DNA from: Stenotrophomonas maltophilia R551-3
GTDB taxonomy: Bacteria; Pseudomonadota; Gammaproteobacteria; Xanthomonadales; Xanthomonadaceae
Assembly: GCF_000020665.1 (NCBI RefSeq)
Contig: NC_011071.1
Location: 2,780,501-2,844,500 of the forward strand
Length of the DNA stretch: 64,000 bases
Direction of reading: 5' to 3'
The notes beneath the pieces are model-generated. The model was not told where the DNA came from. It saw nothing but the letters and a program-made list of their open reading frames with translations, and did no database searches. Below, piece by piece: positions 1 through 64,000 of the stretch; position 1 is the first letter of the stretch; each line of letters begins with the position of its first letter. Both the position numbers and the translations under genes were made by a program.

Positions 1-509
1 CGGTCTTCATCCTGGGGCGCTACCGCGCCGATCGCAGCGCGATGCCTTCGGATTGGAAGACAGCCTTCGGCAGCACGATGGAGGTCGAGTTCCTGACCGC
101 ACATCGATCGAAAGGACGCGAAGCGGACTACGTAATCCTGCCGGGCATGATCAACCGCAGCTTTCCGAGCCTGCGCGCGGATGACCCGGCGCTTTCGCTG
201 GCGATGCCGGATGGGGATACCTATCCGCTGAGCGAAGAACGGCGGTTGTTCTATGTCGCGCTGACGCGTGCGCGACGTTCGGTGTCCATGTTCACCCTGC
301 AGGGGAAGCGTTCGCCGTTCCTGGATGAACTGGTGAAGGACGGGGCTGTGAAAGTAACCGCAATTTCAGGCGCGGCCATCAATGAAGAACGCTGCCCAGT
401 GTGCAAGGTGGGCGTGTTTGTGGACCGCAATGGGCCGCATGGGACGTTCCGGTCGTGCTCCAGTTACCCGTTGTGCCACAACAAGCCGAAGGGTGAGCGA
501 CGCAGGTAA
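1..509 (+). CDS. UvrD-family SF1 helicase (helicase IV-like), C-terminal end, partial
   Basis: The reading frame is open from base 3 and the gene begins before the window; 168 residues are visible. The helicase part carries the conserved 'TAHRSKGREADYVIL' block, typical of motif V/VI of UvrD-like helicases, and 'RRLFYVALTRAR', the arginine-rich motif VI that senses ATP. After it comes a C4 zinc finger, 'CPVC...CSSYPLC', like the DNA-binding fingers found on topoisomerase I and helicase IV tails. The protein would be a cytosolic ATP-dependent 3'-5' DNA helicase. The N-terminal Walker A part is not visible, so the exact subfamily is inferred. Confidence 0.85.
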   Translation, partial: VFILGRYRADRSAMPSDWKTAFGSTMEVEFLTAHRSKGREADYVILPGMINRSFPSLRADDPALSLAMPDGDTYPLSEERRLFYVALTRARRSVSMFTLQGKRSPFLDELVKDGAVKVTAISGAAINEERCPVCKVGVFVDRNGPHGTFRSCSSYPLCHNKPKGERRR

Positions 510-601
510 GCGCGTTCAGCTACACCCATATGCGCCCGCCCATACCAAGCCGTGCAAGCTGGCCTGATGGTTCAATGGCTGGACAGCAGCTGCGGAGGCA
601 G

Positions 602-628
602 AAAAAAAGGCCTCTGCTCCCAGGGGCC
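602..628 (-). terminator. intrinsic terminator, probable original terminator of the tRNA-Ser locus
   Basis: An 8-bp GC-rich hairpin (609-616 with 621-628, one G-T pair, loop CTCC) is followed on the minus strand by seven T residues. It lies 12 bases beyond the remnant tRNA 3' end at 641. Equivalent hairpins at 2346 and 44802 sit at nearly the same distance from the other tRNA-end copies. This supports a shared origin as the terminator downstream of the tRNA gene. Confidence 0.7.
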
Positions 629-640
629 ATTTCATGATTC

Positions 641-654
641 TGGCGGAGAGAACG
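641..654 (-). repeat. remnant tRNA-Ser 3' end, outermost att-like copy
   Basis: Bases 641-651 (TGGCGGAGAGA) match the 3' end of the tRNA-Ser gene including CCA (44835-44845), after which the match decays. With the copy at 2379 it brackets a 1.7-kb segment. The best reading is an old attachment-site half left by an earlier integration at the same tRNA gene. Confidence 0.6.
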
Positions 655-662
655 CCGGCCAT

Positions 663-693
663 GTAGCCGACGTCGCTGGTACCAGCGACGTCG
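663..693 (+). repeat. SMAG-like palindrome
   Basis: A GTAG tetranucleotide (663-666) is followed by a perfect 26-bp palindrome at 668-693, centred at 680/681. GTAG plus a stem is the signature of the Stenotrophomonas SMAG family. This copy lies inside the candidate remnant island, and its stem differs from the CGCCGGGC type seen in the host region. Confidence 0.6.
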
Positions 694-763
694 CCAGCTG
701 CCCAGACCGTATGGAGATCAATACACGGCTCAACCAATCAGAGAAGCTTATTGAGGTCGGTCT

Positions 764-2017
764 CTAGTTGGGCTGGAACCCCCAAGCCCTGACGCGACTG
801 AACGGCATTCCGGTGAGCGACTTGCACTCGCCCGGCAGCGGTGTGTCCGAGCGCGCAGACTTGACAATGCCATAACCGGTGTTCTGGAAGAACATTGCAG
901 CACCGCTGTCGCCACCACCACAGGCGAGCGAACTTCCCTCTACCTTGAACCAGACCTCATCGCATTGCATAGACTCGGTGGGCCCACAAATATTTCCAGG
1001 ACTATGCGCAACCGACGTGACTATTCCACAGCTGTATCCGCTACGCGAACCACGGAAGCAGATGGTACCGTCTTTCGCTGGAACATTGTAAACGTTCGAA
1101 ATAAAGCGCGTGGACACTGTTGACGACGCGTACGCCTCCAACAAAGGAATGTGTGGAGATGGAATTCGATGCCATTGCACATCGGTTTGCGCATCGTTCC
1201 TCTGATCTTGGAATATCAAAGGGAACGTAACCAAAGTCCCGTTCTGGCTACTTCCATAGTTGCCGTAGATGACGTCGTCGGGGCAATGCGCCGCCGTTAT
1301 GATTCCCTTTAGACCTGTAGCCGTGTGCTTCACCGTAAATCCCGTGGTGCAGTATGAATTGTTTGACTGCAGCACGGCTCCGCCGATTGCATATATGGAA
1401 TTGCTTTCAGGAACGTCCGACGTCTTGAAACGGAGCTTTACGCCATAGGCACGTTCGAGCTTGGACAGAATTCCCATATACTTCCGGGCGTCCTGTTCAT
1501 CCCCACGTATTCTGACCTCGGCCTCGTTATCTCCGGCATATCCGGTCAATCCAACGAAACCCGGGATAGCTGACTGTGCTGCCAGCCGAATTTCCTTCAG
1601 TTGCCTGGTGAACTCCTCCTCGGTGAAGAGGTGCCCAGAAGAGAACTCGACACGTGCTTTACCAGCCGCCGTCGTCCATTGCCGCCCTGCAACAGAACCA
1701 TCTCCCTTGAGCTTCACCGAAACATGAAAGTCAGGCGACTGCTCGATGCTGATTTCCGTCAAGCGCCCGGCATACTCTCGGCGAATGTCCTGGATGCTGG
1801 GCGCCACTTCCGCCTCCAGCTGAATCCGCCTGATTGCCTCATCAACTGATAGAGACTTGACTCTGGAAAGGAGGGAGCTGACTGCAACCGCAGTCTCCTC
1901 ATCCAGCCCCTTCAGTTTCTCACTTTCGGACACATTCTTCTGTGCAAGTACAGTGGTGGGCACAACACTCCCTAAGATGAGTCCGAGCACACTCACGTAA
2001 ATATCGCCTGTTTTCAC
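764..2017 (-). CDS. secreted chymotrypsin-like (S1 family) serine protease with N-terminal propeptide
   Basis: The 417-residue product starts with a signal peptide (about residues 1-26, ending near 'TTVLAQ'). About 180 residues of probable propeptide follow, then a C-terminal trypsin-fold domain. The catalytic triad is visible: H244 in 'TAAHC', D279 in 'AQTDVQW' and S371 in 'CGGGDSGAA'. Several paired cysteines fit an exported, disulfide-bonded enzyme. The long prodomain before an S1 domain recalls alpha-lytic protease and streptogrisins, also from this bacterial family. The gene stands alone on the candidate island and its G+C is lower than that of the host genes, suggesting acquisition. Natural substrate unknown; it could be a nutritional or competitive exoprotease. 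Confidence 0.85.
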   Translation of the reverse strand: MKTGDIYVSVLGLILGSVVPTTVLAQKNVSESEKLKGLDEETAVAVSSLLSRVKSLSVDEAIRRIQLEAEVAPSIQDIRREYAGRLTEISIEQSPDFHVSVKLKGDGSVAGRQWTTAAGKARVEFSSGHLFTEEEFTRQLKEIRLAAQSAIPGFVGLTGYAGDNEAEVRIRGDEQDARKYMGILSKLERAYGVKLRFKTSDVPESNSIYAIGGAVLQSNNSYCTTGFTVKHTATGLKGIITAAHCPDDVIYGNYGSSQNGTLVTFPLIFQDQRNDAQTDVQWHRIPSPHIPLLEAYASSTVSTRFISNVYNVPAKDGTICFRGSRSGYSCGIVTSVAHSPGNICGPTESMQCDEVWFKVEGSSLACGGGDSGAAMFFQNTGYGIVKSARSDTPLPGECKSLTGMPFSRVRAWGFQPN

Positions 2018-2378
2018 TTAGCCTCCTCCAATGAATGCTGTAGGAATCTTGCGCAGCCTGTTGCAGACTGAGCATGAGTGTACGACGTGATTACGATTGC
2101 TATTGCGTAGAGTGTTCCATTTTTAACCGTCGACCTGTTGTCAGGGAGCCGCTGGCCCGGGATACGCTCGATGGAACCCACCGAGGATCGTGGCCCCGAA
2201 TTTAACGTCCTGCGCACTCCCTCTGTCGCCTGTCAGCCAGCACGCCTGGCCGCATGCGTGCTCTACGCGACTGCAGCCCTTCTGCCTCTGGAACCAAGTA
2301 GCTGGATTGATCATCTGCCGAGCGGTAAGGCGAGAAAAACAAAAAAGCCCCTGTTTCCAGGGGCTCTTCTGAACATCT
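2018..2378. other. intergenic region upstream of the protease gene
   Basis: No convincing gene is visible. The A+T-rich part just upstream of 2017 presumably carries the protease promoter. The rest ends in the minus-strand terminator and att copy described separately. Short open frames here lack coding character. Confidence 0.5.
2335..2365 (-). terminator. intrinsic terminator beside attL
   Basis: A perfect 8-bp stem AGCCCCTG/CAGGGGCT (2346-2353 with 2358-2365, loop TTTC) is followed on the minus strand by a run of T residues. It lies 13 bases from the tRNA-end copy at 2379 and resembles the hairpins at 609 and 44802. Confidence 0.75.
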
Positions 2379-2392
2379 TGGCGGAGAGAGTG
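2379..2392 (-). repeat. attL core of the prophage (tRNA-Ser 3' end copy)
   Basis: The 14 bases TGGCGGAGAGAGTG are identical to 44835-44848, the CCA end of the intact tRNA-Ser gene. Integrase starts about 150 bases away. The two copies define a 42.5-kb element. Confidence 0.85.
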
Positions 2393-2538
2393 TCTGAATC
2401 TAGGGAGTTCCCTAGCTTTCGTGCGCCTCCGTGAAACCAGTCTCAACCCTTGCGCCAGCTACGTTTCACCATCCGGTCTGGTTCGTGCGCCTTCGCGGGA
2501 ATCCGTGCTTGCTGGGCGGGTACATGGATGGGTAGGGA
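2393..2538. promoter_or_regulatory. integrase leader with putative arm-type sites
   Basis: This stretch between the att core and int contains a near-palindrome CTAGGGA-GT-TCCCTAG (2400-2415) and an imperfect direct repeat TTCGTGCGCCTCCG / TTCGTGCGCCTTCG, whose copies start near 2418 and 2482. Repeats in this position are typical of integrase arm-binding sites and the int promoter. No binding data are available, so the role is inferred. Confidence 0.4.
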
Positions 2539-3732
2539 ATGGGATTGAAGATCAATCGCCTGACGGCGAGACGAGTAGCGACGATCACCGAGCCAGGCTA
2601 CCACCCGGACGGTGGCGGTCTATACCTCCAGGTGACCGCTTCCTGCGCCAAGAGCTGGGTGTTCAGGTATCGATTTGAAGGGAAGCGCCCGGAAATGGGC
2701 TTGGGCCCGCTACACGTGATCGGCTTGGCCGAGGCGCGGGAGGCGGCAGGAGCCGCGAGGAAGATGGTGCAGTCCGGTCAGGATCCGCTCGCGGGCAGGA
2801 GAGCTGCGGCCGTCGCCACGGCCAGCATCCCAACGTTCTGGGAAGCCGCAACCGCATACATCGCTGAGCGCGAAGCAGGATGGACCAATCCGAAGCATGC
2901 CGGCCAGTGGACCAGGACGCTGGAGACCTATGCAAAACCGGTGCTTGGGGACCTACGGGTGGACCGCATCGAGACCGAGCATGTCTTGGCCGTGCTGCGG
3001 CCAATCTGGACCACCAAAACGGAGACCGCTAGCCGAGTTCGGCAACGAATGGAGGCCGTGCTTGATGCCGTGACCGTGCAGAAGAAGCGCAGCGGGGAGA
3101 ATCCCGCGCGATGGCGCGGGCACTTGGCGGTGATCTTGCCGAAACCCACCGCGGTGACCAAGGTGGAGAACTTCGCCGCCCTCCCCTATGCCGAGCTCCC
3201 TTCTTTCATGGCTGCCCTGCGGTCAAGGCACGGGGAAGCTGCGCGCGCCCTCGAGTTCACGATCCTCACAGCAGCACGAACGGGAATGACGTTGGGAGCT
3301 ACGCCAGGGGAGGTCGATCTTGCCGCCGGCACGTGGACCGTACCAGGTAGCCGGATGAAGGCCAAGGTAGAGCACACGGTTCCGCTTTCTACGCCTGCGC
3401 TGGCGCTCGCGCGGCCACGCATTAAGCGGGACCTCCTCTTCCCCAATGACCTCAGCAATGAGCCTCTCAGCGAAAACGCCATGCTCGCCCTACTAAAACG
3501 TATGGGCTATGGCTACATTACGGTTCATGGGTTCCGGTCGACCTTCAAAGACTGGGCCAGCGAGATGACTGACTACCCAGACGACCTTTCCGAGGCAGCG
3601 CTGGCCCACAGGATACGCGACAAAGCAAAAGCCGCCTACAAGCGGGGAACCATGATACAAAAGCGTAGAGAATTAATGAACAGCTGGGCAGAATACTGCG
3701 CACAAGAACCATTCAAAGCGCGGTCATCCTAG
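2539..3732 (+). CDS. int: phage tyrosine recombinase (P4-type integrase)
   Basis: The 397-residue protein has an N-terminal arm-binding DUF4102-like domain ('HPDGGGLYLQV'), a central SAM-like core-binding part, and a C-terminal catalytic domain. Visible catalytic residues are R247 in 'TAARTGM', H330 and R333 in 'VHGFRSTF', H357 in 'ALAHRI' and nucleophile Y367 in 'KAAYKRG'. Length and layout match P4-like integrases that use tRNA 3' ends. It is adjacent to the attL core. Its stop codon overlaps the stop of the convergent gene at 3729. In the circular phage it lies downstream of the alpA-like gene on the same strand. Confidence 0.95.
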   Translation: MGLKINRLTARRVATITEPGYHPDGGGLYLQVTASCAKSWVFRYRFEGKRPEMGLGPLHVIGLAEAREAAGAARKMVQSGQDPLAGRRAAAVATASIPTFWEAATAYIAEREAGWTNPKHAGQWTRTLETYAKPVLGDLRVDRIETEHVLAVLRPIWTTKTETASRVRQRMEAVLDAVTVQKKRSGENPARWRGHLAVILPKPTAVTKVENFAALPYAELPSFMAALRSRHGEAARALEFTILTAARTGMTLGATPGEVDLAAGTWTVPGSRMKAKVEHTVPLSTPALALARPRIKRDLLFPNDLSNEPLSENAMLALLKRMGYGYITVHGFRSTFKDWASEMTDYPDDLSEAALAHRIRDKAKAAYKRGTMIQKRRELMNSWAEYCAQEPFKARSS

Positions 3733-4370
3733 ATTTCCGGCTCCCACACGATAGATACCGCAAAGTGCTTCACCCGGTAATCCCGCCCACTGCGATAGTG
3801 CTTTTGGGTGGACGAAAAGGAAGATGCGGGCGGCGCGCTAGGAACGATGGCAACCTCCGCACCGTTACGCTTTGACTTTCTCGCAACCAGCTGCTTAGAC
3901 CATTCCCGCATAACGTCGGGAGCATTGCCCTTTTTAAAATAAATAAGCAACCCGCCCCGATCTTGCCCCTCCTCCCCCGTGGCATACCGTGTAGTAAGCT
4001 GCAGATAGCCTTTGGCAAGCCACTTGTAACCAGTGTATATCTTGGCTTCAGCTAGCCACATGTAACGATCCCCGTAGCGAACCACTAGGTCGCAATGACC
4101 GCCAACAGTTGCATCCAAAGCTGCTTCAAACGCCATCTGCCTCAAGGATTTGACAAACTGATAAGTCAATCCATTCTCATCCAGACCTGCAAGCTCCTTC
4201 GGATTTTCCGACAACTGCGCGGCAGACCAACTTACGGCTCGCTCCACCAGATCGGAAAAGTTAGCATAAGTATGATTTCCAACGAACCTCAATCGATCCC
4301 AATCCATCATAATTAAGACTTGAGGATGAGAATCATGAAGGCGCCGAAAGTCAGCCTCAGTCATTTCCAT
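3729..4370 (-). CDS. PD-(D/E)XK nuclease-like protein, third gene of low-GC cassette
   Basis: The 213-residue protein contains a PD-(D/E)XK-type core: D94 in 'GHCDLVVRYG', then E108 and K110 in 'WLAEAKIY', with E82 as a possible extra acidic ligand. This arrangement is typical of restriction-like nucleases that need Mg2+. The rest is not recognised. It is the last of three minus-strand genes; its start overlaps the end of the middle gene by 10 bases, so the cassette is probably one transcript. Base composition is close to half G+C, well below the phage and host. Position between int and the tail genes is a common site for defence or cargo genes. A nuclease effector is inferred, not shown. Confidence 0.6.
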   Translation of the reverse strand: MEMTEADFRRLHDSHPQVLIMMDWDRLRFVGNHTYANFSDLVERAVSWSAAQLSENPKELAGLDENGLTYQFVKSLRQMAFEAALDATVGGHCDLVVRYGDRYMWLAEAKIYTGYKWLAKGYLQLTTRYATGEEGQDRGGLLIYFKKGNAPDVMREWSKQLVARKSKRNGAEVAIVPSAPPASSFSSTQKHYRSGRDYRVKHFAVSIVWEPEI

Positions 4371-4786
4371 TTCGGTGAAGCCTTCGCCTCTAAAAGCATA
4401 TTCGACGCTGAGAAATAAGGGATCAAATGCTCCTCAACATCATGGACAACCGATCCATCTGAAAGAACAATTTCGCGAGACGTATATGCCTCGCGAACAA
4501 CATCATCGTCTATTTTTCTAGCCTCGCCGTCGTAGTCCTTAAGAAGGTAATGCTTGACGAAAAGAGCTTTGCGACCACCTCGCAATAGGCGATGAATAGC
4601 CAGTGCGAAATACGGATCTCCTGGATCGGTCCTAGCCGCTTTAGCCAACGAGCTATAAGTGAGCATCCGGAGATTCTCCGAGCGCTGACTTTCCGCATAG
4701 TCCAATATCCGCACGCAAATAAACGATACCTGAGAGCCCTCTAGACCCTTAAGTAGATCGTTTCTAATTTTGCGCAGTTCGACCAT
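4361..4786 (-). CDS. hypothetical protein, middle gene of low-GC cassette
   Basis: The 141-residue protein is not recognised. It is mostly helical, with a basic N-terminus ('MVELRKIRNDLLKGLEG') and a central stretch that could form a winged helix ('YFALAIHRLLRGGRKALF'). It starts one base after the stop of the first gene and overlaps the third by 10 bases, which indicates translational coupling and perhaps a complex. Small middle components of this size occur in multi-gene defence systems, but no specific family could be assigned. Confidence 0.6.
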   Translation of the reverse strand: MVELRKIRNDLLKGLEGSQVSFICVRILDYAESQRSENLRMLTYSSLAKAARTDPGDPYFALAIHRLLRGGRKALFVKHYLLKDYDGEARKIDDDVVREAYTSREIVLSDGSVVHDVEEHLIPYFSASNMLLEAKASPKWK

Positions 4787-4787
4787 G

Positions 4788-5825
4788 TTAGGCAGGATTG
4801 CTTTCCAATATGTGCGACAACCGCCGACGCAACCTTTTCAGATCCCTGACGATTATACCCGAGCCAAAGTAAGCATCATGTAAAGAAGGATTTATAGAGT
4901 GAGCCTCATACACAGACGAGTGCAAGGTGAACTCTGGCTCCCACTCCATATCCCCGTCTTTTTCCAGCCAACGAATCAAAATACTGAAAGGATGGATAAT
5001 ACCATCCACCGCCCCCTTACCACCCACGTGGAACGGCTCCTCCCTGAGACAGGTGAGCTTCATATGCTCGTGCTTGACGGAACCCGTGTCCGTCAAGAAC
5101 CCCAATTCCACGACAGTACCCCATTGCGAATCGTACGCCGCCTGAATAGCACCAAAAAGATTAATAGGCTCCGGATAATAACCAATTCCATCCATTAATG
5201 TCTTTCGGATCTTTGCATGGGCTGCGGAAATAAACTCCGGGGGCACTCCCTTAGGACTGTCGGCTATCGAGAAAACTATATTACCCGCAAGGGGAATCCA
5301 CAGAATGTCGAACAATTGACGCTCAATGATTTTGCTACCGTAAACCGCAGAAAAGCCAGCCAGCGCCGCCGGAAGCTCACCCAGCGCAGCCAGATCCAGC
5401 CGCTCCTTTATTTCGAACTTGCGAATGCTCGAGTAAACGAGAAATATTCCATCATCGTCGTTGTATTTCTCACACAACACCGACTCATCGTTGCCGAGCC
5501 GGGCACCGTCTACGGCTTTACAGGGGAACGCCAAAGAGAATGGAGACTCTGGAACCTCAATCTCACTCGCGAATGAACGCAGCTCAGCCAGATTCTCGTC
5601 CGGGATTTGATACAGCCTTAGAGCCTTGTCACCTACAAGCACATGTTCAGCAAGGCCGGACGCTAATGCATCTGCGGATTCCTGCATAACATCAGCGCCC
5701 GCATAGCGTGAAATGGTCCTGGGCCATCCTTTGCCTGCTTTCAATCCGGCGCGAACGATAATTTTCCGAGCCTCGGTCCACTGCGCGCGCTCTTTTAGCG
5801 CTTCCAAAATACCTGAGATTTCCAT
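4788..5825 (-). CDS. hypothetical protein, first gene of low-GC cassette
   Basis: The start at 5825 ('MEISGILEAL', 345 residues) is preferred over 5852 because a GGGGGTG ribosome-binding site lies just upstream. No catalytic motif, signal peptide or membrane segment is seen; the protein is a mix of helices and strands. Low G+C and codon use separate the cassette from its surroundings. It is coupled to the two downstream genes, the last of which looks like a nuclease. A sensor or scaffold role is possible but speculative. Confidence 0.6.
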   Translation of the reverse strand: MEISGILEALKERAQWTEARKIIVRAGLKAGKGWPRTISRYAGADVMQESADALASGLAEHVLVGDKALRLYQIPDENLAELRSFASEIEVPESPFSLAFPCKAVDGARLGNDESVLCEKYNDDDGIFLVYSSIRKFEIKERLDLAALGELPAALAGFSAVYGSKIIERQLFDILWIPLAGNIVFSIADSPKGVPPEFISAAHAKIRKTLMDGIGYYPEPINLFGAIQAAYDSQWGTVVELGFLTDTGSVKHEHMKLTCLREEPFHVGGKGAVDGIIHPFSILIRWLEKDGDMEWEPEFTLHSSVYEAHSINPSLHDAYFGSGIIVRDLKRLRRRLSHILESNPA

Positions 5826-6218
5826 ATCACCCCCTGAACAACAGGTGATCATGTCTTCGCTCAGCCAGCTTAGTCAATGGTTGAGCTCTCATCTCACTCC
5901 CTGTGAGAATTGCCAGCATGGGCCGAGAAACCTGACCGATGCTGTGTTCAGACTCGAGTAGAGCACCCAGGACGCAGCTGCGCATCATGTGCTTAGCGCA
6001 CCGAGCGCGCCCTCCTTGGCGCGTTCGGCACATGAGCGAACTAAAGCCCGCCGCCCGCCCATGTCCTCACCTCTGCACTTGTGCCCGGTGGGCAATCCAG
6101 ATCAGCCGCTCGGACACGGCCAGCGCCGAGACCTCAATCAGGCTGCTGGCCACATGCGGCACCGCCGGGCCTCGGCCGCCCCGACCTTACCACTGGCGGA
6201 GAAAGCGGCTAGAACGGA
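5826..6218. other. intergenic region upstream of the cassette
   Basis: No convincing gene. A 68-codon minus-strand frame (5827-6033) ends inside the ribosome-binding site of the cassette's first gene and could be a leader peptide, but it lacks supporting features. The cassette promoter presumably lies here. Composition shifts from low to high G+C across the region, marking the cassette edge. Confidence 0.4.
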
Positions 6219-6731
6219 TCAGATTCGGGATCGAGACAACTGGCCTCTCCTCGCCCTGACCCACGCCTTCATGGGATCCCTCGCCCTTGGCTTGGTCTCC
6301 TTCGGCGGTCGGCGCGGTTCCAGCGCTTCCTTGATTCGCGCCAGTTCCGCAGCCCCGGCCTCGGCCAGGCGCCGGGCCTGTTGCTGCTGCTCGCGAGTCG
6401 GCGGCAGGCCGGGCAGCGGTTCGAGCGGTTCGACCGGCTTGGTGTCCAGCAGGCGAGCCACGGCTGCGCGCAGGCGCAGCTCTGGGTAGAGCCTGACCGC
6501 ACACCAGCGTTCGGCGTAGCGCTTGCCCTGGGCGAGGCTGGCCGCCCGTGCTTCCTTGACCTGCCACATCTTCCTGGCATCCAGGCGCACGCGCACAGCG
6601 CCATCCTTGCCGCGTCTGATGTTGGCGATCTGTCGACCGCTCCACCACAGCACCCAGCTCTCCCCCATCTGGACCCAGCCAGAGGGGATCGGGGCGGCGC
6701 GGAAGCCTTGGTAGCCGTGCGAGGGAAGCAT
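6219..6731 (-). CDS. hypothetical protein, basic with Gln/Ala-rich coiled C-terminus
   Basis: The 170-residue protein from 6731 (an upstream start at 6830 is possible) has a Trp-rich N-terminal part ('GWVQMGESWVLWWSGRQI') and strands with many Arg/Lys ('IRRGKDGAVRVRLDARKMW'). A Pro/Gln/Glu-rich helical tail follows. It has no signal peptide. It resembles accessory proteins of Stenotrophomonas-type genomes in style, but no function is known. High G+C and strong codon bias support a real gene. Confidence 0.55.
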   Translation of the reverse strand: MLPSHGYQGFRAAPIPSGWVQMGESWVLWWSGRQIANIRRGKDGAVRVRLDARKMWQVKEARAASLAQGKRYAERWCAVRLYPELRLRAAVARLLDTKPVEPLEPLPGLPPTREQQQQARRLAEAGAAELARIKEALEPRRPPKETKPRARDPMKAWVRARRGQLSRSRI

Positions 6732-6934
6732 GTCCGGGAGGATACGACTGGACGTCTCAACCGCTGCGATTCGATCAATTGTGAGGCTGAACCGCTCAGA
6801 CTCGCACACGCGACGTCTCTCGCACCGCACGGTAGGGCGTCACCTACAGCGGCGTTGGTGTTTTTCCGATTGCACCCCAGTCGCACTGTTGCGACCTTGC
6901 GCGAGCAGTGCAGCACTACCCTACTCATGGAGAG

Positions 6935-7492
6935 ATGGAAGTGAAATCGAAGCGCAACGACCGCAGAACTGCCCGCTCAGCCCTCCGCCCCCTGCTGCTG
7001 GGCGCGTCCCTTTGCCTGATGTCAGCCGGCCTCGCCCAAAATGCCTTCGCAGGCCAGTGGGTCCAAACTGGCAGGGTGCTACTGTTAGATTCGGAAGGTA
7101 TAGCGCCTTACATCGTGTCGTGGACCAACACCTGCCAAGGCGGAGTGGAAGGACCTTCGGGCTTCTACACCTACGGGGACTGGGGTCCAGAGGGACTGGG
7201 CTCGTGCCCCTCTGACGCAAACACAGGCTGGGCAGCAAACTACGCCGGGAGCGTTGGCTACTGCAGGCCCGAGCCCGAACATCTTGGCGGAGGGTACTCC
7301 TGCACAGAGTACTCGCACACATTTAGTGGTCAAACCTACTCCGGAGCAATACCAGCAACATGCAGCACTCCCGGAACCTATGCAATCAGTTACATGCGAC
7401 GCGCAGAGCTTGTGTATTCCGGTAACGGAAACATGCCCAATGACTACTATGACCGAGTCAACGAAGTCTCAGCCGAGTTCTACTGCCAATAG
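6935..7492 (+). CDS. secreted cysteine-rich hypothetical protein
   Basis: The 185-residue product from the ATG at 6935 (a GTG at 6908 is possible) starts with a long basic n-region. A hydrophobic core 'LLLGASLCLMSAGLA' and a cleavage site near 'NAFAG' complete a signal peptide. The mature part is rich in Cys, Tyr, Gly and aromatic residues, suggesting a small disulfide-bonded exported domain. No family is recognised. Its last codons and stop lie inside a perfect 46-bp tandem duplication. As part of the region between integrase and tail genes it is a candidate lysogenic-conversion gene. Confidence 0.6.
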   Translation: MEVKSKRNDRRTARSALRPLLLGASLCLMSAGLAQNAFAGQWVQTGRVLLLDSEGIAPYIVSWTNTCQGGVEGPSGFYTYGDWGPEGLGSCPSDANTGWAANYAGSVGYCRPEPEHLGGGYSCTEYSHTFSGQTYSGAIPATCSTPGTYAISYMRRAELVYSGNGNMPNDYYDRVNEVSAEFYCQ

Positions 7493-7573
7493 CAGGCAAT
7501 GAAGGGCGTTTGATCTGTTCAGGACCAACTGCCAATAGCAGGCAATGAAGGGCGTTTGATCTGTTCAGGACCA
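7482..7573 (+). repeat. perfect 46-bp tandem duplication across a stop codon
   Basis: Bases 7482-7527 and 7528-7573 are identical. The first copy contains the last three sense codons and the TAG stop of the secreted protein gene; the second lies in its 3' untranslated region. This looks like a recent slippage or recombination event. Confidence 0.95.
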
Positions 7574-7619
7574 ATAGTCCCCGCGCGAGCGGGGACACTT
7601 GCCTCAAGCCCCGTCAATT

Positions 7620-8234
7620 TCATATGGCTCCGAGGTCCTTCACCACCGCCTGGCCCTGCTGGAGGAATCCGATCAGCAGACGGCCACCGGCCACCTGCCG
7701 GCCCATCTGCTCATTGAGGTAGTTGGCCTGGAGCCGCCCCGCCGTCATCAGGTCGGCCTGCAGCATGCTGGGCGCCACGCCCTTGAGTGGATCACCTGGT
7801 GACGCGAACTGGCCGCCGATCGGCTGCACTGTTGTAGCGTGCCGGCTGTCGCTCTTGGCGTAGACCGTGGCCATCATTCTGCCGTTTCTGGACGACCAAC
7901 CGCCCAGGACAATCTCGGTCCCCAGCTGTTCGATAGGCAAGTCAGCCTCCGCTGCGGCCTTCTCGTAGTTCAGCCACAACTGGTCCACTACAGGTCCCAT
8001 CTCGGCCGAAAGCTGCTCGATGGAGAAGTCGGCCCGGAAGCTGGCCTGCAGAGCCAGCTCGTAGATCTTCAGGAAGAACTGCGCTCCGCCTCTGGTGGCC
8101 AGCAGCACGTTGTGCTGCGGTATCAGGAGCACCTTGGCACCAGCAGAGTGGGCGCCAGTCAGCGCATCCTCCGCAAGCGTATCCACTGCAACAACAAGCT
8201 GGTCACGGCCGATCAGTACGTTGAGGATGCTCAT
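7620..8234 (-). CDS. hypothetical protein, possibly Ntn-hydrolase/proteasome-like fold
   Basis: From the ATG at 8234 the protein has 204 residues beginning 'MSILNVLIGRDQLVVAVDTL'. The order of strands and helices ('VVAVDT', 'AKVLLIPQHNVLLATRGGAQFFLKIYEL', 'TEIVLGGWSSRNGRMMATVYA') recalls the two-sheet proteasome-beta/HslV fold. The N-terminal catalytic Thr/Ser is not evident. An upstream start (ATG at 8258) is possible. The resemblance is judged by eye only. It has no signal peptide and stands alone, so its role is unknown. Confidence 0.5.
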   Translation of the reverse strand: MSILNVLIGRDQLVVAVDTLAEDALTGAHSAGAKVLLIPQHNVLLATRGGAQFFLKIYELALQASFRADFSIEQLSAEMGPVVDQLWLNYEKAAAEADLPIEQLGTEIVLGGWSSRNGRMMATVYAKSDSRHATTVQPIGGQFASPGDPLKGVAPSMLQADLMTAGRLQANYLNEQMGRQVAGGRLLIGFLQQGQAVVKDLGAI

Positions 8235-8720
8235 GGGGCACGTCCATTGGCCAGCCATGACTATGGCCGGAGCCCTACCCACTGTCCAATTCAATTGAGC
8301 CGGCGCGGCGCTGCTCACGCGCCCCCGAGTTGAGCTGCCTGCGGCCCCGGATCCGGCACAGTCAGAATGCCAGCACCGGCAGCTGGGCACTATCGGGCAA
8401 CCACCCACTGACGTTCGGGGTTCTCCCTACGCCGCCAGCTTGAGCTCGTAGAGGTGGAGCCGCTTTTCGTCGAAGATTCGATGTTGCGCTGCTAGGTTGG
8501 CCAAGGCCGGAATGAGCCACGCATCGACACGCCCAGGGCTCCCCTCGCCCATGAATGTAAACAAATGCTGAACAGAATCACATCCATATGGGGGCAGTAC
8601 CGCCTCATCCCGTTTTACTCGATGTGGGATCTGCAATGTGCGCGGCACTCGGGATCACCCTGATTGGGCCCATGACGGTCCCTGTACGCGAACTACGTTC
8701 ATCAGTCACGAAGGAAGGCT
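8235..8720. other. intergenic region with one doubtful short frame
   Basis: A 73-codon minus-strand frame at 8427-8648 ends with a plausible helical tail ('AWLIPALANLAAQHRIFDEKRL') and could be a gene fragment. It has no start signal or partner and is not called as a gene. The promoter for the plus-strand pair starting at 8721 should lie at the right end. Confidence 0.35.
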
Positions 8721-9596
8721 ATGTCTCCAAGGATCAAAGTCCTAAGCCTCGCTGTACTGGCCATGTTGGCAGGAGCGGGGGTTTGGTATGGAACAACCGC
8801 ATCGAACACGTTCCCAAACAAAGTCGCCTCATCGCCAGAGCTATCAGGCCCAAGCGAACAAACCACATCGGGGCCAATGGCCTCCGCGTCGCAACCGGTT
8901 GCCTCGACCTCTGCACCGGGGTCTACGGCCAACAGATCAGTTCGTGTGCGGCATCTATCTGGACGGGCCTATGCAGTAGAAGATTTCGGGCCAATCCCGA
9001 CCGGGACAGTCGACGAAGTAATAGCGAAGCTATCGCCCATGGCATTGGCTGGCGATGCAACGGCGTCATACGGGATCTTCCTGAAACTCAATGAGTGCAA
9101 GGACATCAATCGACGCGCATCCCGGGGCGGCGCACTTCGCGCACCTGACAATGTCGTGGCCGCATGCCTCGAACTTTCAGCCGAGAATGAAGTGAGTTCC
9201 AGCAAGTGGCTAACGCTTGCAGCCGAGCAGGGAAACATTGGAGCCCGACTACTCTATGCCGCCGATTCAGATTCGGCTCTCGGTGGAGCTGCCGCACTCC
9301 TTCGCGATCCAGAAGGCACGAAGGAATACAAACAGAGAGCCGTTGGCTATCTAAAAGAGATGGCTTCCCAAGGGAGTGCGGACGCACTCCTTCAGCTTGG
9401 CAATGCCTACCACGCTGGTGTCCTGATCGACGGCGACCTGGTTTCGAGCCGGGCATATTTTGAAGCCGTTCGCCTAGCAGATCCGTCGATAGTTCCAACT
9501 CTGCAAGTAAACACCTTGGACAAAGCACTGAGCGCGCAACAACTATCTCAAGCTCTAAGAAAAGGAAATCAAATATATGATACGTGCTGTCGATAG
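8721..9596 (+). CDS. membrane-anchored/exported protein with Sel1/TPR-like helical region
   Basis: The 291-residue protein starts after an AAGGAAGG ribosome-binding site. An N-terminal hydrophobic segment ('VLSLAVLAMLAGAGVW') acts as signal or anchor. A Ser/Thr/Pro-rich linker follows, then a helical region with Ala/Gly-spaced repeats such as 'LAAEQGNIGARLLYA' and 'MASQGSADALLQLGNAYHAG', typical of Sel1-like repeats. It would act in the periplasm as a protein-interaction scaffold. Its end overlaps the next gene by 20 bases, so the two are co-expressed. No partner known. Confidence 0.6.
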   Translation: MSPRIKVLSLAVLAMLAGAGVWYGTTASNTFPNKVASSPELSGPSEQTTSGPMASASQPVASTSAPGSTANRSVRVRHLSGRAYAVEDFGPIPTGTVDEVIAKLSPMALAGDATASYGIFLKLNECKDINRRASRGGALRAPDNVVAACLELSAENEVSSSKWLTLAAEQGNIGARLLYAADSDSALGGAAALLRDPEGTKEYKQRAVGYLKEMASQGSADALLQLGNAYHAGVLIDGDLVSSRAYFEAVRLADPSIVPTLQVNTLDKALSAQQLSQALRKGNQIYDTCCR

Positions 9597-10071
9597 GAAG
9601 TTCTTCCGCATACCCCGCCGCAAGGCCATTCTCATTCTGCTAGTCACTGCTGCGTTCGCCCTCGCAGCAAGCACTTTCGCCTTTGAACGCGGCCCCTTCT
9701 TCTGCAACGACTGTCACGTGGCATCGCCAGTCCCTGACGCAAGAACCCTGGAAGTCATCAAAGACTCGCGCGCACCAATCGACTACGTGCCACTCTTCGC
9801 GTGGGCGACTGGAACGACGTACCAAATCTGCAACGCAACGCACTGCACCGTCTACCACGAGAATTTCGAATCGAACTGGGTAGGCGAAGGTCAGACGCCG
9901 CGCGAAGGCGTCATGCCCGAGCCAATTGATGAAGGCGGCGGCGGCGGCGGCGGCGGCGATATGGGCGGCTGGGGTGGTCATGGAGGCGGTATTGGTGGCC
10001 CCGGCTTAGGCGGAGGATGTGCAGGACGATGCACTGGCTACGGAGAGGTTGGGCCGGTTCAGCAAATATGA
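9577..10071 (+). CDS. exported glycine-rich protein with one CXXCH motif
   Basis: The 164-residue protein has a basic N-terminus and a hydrophobic segment ('AILILLVTAAFALAASTFAF'), then 'FFCNDCHVASP'. The CXXCH could attach a c-type haem after export, although one motif is not proof and metal binding is an alternative. The C-terminal third is a low-complexity Gly tract encoded by about eight GGC repeats (near 9935-9958), then 'GGWGGHGGG' and two more Cys. It is translationally coupled to the Sel1-like gene upstream and followed by a strong terminator. Family not recognised. Confidence 0.55.
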   Translation: MIRAVDRKFFRIPRRKAILILLVTAAFALAASTFAFERGPFFCNDCHVASPVPDARTLEVIKDSRAPIDYVPLFAWATGTTYQICNATHCTVYHENFESNWVGEGQTPREGVMPEPIDEGGGGGGGGDMGGWGGHGGGIGGPGLGGGCAGRCTGYGEVGPVQQI

Positions 10072-10084
10072 GCTAGTTGTTATC

Positions 10085-10122
10085 AGCCCAGTTCTCAATG
10101 AGAGCTGGGCTTTTTATTGAAC
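10085..10122 (+). terminator. intrinsic terminator of the two-gene exported-protein operon
   Basis: A 12-bp stem (AGCCCAGTTCTC with GAGAGCTGGGCT, one G-T pair, short loop) is followed by TTTTTA. It lies 13 bases after the stop at 10071. Confidence 0.85.
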
Positions 10123-10238
10123 TAGCCTGGACATTGAGTCATTCGAACCTGTCTCTGGCAAGCGTCGGTGATCTGGGCGGAGTAGCACATGTCGCTATCA
10201 GGCGCTGGGCCACGTAGACGCAACGTGAGTCCGCGCGA

Positions 10239-10907
10239 TCAGTAGTGCGTCACATCTACCGCCATGACGATCCCGACCACGGCCTGGTTTGGCGAACCGC
10301 CTGGGCCAATCTTCGGGATAGTGATCGCCTGGGAGAACAGCCCGTGCTTGCCGTTGATACCGGAGCCGTTGCCCAGGCCCATCACTGTGAAGCTGTTGAT
10401 GAAGGTGCTGCACGCTGGCGAGCATATGACCCCCGCGACAGTGCGGCCGGTGAAGTCCGGGAACTTGTCCTCTTCCATACCGCCGTTGGGGAAGATACCG
10501 CCCACGCCGATCACCCGGAACGGCTTCGCGCCGAGGGCGTAGGTGAGTCGACCTTGGGCATCCCAAAGGGCCAGGTACTGCGCGTCCTCGTTGCCCGGCC
10601 GGTCGAACACGTAAGCCCAGCCCTGGATGCGCGATGGCGTGTTCGTCCAGAGCGTCAGCTTGAACTGGTTCGCTCCTATCTCCTGCAACTGCGGGAAGAA
10701 CGGATAGGGGTCGCCAATGAAAGCGACCACGGGTGCCTCCGCATTGATGACCATCTCGCCATACTTCCAATACCCGTTCGGGTTGTTGCCCGGGTACACC
10801 GTCGCGGGCATGTCGATGCGAATCTTCTGCTTCATCACCAGCGACGGGGTGGACTCACTGATCAGGAGGTTCCCTGCATTGCCCTGTATCTCAACAATCG
10901 CCTGCAT
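10239..10907 (-). CDS. phage tail-tip/fibre-associated hypothetical protein
   Basis: The true start is the ATG at 10907 (222 residues, 'MQAIVEIQGNAGNLLISES'), overlapping the upstream stop as TGATG. The protein is rich in strands and aromatic residues ('KYGEMVINAEAPVVAFIGDPYPFF') with no signal peptide. It is the last gene of the late operon, directly after the fibre gene and a shorter related-looking protein. This position suggests a receptor-binding or decoration component. I recall similar small proteins of tail-fibre regions in Stenotrophomonas phages, without being able to check. Confidence 0.65.
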   Translation of the reverse strand: MQAIVEIQGNAGNLLISESTPSLVMKQKIRIDMPATVYPGNNPNGYWKYGEMVINAEAPVVAFIGDPYPFFPQLQEIGANQFKLTLWTNTPSRIQGWAYVFDRPGNEDAQYLALWDAQGRLTYALGAKPFRVIGVGGIFPNGGMEEDKFPDFTGRTVAGVICSPACSTFINSFTVMGLGNGSGINGKHGLFSQAITIPKIGPGGSPNQAVVGIVMAVDVTHY

Positions 10908-11203
10908 CAGCGCACCCCGTAGTAGAACTTGACCGGCTTGATAGTGCCGACGTACTGACCGTTGCCATTTTTGTTCAGGGCCCAGTAGACCCGCCCATTC
11001 GCGTATCCGATCACGGGGACGTACCCCATCGAATCCGAAGGGATCACAGGTATGTAGAAGAACTCTCCCGGCGGCAAGTTGGCGTTGAAACCATTGCCAG
11101 GTGTTGAGTCGGACCACGCCACTCCACACAGAAGACCAAGCCGGCTATCCATATCCCACAGCCGGTTCCCGTTCTCGTCATTGACCTCCATCACCGCCCG
11201 CAC
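10907..11203 (-). CDS. small phage tail-tip-associated protein
   Basis: The 98-residue protein begins at a GTG (11203) with GGAGG placed about seven bases upstream; ATG 11191 is an alternative. It has the same flavour as its downstream neighbour ('VMEVNDENGNRLWDMDSRLG', 'GYANGRVYWALNKNGNG') and may share a domain with its N-terminal half. It lies between the fibre gene and the 222-residue protein and is coupled to the latter. Probable tail-tip structural or accessory protein. Confidence 0.6.
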   Translation of the reverse strand: MRAVMEVNDENGNRLWDMDSRLGLLCGVAWSDSTPGNGFNANLPPGEFFYIPVIPSDSMGYVPVIGYANGRVYWALNKNGNGQYVGTIKPVKFYYGVR

Positions 11204-11254
11204 TTAGGAGCCCTCCCCATGAGAATTGGAGGGCTGGGAACCCAGCCCCCGTAG

Positions 11255-14200
11255 TTATGGCACTACACCCCAACGAAAGCGGAGTACGTTCTTGGCGTCA
11301 TACACCCGCCAGGTCCCATCGCTGTACTCGGTTCGCGCGCCGGTGCCCGTCGGTGATGAGACACGGAACATGTCGGCCAACACATCGAACGCGGACACCT
11401 CGCCAGTAGCCGACAGCGTCACACCACCGACCTTCTTGTCGGCACGCACATCCACACCCCACTGCGCCAACGCCTCACTACCGCCCGCAGACCATAGGGA
11501 GGGCAAGGAGCCATCGGATGGGCATTGCTCCAACATCGGCTGCACGTACCACCCTGCGCAGTCTTGGCCCCCAGGGGATTCCTTGGTTGTGGCGATCTGG
11601 AACCAGACCGTACTAGCGTTTGCAGGTGCGGGATTTGTACGGACAAACAACCGCTCATAGTCACCCAGAGAACCGCTAGCCCCATACCTCCTGCCGGCAG
11701 GCGAGGCAAACTCAGACCCGATCAGGTTTCCGTTGGCGTCCACGAAGAAGACGCTGATGTTCGATCTACCCAGATACGAATTGCAGTAGACCGAGCCCAT
11801 GTAGGACTTCCCTGGTTCTGCCGGGATCTGCTGAGCCGTTAGAATCTGACTGTTAGTGGGCTGGCCACCATTGGCGTAATGAACCATCGCCCTCATGCCT
11901 CGCGGAACTCGACCGTCTTGGAGGATCAGATTCGAGCGCTCCCAGCTTCCAGACGCACTTCGCGTAAACCACGCTGGATTAAGTGATCCAGTCATCGTTG
12001 CAGTCCGTAGAAGATTGCCGCCACCTCCCAACGTTTTCACCCGGGCCTCCATCGTCTGTACGACCGATGCGTCAGCCTTTCCGCCAAGCGAAGTTTGAAT
12101 GCCCGAGATCTGCTGCCCTTGTGCTGCCTGCGTCTGTCCCTGTTGCGTCACCTCGGTTTTCAGCTGGTTGAAGCCGCTGGCCGATACATCCCCGACCTGA
12201 GTTTTCAGGCTTACTAGGTCCTGCGCAGTCGCATCCAGCTTGCTGCCCTGCTGGTTCGCCGTGGTCTTCAGCTGGCTGAACGCGGTGGCGTTTACGTCGC
12301 CAATCTGCGCCTTCAGGCTGGTCAAATCTTGAGCCGTCGCATCCAGTTTCTGGCCCTGTTGAGTGACTGTCGCGGTTAGCCCCTGGATTGCAATGGAATT
12401 CGAATCTGCCTTGGCATTTACCCCGTCAACGCCCGTCTGCAGCTGGATGATCTGCTGCGAGGTCGTCTCAATCTTGTCCTCGGCAGTGGTGACGCGCGTC
12501 GTCAGCTGCTGCAATGCGGTAGTGTTGGCTTCGGTACTCCCGGAAACACCGGTAAGGTCGCTGCGAAGCACCGTCAGCTGCGCAGCCTGGGACGTGACCG
12601 TGCCGTCCAGCTGGGTCACCTTCGTGCTGAGGTCCGAAATCGCCTGAGTATTCGCCAGCAGCTCGGTCACCTCCTCCATCGCAACATCGTCAACCCACAG
12701 CGTGCCCGCCGTGTTGTCGGCAAGGATGCTCAGCTTCAACCCGGTGATCGACGTGCTCTCCGGGATCGAGTAAACGGCGCTCAGGTATGTCCAGGCGGAC
12801 TTGTCAGCCACGAAGAACGTCGCGCCGCCAATCAGCTCCTCGTTCTGATTCGACAGCCGCATCTTGCTGTTGCCGGGCGTGCCATTGAAGTCCGCGCTGC
12901 TGCGATACCAGCAGCTGTAGCGGTACTTCTTGCCCGGGCTCGTCGGCATCACCATTTTGCTATTGGCGTACGCGGCCTTCTGCCGGATGGTCCCCGGGTC
13001 GAAGCGCACACACATGCCACCGGCGCGCCCCTCCGTCGCCGGCCAGCTGGTCCCAGTAGCTCCGGGGTCATAGGTCCAGCCAACATCCTTGCCGGACTGC
13101 CACGAGCCGTTCAGGACCATGCTGGCGCCCTGCGAAATCATCGCCGGCAATGTGGCGTTGATCGTCGTGATCGACTGCGCCAACGCGCTGGTGGTGGTCG
13201 CGGTGGCCTCCTGCAGCGCCGTCACCGATGCCGCGGTTGCCAGCGAACCGGTGCCGACCGGCATGCGGGCTTCCATCGTGCTGATGCGCTGCACCTGCGC
13301 CGAGTCGGCAGCCACGCGGGCTTTCAGCTCCTCGTAGGCCAGCCCCGCAGTCAGCTGCAGCGGGTCCGTTCCGGTGTAGCTCCCTCGCATCTGCACGGCC
13401 AGTGCGGTGCGTTGGGTGGCCTCGGCCGCGTCTGCTGTGATCCGAGCTTGGGTTTCCTCTTGCACCAGCGCCACCGACGCACCCGGCTGAGGGCGCCCGA
13501 CGGCGATGTAGTCGATCAGGTAGTAGTTGGCGACAGTCTGCGCCGCCCCCAGCTGCAGGCGAATCGCATCGACCGTGGCCGGCCACCAGGCAATGTCCTG
13601 CACGTCGACCGTGGCCACGCCATTCGCGTCCCACGCCGGTTCCGGGATAGCCGCACGCTTCTGCGTGTTCCATGCCTGGTCCGTGGCGGTGATCCACTGC
13701 AGGAACCCGCTCCACGTCGGAGACCCCACGCGCTTCACGCGCAGCTTCACGAAACGGTATGCGCTGCCGTCCACGGCCAGCGCCACCGGCGACTGTACCC
13801 ACGGCGCAGTGGCATGGTTGGCAGGCCGCAGCCAGCCGTCTACGAGTGTCGGGGCACCGTTGCCCGTCCACCCTTCCGTGGTCTGGTTGAACGGCCAGAG
13901 CTTGATGCTGTCGAACTGCGTGCCGCTGCCGGCCGCAACCTCCGACACCGCGCGCGCCAACGATTCATCAGCGCTCTGTCGCAACTGCTCCTCGCGGCTG
14001 ATCGCCGCCTCGCGCTCCATCTTCTCGTTCAGGAGCGCGTCGATCCGCGCTTGGGCCTCCGCACTGATCGCCTGCATGGCCTCGGTCACCCCCTGCTGCC
14101 GCAGCAGTGCCTCGGCGACCAGGTCCTGTGCAGCCTGCGCCAGCCCAGCAGCGCGTGCCGCCGCCTCGTCTGCGATCGCCTGGATCCGAGCCCTGATCTC

Positions 14201-14617
14201 CTCCGCCAGCCTAGCCTGCTGCTCGGCCAGGTCCTTGGATGTGGTGGGCGGAACAACCCCCACCACGGTTCCAGTGCCTGTCTTGCCGCGCACGGTCGGG
14301 GTGATCTGGAACCACCACGTCTTGCCGCTGCCGTCGCTGTAGACGTAGCGGGTGTCGGTGGTGCGGTGGATCTCCGTCCAGGGGCCGTCCTGGCTTTCGC
14401 TACGCGAGATAACGTAGATCACGCCCTCCAGATCGACGGCGTCCCATTCGAGGACAACACCGTCGGCCACCGGCGTGGGGCTGACCCCGTTCGCCGGCGG
14501 CACGTCCGGTGCCTTGTACGGCACCGGGAACCACGTGGAAAAGCGCGGGGCGACCGGAGACGCGGACGGCAGCGCGCCCACGCCGATTTCCACCAGCGTG
14601 AGTTTCCTTGCTTGCAT
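11255..14617 (-). CDS. tail fibre / host-specificity protein (gpJ-like C-terminal part)
   Basis: The 1,120-residue protein opens with a fibronectin-III-like region (about residues 35-125, 'GVVLEWDAVDLEGVIYVISRS'). A long coiled-coil, Gln/Ala/Thr-rich stalk with repeated 'LDATAQDLTSLKAQIGDVNA'-type units follows (about 640-860), with carbohydrate-binding-like beta regions on either side ('GKKYRYSCWYRSS', 'SYLGRSNISVFFVD'). The end, 'FDVLADMFRVSSPTG...TWRVYD', looks like the DUF1983 tip of lambda gpJ homologues. It follows the tape measure by seven bases. It should form the central fibre that binds the host receptor. Confidence 0.85.
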   Translation of the reverse strand: MQARKLTLVEIGVGALPSASPVAPRFSTWFPVPYKAPDVPPANGVSPTPVADGVVLEWDAVDLEGVIYVISRSESQDGPWTEIHRTTDTRYVYSDGSGKTWWFQITPTVRGKTGTGTVVGVVPPTTSKDLAEQQARLAEEIRARIQAIADEAAARAAGLAQAAQDLVAEALLRQQGVTEAMQAISAEAQARIDALLNEKMEREAAISREEQLRQSADESLARAVSEVAAGSGTQFDSIKLWPFNQTTEGWTGNGAPTLVDGWLRPANHATAPWVQSPVALAVDGSAYRFVKLRVKRVGSPTWSGFLQWITATDQAWNTQKRAAIPEPAWDANGVATVDVQDIAWWPATVDAIRLQLGAAQTVANYYLIDYIAVGRPQPGASVALVQEETQARITADAAEATQRTALAVQMRGSYTGTDPLQLTAGLAYEELKARVAADSAQVQRISTMEARMPVGTGSLATAASVTALQEATATTTSALAQSITTINATLPAMISQGASMVLNGSWQSGKDVGWTYDPGATGTSWPATEGRAGGMCVRFDPGTIRQKAAYANSKMVMPTSPGKKYRYSCWYRSSADFNGTPGNSKMRLSNQNEELIGGATFFVADKSAWTYLSAVYSIPESTSITGLKLSILADNTAGTLWVDDVAMEEVTELLANTQAISDLSTKVTQLDGTVTSQAAQLTVLRSDLTGVSGSTEANTTALQQLTTRVTTAEDKIETTSQQIIQLQTGVDGVNAKADSNSIAIQGLTATVTQQGQKLDATAQDLTSLKAQIGDVNATAFSQLKTTANQQGSKLDATAQDLVSLKTQVGDVSASGFNQLKTEVTQQGQTQAAQGQQISGIQTSLGGKADASVVQTMEARVKTLGGGGNLLRTATMTGSLNPAWFTRSASGSWERSNLILQDGRVPRGMRAMVHYANGGQPTNSQILTAQQIPAEPGKSYMGSVYCNSYLGRSNISVFFVDANGNLIGSEFASPAGRRYGASGSLGDYERLFVRTNPAPANASTVWFQIATTKESPGGQDCAGWYVQPMLEQCPSDGSLPSLWSAGGSEALAQWGVDVRADKKVGGVTLSATGEVSAFDVLADMFRVSSPTGTGARTEYSDGTWRVYDAKNVLRFRWGVVP

Positions 14618-14623
14618 TGCTGA

Positions 14624-17600
14624 TTACCTCGCGTTGAGTGCTTCGCGCAGCGCCGAACTGCTGGCGTTGCGTACGCCCTGGGTGGTGGTAGACACGAGTT
14701 GGCGGAGCAGCTGGTTCTGCTCGGCGAGCAGAGCATTGCTCTTCTGTACTTCGGCAGTGGTTTGCGTCTGGGCGTCGTTGTTAACGACCAGGTCGAACAC
14801 GGCCCGGCTGAAGTTCTCCGGCAGCGCCTCGATGGCATCCGCCAGCGCCCCCATGCTGGTGCCGTCCTGCTGGTCGAGGTCGCCGACCTTCATGCCGTCG
14901 ATCAGGCCCGTCACCTGGCCGTAGAGGCTGTTGTAGTCCTGGCCGCTGGCGTAGAGGTTCCGGCCGAAGCCCAGCGCTGCCTGTGCGGCTGCTTGCGCGG
15001 CGCTGGTGTCCCCGCCGGACACCGCCCGCTCCAGCTCCTTCATCGCCTCGCCCAGCTTCTCCTGGTCCGTCAGCGGCGAAAGATCGCTGATCGACAGGCC
15101 GTACTGCATGGCCTTCTTGTCCTTGTCGATCTGCGCCTGCAGCTGGCCCATGTTGGTGGCACGCAGCGCCTCGATCTTGGCCAGGTCTTCCGCGCGGGCG
15201 CCGGACAAGCCGAGCGCCTTGGCGTAGTCATTGGCCGACTTCACCTGCTGGCGATACGTGCGCTCGATCGACAACGCCTGCGACTGGTACTGCGTCAGGT
15301 TGGCCGTCATCAGCTGGGTGCTCACGTCGGCCATGAGGCTGGCGTAGTTGCCGAGCAGCCCGGTCACCTTCTGCACCTGGGTGGCCAGGTCAGTGCCAGC
15401 AACGCCGGCCAGGTCCTGGAAGTAGTCGACCGCCTTGTTGACCTTGTCGACCTCCAGCCCGTTGAGGGCTCGCCCCAGCTCATCGGCGTTACCAACGGCC
15501 AGCGCGATCGACGCACTGAGCGCGGTGAACACGTCCGCCGACTCGAAGTAGCCGTCGAGCTGGCCACCGAACCCTGCCGCCTTGACCGCCTCGGTATACA
15601 ACCGATTGGTCATGTCGCTCAGGTAGGCCTCCAGCTGCGCTTTGGCCTCCGTGGAATCCGCCGACAACTGGAGCTTGCCCAGGTCCACCTTCACGCTGCC
15701 GAGCTTCTGGGTAAGGTCTACGCCCAGTTGCTTGGCCAAGTCCGTTGCCACACCACGCACCTGGCGCGCGGCCATATCGAACGTGCGATCGATGCCCGGA
15801 TCCAGCGCGCCGAACTGCGTCCACTTCTTGTCGCTGCGGAACAGGCCGCCCTTGGCCTTGATATCCGCATAGCTCTGGCCATCGAAACCGCCGAAGCCAT
15901 AGCTGCCGGTGATGCCCTGACCGGTGACCTTGGGCGCCTGGCGTCCGAACAGCTTGGCGTGGATGCTGGAGCCGGACAGGATAGAAGCAACCTTGTCGTT
16001 GAAGCCCAGCCCCCGGAAACCCTTGTCCGCAAGCCCCACAGCGCCGGCAGTGGCGATCTTTCCGGCCCAACTCTCACCGTTAGCGATGTTCCAGCCCTGG
16101 TCGAACAGCTGGGCGTTCTTCATCATACCGGCCACGATCCAGCCGATGATCGGCACCGCCGCCGCCGCGGAACTTGCCGCGCCAGCCGCACCAGCACCAG
16201 CGCCGGCACTACCTCCGCCAACCAGACCCGAGAAGCTGGAGCCGGTCATTCCGGCCATGCTGGTAACGTCACCGAAGCCGGTAAGGGTGCCCGCCGCGGC
16301 ACCGGCCGAGCGACCGAAGCCGAACAGGCCCTGCCCCTTGGAGAGCAGGCCGGCCACAGTGCTCAGGTTCTGACCTCCCGCCGCCGAGCCGTTGCCGCCG
16401 AACAGACCCATCAAGCTCTGCAGGTTCAGCCCACCGCCCTGACCGTTCATCCCGTTGAGGATCTGCGTCTGGATCGGGATCACCAGCTTCTGCTGCAGGA
16501 ACTCGCGGGCGAGATCGCGCAGGCCGCGCTTGGCGGCGTCCTTCAGGTCGTCCCACAGATTATCGAAGTCGCGCATTCCCCCGGCGACGAAGTCCGCCAT
16601 GGCATCGGCAGCATCGCCGACGCCATACACCAACACGTTGGCCCATGCCTCCACATTGGCCGCCGCTTCTTCCACTCGCAGCGACAGATCGGCCGACGCC
16701 CGCGCTGCGGCGAGCATGGACTGCTCATACGCCTCGTAGGAGGCAACGCCCTTCCTCCTGGCCAGCTCCTCCTTGCTACCCGCCACCTCTACGGCCTTCT
16801 GCAGCTCCTGCCGCATGTCGCGCTCATTCATCATCTGCCGACGCGACAGCTCCCGCGCACGCCCGACCTTGCCGAGCATGGCTACCTCGGCGTCCATGGT
16901 CGCCAGCAGCGATTCCGGACTGGCCAGGGCCTTCTTGATCTCGGCGCTGGACTGCTCCAACGCCTTCTGCGACTCCAGCACCAGCGTGTTGTACGCAGCA
17001 CGCTCGATGCGCCCATCCTTGAGCGCTTCCTTCAGCCTGTCCTCGAGCTGCTTCTGGCGCTCAGTGGCCTCTGCCAGCGGACCGGACATGGTCGCCGCAG
17101 CCATAGCCGCCTGCTCGTTGTAGCGCTTGATCGCCTCAGCATCGGCCTTGCGGTCCTTCGCGCCGGCACGCTCTGCGGCCGACGACGCCTTGCGCGATTC
17201 AGTGAAGTTCTTCTGCGCCGCGGCCAGCTCGGTCTGCAGCCGGATGTACTGGGCACCCTGTTCAAGGTACTGCTTGACCTTCGGGTCGTCGCGCTTGGAG
17301 AAGTCGACGCCGCTGGCCTGGGCCTCCTTGAACCAGTCGCCCACGTCCAGCTTTGCCACCTCTGCGGCACTCTTGCCGACGCGCGCCAGCTGGCCAGGCA
17401 GCGACTGCATCGCCGATGCGATCCGCTTCCCAGCAGCGCCGGCCGAGTCCCCCAGTGCATTGAAGGAGCCCGACAGCGCGTCGGTGGCACCCTTCGCCTG
17501 AGTGCTGCTGCCAGTGAACGCATCCAAGATCGCCCGCTTGCGATCGACTTCCCGACCAGCGGTTGCAGCGGCGGCGGTCTCTTCCGTGAGGCTCTTGGCC

Positions 17601-19207
17601 ACCGTAGCGGCGGCTGGCGAGCCAGCAATCATCGCCCGCCATGCTGCCTCCAACCCGCTGGAGAATTCATCGGCGCCGATCTTTCCAGCCTTGAAGGCAG
17701 CATCGAGCCGCTGAGTTTCTTGAATGAACTCCGAAGCTTGGCTCGCAGTAGCGAAGTTTGTCGCCGCCGCAACCATCTCAGTGATCGAACCTGTGATGGT
17801 CCGATAGTTCTCATCGATCTCCTTCTGCAGGCGCAGGATTTCACCGGCCTGCATCTGGGCGTTGAGGGTCTTGAACTTCTCGATGGCGGTGTCAGCTGCG
17901 CCACCGAAGTCGACCAGCGCCGCTGATGCAACCTTGGTGTTGTCGCGGAAGATCAACCAGCCGGCTGCGGCGGTGGCCAGCATCGTGACAATGCCTGCCG
18001 GACCGCCCAGCATGGCGAGAGTCGAAGAGCCAGCACGCGCCAGCCATCCGGCATTGGCAGCTGCAGCCTGCGTTTGCGCCTGAGCCAGCAGCAGCGTCGC
18101 CTGGCGGTGCTCCAGAGTCGCCGCGGCGGCCTTGCTGCTCACCGATACGCTGCCGCCGATCGCAGCCGCGCGGCGTACCTCCGCTGCCGCATCGAGCATC
18201 GCGGCGCGGGTCCGTAGCTCCAACTGCTGGGCAGCAGCAAGGTTTTGAGCAGCAGCAGCGCGGTCGGCCACCAGCGCAGCATTTGCAGCAGCCACGCGTG
18301 ATGCCAGCACCTTCGTCAGCTGTCCAGCAGCGACCGCCGCCCCCGCAACCGCCACGATCTGCAGATTGTTGCCGAGGGCTGCAATGCCGGCAGCGAGTAG
18401 CTTGGAGGCGCCTGCGGCCTGATCCGCCTTGCCGATCATGATCTGCAGGCTGTTGCTGAACAGAGTCGCGGACTGACTGACAGTCCCATCCATCTTTCCG
18501 AAGGCTTCATCAACCGCCAATGCCTGCCTCTGCAGGGCACCGATAACCTGGTCGGCGCTCAGCTTCCCCGCTTGGCCAAGCTCCCGTAGCTTGCCCATGG
18601 GGACGTTCAAACCCTTCGCGATCTCCTGAGCAAGCGCAGGCGCGCCCTCAAGTACAGAATTCAACTCCTCCCCGCGAAGGGCGCCGGAAGCAAATGCCTG
18701 GCCCAACTGGATCAGGGCTCCTTCCGCCGCCGCGGCGCTACTACCGCTGATCACCATCGCCTTGCTGATGGTTTCGACCACGCGGGCAAGCTCGGTGCCA
18801 GACAGGCCCAATGTCTCTTGGTTCATTGCAATCCGCTGGTATAGCTCTGCGGTAGCACCAAGCGGCTGGCGCGACGCTTGTGCAATCCGGACAACGTCGG
18901 CCTGCGCTGCTGCGAACTGCGCCTGCCCCTGAGTGACCAAGCGCAGCCGGTTGTTGAGGTTTGTCCACTCGTCGGCCGTCCCGATTGCGGACTTGACAGC
19001 AGCAAGCGCCGACGTGAGGCCAATTGCTTCCGCTGCAACCCGCCGGAAGCCAGAGGCAACTTCATCAGTTCCCTTTCGCGCGGCTTCTGACATGGAGGAC
19101 TGGATGGTTGCCATGTCGCGCTGGACAACTCGCGCGGCCTTTCCGCTATCGCGCTCGAAGGAACCCGACTTCAACAACAGGTCTACTGTCAGGGTATACA
19201 GGCTCAT
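14624..19207 (-). CDS. tail tape measure protein
   Basis: At 1,527 residues from 'MSLYTLTVDLLLKSGSF' this is the longest gene in the window. The N-terminal ~250 residues match the tape-measure domain found in lambdoid phages ('AATFAQLYQRIA'-like blocks, 'GLSGTELARVVETISKAM', 'EELNSVLEGAPALAQEIA'). Ala-rich helices and hydrophobic segments ('GWLARAGSSTLAMLGGPAGIVTMLATAA') follow, with a Gly-rich stretch near residues 930-1040. By the usual rule of about 0.15 nm per residue the tail would be near 230 nm. A terminator and a lipoprotein gene lie just upstream. Confidence 0.93.
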   Translation of the reverse strand: MSLYTLTVDLLLKSGSFERDSGKAARVVQRDMATIQSSMSEAARKGTDEVASGFRRVAAEAIGLTSALAAVKSAIGTADEWTNLNNRLRLVTQGQAQFAAAQADVVRIAQASRQPLGATAELYQRIAMNQETLGLSGTELARVVETISKAMVISGSSAAAAEGALIQLGQAFASGALRGEELNSVLEGAPALAQEIAKGLNVPMGKLRELGQAGKLSADQVIGALQRQALAVDEAFGKMDGTVSQSATLFSNSLQIMIGKADQAAGASKLLAAGIAALGNNLQIVAVAGAAVAAGQLTKVLASRVAAANAALVADRAAAAQNLAAAQQLELRTRAAMLDAAAEVRRAAAIGGSVSVSSKAAAATLEHRQATLLLAQAQTQAAAANAGWLARAGSSTLAMLGGPAGIVTMLATAAAGWLIFRDNTKVASAALVDFGGAADTAIEKFKTLNAQMQAGEILRLQKEIDENYRTITGSITEMVAAATNFATASQASEFIQETQRLDAAFKAGKIGADEFSSGLEAAWRAMIAGSPAAATVAKSLTEETAAAATAGREVDRKRAILDAFTGSSTQAKGATDALSGSFNALGDSAGAAGKRIASAMQSLPGQLARVGKSAAEVAKLDVGDWFKEAQASGVDFSKRDDPKVKQYLEQGAQYIRLQTELAAAQKNFTESRKASSAAERAGAKDRKADAEAIKRYNEQAAMAAATMSGPLAEATERQKQLEDRLKEALKDGRIERAAYNTLVLESQKALEQSSAEIKKALASPESLLATMDAEVAMLGKVGRARELSRRQMMNERDMRQELQKAVEVAGSKEELARRKGVASYEAYEQSMLAAARASADLSLRVEEAAANVEAWANVLVYGVGDAADAMADFVAGGMRDFDNLWDDLKDAAKRGLRDLAREFLQQKLVIPIQTQILNGMNGQGGGLNLQSLMGLFGGNGSAAGGQNLSTVAGLLSKGQGLFGFGRSAGAAAGTLTGFGDVTSMAGMTGSSFSGLVGGGSAGAGAGAAGAASSAAAAVPIIGWIVAGMMKNAQLFDQGWNIANGESWAGKIATAGAVGLADKGFRGLGFNDKVASILSGSSIHAKLFGRQAPKVTGQGITGSYGFGGFDGQSYADIKAKGGLFRSDKKWTQFGALDPGIDRTFDMAARQVRGVATDLAKQLGVDLTQKLGSVKVDLGKLQLSADSTEAKAQLEAYLSDMTNRLYTEAVKAAGFGGQLDGYFESADVFTALSASIALAVGNADELGRALNGLEVDKVNKAVDYFQDLAGVAGTDLATQVQKVTGLLGNYASLMADVSTQLMTANLTQYQSQALSIERTYRQQVKSANDYAKALGLSGARAEDLAKIEALRATNMGQLQAQIDKDKKAMQYGLSISDLSPLTDQEKLGEAMKELERAVSGGDTSAAQAAAQAALGFGRNLYASGQDYNSLYGQVTGLIDGMKVGDLDQQDGTSMGALADAIEALPENFSRAVFDLVVNNDAQTQTTAEVQKSNALLAEQNQLLRQLVSTTTQGVRNASSSALREALNAR

Positions 19208-19215
19208 GGTTTCTC

Positions 19216-19243
19216 TCAAAAAAAAAGCCCGCGCGGGGCGGGC
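19216..19243 (-). terminator. intrinsic terminator between lipoprotein gene and tape measure gene
   Basis: AAGCCCGC/GCGGGCTT forms an 8-bp stem with a short GC-rich loop, followed on the minus strand by nine T residues (19217-19225). It ends the lipoprotein transcript and lies right before the tape measure start, so late transcription must read through it. Confidence 0.85.
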
Positions 19244-19262
19244 TTGTGGCTTCGAATTCGGA

Positions 19263-19592
19263 CTATCTGATTGGTATGTCTACTCCGTTGATCGTGACGG
19301 AGGTTACTGCTCCTACTGCGTCAGTGATGCAGGAAGCTGAATCCGAATCGCGAGTGCGATCGCGTTTGGCAACAACTAGCCCTGACCCGATCGGCCATGC
19401 AAAGTAGTGCTCCCCGCCAGTCCCCCAATCTTTCGCATGCGGGACATTGGTTGCTGCCGGGTTGTCTGAAGCGCCCTTGATCGCAGACGTGCAGTTCAGC
19501 AGTGCCTTATTAGATCCATCATCCTGCGGTGTCGAGCAGCCAGCGAACAGCGAAAGCAGAAGCGCCGGCGTGAACCTGATTACATGCTTCAT
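19263..19592 (-). CDS. phage-encoded lipoprotein (moron)
   Basis: The 109-residue protein has a lipoprotein signal peptide with lipobox 'LFAGC' (C19) after a hydrophobic core 'FTPALLLSLFAG'. The mature part is small and polar with two further Cys. A GGGAGG ribosome-binding site precedes the ATG, and a strong terminator follows. A self-contained small gene inserted in the tail operon is the pattern of a moron. Prophage lipoproteins often block superinfection by altering receptors or DNA entry; the place beside the tape measure gene is notable. Function is inferred. Confidence 0.75.
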   Translation of the reverse strand: MKHVIRFTPALLLSLFAGCSTPQDDGSNKALLNCTSAIKGASDNPAATNVPHAKDWGTGGEHYFAWPIGSGLVVAKRDRTRDSDSASCITDAVGAVTSVTINGVDIPIR

Positions 19593-19625
19593 AGAACCTC
19601 CCGAATTTTGTCGGGATCATGCCAG

Positions 19626-20387
19626 CTACGCGGGGATTTCCTCAAACTCCATGTATCCCGAGAAGTACTGCCGGCTGATGTTTTCCGCCGACGGCAACTG
19701 CGTCGGGTAGCCGTAGAGCGCCGACCGAGCTGCCAGCGCTGGATCAAACGCCTTCGTGACCATATCCCGGTACTGGGGCACGACACAGGAGCGCCGCCGG
19801 CCCGACAGAGCGGCCCCGATCATCTCCCAATCCATGCCGCCAAGGCCGTTGCCGCGCACAACCGGTGTGGAACGGCCGGACAGAGTGCAGGTCAGCCTCC
19901 GGTACAGCGCGCCGGGAACCGTGTTGACCTGGCCGCCCTTGGTCCGGGCATGGACACTGGCGTCGATCGTGGCCACGGCCCAACCGTCCTTGATACCAAC
20001 GTCCACCGCCCGGAAGATCGCAATCTCGCCCACGTCCACGTTGGTGGCGGTGGTGGCGATCTCCACGGACACCACCGAGACCAAGGCGCTGGCCTGCGGG
20101 AACAGCCAGGCGCAGACGCTGCCGTCCGGCAGACGCACAGTGGTTCCGGTCGCGCCGGCAGCGCTGACCTGCACGCCCGGCGGAATGTTGAGGCCGAGAA
20201 TCGCGATGATCCCCGGGACGACAGCGTCGGCCAGGGTGATCGTGATCGCCAGCGAGCCTGTGCGTCGGATCCGCGAGGCCCTGCCGGGCTTTCCATCGAA
20301 GAGTGCCGCGCCCTGGTCAGCGCTGAGCCAAGTTCCACCGGTGAGCGTCACTGTCGTGACTGCCGGCATGCCATATCCAATCAACAC
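19626..20387 (-). CDS. phage tail protein (minor/baseplate component)
   Basis: The 253-residue protein is beta-rich ('SLAITITLADAVVPGIIAILGL') and lacks signal or membrane features. The C-terminus has 'GYPTQLPSAENISRQYFSG', resembling domains of siphophage minor tail proteins. It starts five bases after the stop of the large tail protein upstream. Position after the G/T chaperones and before the tape measure supports a tail-tip role; no precise family could be assigned. Confidence 0.65.
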   Translation of the reverse strand: MLIGYGMPAVTTVTLTGGTWLSADQGAALFDGKPGRASRIRRTGSLAITITLADAVVPGIIAILGLNIPPGVQVSAAGATGTTVRLPDGSVCAWLFPQASALVSVVSVEIATTATNVDVGEIAIFRAVDVGIKDGWAVATIDASVHARTKGGQVNTVPGALYRRLTCTLSGRSTPVVRGNGLGGMDWEMIGAALSGRRRSCVVPQYRDMVTKAFDPALAARSALYGYPTQLPSAENISRQYFSGYMEFEEIPA

Positions 20388-20391
20388 GTCA

Positions 20392-22359
20392 TCATCCCCA
20401 CACCGTCAGCACCACGCCCCCCGTGGCAGGGTTGCGCTCTACCCGACGCACCAGCACCGGCTTACCGTCCTCAAGGCCGTAGCGACCGTAGGTAAGCCGA
20501 CCGATCTGCCCGGGCAGCGGCGCCAGATCCTGATCACCACGGACCGCGAGCTGGTAGAAGTGGCGCTGCACCTGGTACATGCCCAGGACGCGCTCAATCT
20601 CCTGCTGCGCGTCGGCCGCGTGCCAGAACAACGAGATGACCGGATCAGCAGCCTCGGCCCGCTGGTAGTGGGCATGCAGCGGGCCAGCACCATACACCTG
20701 CCCCCGATAGAGGCCGGTCAGCTCATCGCGCCGGGACTGAGGCACGTCGACAACGTCGGTGACCAGGTCCGATGCGCCCAGCGCCTGGCCGTTGGGCCGG
20801 TAGGCCATGCGTCGGGTCAGGTTGGGAGCGTCATCGGGCACCATGACCAGGTCAGCCGCCAGATCATCCTCCGACAGGTCGAAGGCGAACGCACCGGCAT
20901 GTGTCTCGGGCGCGGTCACGCGGACAAAGCGCAACACGCCAGCAGGATCCTGGTAGCAGCCGGCGCCGTAGCTCGGCAGGAGGGAATTCAGCGCCGCGCG
21001 GCCGGTGATGGCTGTACCAGCGTAGTAGCCGATCCCCATGTAGCCCGTGGCTTGGTCGATCACCGCGCAGTCGCTGGCCGACCACGCCGCTCGGCCCAAC
21101 CGGGCCATCACATCACCCACCGCCTGCTCCAGCCGCGCCGGCATCATGCCCGCGCCGACGCTGGAGGCGTCAACCACCACCGGCGTCACCGGTGGCGACT
21201 TCAGCAGCAGCTGTTGCCCGTCCGGCGCCTCGTTATAGGTGTTGATCTCCATCAGGTCGCCGCGGTCCATCACCGCATTGACGTAGACCCGGCTGTCAGC
21301 GACGAACATCGATGTTGCGTCCGAATTGGCGGCCATGGCAGGGATGCTGGCCACCGCGCCAATCACCACCGGCTGGGGCTTCCAAGCCAGTGACGCGACA
21401 TTCGGCAGGAACACGCCCCGGTTGATCGTCTCGTCCAGGTAGTCGTGCGCATCGCGCAGGTGCAGCGTCTTGGTGCCATCGTCGTTGATCTCGATCTGCT
21501 CGATCGCGCAACGGAAGGCTGAGACCGCGTCGGCCCGCATGCCGCTCTCGGGTGCCAGCAGGATCTGCACCGAACTGCCAGAGGCACCAGTGCCCGCCAT
21601 CCCGTCCAGCAAGCCTTCCGCGTCCACCACGACGCACTCGGCGGCCGCTGCCTGGGACACCGGATCACCGCCCCACGGCCAGAACGCAAGCTCCTGAATC
21701 AGGCTGACGCCCTCGGCCACCACCCCCTCATAACGGGCATTGGCCGGGCTGTCGCCCGGCGCGGACAGCCAGTCCACGTCGGCCAACCGGGTCGGGCTGA
21801 CGGATGCAGTGGGCAACCGCCAGCCAGCGGCCGCCGCCTCGCTTCGTGGCCCCCACTGCCCAGCGTTGACAGCCAGGCAGAGGCCACCCGCCTTCGAAGC
21901 GCCCAGCGAAGCTGCGAAGAACAGCGGACCGGACAGTTGCAGCTCGCGCACGAGGATCTGTGCGCCATTGAGGTAGAGCCGCAGCTGACGAGGGGTCGAG
22001 AACACCACCTGCAGCCCGACAATGTCGCCATGGGCCACCGACGGTAGGCCCGTTGCGATCGCACCGCCCGCCTGCAGCAGTCGCCCGGCGGCGAGGTCCC
22101 AACCGATACTGGCGAGGTCTGCACCCAGCGCCTTGTTCAGCGCTGCCGCGCCGGTGGCGAACCCTACGAGTGCTGCAACGGCGTCATCACCCCACACGGC
22201 GAACTCCACGCCCACCGTCCCCGCATCAAGGCTGAAGTCGGAACGCGCGTGACTGGCCTGCGTCGTGGCGCCGGTGGTGGCCAGGGTAAGTCCGCCATCT
22301 CGCGCAGCGAGTACCGGGCCAATGGGTGTGGCAGCGAACCGCCCGAATGTGTCGGTCAT
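20392..22359 (-). CDS. large phage tail protein (possible tail-tip hub)
   Basis: The 655-residue protein has an N-terminal concanavalin-like region (about 40-190, 'VGLQVVFSTPRQLRLYLNG'). A central part about 270-450 contains 'IEQIEINDDGTKTLHLRDAHDYLDE' and 'VSSVGAGMMPARLE'-type blocks, seen in baseplate hub-like proteins. The C-terminal beta domain ends 'LTYGRYGLEDGKPVLV'. It begins three bases after the end of the T reading frame. In lambda the tape measure would lie here, so the gene order is unusual. A structural role in the tail tip is likely. Confidence 0.65.
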   Translation of the reverse strand: MTDTFGRFAATPIGPVLAARDGGLTLATTGATTQASHARSDFSLDAGTVGVEFAVWGDDAVAALVGFATGAAALNKALGADLASIGWDLAAGRLLQAGGAIATGLPSVAHGDIVGLQVVFSTPRQLRLYLNGAQILVRELQLSGPLFFAASLGASKAGGLCLAVNAGQWGPRSEAAAAGWRLPTASVSPTRLADVDWLSAPGDSPANARYEGVVAEGVSLIQELAFWPWGGDPVSQAAAAECVVVDAEGLLDGMAGTGASGSSVQILLAPESGMRADAVSAFRCAIEQIEINDDGTKTLHLRDAHDYLDETINRGVFLPNVASLAWKPQPVVIGAVASIPAMAANSDATSMFVADSRVYVNAVMDRGDLMEINTYNEAPDGQQLLLKSPPVTPVVVDASSVGAGMMPARLEQAVGDVMARLGRAAWSASDCAVIDQATGYMGIGYYAGTAITGRAALNSLLPSYGAGCYQDPAGVLRFVRVTAPETHAGAFAFDLSEDDLAADLVMVPDDAPNLTRRMAYRPNGQALGASDLVTDVVDVPQSRRDELTGLYRGQVYGAGPLHAHYQRAEAADPVISLFWHAADAQQEIERVLGMYQVQRHFYQLAVRGDQDLAPLPGQIGRLTYGRYGLEDGKPVLVRRVERNPATGGVVLTVWG

Positions 22360-22361
22360 GG

Positions 22362-23029
22362 TTATCCCAGTCCGTCGAACCAGTCCTGCGCCTCGTCCTC
22401 ATCGGACCGCGGCACGAGGGCGTCGAGGTAGTGCTGAAAGGAGCGCTTGGTGCCGCCCTGGCTGTGCGAGGCGGTGATGTACGCGGCGAAGGCAGCGGGC
22501 TTGATGTGCAGGCTCACGGGGTCGATGGGGTTCCGCTTGTGGAACTCCCACCATTCCAGGAACTCGCGGCGCGACATGGTGGCCCGCAAGTCCGACACCG
22601 TCCGGTGCAGGTGACCGGCGAGGACCTTCCAGAACCAGTCCTCACCACGCTGCCTTAGCCGTTTCCCGCGTCGGCCTGCGCCTGGGCGGCGTCGTCGCCG
22701 AACCCGGAGTGCTTCATGGCCACGCGCTGCAGCTCAGCAGCCACCAGTGGCTTGAGCTGGGCGGCCTGCGTCACGTTCATGACCGGCTTGCCGTCCTCGT
22801 CACAGATGGTTGCCGCGATCAGCTTGGCGCGGTCGCCCTCGCCCCACAGCTTGCGGAACTCCGCGTCCGGCAGCTCGCGCACGTGGAACTGTGCCTTGGC
22901 GCCGTTCGGCAGGGTGATCGTGTCGGCATGCACGTCCTTGGACGCGAACATGCCCAGGTCAGTGAACGACTGCAGGAGGCTCACTGGCTGCTGCGGCTGG
23001 GTATCGGTGGTTTCGTTGGTCTTGATCAT
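22362..23029 (-). CDS. GT: tail assembly chaperone GT fusion made by -1 frameshift
   Basis: The T part (22362-22660) has the 'SRREFLEWWEFHKRNPID' block of phage tail assembly protein T. It has no good independent start, but its frame is open back to the slippery heptamer GGGAAAC at 22661-22667, four bases before the G stop codon. A -1 slip there gives a predicted fusion of about 222 residues (123 from G, 99 from T). In lambda the G and GT proteins at a fixed ratio coat the tape measure and recruit tail tube subunits. Confidence 0.85.
22655..23029 (-). CDS. G: tail assembly chaperone G
   Basis: The 124-residue protein contains the G-like 'FHVRELPDAEFRKLWGEGDR' region and ends '...QADAGNG'. 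It sits between the tail tube gene and the T frame, as in lambda. It is the zero-frame product; most ribosomes should stop at 22655-22657. No membrane or signal features. It would be a cytosolic chaperone needed for tail assembly but absent from virions. Confidence 0.85.
   Translation of the reverse strand: MIKTNETTDTQPQQPVSLLQSFTDLGMFASKDVHADTITLPNGAKAQFHVRELPDAEFRKLWGEGDRAKLIAATICDEDGKPVMNVTQAAQLKPLVAAELQRVAMKHSGFGDDAAQAQADAGNG
22661..22667 (-). promoter_or_regulatory. programmed -1 ribosomal frameshift site GGGAAAC
   Basis: On the minus strand the zero frame reads GCG-GGA-AAC-GGC-TAA, so the heptamer G-GGA-AAC has the correct X-XXY-YYZ phase. After a -1 slip the frame runs open through CGG-CTA-AGG-CAG into the T coding sequence with no stop. 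Lambda uses GGGAAAG at the same place. Confidence 0.9.
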
Positions 23030-23108
23030 TGGCCGTTTCCTTGAATGGCGACAGGGCGCGCGGGCCGCGCACGGCTAACACGCGGAGGATCCGCGCGCCC
23101 TGCCAAAG

Positions 23109-23130
23109 AGAAGGCCCGCCGAAGCGGGCC
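23109..23130 (-). terminator. hairpin, probable terminator after tail tube gene
   Basis: GGCCCGC/GCGGGCC (23113-23119 with 23124-23130, loop CGAA) is followed on the minus strand by a pyrimidine-rich TTCTCTTT stretch. It lies between the tail tube gene and G. It could attenuate or stabilise rather than end the late transcript. Confidence 0.6.
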
Positions 23131-23150
23131 GAGTTGCGCCGTTAGCCAGA

Positions 23151-23624
23151 TCAGGGCGCCGGGCGATGGGTGAGGACTTCGCCGGAGCCGCGGATCGTCA
23201 GCGTCGCCTTCCACACATCGTTGTCAGCAACCGTCACCGCGAAGTTCTGTACGAATCCGTTGAACTGCTTGCACAGAACGGTGGTGGGCGGGGTGATGAC
23301 GCCGTCGACTGCAACCGGCTTGGCAACGCCCGCCGTCTCGCTCGCCGGCGCGGTGACCAGGAAATTCACCACAGCGCCTGTCTTGTGCAGCTGCTCCAGC
23401 GCCTCGGAGTCGACGGAGTCATAGATCACTTCGATGCTCGTACTTCCGGTCGCCTTGCGACCAGCCACGAACTGGTCCCAGTCGTCATCGAAGTCGGAGA
23501 TATCGATCTCCGACGCCTGACCATCGGGGAATCCAACCGAGCGAACTCGGGTGACTTTGATGACCTCCGCTGCACCGATGGCGATGAACAGCTGGGTGTG
23601 CTTGGACTTCAGTACCTGTCCCAT
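23151..23624 (-). CDS. major tail tube protein
   Basis: The 157-residue protein matches the lambda-gpV-like tube fold, with the conserved 'GQASEIDISDFDDDWDQFV' loop and 'ALEQLHKTGAVVNFLV' segment. The size equals the N-terminal tube domain of gpV without the extra Ig-like domain. It lies between the tail-completion gene and the G/T chaperones, the standard siphophage order. Hexamers would stack around the tape measure to form the tail. Confidence 0.88.
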   Translation of the reverse strand: MGQVLKSKHTQLFIAIGAAEVIKVTRVRSVGFPDGQASEIDISDFDDDWDQFVAGRKATGSTSIEVIYDSVDSEALEQLHKTGAVVNFLVTAPASETAGVAKPVAVDGVITPPTTVLCKQFNGFVQNFAVTVADNDVWKATLTIRGSGEVLTHRPAP

Positions 23625-23660
23625 AGGGGGTTCCTTGCGTTGTGCCCGTCGCCGGGCATG

Positions 23661-23681
23661 AAAAAGGCCCCTTGCGGGGCC
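23661..23681 (-). terminator. intrinsic terminator before tail tube gene
   Basis: GGCCCC/GGGGCC (loop TTGC) is followed on the minus strand by five T residues. It lies between the tail-completion gene and the tail tube gene and may tune the dosage of upstream head genes against tail genes. Confidence 0.75.
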
Positions 23682-23702
23682 GGTGGGTTGCCGTTGTGTG
23701 GA

Positions 23703-24065
23703 TCAGCGCAGCTGCAACAGCCGCACGTCGAATGAAATGCCTATCGCATCCGTGCCGTCGCTGTCGGGCGTCGGGTTGTACGACTCAACGCTGCCCACGC
23801 GTTCGACCACATCGCGGATGGCAACAGCAACCCCGTTCGTCTGGGTCAGGGTATTGCCCCATACGGTCATGCGGACCCGCCAGCCGTCGGCCGGCGGTGC
23901 CTCAGACAGCATCGCCATGGGCGAACCGCCGACAACCTCCCACGTCGCGTAGGGCAGCGCCGCGTCCTGCGGTGCAACGCCTGGCCACAGCCTGATGGGA
24001 TCGCCGAGCACCTGGCGGACGGCCGCTGCGTCCTGCAGCAGGGATTGGATCAGCGGGACCATCAT
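23703..24065 (-). CDS. tail completion / terminator protein (DUF3168-like)
   Basis: The 120-residue protein has the DUF3168 pattern: N-terminal helix 'IQSLLQDAAAVRQVLGD', then 'LPYATWEVVGGSP' and a strand 'WRVRMTVWGN'. The family is related to SPP1 gp17 and lambda gpU, which cap the tail end joined to the head. It overlaps the upstream HK97-gp10-like gene by four bases, showing coupling. Confidence 0.82.
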   Translation of the reverse strand: MMVPLIQSLLQDAAAVRQVLGDPIRLWPGVAPQDAALPYATWEVVGGSPMAMLSEAPPADGWRVRMTVWGNTLTQTNGVAVAIRDVVERVGSVESYNPTPDSDGTDAIGISFDVRLLQLR

Positions 24066-24565
24066 TTCCAGCCACCCTTTTTCAGTTGCCTGTCCAGTGC
24101 GGCCCAGGTCTCGTTGATGATCACCTGCGCCGCCTCCGGTCCCTTGGCTTCGCCGGCCGGCGAGAGGAATGGCTCGGCCCTCATCTTCCTGGTGCCGAAT
24201 TCCTTGAAGCGCCAGTAATAAGCCCAGCCCGCCTCCTCGTAGACCTTCCCGACGCGGCCGCGGCGGCGGTTGCGCTTGGTGTTGGCGTACTTGCGGCGGC
24301 GGCCGGTCTTGACGCCTACGGTGAAGTACTCGCCACCTGTGCCCACGCCTGCACGCTGCCGGCCCTTGGCGTTGGCTCTGCGCGTCACGATCTGCGATGC
24401 CATGAACCCCGATGCTCTCGGCGCCCGGCGCCTGGCGTCGTCCCGGATGAAGTTGCCACCCTTGCGCATGCCCGCCTGCACCGCCCTTCCCTGGATCGCC
24501 TTGGGGGCCTCCCGCAGTGAGCGCAGGAGGCCGTCCAGACCGTCGATCTTTACCTGCTCAGACAT
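24062..24565 (-). CDS. HK97-gp10-like neck/tail protein
   Basis: The 167-residue protein has the family hallmarks: N-terminal helix 'LDGLLRSLREAPKAIQGRAV', 'GGNFIRDDARRRAPRASG' and the C-terminal 'YYWRFKEFGTRKMRAEPFLSPA'. It is very basic in the middle ('RRRKYANTKRNRRRGRVGK'). It overlaps neighbours on both sides by a few bases. It is part of the head-tail joining module. Confidence 0.88.
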   Translation of the reverse strand: MSEQVKIDGLDGLLRSLREAPKAIQGRAVQAGMRKGGNFIRDDARRRAPRASGFMASQIVTRRANAKGRQRAGVGTGGEYFTVGVKTGRRRKYANTKRNRRRGRVGKVYEEAGWAYYWRFKEFGTRKMRAEPFLSPAGEAKGPEAAQVIINETWAALDRQLKKGGWK

Positions 24566-24893
24566 TGGTCAACCCCGCCACGGCGATGATCGCCACCTCA
24601 CTGCGGTCGTTGCTGGGTGCGATGCTTTTGATATCGAAGGCGCGGCCACGGAACACGATCCGCCACTGAGGATCAACGTCACGGGGACGGATATCGAACC
24701 GAACCTGCTCCCGGTAGCGATCCGCGCCTGCGGCGACCGCCTCTGTCGTTGCCGCAAGATTGTTGGTGGCCTTGGCCCACACACTCACAACCTCGGCCCA
24801 CACCGGCTTACCCGGGCCGCCCAGTGGATCGCGCGAATCGGTCTTGTGCTCGAAGCGAATACGGTGCTGCAGATCGCCGTCTAGAAGCGTCAT
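24558..24893 (-). CDS. head closure protein (phage head-tail adaptor)
   Basis: The 111-residue protein fits the SPP1 gp16/HK97 gp7-like adaptor family: 'LQHRIRFEHKTDSRDPLGGP', 'VWAEVVSVWAKATN', 'QVRFDIRPRDVDPQWRIVF'. Such proteins seal the connector and join the tail. It overlaps genes on both sides by four to eight bases. Confidence 0.88.
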   Translation of the reverse strand: MTLLDGDLQHRIRFEHKTDSRDPLGGPGKPVWAEVVSVWAKATNNLAATTEAVAAGADRYREQVRFDIRPRDVDPQWRIVFRGRAFDIKSIAPSNDRSEVAIIAVAGLTNV

Positions 24894-25369
24894 GGCATCA
24901 TCACCCTTCGGTATGGGCGCAGCAGGCTCTTGGCACCATTGGGTAGCTCTACCGCCTGAGCCCCCACGATCACGTCCGTGCGGTTCGCGTACAGGTGACC
25001 GAGCGTCAGCAGGATGGCGGAGAAGATGCTCGCATTCACAACAACGCCGTGGATGCAGGCCTCCGCCTCTGCTGTCGCCTCGCGATGGGTGACAACCGCC
25101 AGCCGTATCGCGGCAGTGCGCTCTTCGCCATCCTCAATGAACACAGCGTCTGCAAGCGCCTGGCTTTTTGCAAACGCAGCGGCCTTCATTGCGGCTGGAT
25201 AGCTACTCCGTGCCAGAGCCAAGGCGTCGGCGTCCTTGTAGATCCGCCGATTAAGGTATGCCTGCGCTGCATCCTGCGCGCCGGCAATGGCGGCCTGCAG
25301 CTGTTCTTCGGGGTAATCGGCCTCAACTCGCACATGCGAGCGGGCTTGTGCGAGTGAGACGATGGGCAT
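24890..25369 (-). CDS. head-tail connector protein (gp6-like)
   Basis: From the ATG at 25369 the protein has 159 residues, beginning 'MPIVSLAQARSHVRVEADYP'. This is the typical start of gp6-like connectors, followed by helix 'EEQLQAAIAGAQDAAQAYLN' and C-terminal 'ILLTLGHLYANRTDVI'. An upstream in-frame start at 25453 is less likely. It begins one base after the stop of the preceding gene. Confidence 0.87.
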   Translation of the reverse strand: MPIVSLAQARSHVRVEADYPEEQLQAAIAGAQDAAQAYLNRRIYKDADALALARSSYPAAMKAAAFAKSQALADAVFIEDGEERTAAIRLAVVTHREATAEAEACIHGVVVNASIFSAILLTLGHLYANRTDVIVGAQAVELPNGAKSLLRPYRRVMMP

Positions 25370-25370
25370 A

Positions 25371-25841
25371 TCAGTCCTTCTTCCCTTCAGCCAGAGCAGC
25401 GGCCAGCTTCTCCGCGCCCCAGCGCTTGTCGAACGGGATACCTGCGGCTTCAAGCTGCGCCATCAAAGCTGGCTTGTCTTCGGCAGCGACCTGGCCCTTG
25501 CCGTCCTCGTCGGACAGCTTGTCGACGGTCTCGGCGATCAGCGCCTCGCGTGCGGTGTCCTCGAGCGCGTTCCAGTCCTCCACCGACAGCCCAGAGGCTG
25601 CGAGTGCGCGGCCAACCACGTCGCCCAACGACAGGACACTGCCGTCGGAAAGCTCGAAGCTCTCCGGCTGAACACTGGATCCCAGCAGGAACGGGGGCGG
25701 TGTGTCTGCCATCAGGCTGAGCGCACCGACAGAGAGTGCGCCGGCCTCCAGCTCGGGCGGGCAGTCATCGCCGGCAACGAACTGGACGGGATAGATCTCG
25801 CCTTCCGGAACTCCACGGAAGGGCTTGATGAACTTTGCCAT
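25371..25841 (-). CDS. hypothetical structural-region protein with HeH/LEM-like C-terminus
   Basis: The 156-residue protein starts at 25841 ('MAKFIKPFRGVPEGEIYPVQ'). Its C-terminal ~35 residues ('LMAQLEAAGIPFDKRWGAEK') resemble a HeH/LEM helix-extended-helix motif found in phage head-region proteins. It lies between the major capsid and connector genes, where small head-associated proteins are common. Exact role unknown. Confidence 0.7.
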   Translation of the reverse strand: MAKFIKPFRGVPEGEIYPVQFVAGDDCPPELEAGALSVGALSLMADTPPPFLLGSSVQPESFELSDGSVLSLGDVVGRALAASGLSVEDWNALEDTAREALIAETVDKLSDEDGKGQVAAEDKPALMAQLEAAGIPFDKRWGAEKLAAALAEGKKD

Positions 25842-25867
25842 TGCGGCTCCTCGATCACAGGTTGAAT

Positions 25868-25892
25868 GCCGGGCGGCGCGAGGCCGCCCGGC
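25868..25892 (-). other. strong GC hairpin between capsid gene and next gene
   Basis: A perfect 10-bp inverted repeat (25868-25877 with 25883-25892, 5-base loop) lies ten bases after the capsid stop codon. No T tract follows, so it is more likely an mRNA-stabilising 3' end for the abundant capsid message than a terminator. Confidence 0.55.
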
Positions 25893-25902
25893 GGGTGGGT
25901 GA

Positions 25903-27153
25903 TCAGGCCGAAGCCGCGATCTTGAGGGCGCGCATCGGCTCCGGGTTGTGCACACCGCCACCCACGCGCTTGGTGGTGTAGAACATCACGTAGGGCTTGT
26001 TGGTGTACGGGTCGCGCAGCACGCGTACGCCCTTGCGGTCGTACACGGTGTAGGTCTGCTTGAAGTCGCCGAACAGCGCGGCAATGGCGTTTGCTGCCAC
26101 GTCCGGGATCGCAGCCACGTCCTGCACCGCAAAGCCGGCCAGGGTCGACGGCTGACCCGCCACCAGCGACGGCTGCCACAGGTAGTTGCCCTGGGCATCC
26201 TTCAGCTTGCGCACCACACCCTGGGTCTTGCGGTTCAGCGCGAACTTGGCGCCCGCGGTGAATGCCGACGGCAGGTCATAGACCAGGTCCAGAATGCTGT
26301 CACCGTTGATGCCGGCCGCCAGCCCGCTGTTCACCACCTTGATCGCACCAAACGGGTGCTTGCCCGCGTTGGCGCCACCGTCCACGTAGGTCAGGATGCC
26401 GAACGGCTTGTTGACGCCATTGCCGGAGAAGAACGCATCGCCCTCCTGCTTGGCGAACTCCAGCTCGACCTCGCCGGCCAGCCACGCCTCCAGGTCAATC
26501 TCGGCATCGTCCAGCAGCTGCTGGGTCGCTGCCGGGTTGGCGTAGATCTCACCCCAGCCGAAGCTGAGCGGGCGCAGCTTCGCAGTCGCGGTCTCCGGGC
26601 GCGGATCCTCTTCGCCCACCCAGCCCGAGGAAGTGCCGCCGGTGTTGTAGAGCTTGGTCAGGCCTGCGCCGGAGCAGGGCTGCACGTTGGCCAACTGCCG
26701 CATATCCGACACGATGACCAGGCGATCGGTGATCGAACGATCCCATTCGATCGGCGCCAGATAGCCACCTTCATCGGCAGCACCCTTGTTCAGGGCCGCC
26801 TGCACTTCACCCTTTCGGAAGTGGGCGCGGAACGACTCGGTGTACTCGGCGTCGGCGACACCGCTGCCGGCGCTACCACCGCCCATCTGGAACGCGGCCA
26901 TTTGGGTGTTGGCCTGGTCGACCGCGGCCTGCAGGCGGGTGATGTCGGCATTAATGTTGTCGACCTTCAAGGCCTGCAGTGCATCGGCGCTGCCCTTCTT
27001 GATCTCTTCCAGCTGCTTGGTGTGCTCGGCCTTGAAGTCGGCGAATGCCTTGTTCAGCGACTCCACCAGCGCCTTCACGTCGGGCTGGTTTGCGCCTTCG
27101 GCGCGCACGGAAACGAGGCCGCGCGGGACGCGGCCGTGGGTCATCTTGGTCAT
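25903..27153 (-). CDS. major capsid protein, HK97 family
   Basis: The 416-residue protein has an N-terminal coiled-coil delta-domain (about 20-110, 'VKALVESLNKAFADFKAEH') that acts as an internal scaffold and is normally cut off by the prohead protease. The HK97 fold follows, with 'GYLAPIEWDRSITDRL', 'LRPLSFGWGEIYANPAATQQLLDD' and 'GDAFFSGNGVNKPFGIL'. The protease gene is directly upstream, as usual. About 415 hexameric/pentameric copies would form the head. Confidence 0.94.
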   Translation of the reverse strand: MTKMTHGRVPRGLVSVRAEGANQPDVKALVESLNKAFADFKAEHTKQLEEIKKGSADALQALKVDNINADITRLQAAVDQANTQMAAFQMGGGSAGSGVADAEYTESFRAHFRKGEVQAALNKGAADEGGYLAPIEWDRSITDRLVIVSDMRQLANVQPCSGAGLTKLYNTGGTSSGWVGEEDPRPETATAKLRPLSFGWGEIYANPAATQQLLDDAEIDLEAWLAGEVELEFAKQEGDAFFSGNGVNKPFGILTYVDGGANAGKHPFGAIKVVNSGLAAGINGDSILDLVYDLPSAFTAGAKFALNRKTQGVVRKLKDAQGNYLWQPSLVAGQPSTLAGFAVQDVAAIPDVAANAIAALFGDFKQTYTVYDRKGVRVLRDPYTNKPYVMFYTTKRVGGGVHNPEPMRALKIAASA

Positions 27154-27164
27154 GTGTTGGCCTC

Positions 27165-28007
27165 TTAGGCTTTGATGTTGTCGAGAAGGCCCTGCAACAG
27201 GGCCGAGGTTTCGTTGCCGCCAGCGCTCGGCGTGGCGGACTCGGCAGCGCTCGGCTTGCCGTTGAACAGCGATTTCAGGGTGTCGCGTCGCATGGAGCGA
27301 GAGTGGCCGGCCTTGGCCATGGCCGCTTCAACCAGTGCAAGGGCCTTGCGCCCACCTGATGGCTGCTTGGCATCCTTGGTGGCGGCCGCTCCATCGAGCA
27401 GACCATCGGCAAAGCCGTCCTCAACTGCCTGAGCGGCACCGATCCAGGTCTCCTCGTCCATCATCCGAGCCGCTTCGGCCTCGGTGACGCCCGAGCGGGC
27501 CGCATAGACCTTGGCCATGGCCGTGTCGAAGGGCTCCAGCAGCTTTGCCGCGTCGGCCATGTCGTGTCGATTGCCGATCGCCACCGCCCAAGCGTTGTGG
27601 ATCATCAGGAACGATCCGTCACCCATCAGGATCTCGTCGCCGGCCATCGCGATCACCGACGCCGCCGACGCCGCCAGCCCCATAACCTGGACGGTCACCC
27701 TGCCCTGGTGCTCGCGCAGCAGGTTGTAGATCGCGACACCTTCGAAGAAGTCACCGCCGGGCGAGTTGATGTTCACCACCACGTCCTTGTCGCCAATGGC
27801 GCGAAGGGCGGCGCTGATCCGCTTGGCGGTGACGCCGGTTCCCTCCCAGTTTTCGCCGATGGAGTCATAGATCGAGATGCTGTTCGCGTCGTTGCCGGCG
27901 GCGCGAACTTCGGGCTCCCAGCGTTCGAGCGCGTCTGGACGCATGTCGAACTGGGCGGCGCCGAGCCGTCGCTCGGCACGGATTTCAGGCAGCTGCCGGA
28001 GGCTCAT
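27165..28007 (-). CDS. head maturation protease, ClpP-like (S14)
   Basis: The 280-residue protein has the ClpP fold with 'NINSPGGDFFEG' (about 79-90), nucleophile S114 in 'GLAASAASVIAMAG' and H137 in 'FLMIHNAW'. The C-terminal ~80 residues form a scaffold-like tail. Phage S14 enzymes cleave the capsid delta-domain during maturation. Its start overlaps the portal gene by 23 bases, and the capsid gene follows 11 bases on. Confidence 0.93.
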   Translation of the reverse strand: MSLRQLPEIRAERRLGAAQFDMRPDALERWEPEVRAAGNDANSISIYDSIGENWEGTGVTAKRISAALRAIGDKDVVVNINSPGGDFFEGVAIYNLLREHQGRVTVQVMGLAASAASVIAMAGDEILMGDGSFLMIHNAWAVAIGNRHDMADAAKLLEPFDTAMAKVYAARSGVTEAEAARMMDEETWIGAAQAVEDGFADGLLDGAAATKDAKQPSGGRKALALVEAAMAKAGHSRSMRRDTLKSLFNGKPSAAESATPSAGGNETSALLQGLLDNIKA

Positions 28008-29247
28008 TGCTCTTTCCCTTCTCTGTCATGGGGTTGATCAGGTCGTTGGCCCCGGGCTGATCCGATTCGGGGTAATCCAGCAGGTCGCGGACCTCGTTCT
28101 GCGTGTGGAACGGCTTCGTACCGCCCGCACCCAGAGCCGCCTTGAAGAACTCGGCTTGATCCTTGAGCGTGCCGCGCATCAGCGCCCGCACGTTGAACTT
28201 CGGCTGGTAGCGCTCCAGGTCCCGCTCATCGATCAGCGATCGCGCGACCGCCTGCTCCCAGTTGGTGAAGTGCTCCAACATCGTGTACTGCAGGAAGAAG
28301 ATGCCCAGCTGCTCGATGCCGGTGCCCCAGCTGGTATCGCTCAGGAACAGAAGCGGTCGGGGGACGCCGTAGAGCCTGGCCACCTCCTCCACCTGTGCGC
28401 TTCGGTTCTCGACGTGCTGGGCCTCTTGGGCGGTGCTGCCGAACTTGTTGGCCTTGGCGTTCTCCTCCAGCAGCATCCAGCGCTGTGCCGCAGCGGCGCC
28501 GGCATATTCGGTGTCGAGAGACGTGCGCATGCGCTCGTAGGCCACGTCGCTGAGCGCATTTGGCACCTCAATGGCGCCGCCGGCCATGTTGCCGGTCTCA
28601 AAGATCCGGCTTGCTGCCTGTTCCGCATCCAGCGCCAGGCGAATAGCCCGATCTGCCAGCTTCATCCTGGACAGGCTCGTCACGCCGTCCACGGACAGGT
28701 CGCGGATGTGCAGCACTTCCTCCTGCTTGAGGATCACCTCGCCGCGCTTCTTGCTGTTGTACCTGTAGATCATCCGCCAGTCGTCGCCAAGCTCAGCTCG
28801 AACTGCGAGGGAATCCATCGGGATGAGGTGGATTGGCCGGCCGGCGGACCACACGATCCTCGCGTAACCATCGCCATGCCGCTGCCGGGCCAGCTCCATC
28901 TGCCGCTTGAACTCCAACGGCGTCTGCCATGGGTTTGGCTTGATCTTCAGCAGGCGATGCGCGGGATGCTCGGTGGCTATCCGCTTCTTCCCGCCCGACT
29001 CAACCAGGTTCAGCGGCAGCATGCCGATGGTCCCGCAGATCAGGGAAAGGCACCGGAGCACTGCCATATTGCGCAACTGGTAGCCACCACCGCCGTGGCC
29101 GCCCTGTGATCGGATGAACTCCAGCAGTGCTGGGTCATTCATCCCCGTGAACTGGCCAGCCTCAGCGCGTGCACCTGGTGGCGCCGCCGGTGGTGGATTC
29201 CAGAGCCGGTCCAGCGACTTGATATCTTCTTCGTTGAACCTGGACAT
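27985..29247 (-). CDS. portal protein, HK97 family
   Basis: The 420-residue protein shows HK97-portal features: 'MAVLRCLSLICGTIGMLPLNL', 'HPAHRLLKIKPNPWQTPLEFK', 'GDGYARIVWSAGRPIHLIPM' and 'AQVEEVARLYGVPRPLLF'. Twelve copies form the DNA channel at the head vertex and dock terminase and connector. It is nine bases downstream of the large terminase gene. Confidence 0.94.
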   Translation of the reverse strand: MSRFNEEDIKSLDRLWNPPPAAPPGARAEAGQFTGMNDPALLEFIRSQGGHGGGGYQLRNMAVLRCLSLICGTIGMLPLNLVESGGKKRIATEHPAHRLLKIKPNPWQTPLEFKRQMELARQRHGDGYARIVWSAGRPIHLIPMDSLAVRAELGDDWRMIYRYNSKKRGEVILKQEEVLHIRDLSVDGVTSLSRMKLADRAIRLALDAEQAASRIFETGNMAGGAIEVPNALSDVAYERMRTSLDTEYAGAAAAQRWMLLEENAKANKFGSTAQEAQHVENRSAQVEEVARLYGVPRPLLFLSDTSWGTGIEQLGIFFLQYTMLEHFTNWEQAVARSLIDERDLERYQPKFNVRALMRGTLKDQAEFFKAALGAGGTKPFHTQNEVRDLLDYPESDQPGANDLINPMTEKGKSNEPPAAA

Positions 29248-29255
29248 TGCGTTTC

Positions 29256-31136
29256 CTATAAGAATCGGATGCCCCGCTGCTCATAGACAGAGGCGGGCGC
29301 GACCGATGAATGTGCGGAGCCGAAGGCCATCACCACGGCGACCGCGGCGTCGATCTTGTTGACCGAACGCGCCTTGGACAGCCAGCGGTTTTCCCATTTG
29401 TCGCTCTCGATGACGGCCGACATGATTGCGGACACCAGAACAGGGTTTCCGAGCAAGCGGACGCGCCCTTCCAGTAGAGCCTCTTCGAACAACCGGAGTG
29501 ACCCGGGCATCCAGAGCCCTTCCGGCGGCGGCTTGCCGGCTGCGGCGGCTGCCTTTACTGCCACCTCCGTGGGCTTGCCCTTCTTCAGGCCACCCTGCGG
29601 GTGCTCCACGAACGAGACGGAAAGCCCCAGCTCCTTCACTTCCTCTTCGAACTGTCGGAACGCGTACCGGTCGTAAGCCACTTGGACAACTTCGAAGTCC
29701 CGGTCGTACTCGGCCACCGTTTGGGCGACGTGCCGGTAGCTGATCGTCTGACCCTTCGGGGCGTGCAAGTGACCCTTGGCAATCCACGTGTTGTAGGGGA
29801 GCTTGTCGCGCAGTTCGCGAGCCTTGACCGTATCTCCCGGCGTCCACGCCTCCACCCACGCATCAAACGTTGGCTTGTTGACCAGGGTCTTCTTGCCCTC
29901 AACCTCTACCAGGACCTCCTTAGATCCGGTCTCTACCACCGCACCCAGAGCCGTAATGTCGCGGTTCTGCGACAAGTCCAGCCCGAGATGGAGGCGCTTG
30001 CCATGGTGCTGCGCCTTGTCGAACGACTGCATCGCAGGCTCGACAATTTCGCGACTCATCCATGCGTGGTCGGCGTCGGTCCACATGCAGAAGTTGAGCC
30101 GCAGGATCTCGTTGAGCTTGCTCGGGATCTGCTTGGCCAGGTCAACCCGGCCCTGCAGGTATTCATCCGTGATGGTGATTCCCAACATCGGGTTTGCTTT
30201 AACCCAGCAGGCCGGATCCTCGAGCGGCTCGTCGCCATCATCAAGCCCGCACACGAACGAGAACGTCCGGTCATCAATGACTTCGCCGACGAAGGTCGGA
30301 TCGTTCACAGCCTCGTGGTGGCCAGCAGCCACCTTGACCGCATGCTCATGCTCCGCCCAGGCGACACTGTTCCGGTCGCTTCCCGAGTTGGTGATCATGA
30401 ACAGCAATGGGGAGCGGCGGAACTTGAAGCCGTTCTCCATCATTTCGATGATCTTGCCGTCCGCCATCTCGTGCACTTCGTCGGCCAGAACGAAGTGCGG
30501 CCGGTAGCCCGAGCCAGTCTTGCCAACGTCGCGGGACGCCGGCCGGAAGTAACTCTGCGACTTATGGTGGGCGATGTTGTATTCCTTGCCCTCACCGCCC
30601 GAGAACTCCAGCCGCTTCTTCAGCGCCGGCGACGCCTTAACCATCTTGACGGCGTCCCGGAACAAGATGCCCGCTTGGTCCTTGTGCGAGGCCACCGCAT
30701 ACACCTGGGCGCCGGCCTCCTGATCGGCGCACAGCCCTATCAGGGCGATCCCACCGGCCATCGGTGACTTGCCGTTACCCTTGCCTTCCTCGATGTACGC
30801 GCGACGGAAGCGCCGGGCGCCGTCCGCCTGCTTCCAACCGAAGAGGCTGCCAATCTTGAACGCCTGGCTGGGGTGCAGCTGGAACGGCTTTCCCTCGAAC
30901 TGCCCCTCACTCAGGCGCAGCACTTCTTCGAAGAAAGCGATCTTCTTGTCGGCAGCCTCCTGGTCGAAGTACAGGCCGCGCTCGTGAGCGTCCTCCAGGT
31001 CTTTCAGGTGGCGCCGGCAGGCGTTGCGCACATGGGGACCGGCCACGATCCGGCCCTCTACCACCGCCAGCGGATACTCACTGGTCCGGCAGCTAGAAGT
31101 GCTTGTCGTCCGGGTCTTCGTCCTCTTCGCCGCCAT
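29256..31136 (-). CDS. terminase large subunit
   Basis: The 626-residue DNA-packaging motor has a Walker A motif 'EGKGNGKS' (117-124, K123) and Walker B 'HFVLADEVHE' (D219, E220). The C-terminal half is the nuclease domain, with acidic residues in 'GLDLSQNRDITALGAVVE' and near the end. Length matches HK97/phiC31-type TerL. It overlaps the small subunit gene by 44 bases. Confidence 0.94.
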   Translation of the reverse strand: MAAKRTKTRTTSTSSCRTSEYPLAVVEGRIVAGPHVRNACRRHLKDLEDAHERGLYFDQEAADKKIAFFEEVLRLSEGQFEGKPFQLHPSQAFKIGSLFGWKQADGARRFRRAYIEEGKGNGKSPMAGGIALIGLCADQEAGAQVYAVASHKDQAGILFRDAVKMVKASPALKKRLEFSGGEGKEYNIAHHKSQSYFRPASRDVGKTGSGYRPHFVLADEVHEMADGKIIEMMENGFKFRRSPLLFMITNSGSDRNSVAWAEHEHAVKVAAGHHEAVNDPTFVGEVIDDRTFSFVCGLDDGDEPLEDPACWVKANPMLGITITDEYLQGRVDLAKQIPSKLNEILRLNFCMWTDADHAWMSREIVEPAMQSFDKAQHHGKRLHLGLDLSQNRDITALGAVVETGSKEVLVEVEGKKTLVNKPTFDAWVEAWTPGDTVKARELRDKLPYNTWIAKGHLHAPKGQTISYRHVAQTVAEYDRDFEVVQVAYDRYAFRQFEEEVKELGLSVSFVEHPQGGLKKGKPTEVAVKAAAAAGKPPPEGLWMPGSLRLFEEALLEGRVRLLGNPVLVSAIMSAVIESDKWENRWLSKARSVNKIDAAVAVVMAFGSAHSSVAPASVYEQRGIRFL

Positions 31137-31470
31137 GGTTCACTTTTGTCTCGTCTACCGGCGTTGCGCCGAGCTTGGAAAGCAGAGAGCCCAACGCCTG
31201 AAGGGCCGAAACCCCCATGTCGGGGTCGGTCTCCATCCGGGCCGCCAAGATGCAGACCTGGCGCAGCAACAGCCGGTGGCCGGCATGCAGCCACGGCATG
31301 TTTCCGACCTGCTCACGCCATACCGCGATCTGCGGTTTGGTCATCCCCTTGTAGGGAGGTCCGACCGCCTTGGCCTTTTTCGGCGTCTTGCGGTCCTTGT
31401 GCCGTTTTGGGTTCTTGGCCGCTGCGCCAGAAACTGCCGCTTTTGCGGCTGGTGTCCTTGGATTTGCCAT
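31093..31470 (-). CDS. terminase small subunit
   Basis: The start at 31470 ('MANPRTPAAKAAVSGAAAK', 125 residues) is preferred over 31554. The N-terminus is very basic, then a helical part 'MTKPQIAVWREQVGNMPWLH' and 'HRLLLRQVCILAARMETDP', with an acidic C-terminal tail that could contact TerL. The family is the short P27-like/phage terminase small subunit type. It recognises the packaging site, which is not identifiable here. Confidence 0.82.
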   Translation of the reverse strand: MANPRTPAAKAAVSGAAAKNPKRHKDRKTPKKAKAVGPPYKGMTKPQIAVWREQVGNMPWLHAGHRLLLRQVCILAARMETDPDMGVSALQALGSLLSKLGATPVDETKVNHGGEEDEDPDDKHF

Positions 31471-31621
31471 TTTCTGCCCCGGTCGGGGGTCGTCTTTCCA
31501 ACTGTGGATGCGCGAAGAACAGGGGGCGCACGTATCGCCGGGTGATCGGCCCAAACTTTTGAGCCCCCCCTCCCCTTTTCATTCAGCTTTCTGTGGATAA
31601 CCCCACGCAGCGGCAGTTGGC

Positions 31622-31945
31622 CTACTTGATCGGCCAACCGTCGGCGTCGCACCCCACAACCACGTGCTGGGCATTCCCAAAGCCGCCGTCCTCGCGGGCC
31701 GTCTTCCGGCTATGGCAGCTGATGCACATCGTCCGCAGGTTCTCCGGGGCGTTGTTGTTGGGGTTACCGTCCACGTGGTCGACGTGGGCTTGGCCTCGTC
31801 CGCTGCAGAGAACACCGCAGCCCTGCTCCTGGCATCGGTACAGGTCCCGAACCAGAATGGTCTCTCGCAGCGCGCGCCAGGCTCGACTGTTCGTCGGCAA
31901 GGCGCGCTTGGCTTGCCGGTTGCCTGCTAGCCCACGAGCGCTCAT
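31622..31945 (-). CDS. HNH endonuclease next to terminase
   Basis: The 107-residue protein has a classic HNH core: 'RCQEQGCGVLCSGRGQ', 'HVDHVDGNPNNNAPENLRT' and 'MCISCHSRKTARE', with paired Cys for zinc. HNH proteins adjacent to terminase genes in HK97-like phages assist cutting at the packaging site. It is coupled to the upstream small gene by a TGATG overlap. Confidence 0.92.
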   Translation of the reverse strand: MSARGLAGNRQAKRALPTNSRAWRALRETILVRDLYRCQEQGCGVLCSGRGQAHVDHVDGNPNNNAPENLRTMCISCHSRKTAREDGGFGNAQHVVVGCDADGWPIK

Positions 31946-32235
31946 CAGTATGGGTTCCCGTCCAGGTCCACTCGCTCGGGCTCGGCACCTTCGTCTTGCA
32001 CCGGTGCTCCGGCCTCCTCACCCAGCAGCTGCGCCACCGCTTGCACCAGCAGCCCAACGTGCATGGCCAGTTCGGCAATCTGCTTGCCCTGCTGCTCAAT
32101 GATCCCGACCAGACGGTCGATGCGGCTGTCGGTACTGCCTTCGATGAGCGCCGCCAGGGCAGCGTCAGCACCAGCGCGTGCCGCCTGCTCAGCGGACAGT
32201 GCAGCCGCCACTTCCTCAATCCGTGCAGCGTCCAT
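31945..32235 (-). CDS. small coiled-coil hypothetical protein
   Basis: The 96-residue protein begins at 32235 ('MDAARIEEVAAALSAEQAAR') and is almost entirely helical with heptad-like spacing ('DSRIDRLVGIIEQQGKQIAELAMHVG'), ending with an acidic tail. It is coupled by overlaps to the 60-residue gene before and the HNH gene after it. No family known. Confidence 0.65.
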   Translation of the reverse strand: MDAARIEEVAAALSAEQAARAGADAALAALIEGSTDSRIDRLVGIIEQQGKQIAELAMHVGLLVQAVAQLLGEEAGAPVQDEGAEPERVDLDGNPY

Positions 32236-32398
32236 CACCAACCCTCTTCGTTCGCAGTACCAGGCCGCGGCGTATCCACCGCTCGACCCGCTCCCAGTTC
32301 GGCTCCAACCCCGTCGCCCGGGCAGTCCACACCACGGCAACCAGATAGCACCGCAGCCACCAGCGCATGCGGACCGACGCAGTCACTGTCGCGTGCAT
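32216..32398 (-). CDS. small basic membrane-like protein
   Basis: The 60-residue frame starts as TGATG on the stop of the DUF1064 gene and overlaps the next start by 20 bases, which strongly suggests translational coupling. It has a short hydrophobic segment 'RWWLRCYLVAVVWTARATG' and a basic tail. Function unknown. Confidence 0.5.
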   Translation of the reverse strand: MHATVTASVRMRWWLRCYLVAVVWTARATGLEPNWERVERWIRRGLVLRTKRVGDGRCTD

Positions 32399-32757
32399 CA
32401 GAACTCCTCCACTTCCCAGCCACCGCCGTCGCGCTTACGCCGGACCTTCACCGCGATGAAGCGGAACGGGTACATGGCGGCGGCAATCTTGATCTTGGCC
32501 CTGGCATCGTCCTGCCAGTGGCCCTTCACCTCGTGGCACTCCATGACGCCATCGGCGGCCATGACGGCAAAGTCCGGGGTGTAGAACGTGTTGTCCGCCA
32601 GGCGCAGCTTCAGCCCTTCGAACCGATGCCACTGGATCTCACCAGCTGACTGCAGCGCGCGCAGCCGCTCGGCGTACGCAGCCTCGGTCTTGTTCATCTC
32701 GCCGGTCTTCAGCCGGCCGAGCGCCAGCATTCGATCGACGCCCTCTCGCTTGACCAT
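32398..32757 (-). CDS. DUF1064-family PD-(D/E)XK nuclease-like protein
   Basis: The 119-residue protein from 32757 has the family signature: 'KTEAAYAERLRALQSAGEI', 'LRLADNTFYTPDFAVMAADG' and 'ECHEVKGHWQDDARAKIK'. The D in 'TPDF' and E/K in 'HEVKG' form the PD-(D/E)XK site. Such phage proteins are thought to process DNA ends or junctions. An upstream start at 32802 is possible. It begins the packaging gene cluster. Confidence 0.83.
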   Translation of the reverse strand: MVKREGVDRMLALGRLKTGEMNKTEAAYAERLRALQSAGEIQWHRFEGLKLRLADNTFYTPDFAVMAADGVMECHEVKGHWQDDARAKIKIAAAMYPFRFIAVKVRRKRDGGGWEVEEF

Positions 32758-32862
32758 CAGCGTCCACCTAGTTCGCCTAGTGCTATACCCGTTGCACAAC
32801 AACCAGGCGCAGCTCGTAGCTGCGCCCAGTCGTTCGGCTACCTTCCTTGGCAGCCGCGCTTC

Positions 32863-33459
32863 TTAGTTGGCGTTGAACACCAGATTGAAGCGGGCGTCCA
32901 CGCTCCAGCTACCGCCAGAGTTGGTGGCTCCCAACGAGAACGAGAAGCCGCTGCCACCACCCCAGTTGCTGCCACCGAAGCTGACGGTGAGACCACCGTT
33001 CATCGAACCACTGATGCCGGCAGTGATGCCGCCCCCGAAGTTGTAGGTGGCACCGATGCTGTTCTGGTTGAAATCAACCGTGGTGCTGCCGAACTTCAGC
33101 TTGCCGCCAATGGCCAGACCGCTGTTGGTGTCATAGACGGTGGTCACATTGGCGTTCTCATTGCCGACCGTGTAACCGACCGAGGCCGAGACGTGCTCGT
33201 TGTTGTAGCTCAGGCCAACGTTGGTCATGCCCTCCTTGACCTGCAGGGTCGCCGACCCGGTGCTGACCTTGCCGCCGACCTGGAGGCCGTCGACGTTGCC
33301 CTTGTAGTTCACGCCGATGATGTCGGCGCCCCGGAACAACGGATTGCTCTCGATGTACCAGCTGTCATCGGGCACCGGCTCGGTGTCGGTCGGATCCTTC
33401 GGGCCCATCGGTCGGATATCCGGCAGGTCACCGATCTTCAGTTCTTCTTCTTTGCTCAT
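32863..33459 (-). CDS. unusual Gly/Ser/Asn-rich beta-repeat protein (cargo gene)
   Basis: After a clear AGGAGA site, the 198-residue protein has an acidic N-terminal ~45 residues ('KIGDLPDIRPMGPKDPTDTE'). About 150 residues of alternating polar/nonpolar strands follow ('VGLSYNNEHVSASVGYTVG', 'SIGATYNFGGGITAGISGSM', 'GSGFSFSLGATNSGGSWSV'), ending in aromatic-terminated 'ARFNLVFNAN'. The pattern resembles an outer-membrane beta-barrel, but there is no signal peptide. It sits between the lysis and packaging genes and after a terminator, a cargo position. Function unknown. Confidence 0.7.
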   Translation of the reverse strand: MSKEEELKIGDLPDIRPMGPKDPTDTEPVPDDSWYIESNPLFRGADIIGVNYKGNVDGLQVGGKVSTGSATLQVKEGMTNVGLSYNNEHVSASVGYTVGNENANVTTVYDTNSGLAIGGKLKFGSTTVDFNQNSIGATYNFGGGITAGISGSMNGGLTVSFGGSNWGGGSGFSFSLGATNSGGSWSVDARFNLVFNAN

Positions 33460-33561
33460 GGTCTTTCTCCTTGGTTGGCCCTTTCGGGCGGTCGATTCAA
33501 GCCCCGGGCTCCATGCCCGCTCCCGCGCGTGAACAAGCGCGGGGCCCCTGACCTGAAATGC

Positions 33562-33581
33562 AAAAGGCCGCTTTCGCGGCC
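33562..33581 (-). terminator. terminator after the lysis genes
   Basis: GGCCGC/GCGGCC with loop TTTC is followed by TTTT on the minus strand. It lies between Rz (stop 33616) and the beta-repeat gene (start 33459). Confidence 0.7.
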
Positions 33582-33615
33582 CCTAATCTCTGAATCGGCT
33601 AGCTCTCTGTTGCCG

Positions 33616-34074
33616 CTAACGCACGCTGATCACCGCTTGGCAGGCACGGACGTGGTCGTCGGCGTCGCGGCCGATTTGAACAGCAGCTCCCGCAACCTCT
33701 GCTCGTAGTTCGGCGTACGCATCACGTTCGACGGCGCCGGCGACGGCTTGGGACAGGAGGCTGGTGCTACAGGTGGCGAGGTCGTCGCGCAGCTGGAGAC
33801 GACCAGCGCGCAGGTCAGCCACAACAGCAGCAGGGACGGCCTCGGCCGCAGCGCGGTCTTCTTCATGCTTTGCTCCGATGGTGGCCAGGCTGTCGGCTTG
33901 GCGGTGTTCGACGGCGCGGGTTTGGTTAACTTGTTCGGCCACGACCACGGCTCCGGCTGCGCGCTGGTTGGCTTCGCTCCCCTCTGCCCGGTCACCTCGC
34001 CAAGTCCAGCCGACGCCGAACATGGCTGCGGACCAGAGCGCGAAGGCGGCGACTGCGATGGCTATGCGGTTCAC
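33616..34074 (-). CDS. Rz: inner-membrane spanin Rz
   Basis: The likely start is GTG 34074, overlapping the upstream stop as GTGA. The 152-residue protein has one N-terminal membrane segment ('IAIAVAAFALWSAAMFGVGW') and a long periplasmic helical part ('LATIGAKHEEDRAAAEAV'), the standard Rz layout. The Rz1 lipoprotein is encoded inside it in another frame. Together they fuse inner and outer membranes in the last step of lysis. Confidence 0.85.
   Translation of the reverse strand: MNRIAIAVAAFALWSAAMFGVGWTWRGDRAEGSEANQRAAGAVVVAEQVNQTRAVEHRQADSLATIGAKHEEDRAAAEAVPAAVVADLRAGRLQLRDDLATCSTSLLSQAVAGAVERDAYAELRAEVAGAAVQIGRDADDHVRACQAVISVR
33630..33866 (-). CDS. Rz1: outer-membrane spanin lipoprotein Rz1, nested in Rz
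   Basis: The 78-residue protein starts at 33866 ('MKKTALRPRPSLLLLWL') and has a lipoprotein signal with lipobox 'VVSSC', then a Pro-rich segment ('TTSPPVAPASCPKPSPAPS'). This is the hallmark of Rz1 proteins. It lies wholly within the Rz gene in a different frame, as in lambda. Confidence 0.87.
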   Translation of the reverse strand: MKKTALRPRPSLLLLWLTCALVVSSCATTSPPVAPASCPKPSPAPSNVMRTPNYEQRLRELLFKSAATPTTTSVPAKR

Positions 34075-34385
34075 TCCGAACCTCCTGCCTTGATCGTGTC
34101 GCTGTCCGGGTCGAACGGCGGCGGCTCCAAACCAGCCGCGCGCATCAGCCCTTCGAGCCGGTAGATGTGGCGGATGAGCCGCAGTTCTCGCCTCTCCATC
34201 CGGCCAACCCGCTCGCCCAGCCGGGTCACTTCCTCGCGCATCAACTGGATCACGTTGACCTCGGCCCCTTCCCTGGCTGTCTCTACGAACTGCTTGCGCC
34301 ACCACAGCGCCACGCCGCCGGCGCCGACCATCAGGCCGCCGACGGCCGTGCCAATGGCCTGCCAGTCCACGTCGACCCCGATCAT
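34071..34385 (-). CDS. single-pass membrane protein with coiled coil, holin-region
   Basis: The 104-residue product from 34385 starts 'MIGVDVDWQAIGTAVGGLMV' with one hydrophobic segment, then 'WWRKQFVETAREGAEVNVI' and a helical region ('LMREEVTRLGERVGRMERRE'). It lies between the endolysin and Rz, where a holin is expected, and overlaps both neighbours by four bases. One predicted membrane span plus a coiled coil also fits a DUF2730-like protein, so holin is a positional guess. Confidence 0.65.
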   Translation of the reverse strand: MIGVDVDWQAIGTAVGGLMVGAGGVALWWRKQFVETAREGAEVNVIQLMREEVTRLGERVGRMERRELRLIRHIYRLEGLMRAAGLEPPPFDPDSDTIKAGGSE

Positions 34386-34870
34386 GGCGCCACCGTCCCG
34401 CCGGCCTTTCGGTACACGGCCAACAGGTCGGCAAGCTTGTGTTCGTGCTGACCGTAGCCAGCGCCTGGCAGGCTCGCCCAGATGTTGCGCACCGCCTTGA
34501 TGGCTTCGGGAATCTTGCCCGCCTGGATCAGCGGCAGCGCGCGGCGCTCCCGGATCTGCTGCAGCGCGATCAAGTCCTGGCTCAGCGGCGAGAAGTCCTT
34601 CAGGCCCAGCGTCTTCTTGTAGGCATCGTAGTAGCGGCGCAGCAGCTGGTAGCGGCCGGCTCCCGTGGACTGGATCTTCAGCTTCGGCAGGTCCACCAGC
34701 ACTCGCGGGTGGTCGCGGTAGCCGTTGAACAGTTGGCCGCCCACGATCACGTCGTAGCCGCGGTCCTTGGTGGACTGCTTGCCGTTGTCCGTACCTTCGG
34801 ACCACGCCAGCATGTCGAGGAAGGCCACGACGTTCACGCCGCCTGCCTGTTGGGGTGTGATCTGCGCCAT
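34382..34870 (-). CDS. R: endolysin, lambda R-type lytic transglycosylase
   Basis: The 162-residue protein is clearly homologous to lambda R: 'AFLDMLAWSEGTDNGKQ', 'GYDVIVGGQLFNGYRDHPR', 'STGAGRYQLLRRYYDAYKK', 'LGLKDFSPLSQDLIALQQI' and 'NIWASLPGAGYGQ'. The catalytic Glu is E25 in 'SEGTD'. Such enzymes cut the glycan chain of peptidoglycan without water. There is no signal peptide, so release needs a holin. It is the first lysis gene after a terminator. Confidence 0.95.
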   Translation of the reverse strand: MAQITPQQAGGVNVVAFLDMLAWSEGTDNGKQSTKDRGYDVIVGGQLFNGYRDHPRVLVDLPKLKIQSTGAGRYQLLRRYYDAYKKTLGLKDFSPLSQDLIALQQIRERRALPLIQAGKIPEAIKAVRNIWASLPGAGYGQHEHKLADLLAVYRKAGGTVAP

Positions 34871-34885
34871 AGCGTCTCCGGGCAA

Positions 34886-34912
34886 GAAAAAGCCCCGGCT
34901 GGGCCGGGGCTT
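34886..34912 (-). terminator. terminator upstream of the lysis operon (tR'-like)
   Basis: A 9-bp stem AGCCCCGGC/GCCGGGGCT with a 3-base loop is followed on the minus strand by TTTTTC. It lies between the Q-like gene and the endolysin gene, the same place as the lambda late terminator overcome by Q. Confidence 0.82.
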
Positions 34913-34966
34913 GCGATTGGATGGTGGCAAGATTGCCGTCTTTTTCGATGACCTAGGAAGTCATCG

Positions 34967-35671
34967 CTATGCGGCCTGTGTGAGTGCCTTGCGGAACTGC
35001 CTGGCAGCGCGCGCCTCGGATGCACGGAAGTTGAAGAGCATCCACTCATAGACTGGCCGCCAGAAACGGCTGTAGGCGGACCAATCGGCACCGATGGCGG
35101 TCGCACGCTTTCGGCCGCTGAGCGGATCGAAGCCACTCCCCCCGCAGCTGTCGCAGTTCACGATTCCCGCAATCGAAGGGTCCAGAAGAACCTTCTTTCC
35201 TCCACAGCGGGAACACTCGCACGCCCCGGCCATCTCATTGATCACCGCCCGGGCTAGCACCCCAAGTTGCTCCATCGTGTTGTTCGGCCACGCCGCCGCC
35301 CGTGCATCTTCCAGCGCCTGCTCGGCACGTCGCAGTTCCCGTCGCTGCACATCCGTGGTTGTGCCTCCACACCAGCCCATGCTGGCCTTGGCGATCCCGA
35401 ACTCCGTGCGTGCATCTGTAAGGGCGTGCATCTGGCGGGTGAACTCGGGCGCGACCAAGCCAACCACCGCCTGGCGCAACTGCTCGCGGCGGCGCTGGCC
35501 GCTCTCCGGCCACCACAGTGCCTGCAGCAGCTCATGCCCCAGCCCATGCGGAACGTATGCCAATGCAGCGACGATCTCCTGGGTGGACGGGCCACCGGCA
35601 GACCCGTCAAAGCTCATTGTTTTTGGGCCAGTCCGGCTGGACAGCAGTTCGCGGGCATTGTTCATTTGCAT
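34967..35671 (-). CDS. Q: late gene antiterminator, Q-like
   Basis: The 234-residue protein has a zinc-finger-like segment with C153/C156 and C173/C176 ('CSRCGGKK', 'NCDSCGGSGFD'). Then come 'RKRATAIGADWSAYSRFWRPVYEW', the arrangement of phage antitermination Q proteins. It lies immediately upstream of the lysis and late genes, with a terminator in between. It would load on RNA polymerase at the late promoter, presumably within its own 3' end. Confidence 0.75.
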   Translation of the reverse strand: MQMNNARELLSSRTGPKTMSFDGSAGGPSTQEIVAALAYVPHGLGHELLQALWWPESGQRRREQLRQAVVGLVAPEFTRQMHALTDARTEFGIAKASMGWCGGTTTDVQRRELRRAEQALEDARAAAWPNNTMEQLGVLARAVINEMAGACECSRCGGKKVLLDPSIAGIVNCDSCGGSGFDPLSGRKRATAIGADWSAYSRFWRPVYEWMLFNFRASEARAARQFRKALTQAA

Positions 35672-35741
35672 GCGCCTTCCCCTTGTTGGTTTGCTCGTGC
35701 AGCGCGCGATCGCGCCAAGTGGCCTTTGAGGCCGGCAATGT

Positions 35742-35945
35742 TCATGCCGCGTACTCCCAGCTGGCAGAAATTCGTTGAATTTGACCGCCGCGCGCTTCGA
35801 ACTGTTCGACGGTCTCGGCTGCTACACGGGTGATGGTGCCTTGCTTCAGTCGCTTAGGCCGCGACACCGTGTTGTGGTCCATGCGCCGCTCTCGGGGAGC
35901 AACCTGGGGATTCAACCTTGGCGCCATGGCCTTCGTCTTCTTCAT
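35742..35945 (-). CDS. small basic hypothetical protein
   Basis: The 67-residue protein from 35945 ('MKKTKAMAPRLNPQVAPRER') is strongly basic and overlaps the end of the Ref-like gene by four bases (ATGA). No motif is recognised. The overlap and conserved-looking sequence support it as a real operon member. Confidence 0.6.
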   Translation of the reverse strand: MKKTKAMAPRLNPQVAPRERRMDHNTVSRPKRLKQGTITRVAAETVEQFEARGGQIQRISASWEYAA

Positions 35946-36310
35946 GCTGCCGCCCTCAGTTCGTTGATGTAGGTCTGGTTCGCAATCAGCTCGTCGTCGG
36001 AGCCGTACGTCTCGTGGAAGGTCCGCGAGCCGTCCATCAGGCTCGGGCCGTAGATCTGGCGCATCGTCGCGAAGGTGTTCCCCTCCATCGGATGCCGCAT
36101 GTGGTGCCACTTGCAGAGCGCGTAGCCGCACATGTGCCCGCGCCGCACGTTCCCGCTCTTGGCGTGGTTGTAGTCGCAGCCGTAGACCACCAGCTCCGCT
36201 TCCAGCAGCTGCAGCTCCAGTAGCGCCAGGCACGCCATGCACGGGCCGGTCTTCGCCAGCTCGATACGGGTGGCCTCTTCCTTCGTCGGCGGCGGTGCCT
36301 TCGACCACAT
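35942..36310 (-). CDS. Ref-like RecA-dependent nuclease / HNH-type recombination protein
   Basis: The 122-residue protein from 36310 has C24/C27 ('GPCMACL') and a second metal cluster 'HMCGYALCKWHHM' (C66, H69, H70). It ends 'FHETYGSDDELIANQTYI', like the phage P1 Ref family. Ref is an HNH-type enzyme that cuts DNA at RecA-made D-loops. It lies in the nin-like region between P and Q, where lambdoid phages keep recombination genes. Confidence 0.7.
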   Translation of the reverse strand: MWSKAPPPTKEEATRIELAKTGPCMACLALLELQLLEAELVVYGCDYNHAKSGNVRRGHMCGYALCKWHHMRHPMEGNTFATMRQIYGPSLMDGSRTFHETYGSDDELIANQTYINELRAAA

Positions 36311-36510
36311 CAGCGTCTCTTCCTCGTAATGCTGCGGCGTGCCGCGCCAAGTTCCTGGTCCCGCTTGTCCCATCCGGACTGCCAGCGGCGTCGCCGCGTC
36401 AAACCGTCCTGCCCCATCTCGTACCGCGGTGCCGATTCCCGGCTGCGGCAGGCATCGCGTGCCCAGCGCCCGGCCTGCTCCGCCTGGGCCAGCTCCGCTT
36501 CAGTCACCAT
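36310..36510 (-). CDS. small basic nin-region protein
   Basis: The 66-residue protein ('MVTEAELAQAEQAGRWARDA') is rich in Arg, Gln and Trp. Its start overlaps P by 11 bases and its stop meets the Ref-like start as TGATG. No domain is recognised. Confidence 0.6.
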   Translation of the reverse strand: MVTEAELAQAEQAGRWARDACRSRESAPRYEMGQDGLTRRRRWQSGWDKRDQELGAARRSITRKRR

Positions 36511-37213
36511 CGAAGTTCAGCTCGGCCGCTGCCCGCTCCATCGCAGCGCGCGCCGACTCACGGTCACGCACCGGCCGCACGCCGTGCTTCTCCTGCTCGA
36601 TCGCCAGCACCGGTTCCGGCACCGGCTTGCCATCGACGACGTGCTGTACAGCGCGCGTGTAGGCTTCCTCCAGCATCCGACGCTGCTGCGAGCCGTGGTC
36701 AGCGGTGGCGTACACGTGCAGGTCCAGCAGAGAGCGCACCAGCACCGTGAAGCCGCCCTGCGGCCGGCCCGGCGCCATCTCCCGCTCCACCGCCGCCATG
36801 ACCGGAATGTCCAGGCACATCGTCAGGAACCGCGGCGGGTTCGGCGGCCACTCCCGGCCCTCAGTCAAGCAGCAGGCCATGCCACGCGCGTGCTGTGCCC
36901 GGCTGCGGCCCTTCAGCACCTGGAACCACGTGCCAGCCGCGATGGTCAGGCTGCCGTCCTTCTTGAACGGTGCCGCACCATTCTCGCGCTCCCATTTCCC
37001 CGGAAACATGGCCGTCATCTGCTTCCAGAACTCCCACAGGTAGGCCGACTGCGCCTCGCTCAGCGGCTCAGTCGACGACGACGAACTCGGCGTCGACGAC
37101 ACCGCCTGGCCCGAACACAGCGCCGCCACCGTGGCCACCGCCTCCGCGTTGGGCGTAGAACTGCTGTTCGAGCTGCTCGGTGCGGTCGGCAGAACCGTGT
37201 TGAGGGCTTGCAT
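36500..37213 (-). CDS. P: replication protein P-like (helicase loader)
   Basis: The start at ATG 37213 follows AGGAG at six bases. The 237-residue protein has a Ser-rich N-terminal linker. The P-like core 'LWEFWKQMTAMFPGKWEREN', 'WFQVLKGRSRAQHARGMACCL' and 'REWPPNPPRFLTMCLD' resembles lambda P and relatives, which deliver DnaB to the origin. It overlaps the O-like gene by 146 bases, an unusually large coding overlap. Confidence 0.8.
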   Translation of the reverse strand: MQALNTVLPTAPSSSNSSSTPNAEAVATVAALCSGQAVSSTPSSSSSTEPLSEAQSAYLWEFWKQMTAMFPGKWERENGAAPFKKDGSLTIAAGTWFQVLKGRSRAQHARGMACCLTEGREWPPNPPRFLTMCLDIPVMAAVEREMAPGRPQGGFTVLVRSLLDLHVYATADHGSQQRRMLEEAYTRAVQHVVDGKPVPEPVLAIEQEKHGVRPVRDRESARAAMERAAAELNFDGD

Positions 37214-38054
37214 GGGTTGCTCCTGCAAATTGCTGGGCGACAGGGATCACGGGCAGGGCCAGGCCGGCGGCCATCGTCTGTTTCAAGGATTCGTTGGAGT
37301 CGTGGCCGGCGGCGATCAGGTCCAGTAGCTGCTGGCGCACCTGCAGCCAGCCCTGGACCGACAGCGGGCGGCGGATCGCGGCGCGGTGCCGGACAAACCT
37401 CGCCAGCTGCTCACGGTCGACGCCGGTCGGCGTGGCGCCGAAACCGGCCAGGTCGCGATCGACCTGCTCAGCGGTCAGCGCCAGCGGATCGGCGTCCCGC
37501 TCACACTCGCGGTGTGAGGGTTGCTCTTGGTTGCTTTTGGTTGCTCTTGGTTCGGGTGCAATAGCTGTTGCACCCTTCGAGGGTACTTTTTGCACCCTTT
37601 TCGACGATTTTTTGCACCCTTCATGAGGGCTTTTTGCACCCTTCGAGGTCTCCGCAAAGGGTGCAGAATCTGCACCCTTTTGGACGACGGATTGACCTTG
37701 TATCGAGACCCCGAGATGTTCCACGGGCGACTCATCAAAGGGTGCAAATTCTGCACCCTTCAACCAAGCCGGATTAATCCGATACTCGCGGGTAACTCCA
37801 CCTTCGTCGAAACCCCTTCGGCGGCCACCGCGGCCAGAGTTGACCAGCAGCAACCATCCGGCCTGTTCCATGCGCCGCAGCTGGTACTGCACGGAACGCT
37901 CAGACTGACGGGTCTTGTGCGCCAGCCTGGCGATCGATGGAAAGATGTGCGTTCCATCATCATGCGCGTGGTCGGCCAATGCCAACGCAAGCAGCAGCTC
38001 CCCACCACTCCCCGGATACCTGGAGAACACCAGGCCCGTTACCCGGGCGCTCAC
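37068..38054 (-). CDS. O: replication initiation protein O-like, contains the phage origin
   Basis: The 328-residue protein has an N-terminal winged-helix region ('GTHIFPSIARLAHKTRQSERSVQYQLRRMEQAGW') typical of phage O-type initiators. The middle (about 100-170) is low-complexity ('KGAKSPHEGCKKSSKRVQK') because it is translated through the iteron array. The C-terminal part is Ala/Gly-rich and overlaps P. As in lambda, the initiator probably binds iterons inside its own gene. Confidence 0.82.
   Translation of the reverse strand: MSARVTGLVFSRYPGSGGELLLALALADHAHDDGTHIFPSIARLAHKTRQSERSVQYQLRRMEQAGWLLLVNSGRGGRRRGFDEGGVTREYRINPAWLKGAEFAPFDESPVEHLGVSIQGQSVVQKGADSAPFAETSKGAKSPHEGCKKSSKRVQKVPSKGATAIAPEPRATKSNQEQPSHRECERDADPLALTAEQVDRDLAGFGATPTGVDREQLARFVRHRAAIRRPLSVQGWLQVRQQLLDLIAAGHDSNESLKQTMAAGLALPVIPVAQQFAGATHASPQHGSADRTEQLEQQFYAQRGGGGHGGGAVFGPGGVVDAEFVVVD
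37519..37758. other. iteron-type phage replication origin inside O
   Basis: Nine copies of TGCACCC/GGGTGCA occur between 37554 and 37758. Four direct copies start at 37569, 37591, 37613 and 37635, a strict 22-bp period, most preceded by T runs. Three inverted pairs occur (37554/37569, 37659/37671, 37740/37752). On the other side, 37519-37552 holds an 11-bp tandem repeat (about three copies of GGTTGCTCTT-like units). This layout matches lambda ori. Confidence 0.85.
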
Positions 38055-38085
38055 ATGGCACCCCAGGTGTTCTGCTCAGGGCAAA

Positions 38086-38430
38086 CTACTCCCCGCCGTG
38101 AACTCGGCAGTAGGGCTGCTTGTCGTACAGCGACTTCCATCGAGCGGGCAGCTCGTCCGCCGTTCCGGTCACAGTGTTCCGGCAGCGTTTTCCGGCCCCA
38201 GTGTGGGCGCTGCATTGCACACGGCCTCCCCACTCGATCCAGTCGTAGTACTCGGAAGGCGTCAGGCCCAGCAGAGCAGATGTATGCAACTCCCCGGCCG
38301 CTATCGCTGCGGCTTGTTCGGCGGTTGCGAATGCCTCTCTCGCACCGAACGGTGCCTCGATGCTGAAGAGGAACATGCCCCCTGCGCTCGCAACGGTCTG
38401 CAGCGCTTTCAGAATGGTTGGGTCGGCCAA
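38086..38430 (-). CDS. hypothetical protein with C-terminal Cys/His cluster
   Basis: The 114-residue protein has Ala-rich helices ('AFATAEQAAAIAAGELHTSA') and a conserved-looking tail 'CSAHTGAGKRCRNTVTG...YCRVHGGE' that could bind zinc. It lies 31 bases upstream of O in the same direction. No function assigned; it occupies the place of early regulators in lambdoid phages. Confidence 0.65.
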   Translation of the reverse strand: MADPTILKALQTVASAGGMFLFSIEAPFGAREAFATAEQAAAIAAGELHTSALLGLTPSEYYDWIEWGGRVQCSAHTGAGKRCRNTVTGTADELPARWKSLYDKQPYCRVHGGE

Positions 38431-38498
38431 GGTCTCGCTCCTTCGAGCATTGAGGTACGGCAGATCCTAGCGCCGATGCTGTCATCTGGATCATTTCT

Positions 38499-38810
38499 TC
38501 AGACTGCCAAGTTGAAGTTGGAGCCCGGCGCCACTGGCCACCAGGTGCATGCGGGCTTGCCGGTGGTCGCGCATGGGGCACTCGGACCGCGCCAGATCCG
38601 GCCCTCTCGGGCCAGCTCAGGAAGGCGGCGACCCAGCATGTGGCGGTCCAGGCCGGTCAACGTTGAGAGGTGCAGACTGCTGTGGCCGGGATAGCGGGCA
38701 ACAGCGGCTTCCGTCTTGGCGTGCTGGACACGAAGCGCGCCGCTGGCTGCGAGGTCGGCGGCGGCGATGTGGCTGGACTTCGGATCAGTGGAGCGGGCCT
38801 GGTGGTTCAT
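38499..38810 (-). CDS. putative winged-helix regulatory protein
   Basis: The 103-residue protein contains a helix-turn-helix-like stretch ('TEAAVARYPGHSSLHLSTLTGLDRHMLGRRLPELAREGRI') and a Trp-rich tail. It overlaps the end of the CII-like gene by four bases. It may regulate early functions; no family is assigned with confidence. Confidence 0.6.
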   Translation of the reverse strand: MNHQARSTDPKSSHIAAADLAASGALRVQHAKTEAAVARYPGHSSLHLSTLTGLDRHMLGRRLPELAREGRIWRGPSAPCATTGKPACTWWPVAPGSNFNLAV

Positions 38811-39337
38811 CGACGTGCCCTCCCCTTCGCCGCAGCGCGCGATACGTTGCGGATCAGCCGGTGCGCCATCGTGATCAGCGAGTTGGCCTCTTCCACCATC
38901 AGCCTGGCTTCGTCGCTGTCGATGTGGCGATCAGCCATGGCCTCCACCGCAGTGCCCGACAGCCGCCCCACCCGCGTGGTGATCTCCAGCAGCTTTGTCT
39001 GGATGGCGCCGATCTCGTCCGACCAGCCACCCTCCGGCGGCGGCGGAACCGTGGCGACGGCCATGCCGAACTGCCCGGCCAGCGCCTGCATCCAATCCAG
39101 GGCGTAGTCGTTGCCGCCGGCTTTCTCCTGCATCCACTCGGTCAGCAGTTCGGCGATTTCCATCGTCACGGACTCCCCTTCCAAGCCGCGCAGCTTCGCG
39201 CGCAGCGTTTCCGGGTGCATGGACTTGCCGCGGCGGTCGGCCAAGAAGGCGGCTGCGTCAGCGACACCGCCCGGCGTCTTGCGCACGGAGTTGTAGAGAA
39301 CGTCGAGCCAGTTGAGAGCGGATGTACGGCAGGTCAT
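38807..39337 (-). CDS. CII-like phage regulatory protein (Phage_CP76 type)
   Basis: The 176-residue protein has the pattern of Phage_CP76/CII: 'DVLYNSVRKTPGGVADAAAF', 'MHPETLRAKLRGLEGESVTM', 'IAELLTEWMQEKAGGNDYAL'. The C-terminal half is helical. It lies directly after the Cro-like gene on the rightward-type early transcript, the position of lambda cII, and may promote lysogeny. Confidence 0.75.
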   Translation of the reverse strand: MTCRTSALNWLDVLYNSVRKTPGGVADAAAFLADRRGKSMHPETLRAKLRGLEGESVTMEIAELLTEWMQEKAGGNDYALDWMQALAGQFGMAVATVPPPPEGGWSDEIGAIQTKLLEITTRVGRLSGTAVEAMADRHIDSDEARLMVEEANSLITMAHRLIRNVSRAAAKGRARR

Positions 39338-39446
39338 GGGTCACCTTGGGGAAGGCTGTGTTTCAAGGTTTCGGGCGGGGCCCGGGTGGCGCACGATGGG
39401 CGCCATGGAGATCAACAAGTCAGGGACGACGGCCAGGGATGGCCTT

Positions 39447-39878
39447 TCAGGCGGTGTCGACCGGGCCAATGCGGTCAGCGTCCGGATCGGCTTCGACGCG
39501 CGAAACAGCGCCGGTTGGGGCGGCACCGAGGACGGCGAGAACACCGGGCAGGGCCGGTACAGCTGCGTCCAGGTCCCAGGATGCGACGCGGTCCGCCGGG
39601 AGGGCCAAGATGACGGCCAGGTGTGCGTCACTGGAGAGGCCAAGCTTTGCCAGCAACTCCCGCTTGGTCACTGGGGCCAGACCACCCAAGGGGCCGAAAA
39701 TGTCGGGGCACAGGTCATGGCGGGAAACGCCGGTGACGGATTCGATGGGAATGGCCATGGCCGGGGGCACGCGGCCCCGGGAGCGCCAATTGCTGACGGC
39801 GCTCTGGCGTACACCAAGGTGGGTGGCAAGGGATGTAACCCCGCCGGCAGCTTTCACGGCTCTGTCGAGTGCGTCCAT
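39447..39878 (-). CDS. Cro-like repressor (YdaS/Cro helix-turn-helix)
   Basis: The 143-residue protein starts 'MDALDRAVKAAGGVTSLATH' and contains a Cro/YdaS HTH ('LATHLGVRQSAVSNWRSRGRVPP'). The C-terminal part is Ala/Pro-rich without motif. It is divergent from the CI-like repressor gene, and the first operator lies ten bases from its start codon. It should oppose the repressor at the same operators. Confidence 0.82.
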   Translation of the reverse strand: MDALDRAVKAAGGVTSLATHLGVRQSAVSNWRSRGRVPPAMAIPIESVTGVSRHDLCPDIFGPLGGLAPVTKRELLAKLGLSSDAHLAVILALPADRVASWDLDAAVPALPGVLAVLGAAPTGAVSRVEADPDADRIGPVDTA

Positions 39879-39887
39879 CTGGCGAGA

Positions 39888-39949
39888 ATCACATATCGTG
39901 ATCCTTTGTGCAACACAAATCGTGTTAGCGCCACATCACAGACCGTGAA
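39888..39949. promoter_or_regulatory. right-type operator region: three 15-bp operators
   Basis: Three sites ATCACATATCGTGAT (39888-39902), AACACAAATCGTGTT (39912-39926) and ATCACAGACCGTGAA (39935-39949) have centres 24 and 23 bases apart. They fill the gap between the Cro-like and CI-like genes. The third overlaps the leader of the repressor, consistent with autoregulation. Confidence 0.85.
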
Positions 39950-39959
39950 GAATTGGCCC

Positions 39960-40457
39960 ATGGCCTTCTCCGACAACCTCCGCTCCGCCCGGCTTCGAGC
40001 CGGCCTGACTCAAGAAGCCTTGGCCTTGGCCTGCGGCTGGTCGGGCCAAAGCCGCATTGCGAACTATGAGTCGTCTGCGGACAGCGCGCGCGAACCGAAG
40101 GTCTCCGAGGTGCCCCGCCTGGCAAAAGCGCTCGGCGTCAGCATCGCTTCACTGTTCGGAGAAGCGCCGGAGTCTCAGTCCCAGCGACCCGAGCCTGCAA
40201 TCCTTGCCGAAACCCACCGGTTCCTCGACAAGGCATTCGGCACGCTCGGCAAAGCCTTCGATATTGAAGCGGAGGCTGATCTGTTTGCAGACGTGTACGA
40301 ATGGATCGTCTCTGATGATCGCCCCGCAGAACAGCGGAACCTGGTGGATTTCGCCGCATGGCGCGAGAAGCGCGATCTACACAGGGGAAGGACAACAGAT
40401 GAGCAAAACGGAAGCGCTGCTAAGCAAGCTGGTCGAGCGCATAAACGCAGCGCCTGA
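39960..40457 (+). CDS. CI-like repressor without a self-cleavage domain
   Basis: The 165-residue protein has an N-terminal Xre-type HTH ('LRSARLRAGLTQEALALACGWSGQSRIANYE', to about residue 70). The C-terminal helical part is not a LexA/S24 peptidase domain: no Ser-Lys dyad motif or usual 200+ length. It is divergent from the Cro-like gene and flanked by matching operators. Control of induction must therefore differ from RecA-stimulated self-cleavage. Its end overlaps the next gene by 59 bases. Confidence 0.85.
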   Translation: MAFSDNLRSARLRAGLTQEALALACGWSGQSRIANYESSADSAREPKVSEVPRLAKALGVSIASLFGEAPESQSQRPEPAILAETHRFLDKAFGTLGKAFDIEAEADLFADVYEWIVSDDRPAEQRNLVDFAAWREKRDLHRGRTTDEQNGSAAKQAGRAHKRSA

Positions 40458-40740
40458 TCGAAAGCCTGCGCTCTACGCAGTGCCCAACAAGCGCTCGCCG
40501 CACTTCGATGCAGTCGCTCGTGAGAGCCACATCCGCATGATCCGTAGCTTGGCCAAGGCTTACCGGCACTTTGGCGTGCAGATCATCATTGACCAAGCCA
40601 CGATTGGTCATGCGTCGATTGAAGACCTCGGCGATGACGCCCTCATCGCACTCCATCGTGACCTGGACCGCGCCCGCGAGTGCATCCGCGATGACGTTTC
40701 CTTCGAGGAAGCTGGCCTGATCCGCCACTCGTTCGACTGA
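40399..40740 (+). CDS. hypothetical protein coupled to the repressor gene
   Basis: The 113-residue protein from ATG 40399 follows AGGGGAAGGA and overlaps the repressor gene by 59 bases in another frame. It is helical with 'SHIRMIRSLAKAYRHFGVQI' and an acidic tail ('LHRDLDRARECIRDDVSFEE'). No family known. Co-expression with the repressor in the lysogen suggests a role in immunity, perhaps as repressor partner or antirepressor control. Confidence 0.7.
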   Translation: MSKTEALLSKLVERINAAPDRKPALYAVPNKRSPHFDAVARESHIRMIRSLAKAYRHFGVQIIIDQATIGHASIEDLGDDALIALHRDLDRARECIRDDVSFEEAGLIRHSFD

Positions 40741-40751
40741 GCACCAGCCCA

Positions 40752-40783
40752 ATTTCTGAACGGAAATAGCTCGGTTCAGAAAT
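40752..40783. repeat. 10-bp inverted repeat after the repressor operon
   Basis: ATTTCTGAAC (40752-40761) and GTTCAGAAAT (40774-40783) form a perfect inverted repeat with a 12-base spacer, 12 bases after the stop at 40740. Without a T tract it is a weak terminator candidate; it could be a binding site. Confidence 0.5.
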
Positions 40784-40796
40784 ACACCGCGCAATC

Positions 40797-40835
40797 ATCA
40801 CGATATGTGTTGCATACACAATCACAATATGTGAT
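40797..40835. promoter_or_regulatory. left-type operator region: two 15-bp operators
   Basis: ATCACGATATGTGTT (40797-40811) and ATCACAATATGTGAT (40821-40835) are 24 bases apart. The first is, apart from one base, the reverse complement of the operator at 39888. They precede the plus-strand early genes and so should let the repressor silence that transcript. Confidence 0.85.
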
Positions 40836-40891
40836 CTTACTTGCGTCGCCGACTACCGCCTCATCCCGGGGCGCGGCGCAGGAGATCACGC

Positions 40892-41083
40892 ATGGCCACC
40901 CTTTCCCTAGGCTGCCGATCGGCAGAGATGAAAGTCATCGCTGACCACGTCAGCGAGCGCGTCATCGCAGACATGGGCGTTGCCCGCCTGCACCTCACCG
41001 CCGAAGAGGCCGAGCAGCACGCGCACCAGCTGCTGGCAGCAGCCAAACAGCTGCGCGCCGCGCCGCAGGACGCTGCCGCATGA
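40892..41083 (+). CDS. small early-region hypothetical protein
   Basis: The 63-residue protein from ATG 40892 follows GGAGATCA and begins 'MATLSLGCRSAEMKVIADHV'. The rest is a helix rich in Ala, Gln and His ('EEAEQHAHQLLAAAKQLRAA'). It overlaps the next gene by four bases (ATGA). First gene under the left-type operators. Confidence 0.65.
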   Translation: MATLSLGCRSAEMKVIADHVSERVIADMGVARLHLTAEEAEQHAHQLLAAAKQLRAAPQDAAA

Positions 41084-41295
41084 GCGCCGCCCTCGCCCAC
41101 CACTCCAACGCTCAGCGCGCCGCTGCTGCCGCTGGCATCGTCGCCCGCGCCGGTCGCCGCTGGGGTCTCCTCCCCTACCAGGTCGTCATCGCCTCCAGCA
41201 TCGCCGCCAATGCCGTCCTGCGGCAGGGCAAGAGCGCTGCAGGTGCTGTCGCCGCCGCTCGCCGCGCAGCGCGCGCGCAGGCAGGTGCTGCATGA
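41080..41295 (+). CDS. small Ala/Arg-rich hypothetical protein
   Basis: The 71-residue protein ('MSAALAHHSNAQRAAAAAGI') is very rich in Ala and Arg with a central 'WGLLPYQVVIASSIAANAV'. It is linked by ATGA-type overlaps on both sides. Function unknown. Confidence 0.6.
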   Translation: MSAALAHHSNAQRAAAAAGIVARAGRRWGLLPYQVVIASSIAANAVLRQGKSAAGAVAAARRAARAQAGAA

Positions 41296-41591
41296 GCGCG
41301 TCCACCGCGCCGAGCTTCGCCATCATCGAAGTGCCAGGCTGCGGCATGCGCCTGCGCGCCATGAAGGATGAGGGCGGCTGGAGCATCTCCGGCTGGCGCC
41401 GAACCCAAGGCGCAAAGGCCATGGTCATGTTCGCGGCTGCGGATACCACACCGACCTTCAGCGAGACCGCCGGCCAGCATCACGTTATTGCCGGCCGCAC
41501 GTACATCGCAGTACCACCCGCGAGTAGGAAGAAGCTGCAGGAATTCATTGCGTCCGCTGAAGCCGGCACTGGCACCACCGGAGGCACCTGA
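41292..41591 (+). CDS. hypothetical early protein
   Basis: The 99-residue protein from ATG 41292 has a strand-rich core 'FAIIEVPGCGMRLRAMKDEG' and 'HHVIAGRTYIAVPPASRKK'. It overlaps neighbours at both ends. No family is recognised. Confidence 0.6.
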   Translation: MSASTAPSFAIIEVPGCGMRLRAMKDEGGWSISGWRRTQGAKAMVMFAAADTTPTFSETAGQHHVIAGRTYIAVPPASRKKLQEFIASAEAGTGTTGGT

Positions 41592-41833
41592 TGCGCCACC
41601 TGGCCATGCCCTTCTTCTGCGCCGTCGTCGTCGGCCTGCTGATGGCGCTGCTCGCGCGCGCCTTCTACACCGGCGCCGCCTCGTTCCTCCTGCCCTTCGC
41701 TGCAGGCGTCGTCTTCTTCACCTGGTGCGGCGTGCGCGACCTCGTGCGGAACTGGCCTGCCTTCCGCAAGGAAATGCGGCAGCGCGCGGCAGAGCGACAG
41801 CGCGCGCCGATGCCCGCTGACGACACCCACTGA
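41591..41833 (+). CDS. small two-span membrane protein
   Basis: The 80-residue protein has two hydrophobic segments ('FFCAVVVGLLMALLARAF', 'SFLLPFAAGVVFFTWCGV') and a basic cytosolic tail ('FRKEMRQRAAERQRAP'). Start overlaps the upstream stop by one base. Early phage membrane proteins often act in superinfection exclusion; here that is only a possibility. Confidence 0.65.
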   Translation: MRHLAMPFFCAVVVGLLMALLARAFYTGAASFLLPFAAGVVFFTWCGVRDLVRNWPAFRKEMRQRAAERQRAPMPADDTH

Positions 41834-41920
41834 GCAACCGCCCGCCCGAGCAACCGGGCTCCGCGCCGGCCGGACTTCCACACGTCGGCTACCCACTTCC
41901 GCCATTGATCGAGAGCAGCC

Positions 41921-42304
41921 ATGACCGCTTCCGTCGTTGTCGATTTCCACCATGAAGCCGAATTCCCCAAGTTGGAGAACGGCGAGCGCCCACGGGTCGA
42001 GCTGATTCGCGAACAGGTCGCAAGCTACGTCGAGGGTTACACCGTAGCCAAGGGACAGAAGCCCGCCCGCATCGTTCTGCAGGCTTCGGACCTCTTGCAT
42101 TGCCAGCGCAGGGTGCGGGCCCGCATGCAGAAGCCCCACCGCGACAAGGCAAAAGCCGAGTGGCAGGAGCGCCGCAAAGCCGGGTCGAAGGAGCGTTGGC
42201 GAGACGCCAAGCCCGAGCCCGTCGCGCTGGACGGCATGACCTGGTGCGGGATCCCCATCGAAGGCGTCGGCTACAGCCGCCATCGCGCGGTCGACAAGGC
42301 CTGA
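41921..42304 (+). CDS. hypothetical early protein
   Basis: The 127-residue protein ('MTASVVVDFHHEAEFPKLEN') has a basic middle ('QKPHRDKAKAEWQERRKAGS') and the end 'WCGIPIEGVGYSRHRAV'. It is preceded by an 87-base gap and followed by a gene three bases on. No domain is recognised; the basic composition would suit nucleic-acid contact. Confidence 0.6.
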   Translation: MTASVVVDFHHEAEFPKLENGERPRVELIREQVASYVEGYTVAKGQKPARIVLQASDLLHCQRRVRARMQKPHRDKAKAEWQERRKAGSKERWRDAKPEPVALDGMTWCGIPIEGVGYSRHRAVDKA

Positions 42305-42307
42305 TCC

Positions 42308-42559
42308 ATGGCGAAGTCCGCGCAGCTGGACATTTTCGATGACGACCCCGGGCGCGAAGCACGCGCATGGCGGATCCAAGCCGAAGAGGCGCTGCGGGCC
42401 TTCCAGTTCCCAGACGCCGTGCGCTTGGACCGACACGCCTATTACGTGGCCAGGGCCGAAGAGCTGGAGAAACGGGCCGGCAGGCCAGATCCAGCGCCAC
42501 CCACGCTTTCAACCGTGCGCCCGGGCGGGTGCATTCAACTTCCAAAGGACGAACGCTGA
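42308..42559 (+). CDS. hypothetical early protein
   Basis: The 83-residue protein ('MAKSAQLDIFDDDPGREARA') is helical and acidic at the start; it ends by a TGATG overlap with the next gene. No family is known. Confidence 0.6.
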   Translation: MAKSAQLDIFDDDPGREARAWRIQAEEALRAFQFPDAVRLDRHAYYVARAEELEKRAGRPDPAPPTLSTVRPGGCIQLPKDER

Positions 42560-43110
42560 TGACCAGCGAGAAAAGCGCCACCCCCATCTACAACGCAGGC
42601 GGTATCGAACTGACCGCATGCCAGTTGCATGAAGCACTGCTGATGGCAGGAACTCCGGAACTCGGTGTGCCATTCGAAGATCGCGGCCGCGTCCGCATTT
42701 TCCAGAGCGAGACAGGGCATAGCGGCCCTGGACTGTATTGCGAGTGCGTTGATGTGGAGGAGGAGGGCTGCATCCTGTTGGATGGATCCTCTCCAGCCAT
42801 CGCGCCGACCGCGCAGGCCGTGGACCTGGACATGTTCTACATCCAGGACACGCGACAGTTCGTCGGGAATTGCCCCATGTGGTGGGGCCCGAACGGAAGT
42901 GGCTATGTAACCAGGCTGGATGAAGCTGGCCGCTACACCGAGCAGGAGGCGGTCAAGCAAAACCGAACGCGCAACACGGATGTGCCATGGCTTTGCGCAG
43001 AGATAGACGCACTCTCACGCCGTACAGTCGACTTTCAGCACATGCGCACTCGCGAAGAGCGCCTGGCCGAGCTAGCCCTGACCGACAACCAGGCAGTCGG
43101 AAATGACTAA
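42559..43110 (+). CDS. hypothetical phage protein
   Basis: The 183-residue protein from 42559 includes 'GPGLYCECVDVEEEGCILLDG' and 'NCPMWWGPNGSGYVTRLDEA', the latter a motif I associate with early-region phage proteins that act on nucleic acids or metabolism, without a firm identity. It has several Cys in the middle. It is the longest plus-strand gene of the early block and converges with the minus-strand membrane gene, 25 bases apart. Confidence 0.65.
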   Translation: MTSEKSATPIYNAGGIELTACQLHEALLMAGTPELGVPFEDRGRVRIFQSETGHSGPGLYCECVDVEEEGCILLDGSSPAIAPTAQAVDLDMFYIQDTRQFVGNCPMWWGPNGSGYVTRLDEAGRYTEQEAVKQNRTRNTDVPWLCAEIDALSRRTVDFQHMRTREERLAELALTDNQAVGND

Positions 43111-43135
43111 GTCACTGGCAAGGTCGAGCATTCTG

Positions 43136-43882
43136 CTACTCAGCGTCGAACGCTGCAGCAGCGCGCGCAGTCATCACATCAGCCAATCCAAGGCGTTCCA
43201 TAGCAACGGCACATGCCTGTTGAACAACTACAAGATCAGTTCGGATCAGAGGCAACAAGAACTGAAGGGCTTCATACAGCGCAGCAAGATCTTCCGCCGA
43301 TGCATCATCGGGAAGGAGTCTGTAGCTCTCTTGTGCGATCACCATAAGCCCGTTTGCCCGCAACAGGCAGCCCGCGACTTTTCTATCCAAGTAGTGCAGC
43401 CGATCCCGCGCCGCAGCGGTCATTGGGAAAGTAAGCCGGTCAAGATCCTCGAAGAGCGGTCTCCGATATCTGCCATCTGTCATGAAAAGCTGCTTACCGA
43501 CGCCGCCGCCTATAAGGATCCCAACAGCATTGCTGATGAGGCCAAAAGCAGTCGCAACTTCTCCGGTGATCTGAGCAAACAACAAGAGCTCTTCGGTTTC
43601 CTCTCGGTACTCCCGGCGGGACGCCTCACTGGCATTGCGGGTTGCTTCACCGGCAGCAATCCGCGTCGCCTCTGCACTAGCGCTGTTCGCGGTAACGCCG
43701 AGCTTCCACACCGCAAAGGCAGACGCCGTGGTGACGCCAATGCCAATCCAAGCGACAACCAAGGCAGCTATGGCGATCCCGGCCGCACTTCCACCAAACA
43801 GCGCCGCCCAGGCGTCCCACCACACAACGCAGTCGCCCTCGCCCGGCGGCCAACATGTACTGAGGCCATTCCACCAGCTCAT
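43136..43882 (-). CDS. membrane protein transcribed against the early operon
   Basis: From ATG 43882 the protein has 248 residues: a Trp-rich start ('MSWWNGLSTCWPPGEGDCVV'), then a hydrophobic segment ('AGIAIAALVVAWIGIGVTTA'). A charged helix and a second hydrophobic part ('ATAFGLISNAVGILIGGGVG') follow, with a long C-terminal helical domain. Opposite orientation to its neighbours and a stand-alone start mark it as a moron, probably expressed in the lysogen. A role in exclusion or envelope change is plausible but not shown. Confidence 0.7.
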   Translation of the reverse strand: MSWWNGLSTCWPPGEGDCVVWWDAWAALFGGSAAGIAIAALVVAWIGIGVTTASAFAVWKLGVTANSASAEATRIAAGEATRNASEASRREYREETEELLLFAQITGEVATAFGLISNAVGILIGGGVGKQLFMTDGRYRRPLFEDLDRLTFPMTAAARDRLHYLDRKVAGCLLRANGLMVIAQESYRLLPDDASAEDLAALYEALQFLLPLIRTDLVVVQQACAVAMERLGLADVMTARAAAAFDAE

Positions 43883-43946
43883 TCCGTGATCCCCCTGTGG
43901 ACTGGCCGGCATTCTGCCATGCCGCCGCGGTCGGCGGAGATCACCC

Positions 43947-44171
43947 ATGGCTGACCAGTTGCTCACCGCTGCACCAGTACGCAACGTCACCAGCGCGCAG
44001 TTCGCTGCTTCGCCGGGCGCAAGCGTCCTTTCCGCTCGGTTCCAATGTCTGTTGTCGTGCGGCCACGTCGTGATCCGCCCAGGTGAGCACGTGCGCGGCA
44101 CCAGGTTCTCTCTGCGCGCACCCCACACAGCCCCGTGCAACCAATGCCCGAAGGAATCCACCTATGGATGA
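43947..44171 (+). CDS. small putative zinc-ribbon protein
   Basis: The 74-residue protein from ATG 43947 (after GGCGGAGATCA) has 'CLLSCGHVV' and 'CNQC', a Cys4-type arrangement with a ribbon-like spacing. It overlaps the next short frame by eight bases. Probably binds a metal; function unknown. Confidence 0.6.
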   Translation: MADQLLTAAPVRNVTSAQFAASPGASVLSARFQCLLSCGHVVIRPGEHVRGTRFSLRAPHTAPCNQCPKESTYG

Positions 44172-44256
44172 CGGTCGCCGCGTGATTGGCGCCGCGCAAG
44201 CGGCCTTCCTTCTGGAACAGCTCGAAGCCCACATCGAGGAGTGCAACAAGCCATGA
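44164..44256 (+). CDS. 30-residue short gene in the early chain
   Basis: The short frame reads 'MDDGRRVIGAAQAAFLLEQL' then 'EAHIEECNKP'. It overlaps both neighbours (eight and four bases), which is the main reason to accept it. It could simply be a bridging leader. Confidence 0.4.
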   Translation: MDDGRRVIGAAQAAFLLEQLEAHIEECNKP

Positions 44257-44567
44257 CCCAGGAACATATCAGCCACCCGGAAGGTTTGCCGAACTGCGCC
44301 GCCGGCCACCGCGCGCGCCACATTCACGACAAGCGCTGCGCTTCCGCCGGCGGTGGTCACCTGGTCGAGTGCGCCTGCAGGTCGACCAGCAGGCATGCCG
44401 ATCCCGACAAGGCCATCGCAGCATGGCGCAGACTGAATCGGCCAGCGCGCAGCGCGCGCGCCGCATCAGTCGATATGTCGGCCGACAACGTTCTGCAGTT
44501 CCAGCTTGGGCTGCCCGATCGTCCTAAGAAGGCTCGCCGCATCGGAGGCCATCATGGGCGCGGCTGA
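44253..44567 (+). CDS. hypothetical Cys/His-rich early protein
   Basis: The 104-residue protein ('MTQEHISHPEGLPNCAAGHR') has clustered His and Cys ('HIHDKRCASAGGGHLVECAC') like a treble-clef zinc site, then a helical tail ending 'VLQFQLGLPDRPKKARR'. It overlaps AlpA by 14 bases. Confidence 0.62.
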   Translation: MTQEHISHPEGLPNCAAGHRARHIHDKRCASAGGGHLVECACRSTSRHADPDKAIAAWRRLNRPARSARAASVDMSADNVLQFQLGLPDRPKKARRIGGHHGRG

Positions 44568-44769
44568 GAGACTGGAAGAGCTGCTATCACTCGATCGCGT
44601 TCGCCAGATGACCGGGATGGGCACCACCTTCATCTACGGAGAGATCAAAGTCGGCCGCTTCCCGCGCTCTATCCGCATCGGTCGCCGCGCACTCTGGATA
44701 CAATCCGAGGTGCAAGGCTGGGTTCGGCAGCAGATCGCGCAGAATCGACCTTTGCAGGTGGATGGGTAA
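44554..44769 (+). CDS. AlpA-family excisionase/regulator
   Basis: The 71-residue protein has an AlpA-type winged HTH: 'LLSLDRVRQMTGMGTTFIYGEIKVGRFPRSIRIG' and 'WIQSEVQGWVRQQI'. In P4-like elements AlpA drives excision with the integrase. It is the last gene before the tRNA end, so in the circular phage it is next to attP and int. Confidence 0.88.
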   Translation: MGAAERLEELLSLDRVRQMTGMGTTFIYGEIKVGRFPRSIRIGRRALWIQSEVQGWVRQQIAQNRPLQVDG

Positions 44770-44801
44770 GCGGGCGGGTAGCTAAGGCTGTAGAAGCGAA
44801 A

Positions 44802-44823
44802 AAGCCCCTATTTCTAGGAGCTT
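44802..44823 (-). terminator. terminator downstream of tRNA-Ser
   Basis: AAGCCCCTA/TAGGAGCTT (one mismatch, loop TTTC) has T-rich flanks on both strands, so it can stop tRNA-Ser transcription on minus and alpA transcription on plus. It is the phage-borne counterpart of the hairpins at 609 and 2346. Confidence 0.75.
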
Positions 44824-44834
44824 TTTGCAAAGAC

Positions 44835-44924
44835 TGGCGGAGAGAGTGGGATTCGAACCCACGGAAGGTTTAACCCTTCGCCGGTTTTCAAGACCGGTGC
44901 CTTAAACCGCTCGGCCATCTCTCC
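44835..44924 (-). tRNA. tRNA-Ser(UGA), integration target (attR side)
   Basis: The 90-base gene starts GGAGAGATGGCCGAGCGG on the minus strand and ends with encoded CCA. The acceptor stem GGAGAGA pairs with TCTCTCC; the anticodon arm is CCGGT-CTTGAAA-ACCGG, giving anticodon TGA; a long variable arm and 'GGTTCGAATCC' T-arm follow. The last 14 bases repeat at 2379-2392. The prophage restores the 3' end so the tRNA stays functional. Confidence 0.95.
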
Positions 44925-45047
44925 AATCGGGTCCCGGACGCCCGGGCAGCGGCGTATTCTCGCACGTGAAGGGCATTTGCCCAAGACCACCTTGCCCCTG
45001 CCCTTCGCATCCGGCACGGTGGTGCCTTCACTGCAATCGGAGCCCCC

Positions 45048-46118
45048 ATGGCCCACCTCGATCTGGCCAACCTGCGCACCACCCTGCTGGACGACACCCA
45101 GCTGGCCGCAGTGGCCCTGCACCGCACTTTCGCCGGGCACCTGCCGGTCAGCAGTGGGCATCTGGTGGTCTGCGATCCGCTGGTCCAGGCCGAGGCGCCC
45201 GCGCTGGCCGACTACACCGCCCCGCTGGGCCGGCATCCGGTCGAGATCATCGTGCACAGCGGCCGCCCGGCGCTGGCCGTGGTCCGGTTCAAGCCCCGCG
45301 AAGACCTCACTGCGTCTGCCCTGCACTGGCAGATGGCGCGCTGGACCACGCAGGACCTGACCGGCCTGGATGAGGACAGTTTCATTGGCTATCCGGTCGA
45401 CGCCGGCATCGGCTGCTTCATGGACACCGACACCCAGCAGGCGCTGCTGGCCTTGATTGAACAGGCCGGTGGCGACGAAGACAACGCGTGGTCGGATGCG
45501 CTGATCGACCATGACGGCCTGGATGACGGCGCCGAATACCGCCCCTGGGGCGAGGACTCACCACACGGCCTGGTCGTGTTCACCAGCGGCTGGGGCGACG
45601 GCGTCTATCCGAGCTACTGGGCGCTGGATACCTCCGGCATTCCGGTCGCTCTGGTCACCGATTTCCTGTGCATCCAGGGCGGTGATGGGCGCGACGAGCG
45701 CGAGATCGCCGACCAGGCCTATCGCGACAGCCTCCCACCCGAAGAAGCTGAAGCGCTGGCACGGCTTGTAGCGGCCGTGGACCGCGACGACCCGGATGCG
45801 CTGCGAGAGCTGTTGAAGGATGCGCCGCAGCGCGCCAACCAGATCGAGCCGGGCTGTGGCGGCACCGCCCTGTTCGAGGCGATCCGCCTGGACCGCCCAC
45901 AGGCACTGCGGGCGCTGCTGCAGGGCGGCGCGTTGCCGGCAATGCCCGAGCGCCTGCACATGAGCAAGGTGACCAGCTACATGGACTACGCCCGGTTCCT
46001 GAAGAAGCCACGCAGCGCGGAACTGATGGCGGTGCTGGAAGCGCCAGTCATTGCCGAGCCCAGACCAGCCGCACCGCCGCGGCGCAGCTTCTGGGATCGG
46101 CTGTTCGGCAGGAAGTGA
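45048..46118 (+). CDS. DUF4241 and ankyrin-like repeat protein
   Basis: The 356-residue protein has a DUF4241-type region (about 60-225, 'GVYPSYWALDTSGIPVALVTDF'), then an ankyrin-like helical tail ('ALARLVAAVDRDDPDALREL', 'TALFEAIRLDRPQALRALLQ'). It ends in a basic segment 'RRSFWDRLFGRK'. DUF4241 proteins can be immunity-like or regulatory; no function is shown. It is the first host gene after the tRNA and is followed by a SMAG element. Confidence 0.75.
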   Translation: MAHLDLANLRTTLLDDTQLAAVALHRTFAGHLPVSSGHLVVCDPLVQAEAPALADYTAPLGRHPVEIIVHSGRPALAVVRFKPREDLTASALHWQMARWTTQDLTGLDEDSFIGYPVDAGIGCFMDTDTQQALLALIEQAGGDEDNAWSDALIDHDGLDDGAEYRPWGEDSPHGLVVFTSGWGDGVYPSYWALDTSGIPVALVTDFLCIQGGDGRDEREIADQAYRDSLPPEEAEALARLVAAVDRDDPDALRELLKDAPQRANQIEPGCGGTALFEAIRLDRPQALRALLQGGALPAMPERLHMSKVTSYMDYARFLKKPRSAELMAVLEAPVIAEPRPAAPPRRSFWDRLFGRK

Positions 46119-46138
46119 CCGGGGCCGGAAAGCAGCAA

Positions 46139-46161
46139 CGCCGGGCATGGCCCGGCGCTAC
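46139..46161 (-). repeat. SMAG palindrome
   Basis: The stem CGCCGGGC-ATG-GCCCGGCG is followed by CTAC, the complement of GTAG. It lies 21 bases after the DUF4241-gene stop and may stabilise its mRNA end. Confidence 0.88.
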
Positions 46162-46199
46162 TGTTTCACAGATCGGCGGTGCAGTCGCGGGTAGGCGCC

Positions 46200-47192
46200 T
46201 CAGCCCGCATCCACTGCCAACGCGCCCAGCGCACTGGCCTTGATCCGCTCCTTGGCCTTTTCACAGGCGCCACCGCAATCCAGGCGCGAGGCCTCCAGCT
46301 GCGGCGGCAAGTGCTCGGCCAGGAAGTCGATGAACACGCGCACCGCCGGCAGCAGGCCGCGGCGCGAGGCGAACACGGCATGGCACACACCCTGCGGCAG
46401 CGACCAGTCCGGCAGCACCACTTCCAGTTCGCCGTTGCGCACCGCATCGGCGCACACGGTTTCCGGCAGCATGGTGATGCCGAAACCGTCCTTCACCATG
46501 CTCTGCAGCAGCGGGAAGTCGAAACCGGCCACGCGCGGCTGCAGGTCGACCCGGCGCACTTCGCCTTCCGGGCCGTGCAGCTCCCAGCGCTGGCGGGCTT
46601 CGTCTTCGCTGATGCTGAGGGTGACGTGCTGGGTCAGCTCTTCCGGATCCTTCGGCCGGCCAGCGCGATCCAGGTACTTCGGGCTGGCCACCAGCAGTTC
46701 CTGCACTTGGCCGAAGCTGCGCATCACCAGGCTGCCATCGTCGTCCAGGCGCGAACGCACGCGCAGGGCCACGTCGTAGCCTTCATTGATGATGTCCACG
46801 CGGCGGTTGCTGATGTTCAGCTGCAGCCGCACCTTCGGGTACTGCTCAAGGAACTTGGGCAGCAGCTTGGGCAGCTGCATCTGCGCCAGCGATACCGGCA
46901 CGCTGGCACGCACCAGGCCGCGCGGTTCCGCACTGAGGCGGTCCACCACTTCGCGTGCGGCCTGTGCCTCGGCCAGCATCGTCTGCGCGTGACGATGCAC
47001 GCTGGTGCCGACGTCGGTCACCGCAAAACGGCGCGTGGAGCGCTGCAGCAGGCGCACGCCCAGGTCGGTTTCCAGCTGGCTGATGCGGCGGCTCAGGCGC
47101 GACTTGGGGATACCCAGAGCGCGTTCGGCGGCAGCGAATCCACCGTGGTCGACCACCATCGCAAAGTAGTACAGGTCATTCAGGTCATGCAT
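46200..47192 (-). CDS. LysR-type transcriptional regulator
   Basis: The 330-residue protein has the LysR N-terminal winged HTH ('FAAAERALGIPKSRLSRRISQLETDLGVRLL'). A co-inducer domain (about 90-300, 'VRASVPVSLAQMQLPKLLPKFL') follows, and a C-terminal extension of about 25 residues ('CGGACEKAKERIKA') longer than usual. It is divergent from azoR across 127 bases that hold a LysR-type palindrome, so it most likely regulates azoR and itself. Confidence 0.92.
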   Translation of the reverse strand: MHDLNDLYYFAMVVDHGGFAAAERALGIPKSRLSRRISQLETDLGVRLLQRSTRRFAVTDVGTSVHRHAQTMLAEAQAAREVVDRLSAEPRGLVRASVPVSLAQMQLPKLLPKFLEQYPKVRLQLNISNRRVDIINEGYDVALRVRSRLDDDGSLVMRSFGQVQELLVASPKYLDRAGRPKDPEELTQHVTLSISEDEARQRWELHGPEGEVRRVDLQPRVAGFDFPLLQSMVKDGFGITMLPETVCADAVRNGELEVVLPDWSLPQGVCHAVFASRRGLLPAVRVFIDFLAEHLPPQLEASRLDCGGACEKAKERIKASALGALAVDAG

Positions 47193-47198
47193 GCCCGA

Positions 47199-47214
47199 GT
47201 TCCATATCTAGAAC
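47199..47214. promoter_or_regulatory. putative LysR-regulator binding site
   Basis: GTTC-CATATCTA-GAAC is an interrupted palindrome with the T-N11-A form expected of LysR operators. It lies seven bases upstream of the lysR start in the divergent region. Confidence 0.55.
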
Positions 47215-47319
47215 AATACGTGGCATTCAACCACCTTTATCCCGCCTTTGCAACAACCTATCGTTCTCTCCGTCGGCGGGGCCTACCCGCCCCTTCCTCC
47301 CAGAACATAGGTGACTGCC

Positions 47320-47907
47320 ATGAAGCTTCTGCATCTCGACGCCAGCGTGCTTGGCGAGAACTCCGTCTCCCGCCACCTGACCGCCGCCGTGGTGGCCCGG
47401 TTCAAGCAGCAGGTTGAAGGCCTGCAGGTTGATTATCGCGATCTTGACGCCAATCCGGTACCGCATCTGCGCAGTGGTTCGCTGGCCAAGACCGACGCGG
47501 CCGAAGCTGCCGAGGCTGAACAGGTGCTCGAGCAGTTCCTGGCGGCTGACATCGTGGTGATCGGTGCGCCGATGTACAACTTCAGCATCCCCTCCACCCT
47601 GAAGGCCTGGATCGACCGCGTCGCCGTGGCCGGCCGCACGTTCAAGTACACCGAGAACGGCCCGGTGGGCCTGGCCGGTGGCAAGCGGGTGATCGTGGTC
47701 AGCAGCCGTGGCGGCATCTATACCGATTCGCCGGCCGACTTCCAGGAACCCTTCCTGCGCCAGACGTTCGCCTTCTGGGGCATCAACGACATCGAGTTCG
47801 TGCGTGCGGAGGGCATTGCCTACTCGCCGCAGCACCGCGAAGACGCCATTGCCGGCGCACTGGCCGCGCTGCCGTCTCACGAAGCGGCTGAAGCCGCCGC
47901 GGCGTAA
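47320..47907 (+). CDS. azoR: FMN-dependent NADH-azoreductase
   Basis: The 195-residue flavodoxin-like protein starts at ATG 47320 with 'MKLLHLDASVLGENSVSRHL'. The FMN loop 'GAPMYNFSIPSTLKAWIDRV' and 'VVSSRGGIY' are typical of AzoR. It reduces quinones and azo bonds with NAD(P)H in the cytosol. Divergent LysR gene and downstream terminator indicate a single-gene transcript. Confidence 0.93.
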   Translation: MKLLHLDASVLGENSVSRHLTAAVVARFKQQVEGLQVDYRDLDANPVPHLRSGSLAKTDAAEAAEAEQVLEQFLAADIVVIGAPMYNFSIPSTLKAWIDRVAVAGRTFKYTENGPVGLAGGKRVIVVSSRGGIYTDSPADFQEPFLRQTFAFWGINDIEFVRAEGIAYSPQHREDAIAGALAALPSHEAAEAAAA

Positions 47908-47960
47908 CGCGTTCCAGCGTTCGGCGCCGCTCTCTCTCCTCGTCGAGGCGCTGAACGCGG

Positions 47961-48023
47961 GCCGGGATCCCCTCCCCCATCCCGGCCCACCCTGGCGGCC
48001 CCGCTTAGCGGGGCCGTCTTTTT
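47961..48023 (+). terminator. double hairpin terminator after azoR
   Basis: A GCCGGGAT/ATCCCGGC hairpin (47961-47986) is followed by a perfect 9-bp CGGCCCCGC/GCGGGGCCG stem (47996-48016) and TCTTTTT. The second is a strong intrinsic terminator. Confidence 0.9.
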
Positions 48024-48040
48024 GCGTGCCGATTCTTGTC

Positions 48041-48120
48041 CGCCGGGCATGGCCCGGCGCAACCCGTGCAGGTGCCGGCATGGTCCGGCCGGCTCCGGTA
48101 GCGCCGGGCCATGCCCGGCG
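48041..48120. repeat. pair of SMAG palindromes facing each other
   Basis: The left stem CGCCGGGCATGGCCCGGCG (48041-48059) faces GTAG plus the mirror stem (48098-48120). The left element's CTAC is degenerate (CAAC). Paired elements like this are frequent for SMAG sequences. Confidence 0.85.
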
Positions 48121-48138
48121 GAAGCGGTACAGTGGTTC

Positions 48139-48495
48139 ATGAACTACATCGTGACCACTGCACATCGCAGCGAATTTCCGCACCCGATCACACTGCGCCG
48201 AGGCCAGGCACTGGTGGTGGGCGAACGTTATGAAGGCCCCGAGGGCTGGGAAGACTGGTTCCTGTGCGAAGCCGAGGGCCAGCAGCCCGGATTCGTGCCG
48301 GCGCCGGTGATCGGCCGCGATGCGCAGGGTGGCGCATTTGCCACGGAAGACTACTGCGCGCGGGAACTGGATGTGGATCCCGGGCAGCTGCTGCGCGGGC
48401 AACGCACGCTCAATGGCTGGGCGTGGTGCGCGCCGGAGACGGGCGAACCCGGATGGGTGCCGTTGGAGAAGCTGCGGGCTGCAGAAACCCCGTAG
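48139..48495 (+). CDS. SH3-like domain protein
   Basis: The 118-residue protein from ATG 48139 begins 'MNYIVTTAHRSEFPHPITLR' and has two SH3-like units ('GWEDWFLCEAEGQQPGFVP', 'GWAWCAPETGEPGWVPLEKL'). It resembles bacterial variant SH3 domain proteins of unknown role. Its stop codon TAG is part of a SMAG GTAG. Confidence 0.78.
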   Translation: MNYIVTTAHRSEFPHPITLRRGQALVVGERYEGPEGWEDWFLCEAEGQQPGFVPAPVIGRDAQGGAFATEDYCARELDVDPGQLLRGQRTLNGWAWCAPETGEPGWVPLEKLRAAETP

Positions 48496-48517
48496 CGCCC
48501 GAGCCTGCGCTCGGGCG
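48492..48517 (+). repeat. SMAG-like palindrome overlapping a stop codon
   Basis: GTAG at 48492-48495 supplies the TAG stop of the SH3-like gene, followed by the stem CGCCCGAG/CTCGGGCG (48496-48517). Confidence 0.8.
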
Positions 48518-48537
48518 GCAGCACAAAGCGCAGGCTA

Positions 48538-49860
<1,323 letters not shown>

Positions 49861-49931
49861 TTATACGGATTTCTGCCGCCCGGTTCATTCCCGCCGTGGC
49901 AGAATCGGGCTATTCCGTACTGGTCCGGTCC

Positions 49932-50570
49932 ATGTCTGCACCCCGCTCGTCGTCCGCCAAGTCGTTCACTGTGCATATCCCGCGCAACGCCCTGAAGATC
50001 GCCGGCATCGCCTTCGGCGTGGGCGTGCTGCTGTTCGTGCTGGTCTGGCTGACCGGCCGTGACAAGGAGTTCTTCCGCGCCGACCCGGCAGCACAGACCC
50101 CGCAGGAAACCGCCCAGGTGGAGCCCCTGCCGGAACCGTTGGCCGCTGCGGCCGGTTCCAGCGACATGCCAGACGCCAAGCCGGCACCGGTGGAGGAAGA
50201 AGCGCCGAAACTGGTCGAAACCGCTCCGCCACCGCCCGCGCCGATCGCCGAGCCGGCCCCGGCCGCCCCGGGCGCAGCGCCGGCCGCGACCGGCAACAGC
50301 CAGCCGATGCCGATTGCCGGCCAGTCGCCGCCGCCGTCCTATCCCGCCGCGGCACTGCGCGCCGGTGAAACCGGTACGGTGGTGGTACGCGTGGATGTGG
50401 ATGCCACCGGCTACCCGAACAACACCACGCTGATCCAGCGCAGTGGTTCACGCGAGCTCGACCGTGCCGCCACCGACGCCGTGCGGCGCTGGCGCTTCAC
50501 TCCGGCACAGAGCAACGGCCAGGCCGTGCCCGGCAGCATTGAAGTGCCGTTCGACTTCAAGACGCAGTAA
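49932..50570 (+). CDS. TonB-family energy transducer
   Basis: The 212-residue protein has an N-terminal membrane segment ('ALKIAGIAFGVGVLLFVLVW'), a Pro/Ala/Glu-rich periplasmic linker (about 55-125) and a TonB C-terminal domain ('YPAAALRAGETGTVVVRVDV', 'LDRAATDAVRRWRFTPA'). Such proteins couple the proton motive force to outer-membrane receptors, although this may be a paralogue without ExbBD nearby. A related gene follows 119 bases on. Confidence 0.87.
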   Translation: MSAPRSSSAKSFTVHIPRNALKIAGIAFGVGVLLFVLVWLTGRDKEFFRADPAAQTPQETAQVEPLPEPLAAAAGSSDMPDAKPAPVEEEAPKLVETAPPPPAPIAEPAPAAPGAAPAATGNSQPMPIAGQSPPPSYPAAALRAGETGTVVVRVDVDATGYPNNTTLIQRSGSRELDRAATDAVRRWRFTPAQSNGQAVPGSIEVPFDFKTQ

Positions 50571-50689
50571 CTGAACGCTTTCCGGCAGGCAAACTGAACC
50601 CTGCCGGTGGCGTTGACGCAACGCTGACACTCCTCGTCCGTGGCTCGGGCAACACTTCCCACGTCGTCAAGTGACGGAAGGAGTTTGCG

Positions 50690-51262
50690 ATGACTGCCAC
50701 CACCCACGAGAACCTCCACTCGCCGCATCTGCCGCAGGATTCCAGCGCGCAGCACACGCCCACGTCGCCCTGGATGTGGATCGCGCTGATCGTGGCGATG
50801 TTTGCTGCCGCCCTGCTCTGGTTGCGTTACTCCAACCAGGAAGATGTGGCGCCGGCACCGGTCGGTGAGCGCATGTTGCCGGCCCCTGAGCAGGCTGCGG
50901 CGATCGATGCAGCGGCACCTGCAACGCGCCAGGCCGCCCCGGCCTCAAGCCAGCGCAAGGCTGCGCCAGTGGTGCGTAATCGTGAAGCACGCCCGCTGGC
51001 CAGCAACCGCATGCCCACCTACCCCGCTGCCGCACTGCGCAGTGGCGTACAGGGCAGCGTGATCGCCAGCCTGAATGTCGACACCCGCGGCAATGTCGCC
51101 AACGCTGCGATCGTTTCGCGCAGCGGCGAGCGCAGCCGTGACCTGGATCGTGCGGTACTCAACACCGTGCAGAACTGGAAGTTCCAGCCGGCAATGCATG
51201 AAGGCCGTGCAGTAGCAAGCGTGGTGCGGGTTCCGGTGGATTTCCGTACCGAGCAGCGTTGA
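50690..51262 (+). CDS. second TonB-like protein
   Basis: The 190-residue protein has a membrane segment ('WMWIALIVAMFAAALLWL'), a shorter Ala/Pro/Gln linker and a TonB C-terminal domain ('YPAAALRSGVQGSVIASLNVD', 'LDRAVLNTVQNWKFQPAMHE'). It is a tandem paralogue of the upstream protein. A strong terminator follows, so the two genes may share a transcript. Confidence 0.85.
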   Translation: MTATTHENLHSPHLPQDSSAQHTPTSPWMWIALIVAMFAAALLWLRYSNQEDVAPAPVGERMLPAPEQAAAIDAAAPATRQAAPASSQRKAAPVVRNREARPLASNRMPTYPAAALRSGVQGSVIASLNVDTRGNVANAAIVSRSGERSRDLDRAVLNTVQNWKFQPAMHEGRAVASVVRVPVDFRTEQR

Positions 51263-51289
51263 TCGCGGACGAGGGGTTCGTGATGTTTC

Positions 51290-51316
51290 GACGGAGGCTT
51301 CGGCCTCCGTCCTTTT
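51290..51316 (+). terminator. intrinsic terminator after the TonB-like pair
   Basis: GACGGAGGC-TTCG-GCCTCCGTC, a perfect 9-bp stem with a UUCG-type loop, is followed by CCTTTT. Confidence 0.92.
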
Positions 51317-51328
51317 ATGCGGAGAAGC

Positions 51329-51466
51329 GTGCCGACCAAGGTCGGCACCTACCGGGCGATGTGAGCGTGCCGACCAAGGTTGGCACCTACCGGGCGATGT
51401 GAGCGTGCCAACCAGGGTTGGCACCTACCGGGCGATGGAAGCATGCCGACCAAGGTCGGCAGCTAC
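51329..51466 (-). repeat. array of four SMAG-like palindromes with 38-bp period
   Basis: Units start at 51329, 51367, 51405 and 51443. Each has a stem of about 9 bp around AAGG/AGGG followed by CTAC. The third has both arms changed together (CCAACC with GGTTGG), the second one arm only. The spacing of exactly 38 bases points to tandem duplication. Confidence 0.9.
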
Positions 51467-51480
51467 CAGGGCGCGCCATC

Positions 51481-51541
51481 CGCCGGGCATGGCCCGGCGC
51501 TACCCATGCGTTGTCCCGGTAGCGCCGGGCCATGCCCGGCG
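51481..51541. repeat. facing SMAG pair before aroA
   Basis: CGCCGGGC-type stem plus CTAC (51481-51503) and GTAG plus the mirror stem (51519-51541) lie just past the aroA stop. They may act as a bidirectional mRNA 3' end. Confidence 0.88.
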
Positions 51542-51554
51542 GATTCGGTGCCGC

Positions 51555-52862
51555 TCAGCCCAGATTGAACCCGGCGCCGCGCGCCAGACCATCGAAATCC
51601 GGGAAGGAAGTGGCGACGTTGGCGATGTCGTTGATGCGCACTTCGCCGTCACTTATCTGGCCGGCGATGGCGAAGGCCATGGCGATGCGATGGTCGCCGT
51701 GGCTTTCGATGGTGCCGCTGCCCAGGCGCACACCGCCGTGCAGGGTGGCGCCGTCTTCGGTTTCGTCCACCTGCATGCCCAGCGCACGCAGGCCGGTCGC
51801 CATCGCGGCAAGACGGTCCGATTCCTTCACTCGCAGTTCGGCGGCACCACTCACCACGGTCTGCCCTTCGGCGGCCGCAGCGGCCACGAACAGCGCAGGG
51901 AACTCGTCGATCATGTCCGGCACCAATTCCTCCGGAATGCGCGCGCCCTTCAGCGGCGCGTAGCGCACCACCAGGTCCGCCACCGGTTCACCGCCCTGCT
52001 CGGCCGGGTTCTCTTCGCTGATGTCCGCACCCATCAGGCGCAGCGCGTGCAGCAAACCGGTGCGACGCGGATTCAGGCCGACCTGCTTCAGGCGCAGTTC
52101 GGAGCCGGGAATGATGCTGGCAGCCACCAGATAGAACGCGGCCGAGGAGAAATCGGCGGGCACCACGATGTCGGTGGCACGCAGGCGCTGGCCGCCACGC
52201 AGCCGAGCCTTGCCCGGCGAGAATTCGATCTCCACCCCGAATGCAGAGAGCATGCGCTCGGTGTAGTCGCGGGTCGGGTGGGGTTCCACCACGCTGGTTT
52301 CGCCCTGCGCATACAGGCCGGCCAGCAGCACCGCCGACTTGATCTGCGCGCTGGCCACCGGCGAGGCGAAGTCGATGCCGTGCAGCGACTGGCCGCCATG
52401 CACGTGCAACGGCGGCGTGCCATCGCTTTCGGTGTCGATCTTCGCACCCATCTGCGACAGCGGGCCAGTGACGCGGCGCATCGGGCGACCTGACAGCGAC
52501 TCATCGCCGATCAGCGTGCAGTCGAACGCCTGGCCCGCCAGCAGGCCGGCCAACAGGCGCATGCCGGTACCGGCGTTGCCGCAGTCCAGCGGCGCATCCG
52601 GCGCCTTCAGGCCGTCGATGCCGACGCCGTGCACGATGCGCTGCGACGGGCTGGGGGTTTCGATGCGCACGCCCAGCTGGCCGAAGATGCGCGCAGTCGC
52701 GCGGGTGTCCTCGCCTTCCAGGAAGCCTTCGATATGCGAGGTGCCATCGGCCAGCGCGGCGAACATCACCGAGCGGTGCGAGACCGACTTGTCGCCGGGA
52801 ATGGTCAGGCTGCCCTGCAGCGGCTGGCCCTTGCGGGCAATCCAGTGTTGCGCGTTGCTCAT
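51555..52862 (-). CDS. aroA: 3-phosphoshikimate 1-carboxyvinyltransferase (EPSP synthase)
   Basis: The 435-residue protein from ATG 52862 has 'GDKSVSHRSVMFAALADG', 'LDCGNAGTGMRLLAGLLAG', 'GDESLSGRPMRRVT' and 'ESHGDHRIAMAFAIAG', all hallmark segments of EPSP synthase. It joins shikimate-3-phosphate and PEP in the shikimate pathway. It is the last gene of a serC-pheA-aroA minus-strand cluster, 76 bases after pheA. Confidence 0.97.
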   Translation of the reverse strand: MSNAQHWIARKGQPLQGSLTIPGDKSVSHRSVMFAALADGTSHIEGFLEGEDTRATARIFGQLGVRIETPSPSQRIVHGVGIDGLKAPDAPLDCGNAGTGMRLLAGLLAGQAFDCTLIGDESLSGRPMRRVTGPLSQMGAKIDTESDGTPPLHVHGGQSLHGIDFASPVASAQIKSAVLLAGLYAQGETSVVEPHPTRDYTERMLSAFGVEIEFSPGKARLRGGQRLRATDIVVPADFSSAAFYLVAASIIPGSELRLKQVGLNPRRTGLLHALRLMGADISEENPAEQGGEPVADLVVRYAPLKGARIPEELVPDMIDEFPALFVAAAAAEGQTVVSGAAELRVKESDRLAAMATGLRALGMQVDETEDGATLHGGVRLGSGTIESHGDHRIAMAFAIAGQISDGEVRINDIANVATSFPDFDGLARGAGFNLG

Positions 52863-52938
52863 CGTTCGATCATTCCGTAAACGCCGGCAGCACCGGCGAT
52901 GCATCAGGGGGCGGCAGCCGCAGCCACCGCAGCAGCAA

Positions 52939-54138
52939 TCAGGGCACGGCCACCGGATAGGAGCCGAGCACCTTGATCTGCGCCGAGTGCGCTTCCAGTT
53001 CGGCCAGCGCGGCCTGCATCGGCGCGTCGTCGATGTGGCCGGCCAGGTCGATGAAGAAGCCGTATTCCCACTTGCCGTGGTGCGACGGACGCGACTCGAT
53101 GCGGTTCATGCTGATGCCGTGGCGGGCGAACGGGCTGAGCACGTCGAACAGCGCACCGGGCTTGTCATGGATGAACACCAGCACCGAGGTGCGGTCATGG
53201 CCGGAGGTCGGGAAGATGTTGCGACCCACCACCAGGAAGCGGGTGGTGTTGTCGGCGTCGTTCTGGATCGGCTTGGTGACCACCTTCTTCAGGCCGTACA
53301 CATGGCCGGCACTCTCGCCACCGATGGCCGCTGCGTCGTCGGCGTTGCGCGCACGGCGCGCGCCTTCGGCATTGCTCGACACTGGAATCTTCTCGGCCTT
53401 CGGCAGGTTGGCGCGCAGCCACGCCGAGGTCTGCATGAACGACTGCGGGTGCGCATAGATGCGCTCGATGTCCTCGATGCGGCCGCTGCGCGACATCAGG
53501 TACTGCTGCACTCGCAGTTCCACTTCGCCACAGATCTTCAGGTTGGAGGTCAGGAACATGTCCAGGGTGATCTGGATGGTGCCCTGCCCGGAATTCTCCA
53601 CTGGCACCACGCCGAAATCGGCGTTGCCCGCTTCCACTTCCTGGAACACTTCTTCGATGCTGGCCATCGGCAGGCCCAGCGCCGAGCGGCCGAAGTGCTT
53701 GAGCACGGCCTGCTGGCTGAAGGTGCCTTCCGGGCCGAGGTAGCCGATCTTCAGCGGCTCCTGCTGGGCCAGGCAGGCCGACATGATCTCGCGGTAGACG
53801 TGCACCAGCAGCTCGTCGCTGAGCGGGCCTTCGTTGCGGTCCACCACCATGCGCAGCACCTGCGCTTCGCGCTCGGGCCGGTAGTAGTCGACGGCGGCGG
53901 CGAGCTTGCCCTTGGCCTTGCCGACCTGATGGGCAAAGCGTGCGCGCTCGGCGATCAGGTTCTGGATGTCGCGGTCGATCTGGTCGATCTTCGAGCGCAC
54001 ATCGGCCAGCGCCAGCGGCGCCAGGGTGGGCGCCGGATTCGAGGCGGCCTTGGCCTTGCTCTTCGCCTTGGTGGACGCGCTATCCTTGGCCGGTTCGGCC
54101 TTCTTCGGCGCCTTCTTGCTGGATTTGCTGCTTGCCAT
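52939..54138 (-). CDS. pheA: bifunctional chorismate mutase/prephenate dehydratase
   Basis: The 399-residue protein has a Lys/Ala-rich N-terminal tail of about 40 residues. Next is the chorismate mutase domain ('IDQIDRDIQNLIAERARFAH', to about 135), prephenate dehydratase ('GYLGPEGTFSQQAVLKHFG', 'VPVENSGQGTIQITLD', 'NTTRFLVVG') and a C-terminal ACT domain ('GALFDVLSPFARHGISMNRIESRPS') that binds phenylalanine. It makes phenylpyruvate. The charged tail is longer than usual. Confidence 0.97.
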   Translation of the reverse strand: MASSKSSKKAPKKAEPAKDSASTKAKSKAKAASNPAPTLAPLALADVRSKIDQIDRDIQNLIAERARFAHQVGKAKGKLAAAVDYYRPEREAQVLRMVVDRNEGPLSDELLVHVYREIMSACLAQQEPLKIGYLGPEGTFSQQAVLKHFGRSALGLPMASIEEVFQEVEAGNADFGVVPVENSGQGTIQITLDMFLTSNLKICGEVELRVQQYLMSRSGRIEDIERIYAHPQSFMQTSAWLRANLPKAEKIPVSSNAEGARRARNADDAAAIGGESAGHVYGLKKVVTKPIQNDADNTTRFLVVGRNIFPTSGHDRTSVLVFIHDKPGALFDVLSPFARHGISMNRIESRPSHHGKWEYGFFIDLAGHIDDAPMQAALAELEAHSAQIKVLGSYPVAVP

Positions 54139-54189
54139 CGGAGTTCCTTGTTACGGGGCCCGCACCCAACGGTGCGCGCCGTTCATTGC

Positions 54190-55275
54190 TCAGCCGTGAC
54201 GCTGCTGGAAATCGGCCATGAAGGCGACCAGCGCCTCGGCCCCGGCCAGCGGCATGGCGTTGTACAGCGAGGCGCGGATGCCGCCGACCACCTTGTGCCC
54301 CTTCAGCGCCAGCAGGCCAGCGGCCTTGGCTTCGGCGACGAAGCGTGCATCGAGCTCGGCATCAGGCAGGAAGAATGGGATGTTCATCCGCGAACGTGCC
54401 GCATGCGCGACCTCGTTGCGGTAGAAGCCACCGGAACCGTCGATGGCGCCGTACACCAGCGCAGCCTTGGCGGCATTGCGCTTGGCGAACTCGGCCACGC
54501 CGCCTTCGGCCAGCATCCACTTGAACACCAGGCCGGCCAGATACCAGTTCCAGGTGGGCGGGGTGTTGAGCATCGAATCGCGGGCAACGTGCGAGCGGTA
54601 ATCGAAGATGTCCGCACGCGGCTGGCCGCTGCGCTCGAGCAGGTCGAGGCGGATGATCATCACCGCGATGCCGACCGGGCCGAGGTTCTTCTGCGCGCCG
54701 GCGTAGATCACGCCATAGCGGCGTACGTCCAGCGGTTCGCTGGCGATGGACGAACTGAAGTCGGCGATCAGCGGGACGTTTCCGGTATCGGGCACATCAC
54801 GGAACTCGACACCGTGGATGGTCTCGTTGGCGGTGAGGTGCACGTAGGCGGCATCGGGCGACAGCTGCCAATCGGCACGCGCCGGCAGCTCGCGGTAGCC
54901 GTTGGCCTCGCTGCTGGCGGCGATGTTGACGTCGACGTAGACGCCTGCCTGCTTGACCGCGGTCTTGCCCCAGTGGCCACTGACCACGTAATCGGCACGC
55001 TGGCCCGGGGCGGCGAAGTTCAGCGGGATCAGCGCCTGCTGGGTGGTGGCGCCACCTGACAGGAACAGCACCGCATAGTCTTCGGGGATGTCGAGCAGGC
55101 GCCGCAGGTCGGCCTCGGCTTCGGCAGCCACGGACATGAATTCCGCGCCGCGATGGCTCATTTCGACGATGGAGGCACCGCTACCGTGCCAGTCCAGCAT
55201 TTCCGCCTGCGCCTGGCGCAGGACCGATTCCGGCAAGGTTGCAGGGCCGGCACTGAAGTTGAACGCGCGCGTCAT
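54190..55275 (-). CDS. serC: phosphoserine aminotransferase
   Basis: The 361-residue PLP enzyme starts '[19 protein letters not shown]' at 55275. The PLP-binding Lys is in '[12 protein letters not shown]', and '[14 protein letters not shown]'-like and '[10 protein letters not shown]' segments are typical. It makes phosphoserine for serine and pyridoxine synthesis. It begins the cluster with pheA and aroA, 51 bases before pheA. Confidence 0.97.
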
Positions 55276-55383
55276 GTCACACCTGTGGGGCAAGACCCCT
55301 AGTATGCCGCAGTGCACCAGCCTTGCGGCCTTGTGCGGCAAGGGAAATTTGGTTTCATTGGAATCCATTGGCGACGCGACCGG

Positions 55384-55453
55384 GTAGTGCCGGCCGCTGG
55401 CCGGCAACCCCAGGGATACGGGGCGGCGGCTGCCGGCCAGCGGCCGGCACTAC
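55384..55453. repeat. facing SMAG pair
   Basis: GTAG plus stem (55384-55406) and the mirror stem plus CTAC (55431-55453) have 9-bp arms TGCCGGCCG/CTGGCCGGCA-type. They lie between the FHA gene's stop and serC. Confidence 0.88.
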
Positions 55454-55455
55454 CG

Positions 55456-56262
55456 TCACCGCGCGCCGAACCAGAGCAGCAGGCTGAGCACCGCCGCCAG
55501 CAGCAGCGCACTCACCAGCAGCCACGGCCAGCGCCGGACCTTGCGCGGCGCGGCCGGCAGCACCGGTGCCTGCTCGGTGTCCTGGCTGGATTCGTCTTCG
55601 TCCGGCAGCGGGCGCCGCCGCGGGTCGTGCGGCACTTCCAGCACGAAGCGGTGCTGGCCATCGAACACTACCTGGTCACCGGCCTGCAGCCAGCAGTGGC
55701 GCACGGCCACGCCGTTCACCCGGGTGCCATCGGCACTGCCCAGGTCACGCAGCAGCACGCGCTCGCCATGCACTTCCACGCGGGCGTGCTGTTCGGCAAA
55801 GGCCGGTTCATTGATCTCGATGTCGGCGTCACTGCCGCGCCCGACCAGACGGGTTCGCGACAGCGTGAAGCTGCGGCCATGGTGCAGGCCGCCGACGCCG
55901 CGCAGCAGGCGCTGCTGCTCGTTGTTGCCATCATCGCTGCTGGGCGCGGGCGCCTGCAGCAGGCTCTCGACCTCACCCTGCAGGACCATCTCCACGCCAT
56001 CCACGTACACCGCATCGCCTGCACGCAACAGGGCCATGCGCCGCACCGGGCGACCGTTCACATGGATGCCGCGGATGCCATTGCCGACCTGCAGCCAGAG
56101 ACCGCGATCGTCCATGCAGAACTGGGCCAGCAGCAGGGCACCGTTGCCGGCATCGCCCAGCCGCACGCTGCCGTTTGCCTGGCGCACGATGCGTTGCACC
56201 CCGGGCCGCAGCGGCTGGTCGGGCTGTTGTTGTTGGCTGAAGTGAACAAGCAGGTTCTGCAC
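55456..56262 (-). CDS. FHA-domain protein with C-terminal membrane anchor
   Basis: The 268-residue frame from a GTG at 56262 (start uncertain) has two FHA-like regions: a degenerate one (about 20-100, 'GIRGIHVNGRPVRRMALLRAGD') and a canonical one (about 115-200, 'RLVGRGSDADIEINEPAFAE', 'DLGSADGTRVNGVAVRHCWL'). A C-terminal hydrophobic segment 'WPWLLVSALLLAAVLSLLLW' follows. FHA domains bind phosphothreonine. Partner kinase not in the window. Confidence 0.82.
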   Translation of the reverse strand: MQNLLVHFSQQQQPDQPLRPGVQRIVRQANGSVRLGDAGNGALLLAQFCMDDRGLWLQVGNGIRGIHVNGRPVRRMALLRAGDAVYVDGVEMVLQGEVESLLQAPAPSSDDGNNEQQRLLRGVGGLHHGRSFTLSRTRLVGRGSDADIEINEPAFAEQHARVEVHGERVLLRDLGSADGTRVNGVAVRHCWLQAGDQVVFDGQHRFVLEVPHDPRRRPLPDEDESSQDTEQAPVLPAAPRKVRRWPWLLVSALLLAAVLSLLLWFGAR

Positions 56263-56387
56263 GCGGCGCAGCCTAGCAGGTTGGTCGCCCACGAAGAAGA
56301 ACCCACGATGAGCGCTTGGCGCGAAGGCCCTCGATGCGCACAATGCTCGCCCTCATTGATCATCCCCGCTTTGCGCCAGGAGCCTGC

Positions 56388-56663
56388 ATGTCCAACATCG
56401 ATGTCCGCCACGCCCACGCCCTGCCCGACGCACAGGCGCGCGCTGCGATCGAACAGGTTGCCGCCAAACTGTCCGAGCGCTTCGGCCTGAAGTCGTCCTG
56501 GTCCGCCGACGTACTGAACTTTTCCGGCAGCGGTGTGGACGGCGCGATCGAACTGCAGCCGGGCGCCGTGCGCGTGACCGCCAAGCTGGGCTTCCTGCTG
56601 TCGGCGATGAAAGGCATGGTCGAAGGCGAGATCCAGCGCGTGCTGAAGGAAAAGCTGGGCTGA
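56388..56663 (+). CDS. polyhydroxyalkanoic acid system family protein
   Basis: The 91-residue protein from ATG 56388 matches the small PHA_gran_rgn-type family: 'IDVRHAHALPDAQARAAIEQVAAKL', 'GVDGAIELQPGAVRVTAKLGFLLS'. These are linked to polyester granule biology by gene context. A phasin-like gene follows 80 bases on, which supports the assignment. Confidence 0.82.
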   Translation: MSNIDVRHAHALPDAQARAAIEQVAAKLSERFGLKSSWSADVLNFSGSGVDGAIELQPGAVRVTAKLGFLLSAMKGMVEGEIQRVLKEKLG

Positions 56664-56743
56664 ACCCCGGCGGTGACCGTCACGACCGTGCAACGCCATC
56701 ACGCGCTACTCTCGGGTCAGGCCCAACTCCCACGGGAAGTGCG

Positions 56744-57235
56744 ATGAACCGCTACGAAAATGACGACCGCCGCGACGACGACGCCTCTTTCGGTGACCAG
56801 GCTGAGCGCTTCTCGCGCAGGCTGAGCGACTCGGCACAACAGGTATGGCTGGCCGGCCTGGGTGCCCTGGGCCGCGCCCAGGCCGAAGGCGGCCGATTCT
56901 TCGATGGCCTGGTCAAGGAAGGCGAAGCCTGGGAGGCCCGCCGCCGTGAACGCAATGGTGAACAGCCCCCCGGTTGGCGTGACAACGTTGAATCGTCGCT
57001 GGACGAGGCCCGCGAAAAGGCCTCCGGCACCTGGACCAAGGTCGAGAAGGCCTTCGATGACCAGGTACAGGGCGTGCTCAAGCGCCTGCATGTCCCCACC
57101 GCCGATGAAGTGACCGCGCTGGAGGCCCGCATCGACGCGTTGCAGGCACGCTTGGCCAAGCTGGAAAACCGCGCCGCCTCCGACATCGACGCACCGGCAC
57201 CGGGCAGCCATCAATCCCCTGGCAGCGTGCCCTGA
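56744..57235 (+). CDS. phasin-family granule-associated protein
   Basis: The 163-residue protein has the phasin-like block 'QVWLAGLGALGRAQAEGGRFFDGLVKEG', then a long amphipathic helical part ('LDEAREKASGTWTKVEKAF') and a coiled-coil C-terminus ('LEARIDALQARLAKLEN'). PhaF/PhaI-type proteins coat polyhydroxyalkanoate granules. The short tail is acidic and Pro-rich. Confidence 0.85.
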   Translation: MNRYENDDRRDDDASFGDQAERFSRRLSDSAQQVWLAGLGALGRAQAEGGRFFDGLVKEGEAWEARRRERNGEQPPGWRDNVESSLDEAREKASGTWTKVEKAFDDQVQGVLKRLHVPTADEVTALEARIDALQARLAKLENRAASDIDAPAPGSHQSPGSVP

Positions 57236-57280
57236 CGGCAATTGTTGCAATGCAATAAAATTTGATCGACAATCGCGAGC

Positions 57281-57350
57281 AACCCGCCAATCGCTTCGGC
57301 TGCCGTTTGTTCCCTCCCCTCACGGCTTCAGGATTGGCGGGTTTTTCGTG
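57281..57350 (+). terminator. long-loop inverted repeat, terminator or small RNA end
   Basis: AACCCGCCAATC (57281-57292) and GATTGGCGGGTT (57332-57343) form a perfect 12-bp stem with a 39-base loop, then TTTC. It can end the phasin transcript, but the loop size would also suit a small structured RNA. Confidence 0.65.
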
Positions 57351-57471
57351 CCTGCTCTACACCGATCTGCGCGTTCCATCACGCTTCCTGTCAGGATCCT
57401 CCTGACCCAGCGGCACGGTGCGACCTTTACACTGTCGTTCTCCGCATTCGCCCCTTCCGCGCACCTCCTGC

Positions 57472-58482
57472 ATGCTCCCTTGGATCCTGGCCCTGCTGTC
57501 GGCCCTGCTTACCTGTTCCCTGGCCGTTGTCTATCTGTGGTGGATCAAGCGGCGGCAAAAGGAGATGCAACTGGGCCTGCAGGCCCTGGCCGGCATGCAT
57601 TGGCGCGAGTTCTCCGTACTGGTCAAGCGGATGCTGCGCGAGCAGCGCGGCCTGCGCGAGCTGAACGACCCCACCGAGGAGTCACGCGAACCCAGCAGTG
57701 ATTTCCTGCTGAGCGACGGCCCCAACAGTTGGCTGGTCTCGTGCAAGCATGGCTTGGCCTATCGCATCGGCACCGCCGCAGTGAACGAACTGGGTGCGGC
57801 CGCGCGCCTGGCCGGCGCCCGCGGCGGCGTGCTGCTGACTGAAGGCCGGATGGAACGCGACGGCCGCAGCGCCGCCGAAAAGCAGGCGGTCGAAGTGCTG
57901 GATGGCCCACGCCTGTGGCCGCTGCTGCAGCCCTATCTGCCGGTTGATATCGAAGCCCGTGTGCGTGCCAGTGCCCGTCATGAGGCTCTGCGTCGCATTG
58001 CCATTGCCGCATTGGGTTCGGTGACGCTCGGCCTGCTGGTGGGACTGAGCCTGCAGGGCCTGCATGTGCAGGAAACCACGGCCGCTGCGCAGGTTCCCGC
58101 GGTGCCAGCACCGGTTGCGTCTGCACCAATGATTGAACCAGCCCCCGAACCGGCCGCGAACGCCGCGCCGCCAGCGGGTGCCTCCTCGCCGGCGGCACCC
58201 GCAGCCGACGCTCGCAGCAACCCCAACCCGGACGCGGCCACACTGGATCGTTTCCAGGTTGAGTTGGCCCGAGCCCTCGCCGGCAAGCCCGGTATCGCCA
58301 GCGGTGTCTGGCTGACCCGGCAGACCCTGGCGATCAACCGCACCGGCGAGCTGGAAGCGGTGTGGCCGCGGGTCTGCGAGGAAGTGCTGCACTACCCGGC
58401 CCTGCGCAACGTGCGCATCCAGCTCAACGCCCGCCCCGGCGTGGATGAGCCGGTGCGCTGGCGTCAATGCGCCACGTATTGA
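57472..58482 (+). CDS. membrane-anchored Mrr-like (PD-(D/E)XK) protein
   Basis: The 336-residue protein has an N-terminal membrane segment ('ILALLSALLTCSLAVVYLWW'). A Mrr_cat-like domain (about 40-140) follows: 'WREFSVLVKRMLREQRGL', 'SDFLLSDGPNSWLVSCKHG', 'NELGAAARLAGARGGVLLTEG'. The D in 'SDFLL' and K in 'SCKHG' fit the nuclease site, but the usual Gln/Glu before the Lys is Ser-Cys. A second hydrophobic segment ('IAIAALGSVTLGLLVGLSLQ') and a Pro/Ala-rich linker separate a C-terminal domain. Membrane tethering of such a fold is unusual. Confidence 0.72.
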   Translation: MLPWILALLSALLTCSLAVVYLWWIKRRQKEMQLGLQALAGMHWREFSVLVKRMLREQRGLRELNDPTEESREPSSDFLLSDGPNSWLVSCKHGLAYRIGTAAVNELGAAARLAGARGGVLLTEGRMERDGRSAAEKQAVEVLDGPRLWPLLQPYLPVDIEARVRASARHEALRRIAIAALGSVTLGLLVGLSLQGLHVQETTAAAQVPAVPAPVASAPMIEPAPEPAANAAPPAGASSPAAPAADARSNPNPDAATLDRFQVELARALAGKPGIASGVWLTRQTLAINRTGELEAVWPRVCEEVLHYPALRNVRIQLNARPGVDEPVRWRQCATY

Positions 58483-58522
58483 TTGGGGTGTCCGTAGATC
58501 AACGCCATGCATGGATGCCCTT

Positions 58523-58591
58523 GTAGCGTCGAGCCATGCTCCACTCATCGCGCATCGCGCAAAAAGCAGCCGAGCATGGGCTCGGCTCTAC
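58523..58591. repeat. degenerate facing SMAG pair
   Basis: GTAG at 58523 begins a broken stem; the right half 58568-58591 has a good stem AGCCGAGC/GCTCGGCT followed by CTAC. Confidence 0.75.
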
Positions 58592-58602
58592 ATGGCGCCT
58601 GC

Positions 58603-58995
58603 TCAGCCCAATGCTGCGAGATGGGCGATGTAACTGGAGCGCGATTCACCTGCCGCTCTGGCCTGCGCATCCAGCCTCGCCAGGATCCGGCGTGGCAGGC
58701 TGATATTTACCCGCTCGATGGTGTCGTCCAGCAGGGCCGGATCAATGCAGATGTACGCAAGAATCCAACGGATGTCCTTGGATGCCTCGGCGGCGATTTT
58801 CTGTGGCGCGGAAGGTGTCGGAATCGAGCGCCCGTCATCCAGGGCCGCATCAATCCAGGCGAGCGCAGCCTCCTCGGCAGCGCTGAGCGCATCCTCAAGC
58901 GTGTCGGCCGCCGAGAAACACCCAGGCAGATCCGGAACGACTACACCCCACGCGGTGCGCTCATCGCCTGCCTCGATCAAGACTGGATATCGCAT
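58603..58995 (-). CDS. hicB: HicB-type antitoxin
   Basis: The 130-residue protein from 58995 has the HicB partial RNase H-fold ('PVLIEAGDERTAWGVVVPDLPGCFSAADTLEDALSAA') and a C-terminal ribbon-helix-helix-like DNA-binding part ('RVNISLPRRILARLDAQARAAGESRSSYI'). It would bind and silence HicA and repress the operon. It starts eight bases after hicA. Confidence 0.92.
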   Translation of the reverse strand: MRYPVLIEAGDERTAWGVVVPDLPGCFSAADTLEDALSAAEEAALAWIDAALDDGRSIPTPSAPQKIAAEASKDIRWILAYICIDPALLDDTIERVNISLPRRILARLDAQARAAGESRSSYIAHLAALG

Positions 58996-59003
58996 GGGCC
59001 CTC

Positions 59004-59186
59004 CTACGTCAGTCCCGCGAGCTTCCGCAACGCCTGCACCAGCCCTTTCCCCAGATCCTTCCTTGGGTGAGGCACGGTGATGATGTGGGGGTGCTGCGGG
59101 TGCACGAATACATGATGGGATCCGCGAATCCGACGACAGCTCCAACCCGCTGCCTCCAGATCCCGGATGAGGTCCCTGCTCTTCAT
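59004..59186 (-). CDS. hicA: HicA-type mRNA interferase toxin
   Basis: The 60-residue protein from 59186 has the HicA double-stranded RNA-binding fold with the catalytic His in 'RGSHHVFVHP' (H24/H25). It cuts mRNA independently of ribosomes. It is followed by hicB, the standard order. Length fits HicA. Confidence 0.92.
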   Translation of the reverse strand: MKSRDLIRDLEAAGWSCRRIRGSHHVFVHPQHPHIITVPHPRKDLGKGLVQALRKLAGLT

Positions 59187-59259
59187 GAGGGGACGATACA
59201 CATCGTACACACGTCCCGACAGAGTTCAAGGCGACAGCGTGTCCCGAGCGGGGCCGACC

Positions 59260-59988
59260 CTACCTTGCCCCAGGCGCGAAGCGCGCCACCAGGTCCCAGG
59301 CATCCCCCAGGAACACCTGGCGCACGCGGGTAATGGGCTGCTCACCGCGCCAGGTCAGGCGCTCGATCACCAGACAGGCGGTGCCGGGCTTCACATCGAG
59401 CAGCTTGGCAGTGGCAGTATCCGCGCCCCAGGCGCTGATGCGGTGCTGGGCGCGGGTCCACGACACGTTCTGCAGCAGCCAGCTGCCCGGTGCGGTGGTG
59501 TTGAAATCGACGTCCAGCACCTCGGGCACGCCCACCGGGCTGATCAGGCGATGTTCCAGTGCCAGCGGGCGGCCGTCGGCCAGATGCAGGCAGCGCATCG
59601 CCAGCAGCTGTTCGCTGCCGGCCAGCTCCACTTCGCCAACATTGCCGGCATCGGCCAGGCGCAGCTCGCGCTGCAGCAGGTGGTAGCCGTACTGGTGGCC
59701 ACGCGAACCGACTTCCATCGCGATATCCGGAATCTCAAGCGCCACCTGCTCCAGGTGCGGCGGCTGCCGCGCCACGAACGAACCGGCGCGGCGGCGGCGC
59801 TCGATCATGCCGCTCTCGGCCAGCGCGGTCAGCACCTTGTTCACCGTCATCCGCGAGCAGCCGTACTGCTCCATCAGCTCGTGCTCGTACGGAATACGAA
59901 AGCCCGGCGCCCACTCTCCGCTGAGGATGCGGCTTTCCAGATCGCTGCGGATACGCTGGTTGAGCGTGGCGGACTTGCTGGCCTTCAC
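59260..59988 (-). CDS. hutC: histidine utilisation repressor HutC (GntR family)
   Basis: The 243-residue protein from GTG 59988 has a GntR HTH ('WAPGFRIPYEHELMEQYGCSRMTVNKVLTALAESGMIERR') and a UTRA effector domain (about 90-240, 'LLQNVSWTRAQHRISAWGAD', 'CLVIERLTWRGEQPITRVRQVF'). Urocanate is the usual inducer of HutC. It follows hutF by 28 bases in the same direction. Confidence 0.92.
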   Translation of the reverse strand: MKASKSATLNQRIRSDLESRILSGEWAPGFRIPYEHELMEQYGCSRMTVNKVLTALAESGMIERRRRAGSFVARQPPHLEQVALEIPDIAMEVGSRGHQYGYHLLQRELRLADAGNVGEVELAGSEQLLAMRCLHLADGRPLALEHRLISPVGVPEVLDVDFNTTAPGSWLLQNVSWTRAQHRISAWGADTATAKLLDVKPGTACLVIERLTWRGEQPITRVRQVFLGDAWDLVARFAPGAR

Positions 59989-60016
59989 GTAATGGGATCT
60001 CGGTGGCGGGAGGCGA

Positions 60017-61387
60017 TCAGCCCAGCACGCCACGCAGGGCGGCAGCGAAGGCGGTGGTGATCGCCTCGCGCTGCAGGTGGCGGCCCTCGGCCACGCATTG
60101 GCGGCCATGACGCCAGACCGATCGCAGCGCGCCATTACGTGCGGCGAACACCCAGCTGTCAAGCCATGCGTCATCCTGTCGCGCCTGCAGCGCGGGGTGT
60201 GCGGCATCCAGTTCGACCAGATCGGCGCTGGCGCCAACCTGCAGCCCGGCGGCCACGCCCAACGCCTGTGCACCGCCCTGCAATGCACCTTCGAACAGGA
60301 AGCGGCCGCTGCTGCGGGTGGCATCCGGCGCCAGTACGTTGCGCCCGCGCAGGGTCAGGCGCTGACCGTACTCAAGCAGGCGCAGTTCTTCAGCCGCGTC
60401 GATCAGCACATTGGAATCGGAACCGACACCGAACCGACCGCCCTCCCGCGCGAACGCCTGCATCGGGAACAGGCCGTCGCCCAGGTTGGCCTCGGTGATC
60501 GGGCACAGGCCGGCCACGGCCTGGCTGGCCACAATGGACGCGCGCTCGTCATCGGTGATGTGGGTGGCATGCACCAGGCACCAGCGCGCATCCACCGGCG
60601 CATGGTCGTACAGCCACTGCACCGGGCGCTGGCCGCTCCAGGCCAGGCAGGCCTCGACTTCACGTACCTGCTCGGCGATATGGATGTGCACCGGGCCGTC
60701 AGTCAGCGGCAGCAGGGCGCTCAGCTCCTCCCCCGTGACCGCACGCAGGCTGTGCGGCGCGATACCGAGCACGGCGTCGGGCAGCGCGGTCAGTGCCGGC
60801 TTCGCGGCATCCAGCAGCTGCGCGAAGCCGTCCACGTCGTGGATCAGGCGGCGCTGCGCCGGATTCGGGGCCGCACCGCCGAAATCGGCATGCGCATAGA
60901 ACACCGGCAACAGGGTCAGGCCGATGCCGGTCTGATCAGCCGCCGCCGCGATCCGCGCACTCATCTCGGCGCGGTTGGCATAGGGATGGCCATCGGCGTC
61001 GTGGTGCAGGTAGTGGAACTCGCCGACGCGGGTAAAGCCGCTTTCCAGCATTTCCATGTAGGCCTGGGCGGCGATGGCCTGCACCGCGTCCGGGCGCAGG
61101 TGGGCCAGGAAGCGGTACATCAGCTCGCGCCAGCTCCAGAAACTGTCACCGTCGCCGCCGCCGATCTCGGTCAGCCCGGCCATGCCGCGCTGGAAGGCGT
61201 GGCTGTGCAGGTTGGGCAGGCCCGGCACCAGAATGCCGACGCGGTTGTCGCCGTGCTGGGCGCCCTGCCCCGTGTGGATCGCCGTGATGCGACCGTCCCG
61301 CACCTGCAGGCGGACATCGCGGGCCCAGCCGTCGGCCAGCAGGGCGTGGGCGGCATGGAAACTGTGCGGGGAACGCGAATCGGACAT
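60017..61387 (-). CDS. hutF: formimidoylglutamate deiminase
   Basis: The 456-residue amidohydrolase-superfamily enzyme from 61387 has metal ligands in 'GLPNLHSHAFQRGMAG', 'VHIHIAEQVREVEACL' and 'HATHITDDE', plus the Asp in 'GVGSDSNVLID'. It deiminates N-formimino-L-glutamate to N-formylglutamate, the five-step hut route. It is divergent from hutI and followed by hutC. Confidence 0.95.
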   Translation of the reverse strand: MSDSRSPHSFHAAHALLADGWARDVRLQVRDGRITAIHTGQGAQHGDNRVGILVPGLPNLHSHAFQRGMAGLTEIGGGDGDSFWSWRELMYRFLAHLRPDAVQAIAAQAYMEMLESGFTRVGEFHYLHHDADGHPYANRAEMSARIAAAADQTGIGLTLLPVFYAHADFGGAAPNPAQRRLIHDVDGFAQLLDAAKPALTALPDAVLGIAPHSLRAVTGEELSALLPLTDGPVHIHIAEQVREVEACLAWSGQRPVQWLYDHAPVDARWCLVHATHITDDERASIVASQAVAGLCPITEANLGDGLFPMQAFAREGGRFGVGSDSNVLIDAAEELRLLEYGQRLTLRGRNVLAPDATRSSGRFLFEGALQGGAQALGVAAGLQVGASADLVELDAAHPALQARQDDAWLDSWVFAARNGALRSVWRHGRQCVAEGRHLQREAITTAFAAALRGVLG

Positions 61388-61412
61388 GGCTGGACAACCC
61401 GAAATGGACACC

Positions 61413-61431
61413 TATATTGTATAGACATATA
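61413..61431. promoter_or_regulatory. putative HutC operator in the hutF-hutI divergent region
   Basis: TATAT-TGTATAGAC-ATATA is an interrupted palindrome containing TGTATAGACA, similar to HutC-type sites. It lies 26 bases from hutF and 24 from hutI, in an A+T-rich patch that may also hold both -10 elements. Confidence 0.6.
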
Positions 61432-61454
61432 AGCACAGCCGCGTTGTGGATGCC

Positions 61455-62678
61455 ATGCACGTCGATACCCTCTGGTCCAACGTTCACCTGATCACCCTCG
61501 ATGGCGAGGGGCTGGGTGTCATCCGCGATGGCGTACTGGCCTGCGCCGACGGCCGCATCGTCCATGTCGGCCCGGCCGGCAGCGATGCCAACCTGCGGCC
61601 GACTACCCGCATCGATGGCGAAGGCCGCTGGATGTCGCCCGGCCTGATCGACTGCCATACCCACCTGGTCTACGCCGGCAACCGCGCCAACGAATTCGAG
61701 CAGCGCCTGCAGGGCATCAGCTATGCCGAGATCGCCCGTGCCGGCGGCGGCATCGTCTCCACCGTGCGCGCCACCCGCGCCGCCACGCCGGAACAGCTGG
61801 CCAGCGAAAGCCGGCCGCGCCTGCTGGCGATGCGCGCCGAGGGCGTGACCACCCTCGAGATCAAGTCCGGCTACGGCCTGACCCTGCCCGACGAGCGCAA
61901 GCAACTGCAGGTGGCGCGTGCGCTGGGCGAGGGATGCAGGGTCAACGTGGTGACCACCTTCCTCGGCGCACATGCGATTCCGCCCGGCCGCGAAGCACAG
62001 GAGTACACCGACGAAGTGTGCAATGTGATGATTCCGGCCATCGCTGCCGAAGGCCTGGCCGAAGCGGTGGATGTGTTCTGCGAGAACATCGCGTTCTCAC
62101 CCGCGCAGGCACGGCAGGTTTTCGAAGCCGCGCGCGCGCACGGACTGGCGATCAAGATCCACGCCGAGCAGCTGAGCAACCAGCATGGCGCCGAACTGGC
62201 CGCCAGCTTCGGTGCACTCTCGGCCGACCATATCGAACATCTGGACGACGCCGGCATCGCCGCGATGGCCGCGGCCGGCACTGTCGCCGTGCTGCTGCCG
62301 GGCGCCTTCTATTTCACCCGCGATACCACCCTGCCGCCGATTGCCGCGCTGCGCGCGGCCGGCGTGCCACTGGCGCTGGCCACCGACAGCAACCCCGGCA
62401 CATCACCACTGACCAGCCCGCTGCTGGCCATGAACATGGGCGCGACCCTGTTCCGCCTGACCGTGGACGAGTGCATCGCCGGCTTCACCCGTGAAGCAGC
62501 GCGCGCACTGGGCCGTGGCGATCGCATCGGTCGCCTCGCCATCGGCATGGACTGCGACCTGGCGATCTGGGACATCGACGCCCCCGCCGACCTGGTCTAT
62601 CGCATTGGATTCAACCCGCTGCACGCGCGCGTGGTGCGCGGACAGCCCGACCTGCCTGCCTCCTGGAGCAACACATGA
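61455..62678 (+). CDS. hutI: imidazolonepropionase
   Basis: The 407-residue protein from ATG 61455 (GTG 61446 is possible) has metal ligands in '[23 protein letters not shown]', '[13 protein letters not shown]' and the Asp in '[12 protein letters not shown]'. It opens the imidazolone ring in histidine degradation. It overlaps hutH by four bases (ATGA). Confidence 0.96.
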
Positions 62679-64000
62679 GCAACACCCTGGTTCTTCGCCC
62701 CGGCCATGTCACCCTCGCCCAGTGGCGGCAGGCCTATCGCGGTGCACCGCTTGCACTGGACCCGGCCGCGCTGCCGGCCGTGCGTGCCAGTGCCGCGACC
62801 GTGGCCGCCATCGTCGCCAAGGGCGCACCGGTGTATGGCATCAACACCGGCTTCGGCAAGCTGGCCAGCGTGCGCATCGAGCGCGAAGACCTGGCCACCC
62901 TGCAGCGGAACATCGTGCTCTCGCACGCTGCCGGTGTTGGCGAGCCGATGCCCGCCAGCGTGGTGCGCCTGATGATGGCGCTGAAGCTGGTCAGCCTGGC
63001 GCAGGGTGCTTCGGGCATCCGCGAGGAAACCCTGCTGCTGCTGGAAGCAATGCTGGTCAAGGGCGTGCTGCCGGTGGTGCCCGCACAGGGCTCGGTGGGT
63101 GCCTCGGGTGACCTGGCGCCGCTCTCGCACCTGGCCAGCGTGATGCTGGGCGTGGGCGAAGCCTTCATCGGAGACGAACGCCTGCCGGCGATCGATGCAC
63201 TGTCACGTGCTGGCCTGCAGCCCATCGAGCTGGGTGCGAAGGAAGGCCTGGCGCTGCTCAACGGCACCCAGTTCTCCACCGCCTATGCGCTGGCCGGTCT
63301 GTTCGAGATCGAGACCGTGTTCCAGGCCGCACTGGTCACCGGTGCGCTGTCGGTGGAAGCCGCGAAGGGCTCGGATACGCCGTTCGATCCGCGCATCCAT
63401 GCCCTGCGTGGGCAGCGCGGTCAGATCGCAACCGCTGCCACCCTGCGCAGCTTGATGCAGGACTCGGGCATCCGCGAATCGCACCGCGACAACGACGTGC
63501 GCGTGCAGGATCCGTACTGCCTGCGCTGCCAGCCGCAGGTGATGGGCGCGGCGCTGGACATCCTGCGCCAGGCCGCGACCACGCTGGAAATCGAAGCCAA
63601 CGGCGTCTCCGACAATCCGCTGGTATTCACCGAGACCGGCGAAGCACTGTCCGGGGGCAACTTCCACGCCGAACCGGTGGCCTTCGCCGCCGACATGCTG
63701 GCGATGGCGGTGTGCGAGATCGGTTCGATCAGCGAGCGCCGCCTGGCGATGCTGGTGGACCCGGCGCTGTCCGGCCTGCCTGCGTTCCTGACCCCGCGCC
63801 CAGGCCTGAATTCCGGCTTCATGATCCCGCAGGTGACGGCGGCCGCGCTGGTCTCGGAAAACAAGCAGCGCGCCTACCCGGCCAGCGTTGATTCGATCCC
63901 GACCTCGGCCAACCAGGAAGACCATGTGTCGATGGCCGCGCATGGCGCACGCCGCCTGATGCAGATGGCCGAGAACGCCGCCAACGTGATCGGCATCGAG
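62675..64000 (+). CDS. hutH: histidine ammonia-lyase, partial (C-terminus outside window)
   Basis: The open frame from 62675 continues to the window end, giving 442 of about 510 residues. The MIO prosthetic group forms from A143-S144-G145 in '[14 protein letters not shown]'. '[14 protein letters not shown]' near the N-terminus, the tyrosine-bearing 'VYGINTGFG' loop and '[10 protein letters not shown]' are typical of HutH. It converts histidine to urocanate. It is coupled to hutI. Confidence 0.97.

Follow-up and report, generated by a model that had tools for sequence, protein, structure and literature searches.

A mobile three-gene module with a putative PD-(D/E)XK nuclease as a candidate anti-phage system in a Stenotrophomonas prophage

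Introduction

Several described systems come close to the locus reported here. PDC-S54, a phage-defence candidate of PADLOC, is a single protein of about 410 model positions. Restriction enzymes of the Type ISP, Type I and MmeI-like kinds and the bacterial NACHT (NLR-like) defence proteins are further points of comparison, and a structural one is RdgC, a recombination-associated protein of E. coli. According to Vassallo et al. (PMC9519451), an interval of P2 harbours defence systems, and tin and old were known from it earlier.

Here we describe a set of three genes, A, B and C, in a prophage of Stenotrophomonas maltophilia R551-3. We consider it likely that A-B-C is a mobile anti-phage module with three parts: A as an exchangeable front end, B as a small adaptor and C as the nuclease effector.

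Results

The A-B-C locus

The window, i.e. the whole stretch of 64,000 nucleotides that was analysed, carries the following features (coordinates are window positions):

2539..3732, plus strand: tyrosine integrase of the prophage, convergent with A-B-C
3655..6069, no strand: cargo slot, delimited by the ends of homology with the same-integrase relatives L310 and L311
3729..4370, minus strand: gene C, open reading frame of 213 amino acids, putative PD-(D/E)XK nuclease effector (E65, D94, E108, K110, Q124); phrog_9664
4361..4786, minus strand: gene B, open reading frame of 141 amino acids, putative adaptor; phrog_11490
4788..5825, minus strand: gene A, open reading frame of 345 amino acids, putative front end or sensor; phrog_12777; predicted fold RdgC-like and, more weakly, CENP-L/N-like
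5830..5835, minus strand: Shine-Dalgarno-like sequence AGGGGG for gene A, preceding the ATG at 5825

The three minus-strand genes are coupled as the first-pass annotation had described, A and B being separated by 1 base (+1) and B and C overlapping by 10 bases (-10). For gene A, the ATG at 5852 is an alternative, longer start. The low G+C content claimed for the cassette was recovered as well: the region 3729-5825 has 50.3% G+C versus 64.7% in the phage body (11255-40000) and 67.2% in the right-hand part (46000-64000). In the 64-kb window, 8 of 1239 sliding windows of the cassette's size equalled or fell below this value, and the starts of the five lowest (3601-3901) place them over the A-B-C cassette itself.

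When compared with L039, the closest C found (82% amino acid identity), gene C gave a dN of 0.107, the dS being saturated and not computable, and gene B gave a dN of 0.27 and a dS of 2.28. As read from these alignments, genes B and C are under purifying selection.

Searches against Pfam (E up to 10) gave no match for A, B or C. In NCBIfam, at the same threshold, A and B had none and C had a chance-level match only (0.14); in PADLOC-DB 2.0.0 (5027 models, E up to 10), A and B had none and C matched only PDC-S54, at 0.041. The best PHROG matches were phrog_12777 for A (2.4e-32), phrog_11490 for B (2.6e-8) and phrog_9664 for C (4.1e-41), which are families without assigned function. The first-pass statement that A and B match no family is therefore valid for Pfam, NCBIfam and PADLOC and has to be given up for PHROG. 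No credible match was found in the PDB by sequence (C and A) or by profile (C, A and B).

Distribution of the module

Protein searches yielded sets in A-B-C order in seven records, which together with the window formed alignment A1. These seeds lie in an Acinetobacter record labelled phage (L001), in plasmids of Calothrix, Pseudomonas and Vibrio, in a Klebsiella phage record with P2-like genes, in a Vibrio tailless phage (Vinavirales), where the module adjoins the integrase, and in Moraxella phage Mcat13. The neighbours of the module in L001 are chromosome-like, and in Mcat13 A, B and C are all unannotated. When phage records were searched by tblastn with A, just two were retrieved, both under one Acinetobacter label; because it found so little, A and B of L004, L005 and L007 were first assigned by position and length (14-22% identity). 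A was also sought in genome contigs by degenerate peptides, which gave no match.

From A1, a fixed-spacing DNA pattern was derived for W-x-[GA]-E-x-K-x10-G-x2-Q-L-x2-R-Y. The pattern had 111 matches in viral contigs and at least 116 in genome contigs. With the earlier loci and the window, these make up at least 240 records, in which L008, L010 and L011 (own genome) and likewise L002 and L154 are repeats of one place. Among the matches listed, C was present by HMM in 239 of 240 records, with the order A-B-C in 184 of the 240, and a finer search found A in 153 of the 173 records having more than 2000 bases upstream of C. By record title, the hosts among the matches listed include alpha-, beta- and gammaproteobacteria, cyanobacteria, a single Draconibacterium (MAG) and a single Streptomyces. 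The elements that carry A-B-C are unrelated and range from a PM2-like tailless phage to a mobilizable Klebsiella plasmid of 6.1 kb.

The A-B-C module is rare. C was found in 10 of 390 Rhodobacterales genomes (six of these being A-B-C) and in 1 of 385 Alphaproteobacteria, which was the search centre itself. For the class to which the window belongs the count was 5 of 369 genomes, two of which, the own among them, gave strong matches. The family phrog_9664 occurred in 1 of 274 genomes (the own), and phrog_12777 in 2 of 150 relatives (the own genome and G084). In E. coli, a search confined to DNA near-identical to the KP12 type had hits in 6 of 5426 genomes.

Gene C carries the residues of a PD-(D/E)XK nuclease

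The residues D94, E108 and K110 were located in C exactly where the first-pass annotation had placed them. D94 is an aspartate in 239 of 239 C domains of the 240-record set, and E65 is a glutamate in 235 of the 239, the remaining four having a gap; G91 and D94 are invariant both in the 100-member alignment A5 and in the 239 domains (all 239-domain counts being among the matches listed). Since the columns of D94, G91 and E65 are absent from the search pattern, their conservation constitutes an independent test. E108, K110 and Q124 lie inside the pattern, and they are also invariant in the eight seeds gathered without it. The order and spacing of E65, D94, E108/K110 and Q124 correspond to what we take to be a PD-(D/E)XK core with its helix-1 glutamate and downstream glutamine; C has the D and ExK triad together with both of these signature residues of the superfamily. 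When 100 C proteins were submitted to Pfam, single or paired members reached PDDEXK_9 (5.6e-4), HamA (0.019) and NERD (0.054), unrelated families, Chordopox_G2 (4.7e-4) for example, being reached at similar values. Gene C is described here as a putative PD-(D/E)XK nuclease.

Gene A has a predicted RdgC-like fold

Structure prediction for A gave a model with a pLDDT of 95.6. The best match of this model is RdgC, with an rmsd of 6.9-7.9 Å over 229-234 residues, and a weaker resemblance to CENP-L/N (Iml3/Chl4) was observed. The likeness to RdgC is one of predicted fold and not of sequence family: a profile of 94 A proteins, searched at E up to 10, retrieved five PDB sequences, and RdgC was not among them. 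A would represent a phage-borne protein group whose fold may be that of RdgC and of the kinetochore proteins CENP-L/N, and its predicted fold leads us to infer that A binds DNA.

B and C occur on other proteins

Among the matches listed, 20 of the 173 records with room upstream of C lack A. In seven of these, a large protein takes its place whose last ~130 residues correspond to B. The one in L163 combines Mrr, helicase, N6-methylase and Type ISP specificity domains with the B tail and is directly followed by the C gene; aligned with it, the other six show 44-68% identity. Three further records have an HsdR with a B tail before C (L138, L212 and L213), and single cases have an EF-Tu with all three of its domains (L141), ribosomal protein S3 (L160), a FeeM N-acyl amino acid synthase (L202) and a large B-tailed protein with no Pfam match (L134). 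In two NACHT-HEAT-like proteins (L158, L227) and two pentapeptide proteins (L144, L237), C forms the C-terminal end. These assignments rest on Pfam for L237 and for L206, a third NACHT case with less room upstream; L144 was assigned on visual inspection, and the other two on alignment to L206, which covers L227 in full and the last 436 residues of L158. The NACHT-HEAT proteins ending in C are cyanobacterial. The last two records, L147 and L233, hold B-C without a recognisable partner. In addition, a Rhizobium plasmid encodes an MmeI-like methyltransferase with B, followed by C.

An HMM built from stand-alone B only was run on nine candidate B-tailed proteins (E values refer to that small search). 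With full-length proteins, FeeM, ISP, EF-Tu, L134 and the HsdR of L138 scored 65-77 bits (E 2e-25 to 2e-21), S3 18 bits (6e-7) and the HsdR proteins of L212 and L213 12 bits (2e-5) and 5.7 bits (2e-3), respectively. When only the last 150 residues were used, the first five scored 71-82 bits, S3 20.9, L212 17.8 and L213 10.6, and 1800 shuffled tails reached at most 6.9 bits. The L213 tail is marginal: it scored 10.6 or 8.6 bits, and the highest-scoring shuffle 6.9 or 6.6. The Type III Res protein of L267 did not match the B model (E 0.2; 4.6 bits on its last 150 residues). The tails of S3, L212 and L213 were called as B in the targeted search only, and not in the all-ORF search; ribosomal protein S3 probably carries a B tail, judging from these scores.

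The EF-Tu and S3 fusions were also considered as assembly errors. This was rejected, as the same genomes contain separate genes: two tuf genes, 87% identical to the EF-Tu of the fusion, in the L141 genome, and an rpsC whose product is 61% identical to the S3 of the fusion in the L160 genome.

A tree of C was computed from 156 of 202 domains, near-duplicate A-B-C members having been removed. The front ends cluster on this tree, but the changes from A to non-A require 8 parsimony steps (at least 15 in shuffles). The C domains accompanying EF-Tu, S3, FeeM and HsdR (L138) fall among the A-B-C members, some of the nodes being weakly supported. Within A-B-C, the three proteins co-diverge (r 0.73-0.76 for 129 loci; permutations gave at most 0.09). 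Because B and C recur on other proteins, the two together look like a fixed unit of adaptor and nuclease, and A like one of several front ends.

These associations bear on a restriction-like (Type IV-like) explanation, according to which foreign or modified DNA would be read by A itself and cleaved by C, with no infection signal involved. Such a function is suggested by the company that B-C keeps with Type I, ISP and MmeI-like restriction enzymes, by the likeness of A to a DNA-binding protein and by the lack of a methyltransferase gene in A-B-C. However, EF-Tu, S3, FeeM, NACHT and pentapeptide front ends are no readers of DNA sequence, and we regard this explanation as possible but doubtful.

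The module occupies slots of exchangeable cargo

In the own genus, the integrase was matched at 1e-60 in 21 of 91 genomes, the own included. None of the five best other genomes has A beside this integrase: A is absent from four, and in the fifth, G084, it is located elsewhere, in an A-B-C set adjoining a different integrase. In G053 (L310), whose integrase is 91% identical, homology with the window stops at 3654 and resumes at 6249, the slot being filled by an HTH/M78-peptidase protein (RmrA-like, 5.2e-11) and a DUF4411 protein. For G010 (L311) the corresponding positions are 3641 and 6070, and the integrase is followed by two short genes. As to the swapping of modules at this position, which the first-pass annotation had proposed to look for, these same-integrase relatives hold other genes where A-B-C sits.

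A second slot was observed in E. coli, where A-B-C lies between the replication endonuclease and the portal gene of a P2-like prophage, the interval to which Vassallo et al. assign defence systems, old and tin among them. The flank adjoining the module is present in 1112 of 5426 genomes, and all seven records examined, of the 30 listed among those 1112 genomes, carried other cargo. In L303 this is an AAA and HNH pair matching Septu PtuA (1.5e-124) and PtuB (2.6e-83); the six other slots contain PIN, phosphoribosyltransferase plus DprA, TIR, KAP plus AAA, DUF262 and DUF4145 proteins. A-B-C is thus mobile and patchy and is found in exchangeable-cargo slots both in its own genus and at the P2-like slot, as expected of a defence module.

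The 92 A-B-C loci of viral contigs have 272 neighbouring ORFs, and in the 141 that were scanned the commonest Pfam families were antitermination Q (22), portal (14) and integrase (10). The phage itself could also use a DNA-binding protein and a nuclease, for its recombination or replication. If A-B-C paired an RdgC-like DNA protein with a nuclease to help its carrier in recombination, replication or packaging, the best structural match of A, a recombination-associated protein, and the many viral-contig copies adjoining phage genes would be readily understood. Nevertheless, we find this service to the carrier improbable: the module is missing from close relatives of its carriers, in which other genes fill the slot, it travels on elements as different as a PM2-like tailless phage and a 6.1-kb plasmid, and its parts are attached elsewhere too, B-C to restriction enzymes and C to NACHT proteins. 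An addiction (toxin-antitoxin-like) module by which the element is retained, C being the toxin and either A or B the antidote, would agree with a compact coupled operon on phages and a small plasmid and with the HTH/M78-peptidase and DUF4411 pair in the same slot of a relative, but it is very improbable, as the nuclease is the last gene of the operon and the proteins to which B is fused are large restriction enzymes, not small antidotes.

Discussion

The first-pass annotation had put the cassette forward as a candidate defence system, and this reading is strengthened by the conserved nuclease signature in C, the recurring and co-diverging gene unit, the copies on phages and plasmids, the slot swaps, the position in the old/tin hotspot of E. 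coli P2-like prophages and the swapping of B and C onto restriction and NACHT proteins. Homology to a metabolic or structural operon, which the same annotation had named as speaking against defence, was not seen among the relatives examined.

As an anti-phage module, A-B-C would most likely work as follows. A, with its RdgC-like predicted fold, would bind DNA or DNA-bound phage products and in this way detect infection. B would dock C onto A and couple detection to the nuclease. The assembled complex, activated on infection, would license C to cleave nucleic acid, which is probably DNA and could belong to the phage or to the cell as a whole, and the carrier would be protected.

Front ends such as EF-Tu and S3 suggest that the signal can consist in a host protein being damaged or captured. 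A broader and unlikely reading, which we offer tentatively, is that B-C is a general kill module: bacteria would graft onto it a second copy of one of their own proteins, one that is a phage target or is recruited by phages, and the nuclease C would be released when this bait is interfered with. EF-Tu-B and S3-B would then be baits beside the normal genes, and A, the commonest bait, would guard the DNA-recombination machinery. By analogy, the integrated decoys of plant immune receptors would have a bacterial counterpart here. If the three-part model of front end, adaptor and nuclease is right, one small adaptor domain would explain how a single nuclease is plugged into detectors ranging from restriction enzymes to translation factors, and new sensors could be found as proteins with a B tail ahead of a C gene. 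Through the tails on EF-Tu and S3, the bait idea is open to direct testing.

Compared with the systems described so far, the closest relationship is that of C to the C-terminal part of PDC-S54. Of 100 C proteins, 29 match this model (best 5.6e-10), and the C model in turn found the L268 protein, itself a PDC-S54 match at 4.9e-156, at 4.8e-7. PDC-S54 differs in having another N-terminal part and no A or B, and C of the window covers its model positions 297-337 only (0.041) and does not match it over its full length. Some Type ISP, Type I and MmeI-like restriction enzymes possess a C-terminal B domain with the C gene right behind, whereas A-B-C of the window lacks a methyltransferase, helicase or specificity domain by Pfam. 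Likewise, the cyanobacterial NACHT-HEAT proteins end in C, but no NTPase family was matched by Pfam in A, B or C. The predicted fold of A resembles that of RdgC, whose sequence family A does not match. We saw no such module in the DefensePredictor paper (PMC13092281), although it may sit among the unlabelled predictions of that work. Seen against these systems, A-B-C looks like an undescribed anti-phage system.

Possible boundaries of the prophage

The copies of a 20-base repeat with two mismatches were found at window positions 2342-2361 and 44799-44818. The right copy is situated just beyond a tRNA-Ser gene (window 44835-44924). The two copies could represent attachment sites. One open reading frame was noted to the left of the integrase:

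764-2017: 417-aa ORF, resembling a secreted protease (judged by eye)

When window 1367-3654 was compared with L310, a relative carrying the same integrase, 88% identity was observed over this stretch, which covers about half of the 417-aa ORF.

Related modules in other elements

A three-gene set in the A-B-C order, adjoining the phage's integrase, was observed in a PM2-like tailless Vibrio phage, where it occupies about 2.3 kb (L007:1336-3626) of the phage's 14.8 kb.

In Litoreibacter roseus (L141:2-6924), two genes lie upstream of the EF-Tu-B fusion and C on the same strand; one encodes a protein with an HD domain, the other a protein of the GHKL type (HATPase_c_3). All of these perhaps form a single larger operon. 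In Nioella sp. (L160:743-1804), an extra ribosomal protein S3 has a weakly B-like tail and is immediately followed by C.

Another C protein, encoded by an element from the same genus (L012:10867-11688), bears a long Lys/Ala repeat tail, possibly binding nucleic acids. Finally, L268:816-2168 encodes a protein of PDC-S54 (4.9e-156), the single-protein phage-defence candidate of PADLOC, and the C-terminal part of this protein is distantly related to gene C.
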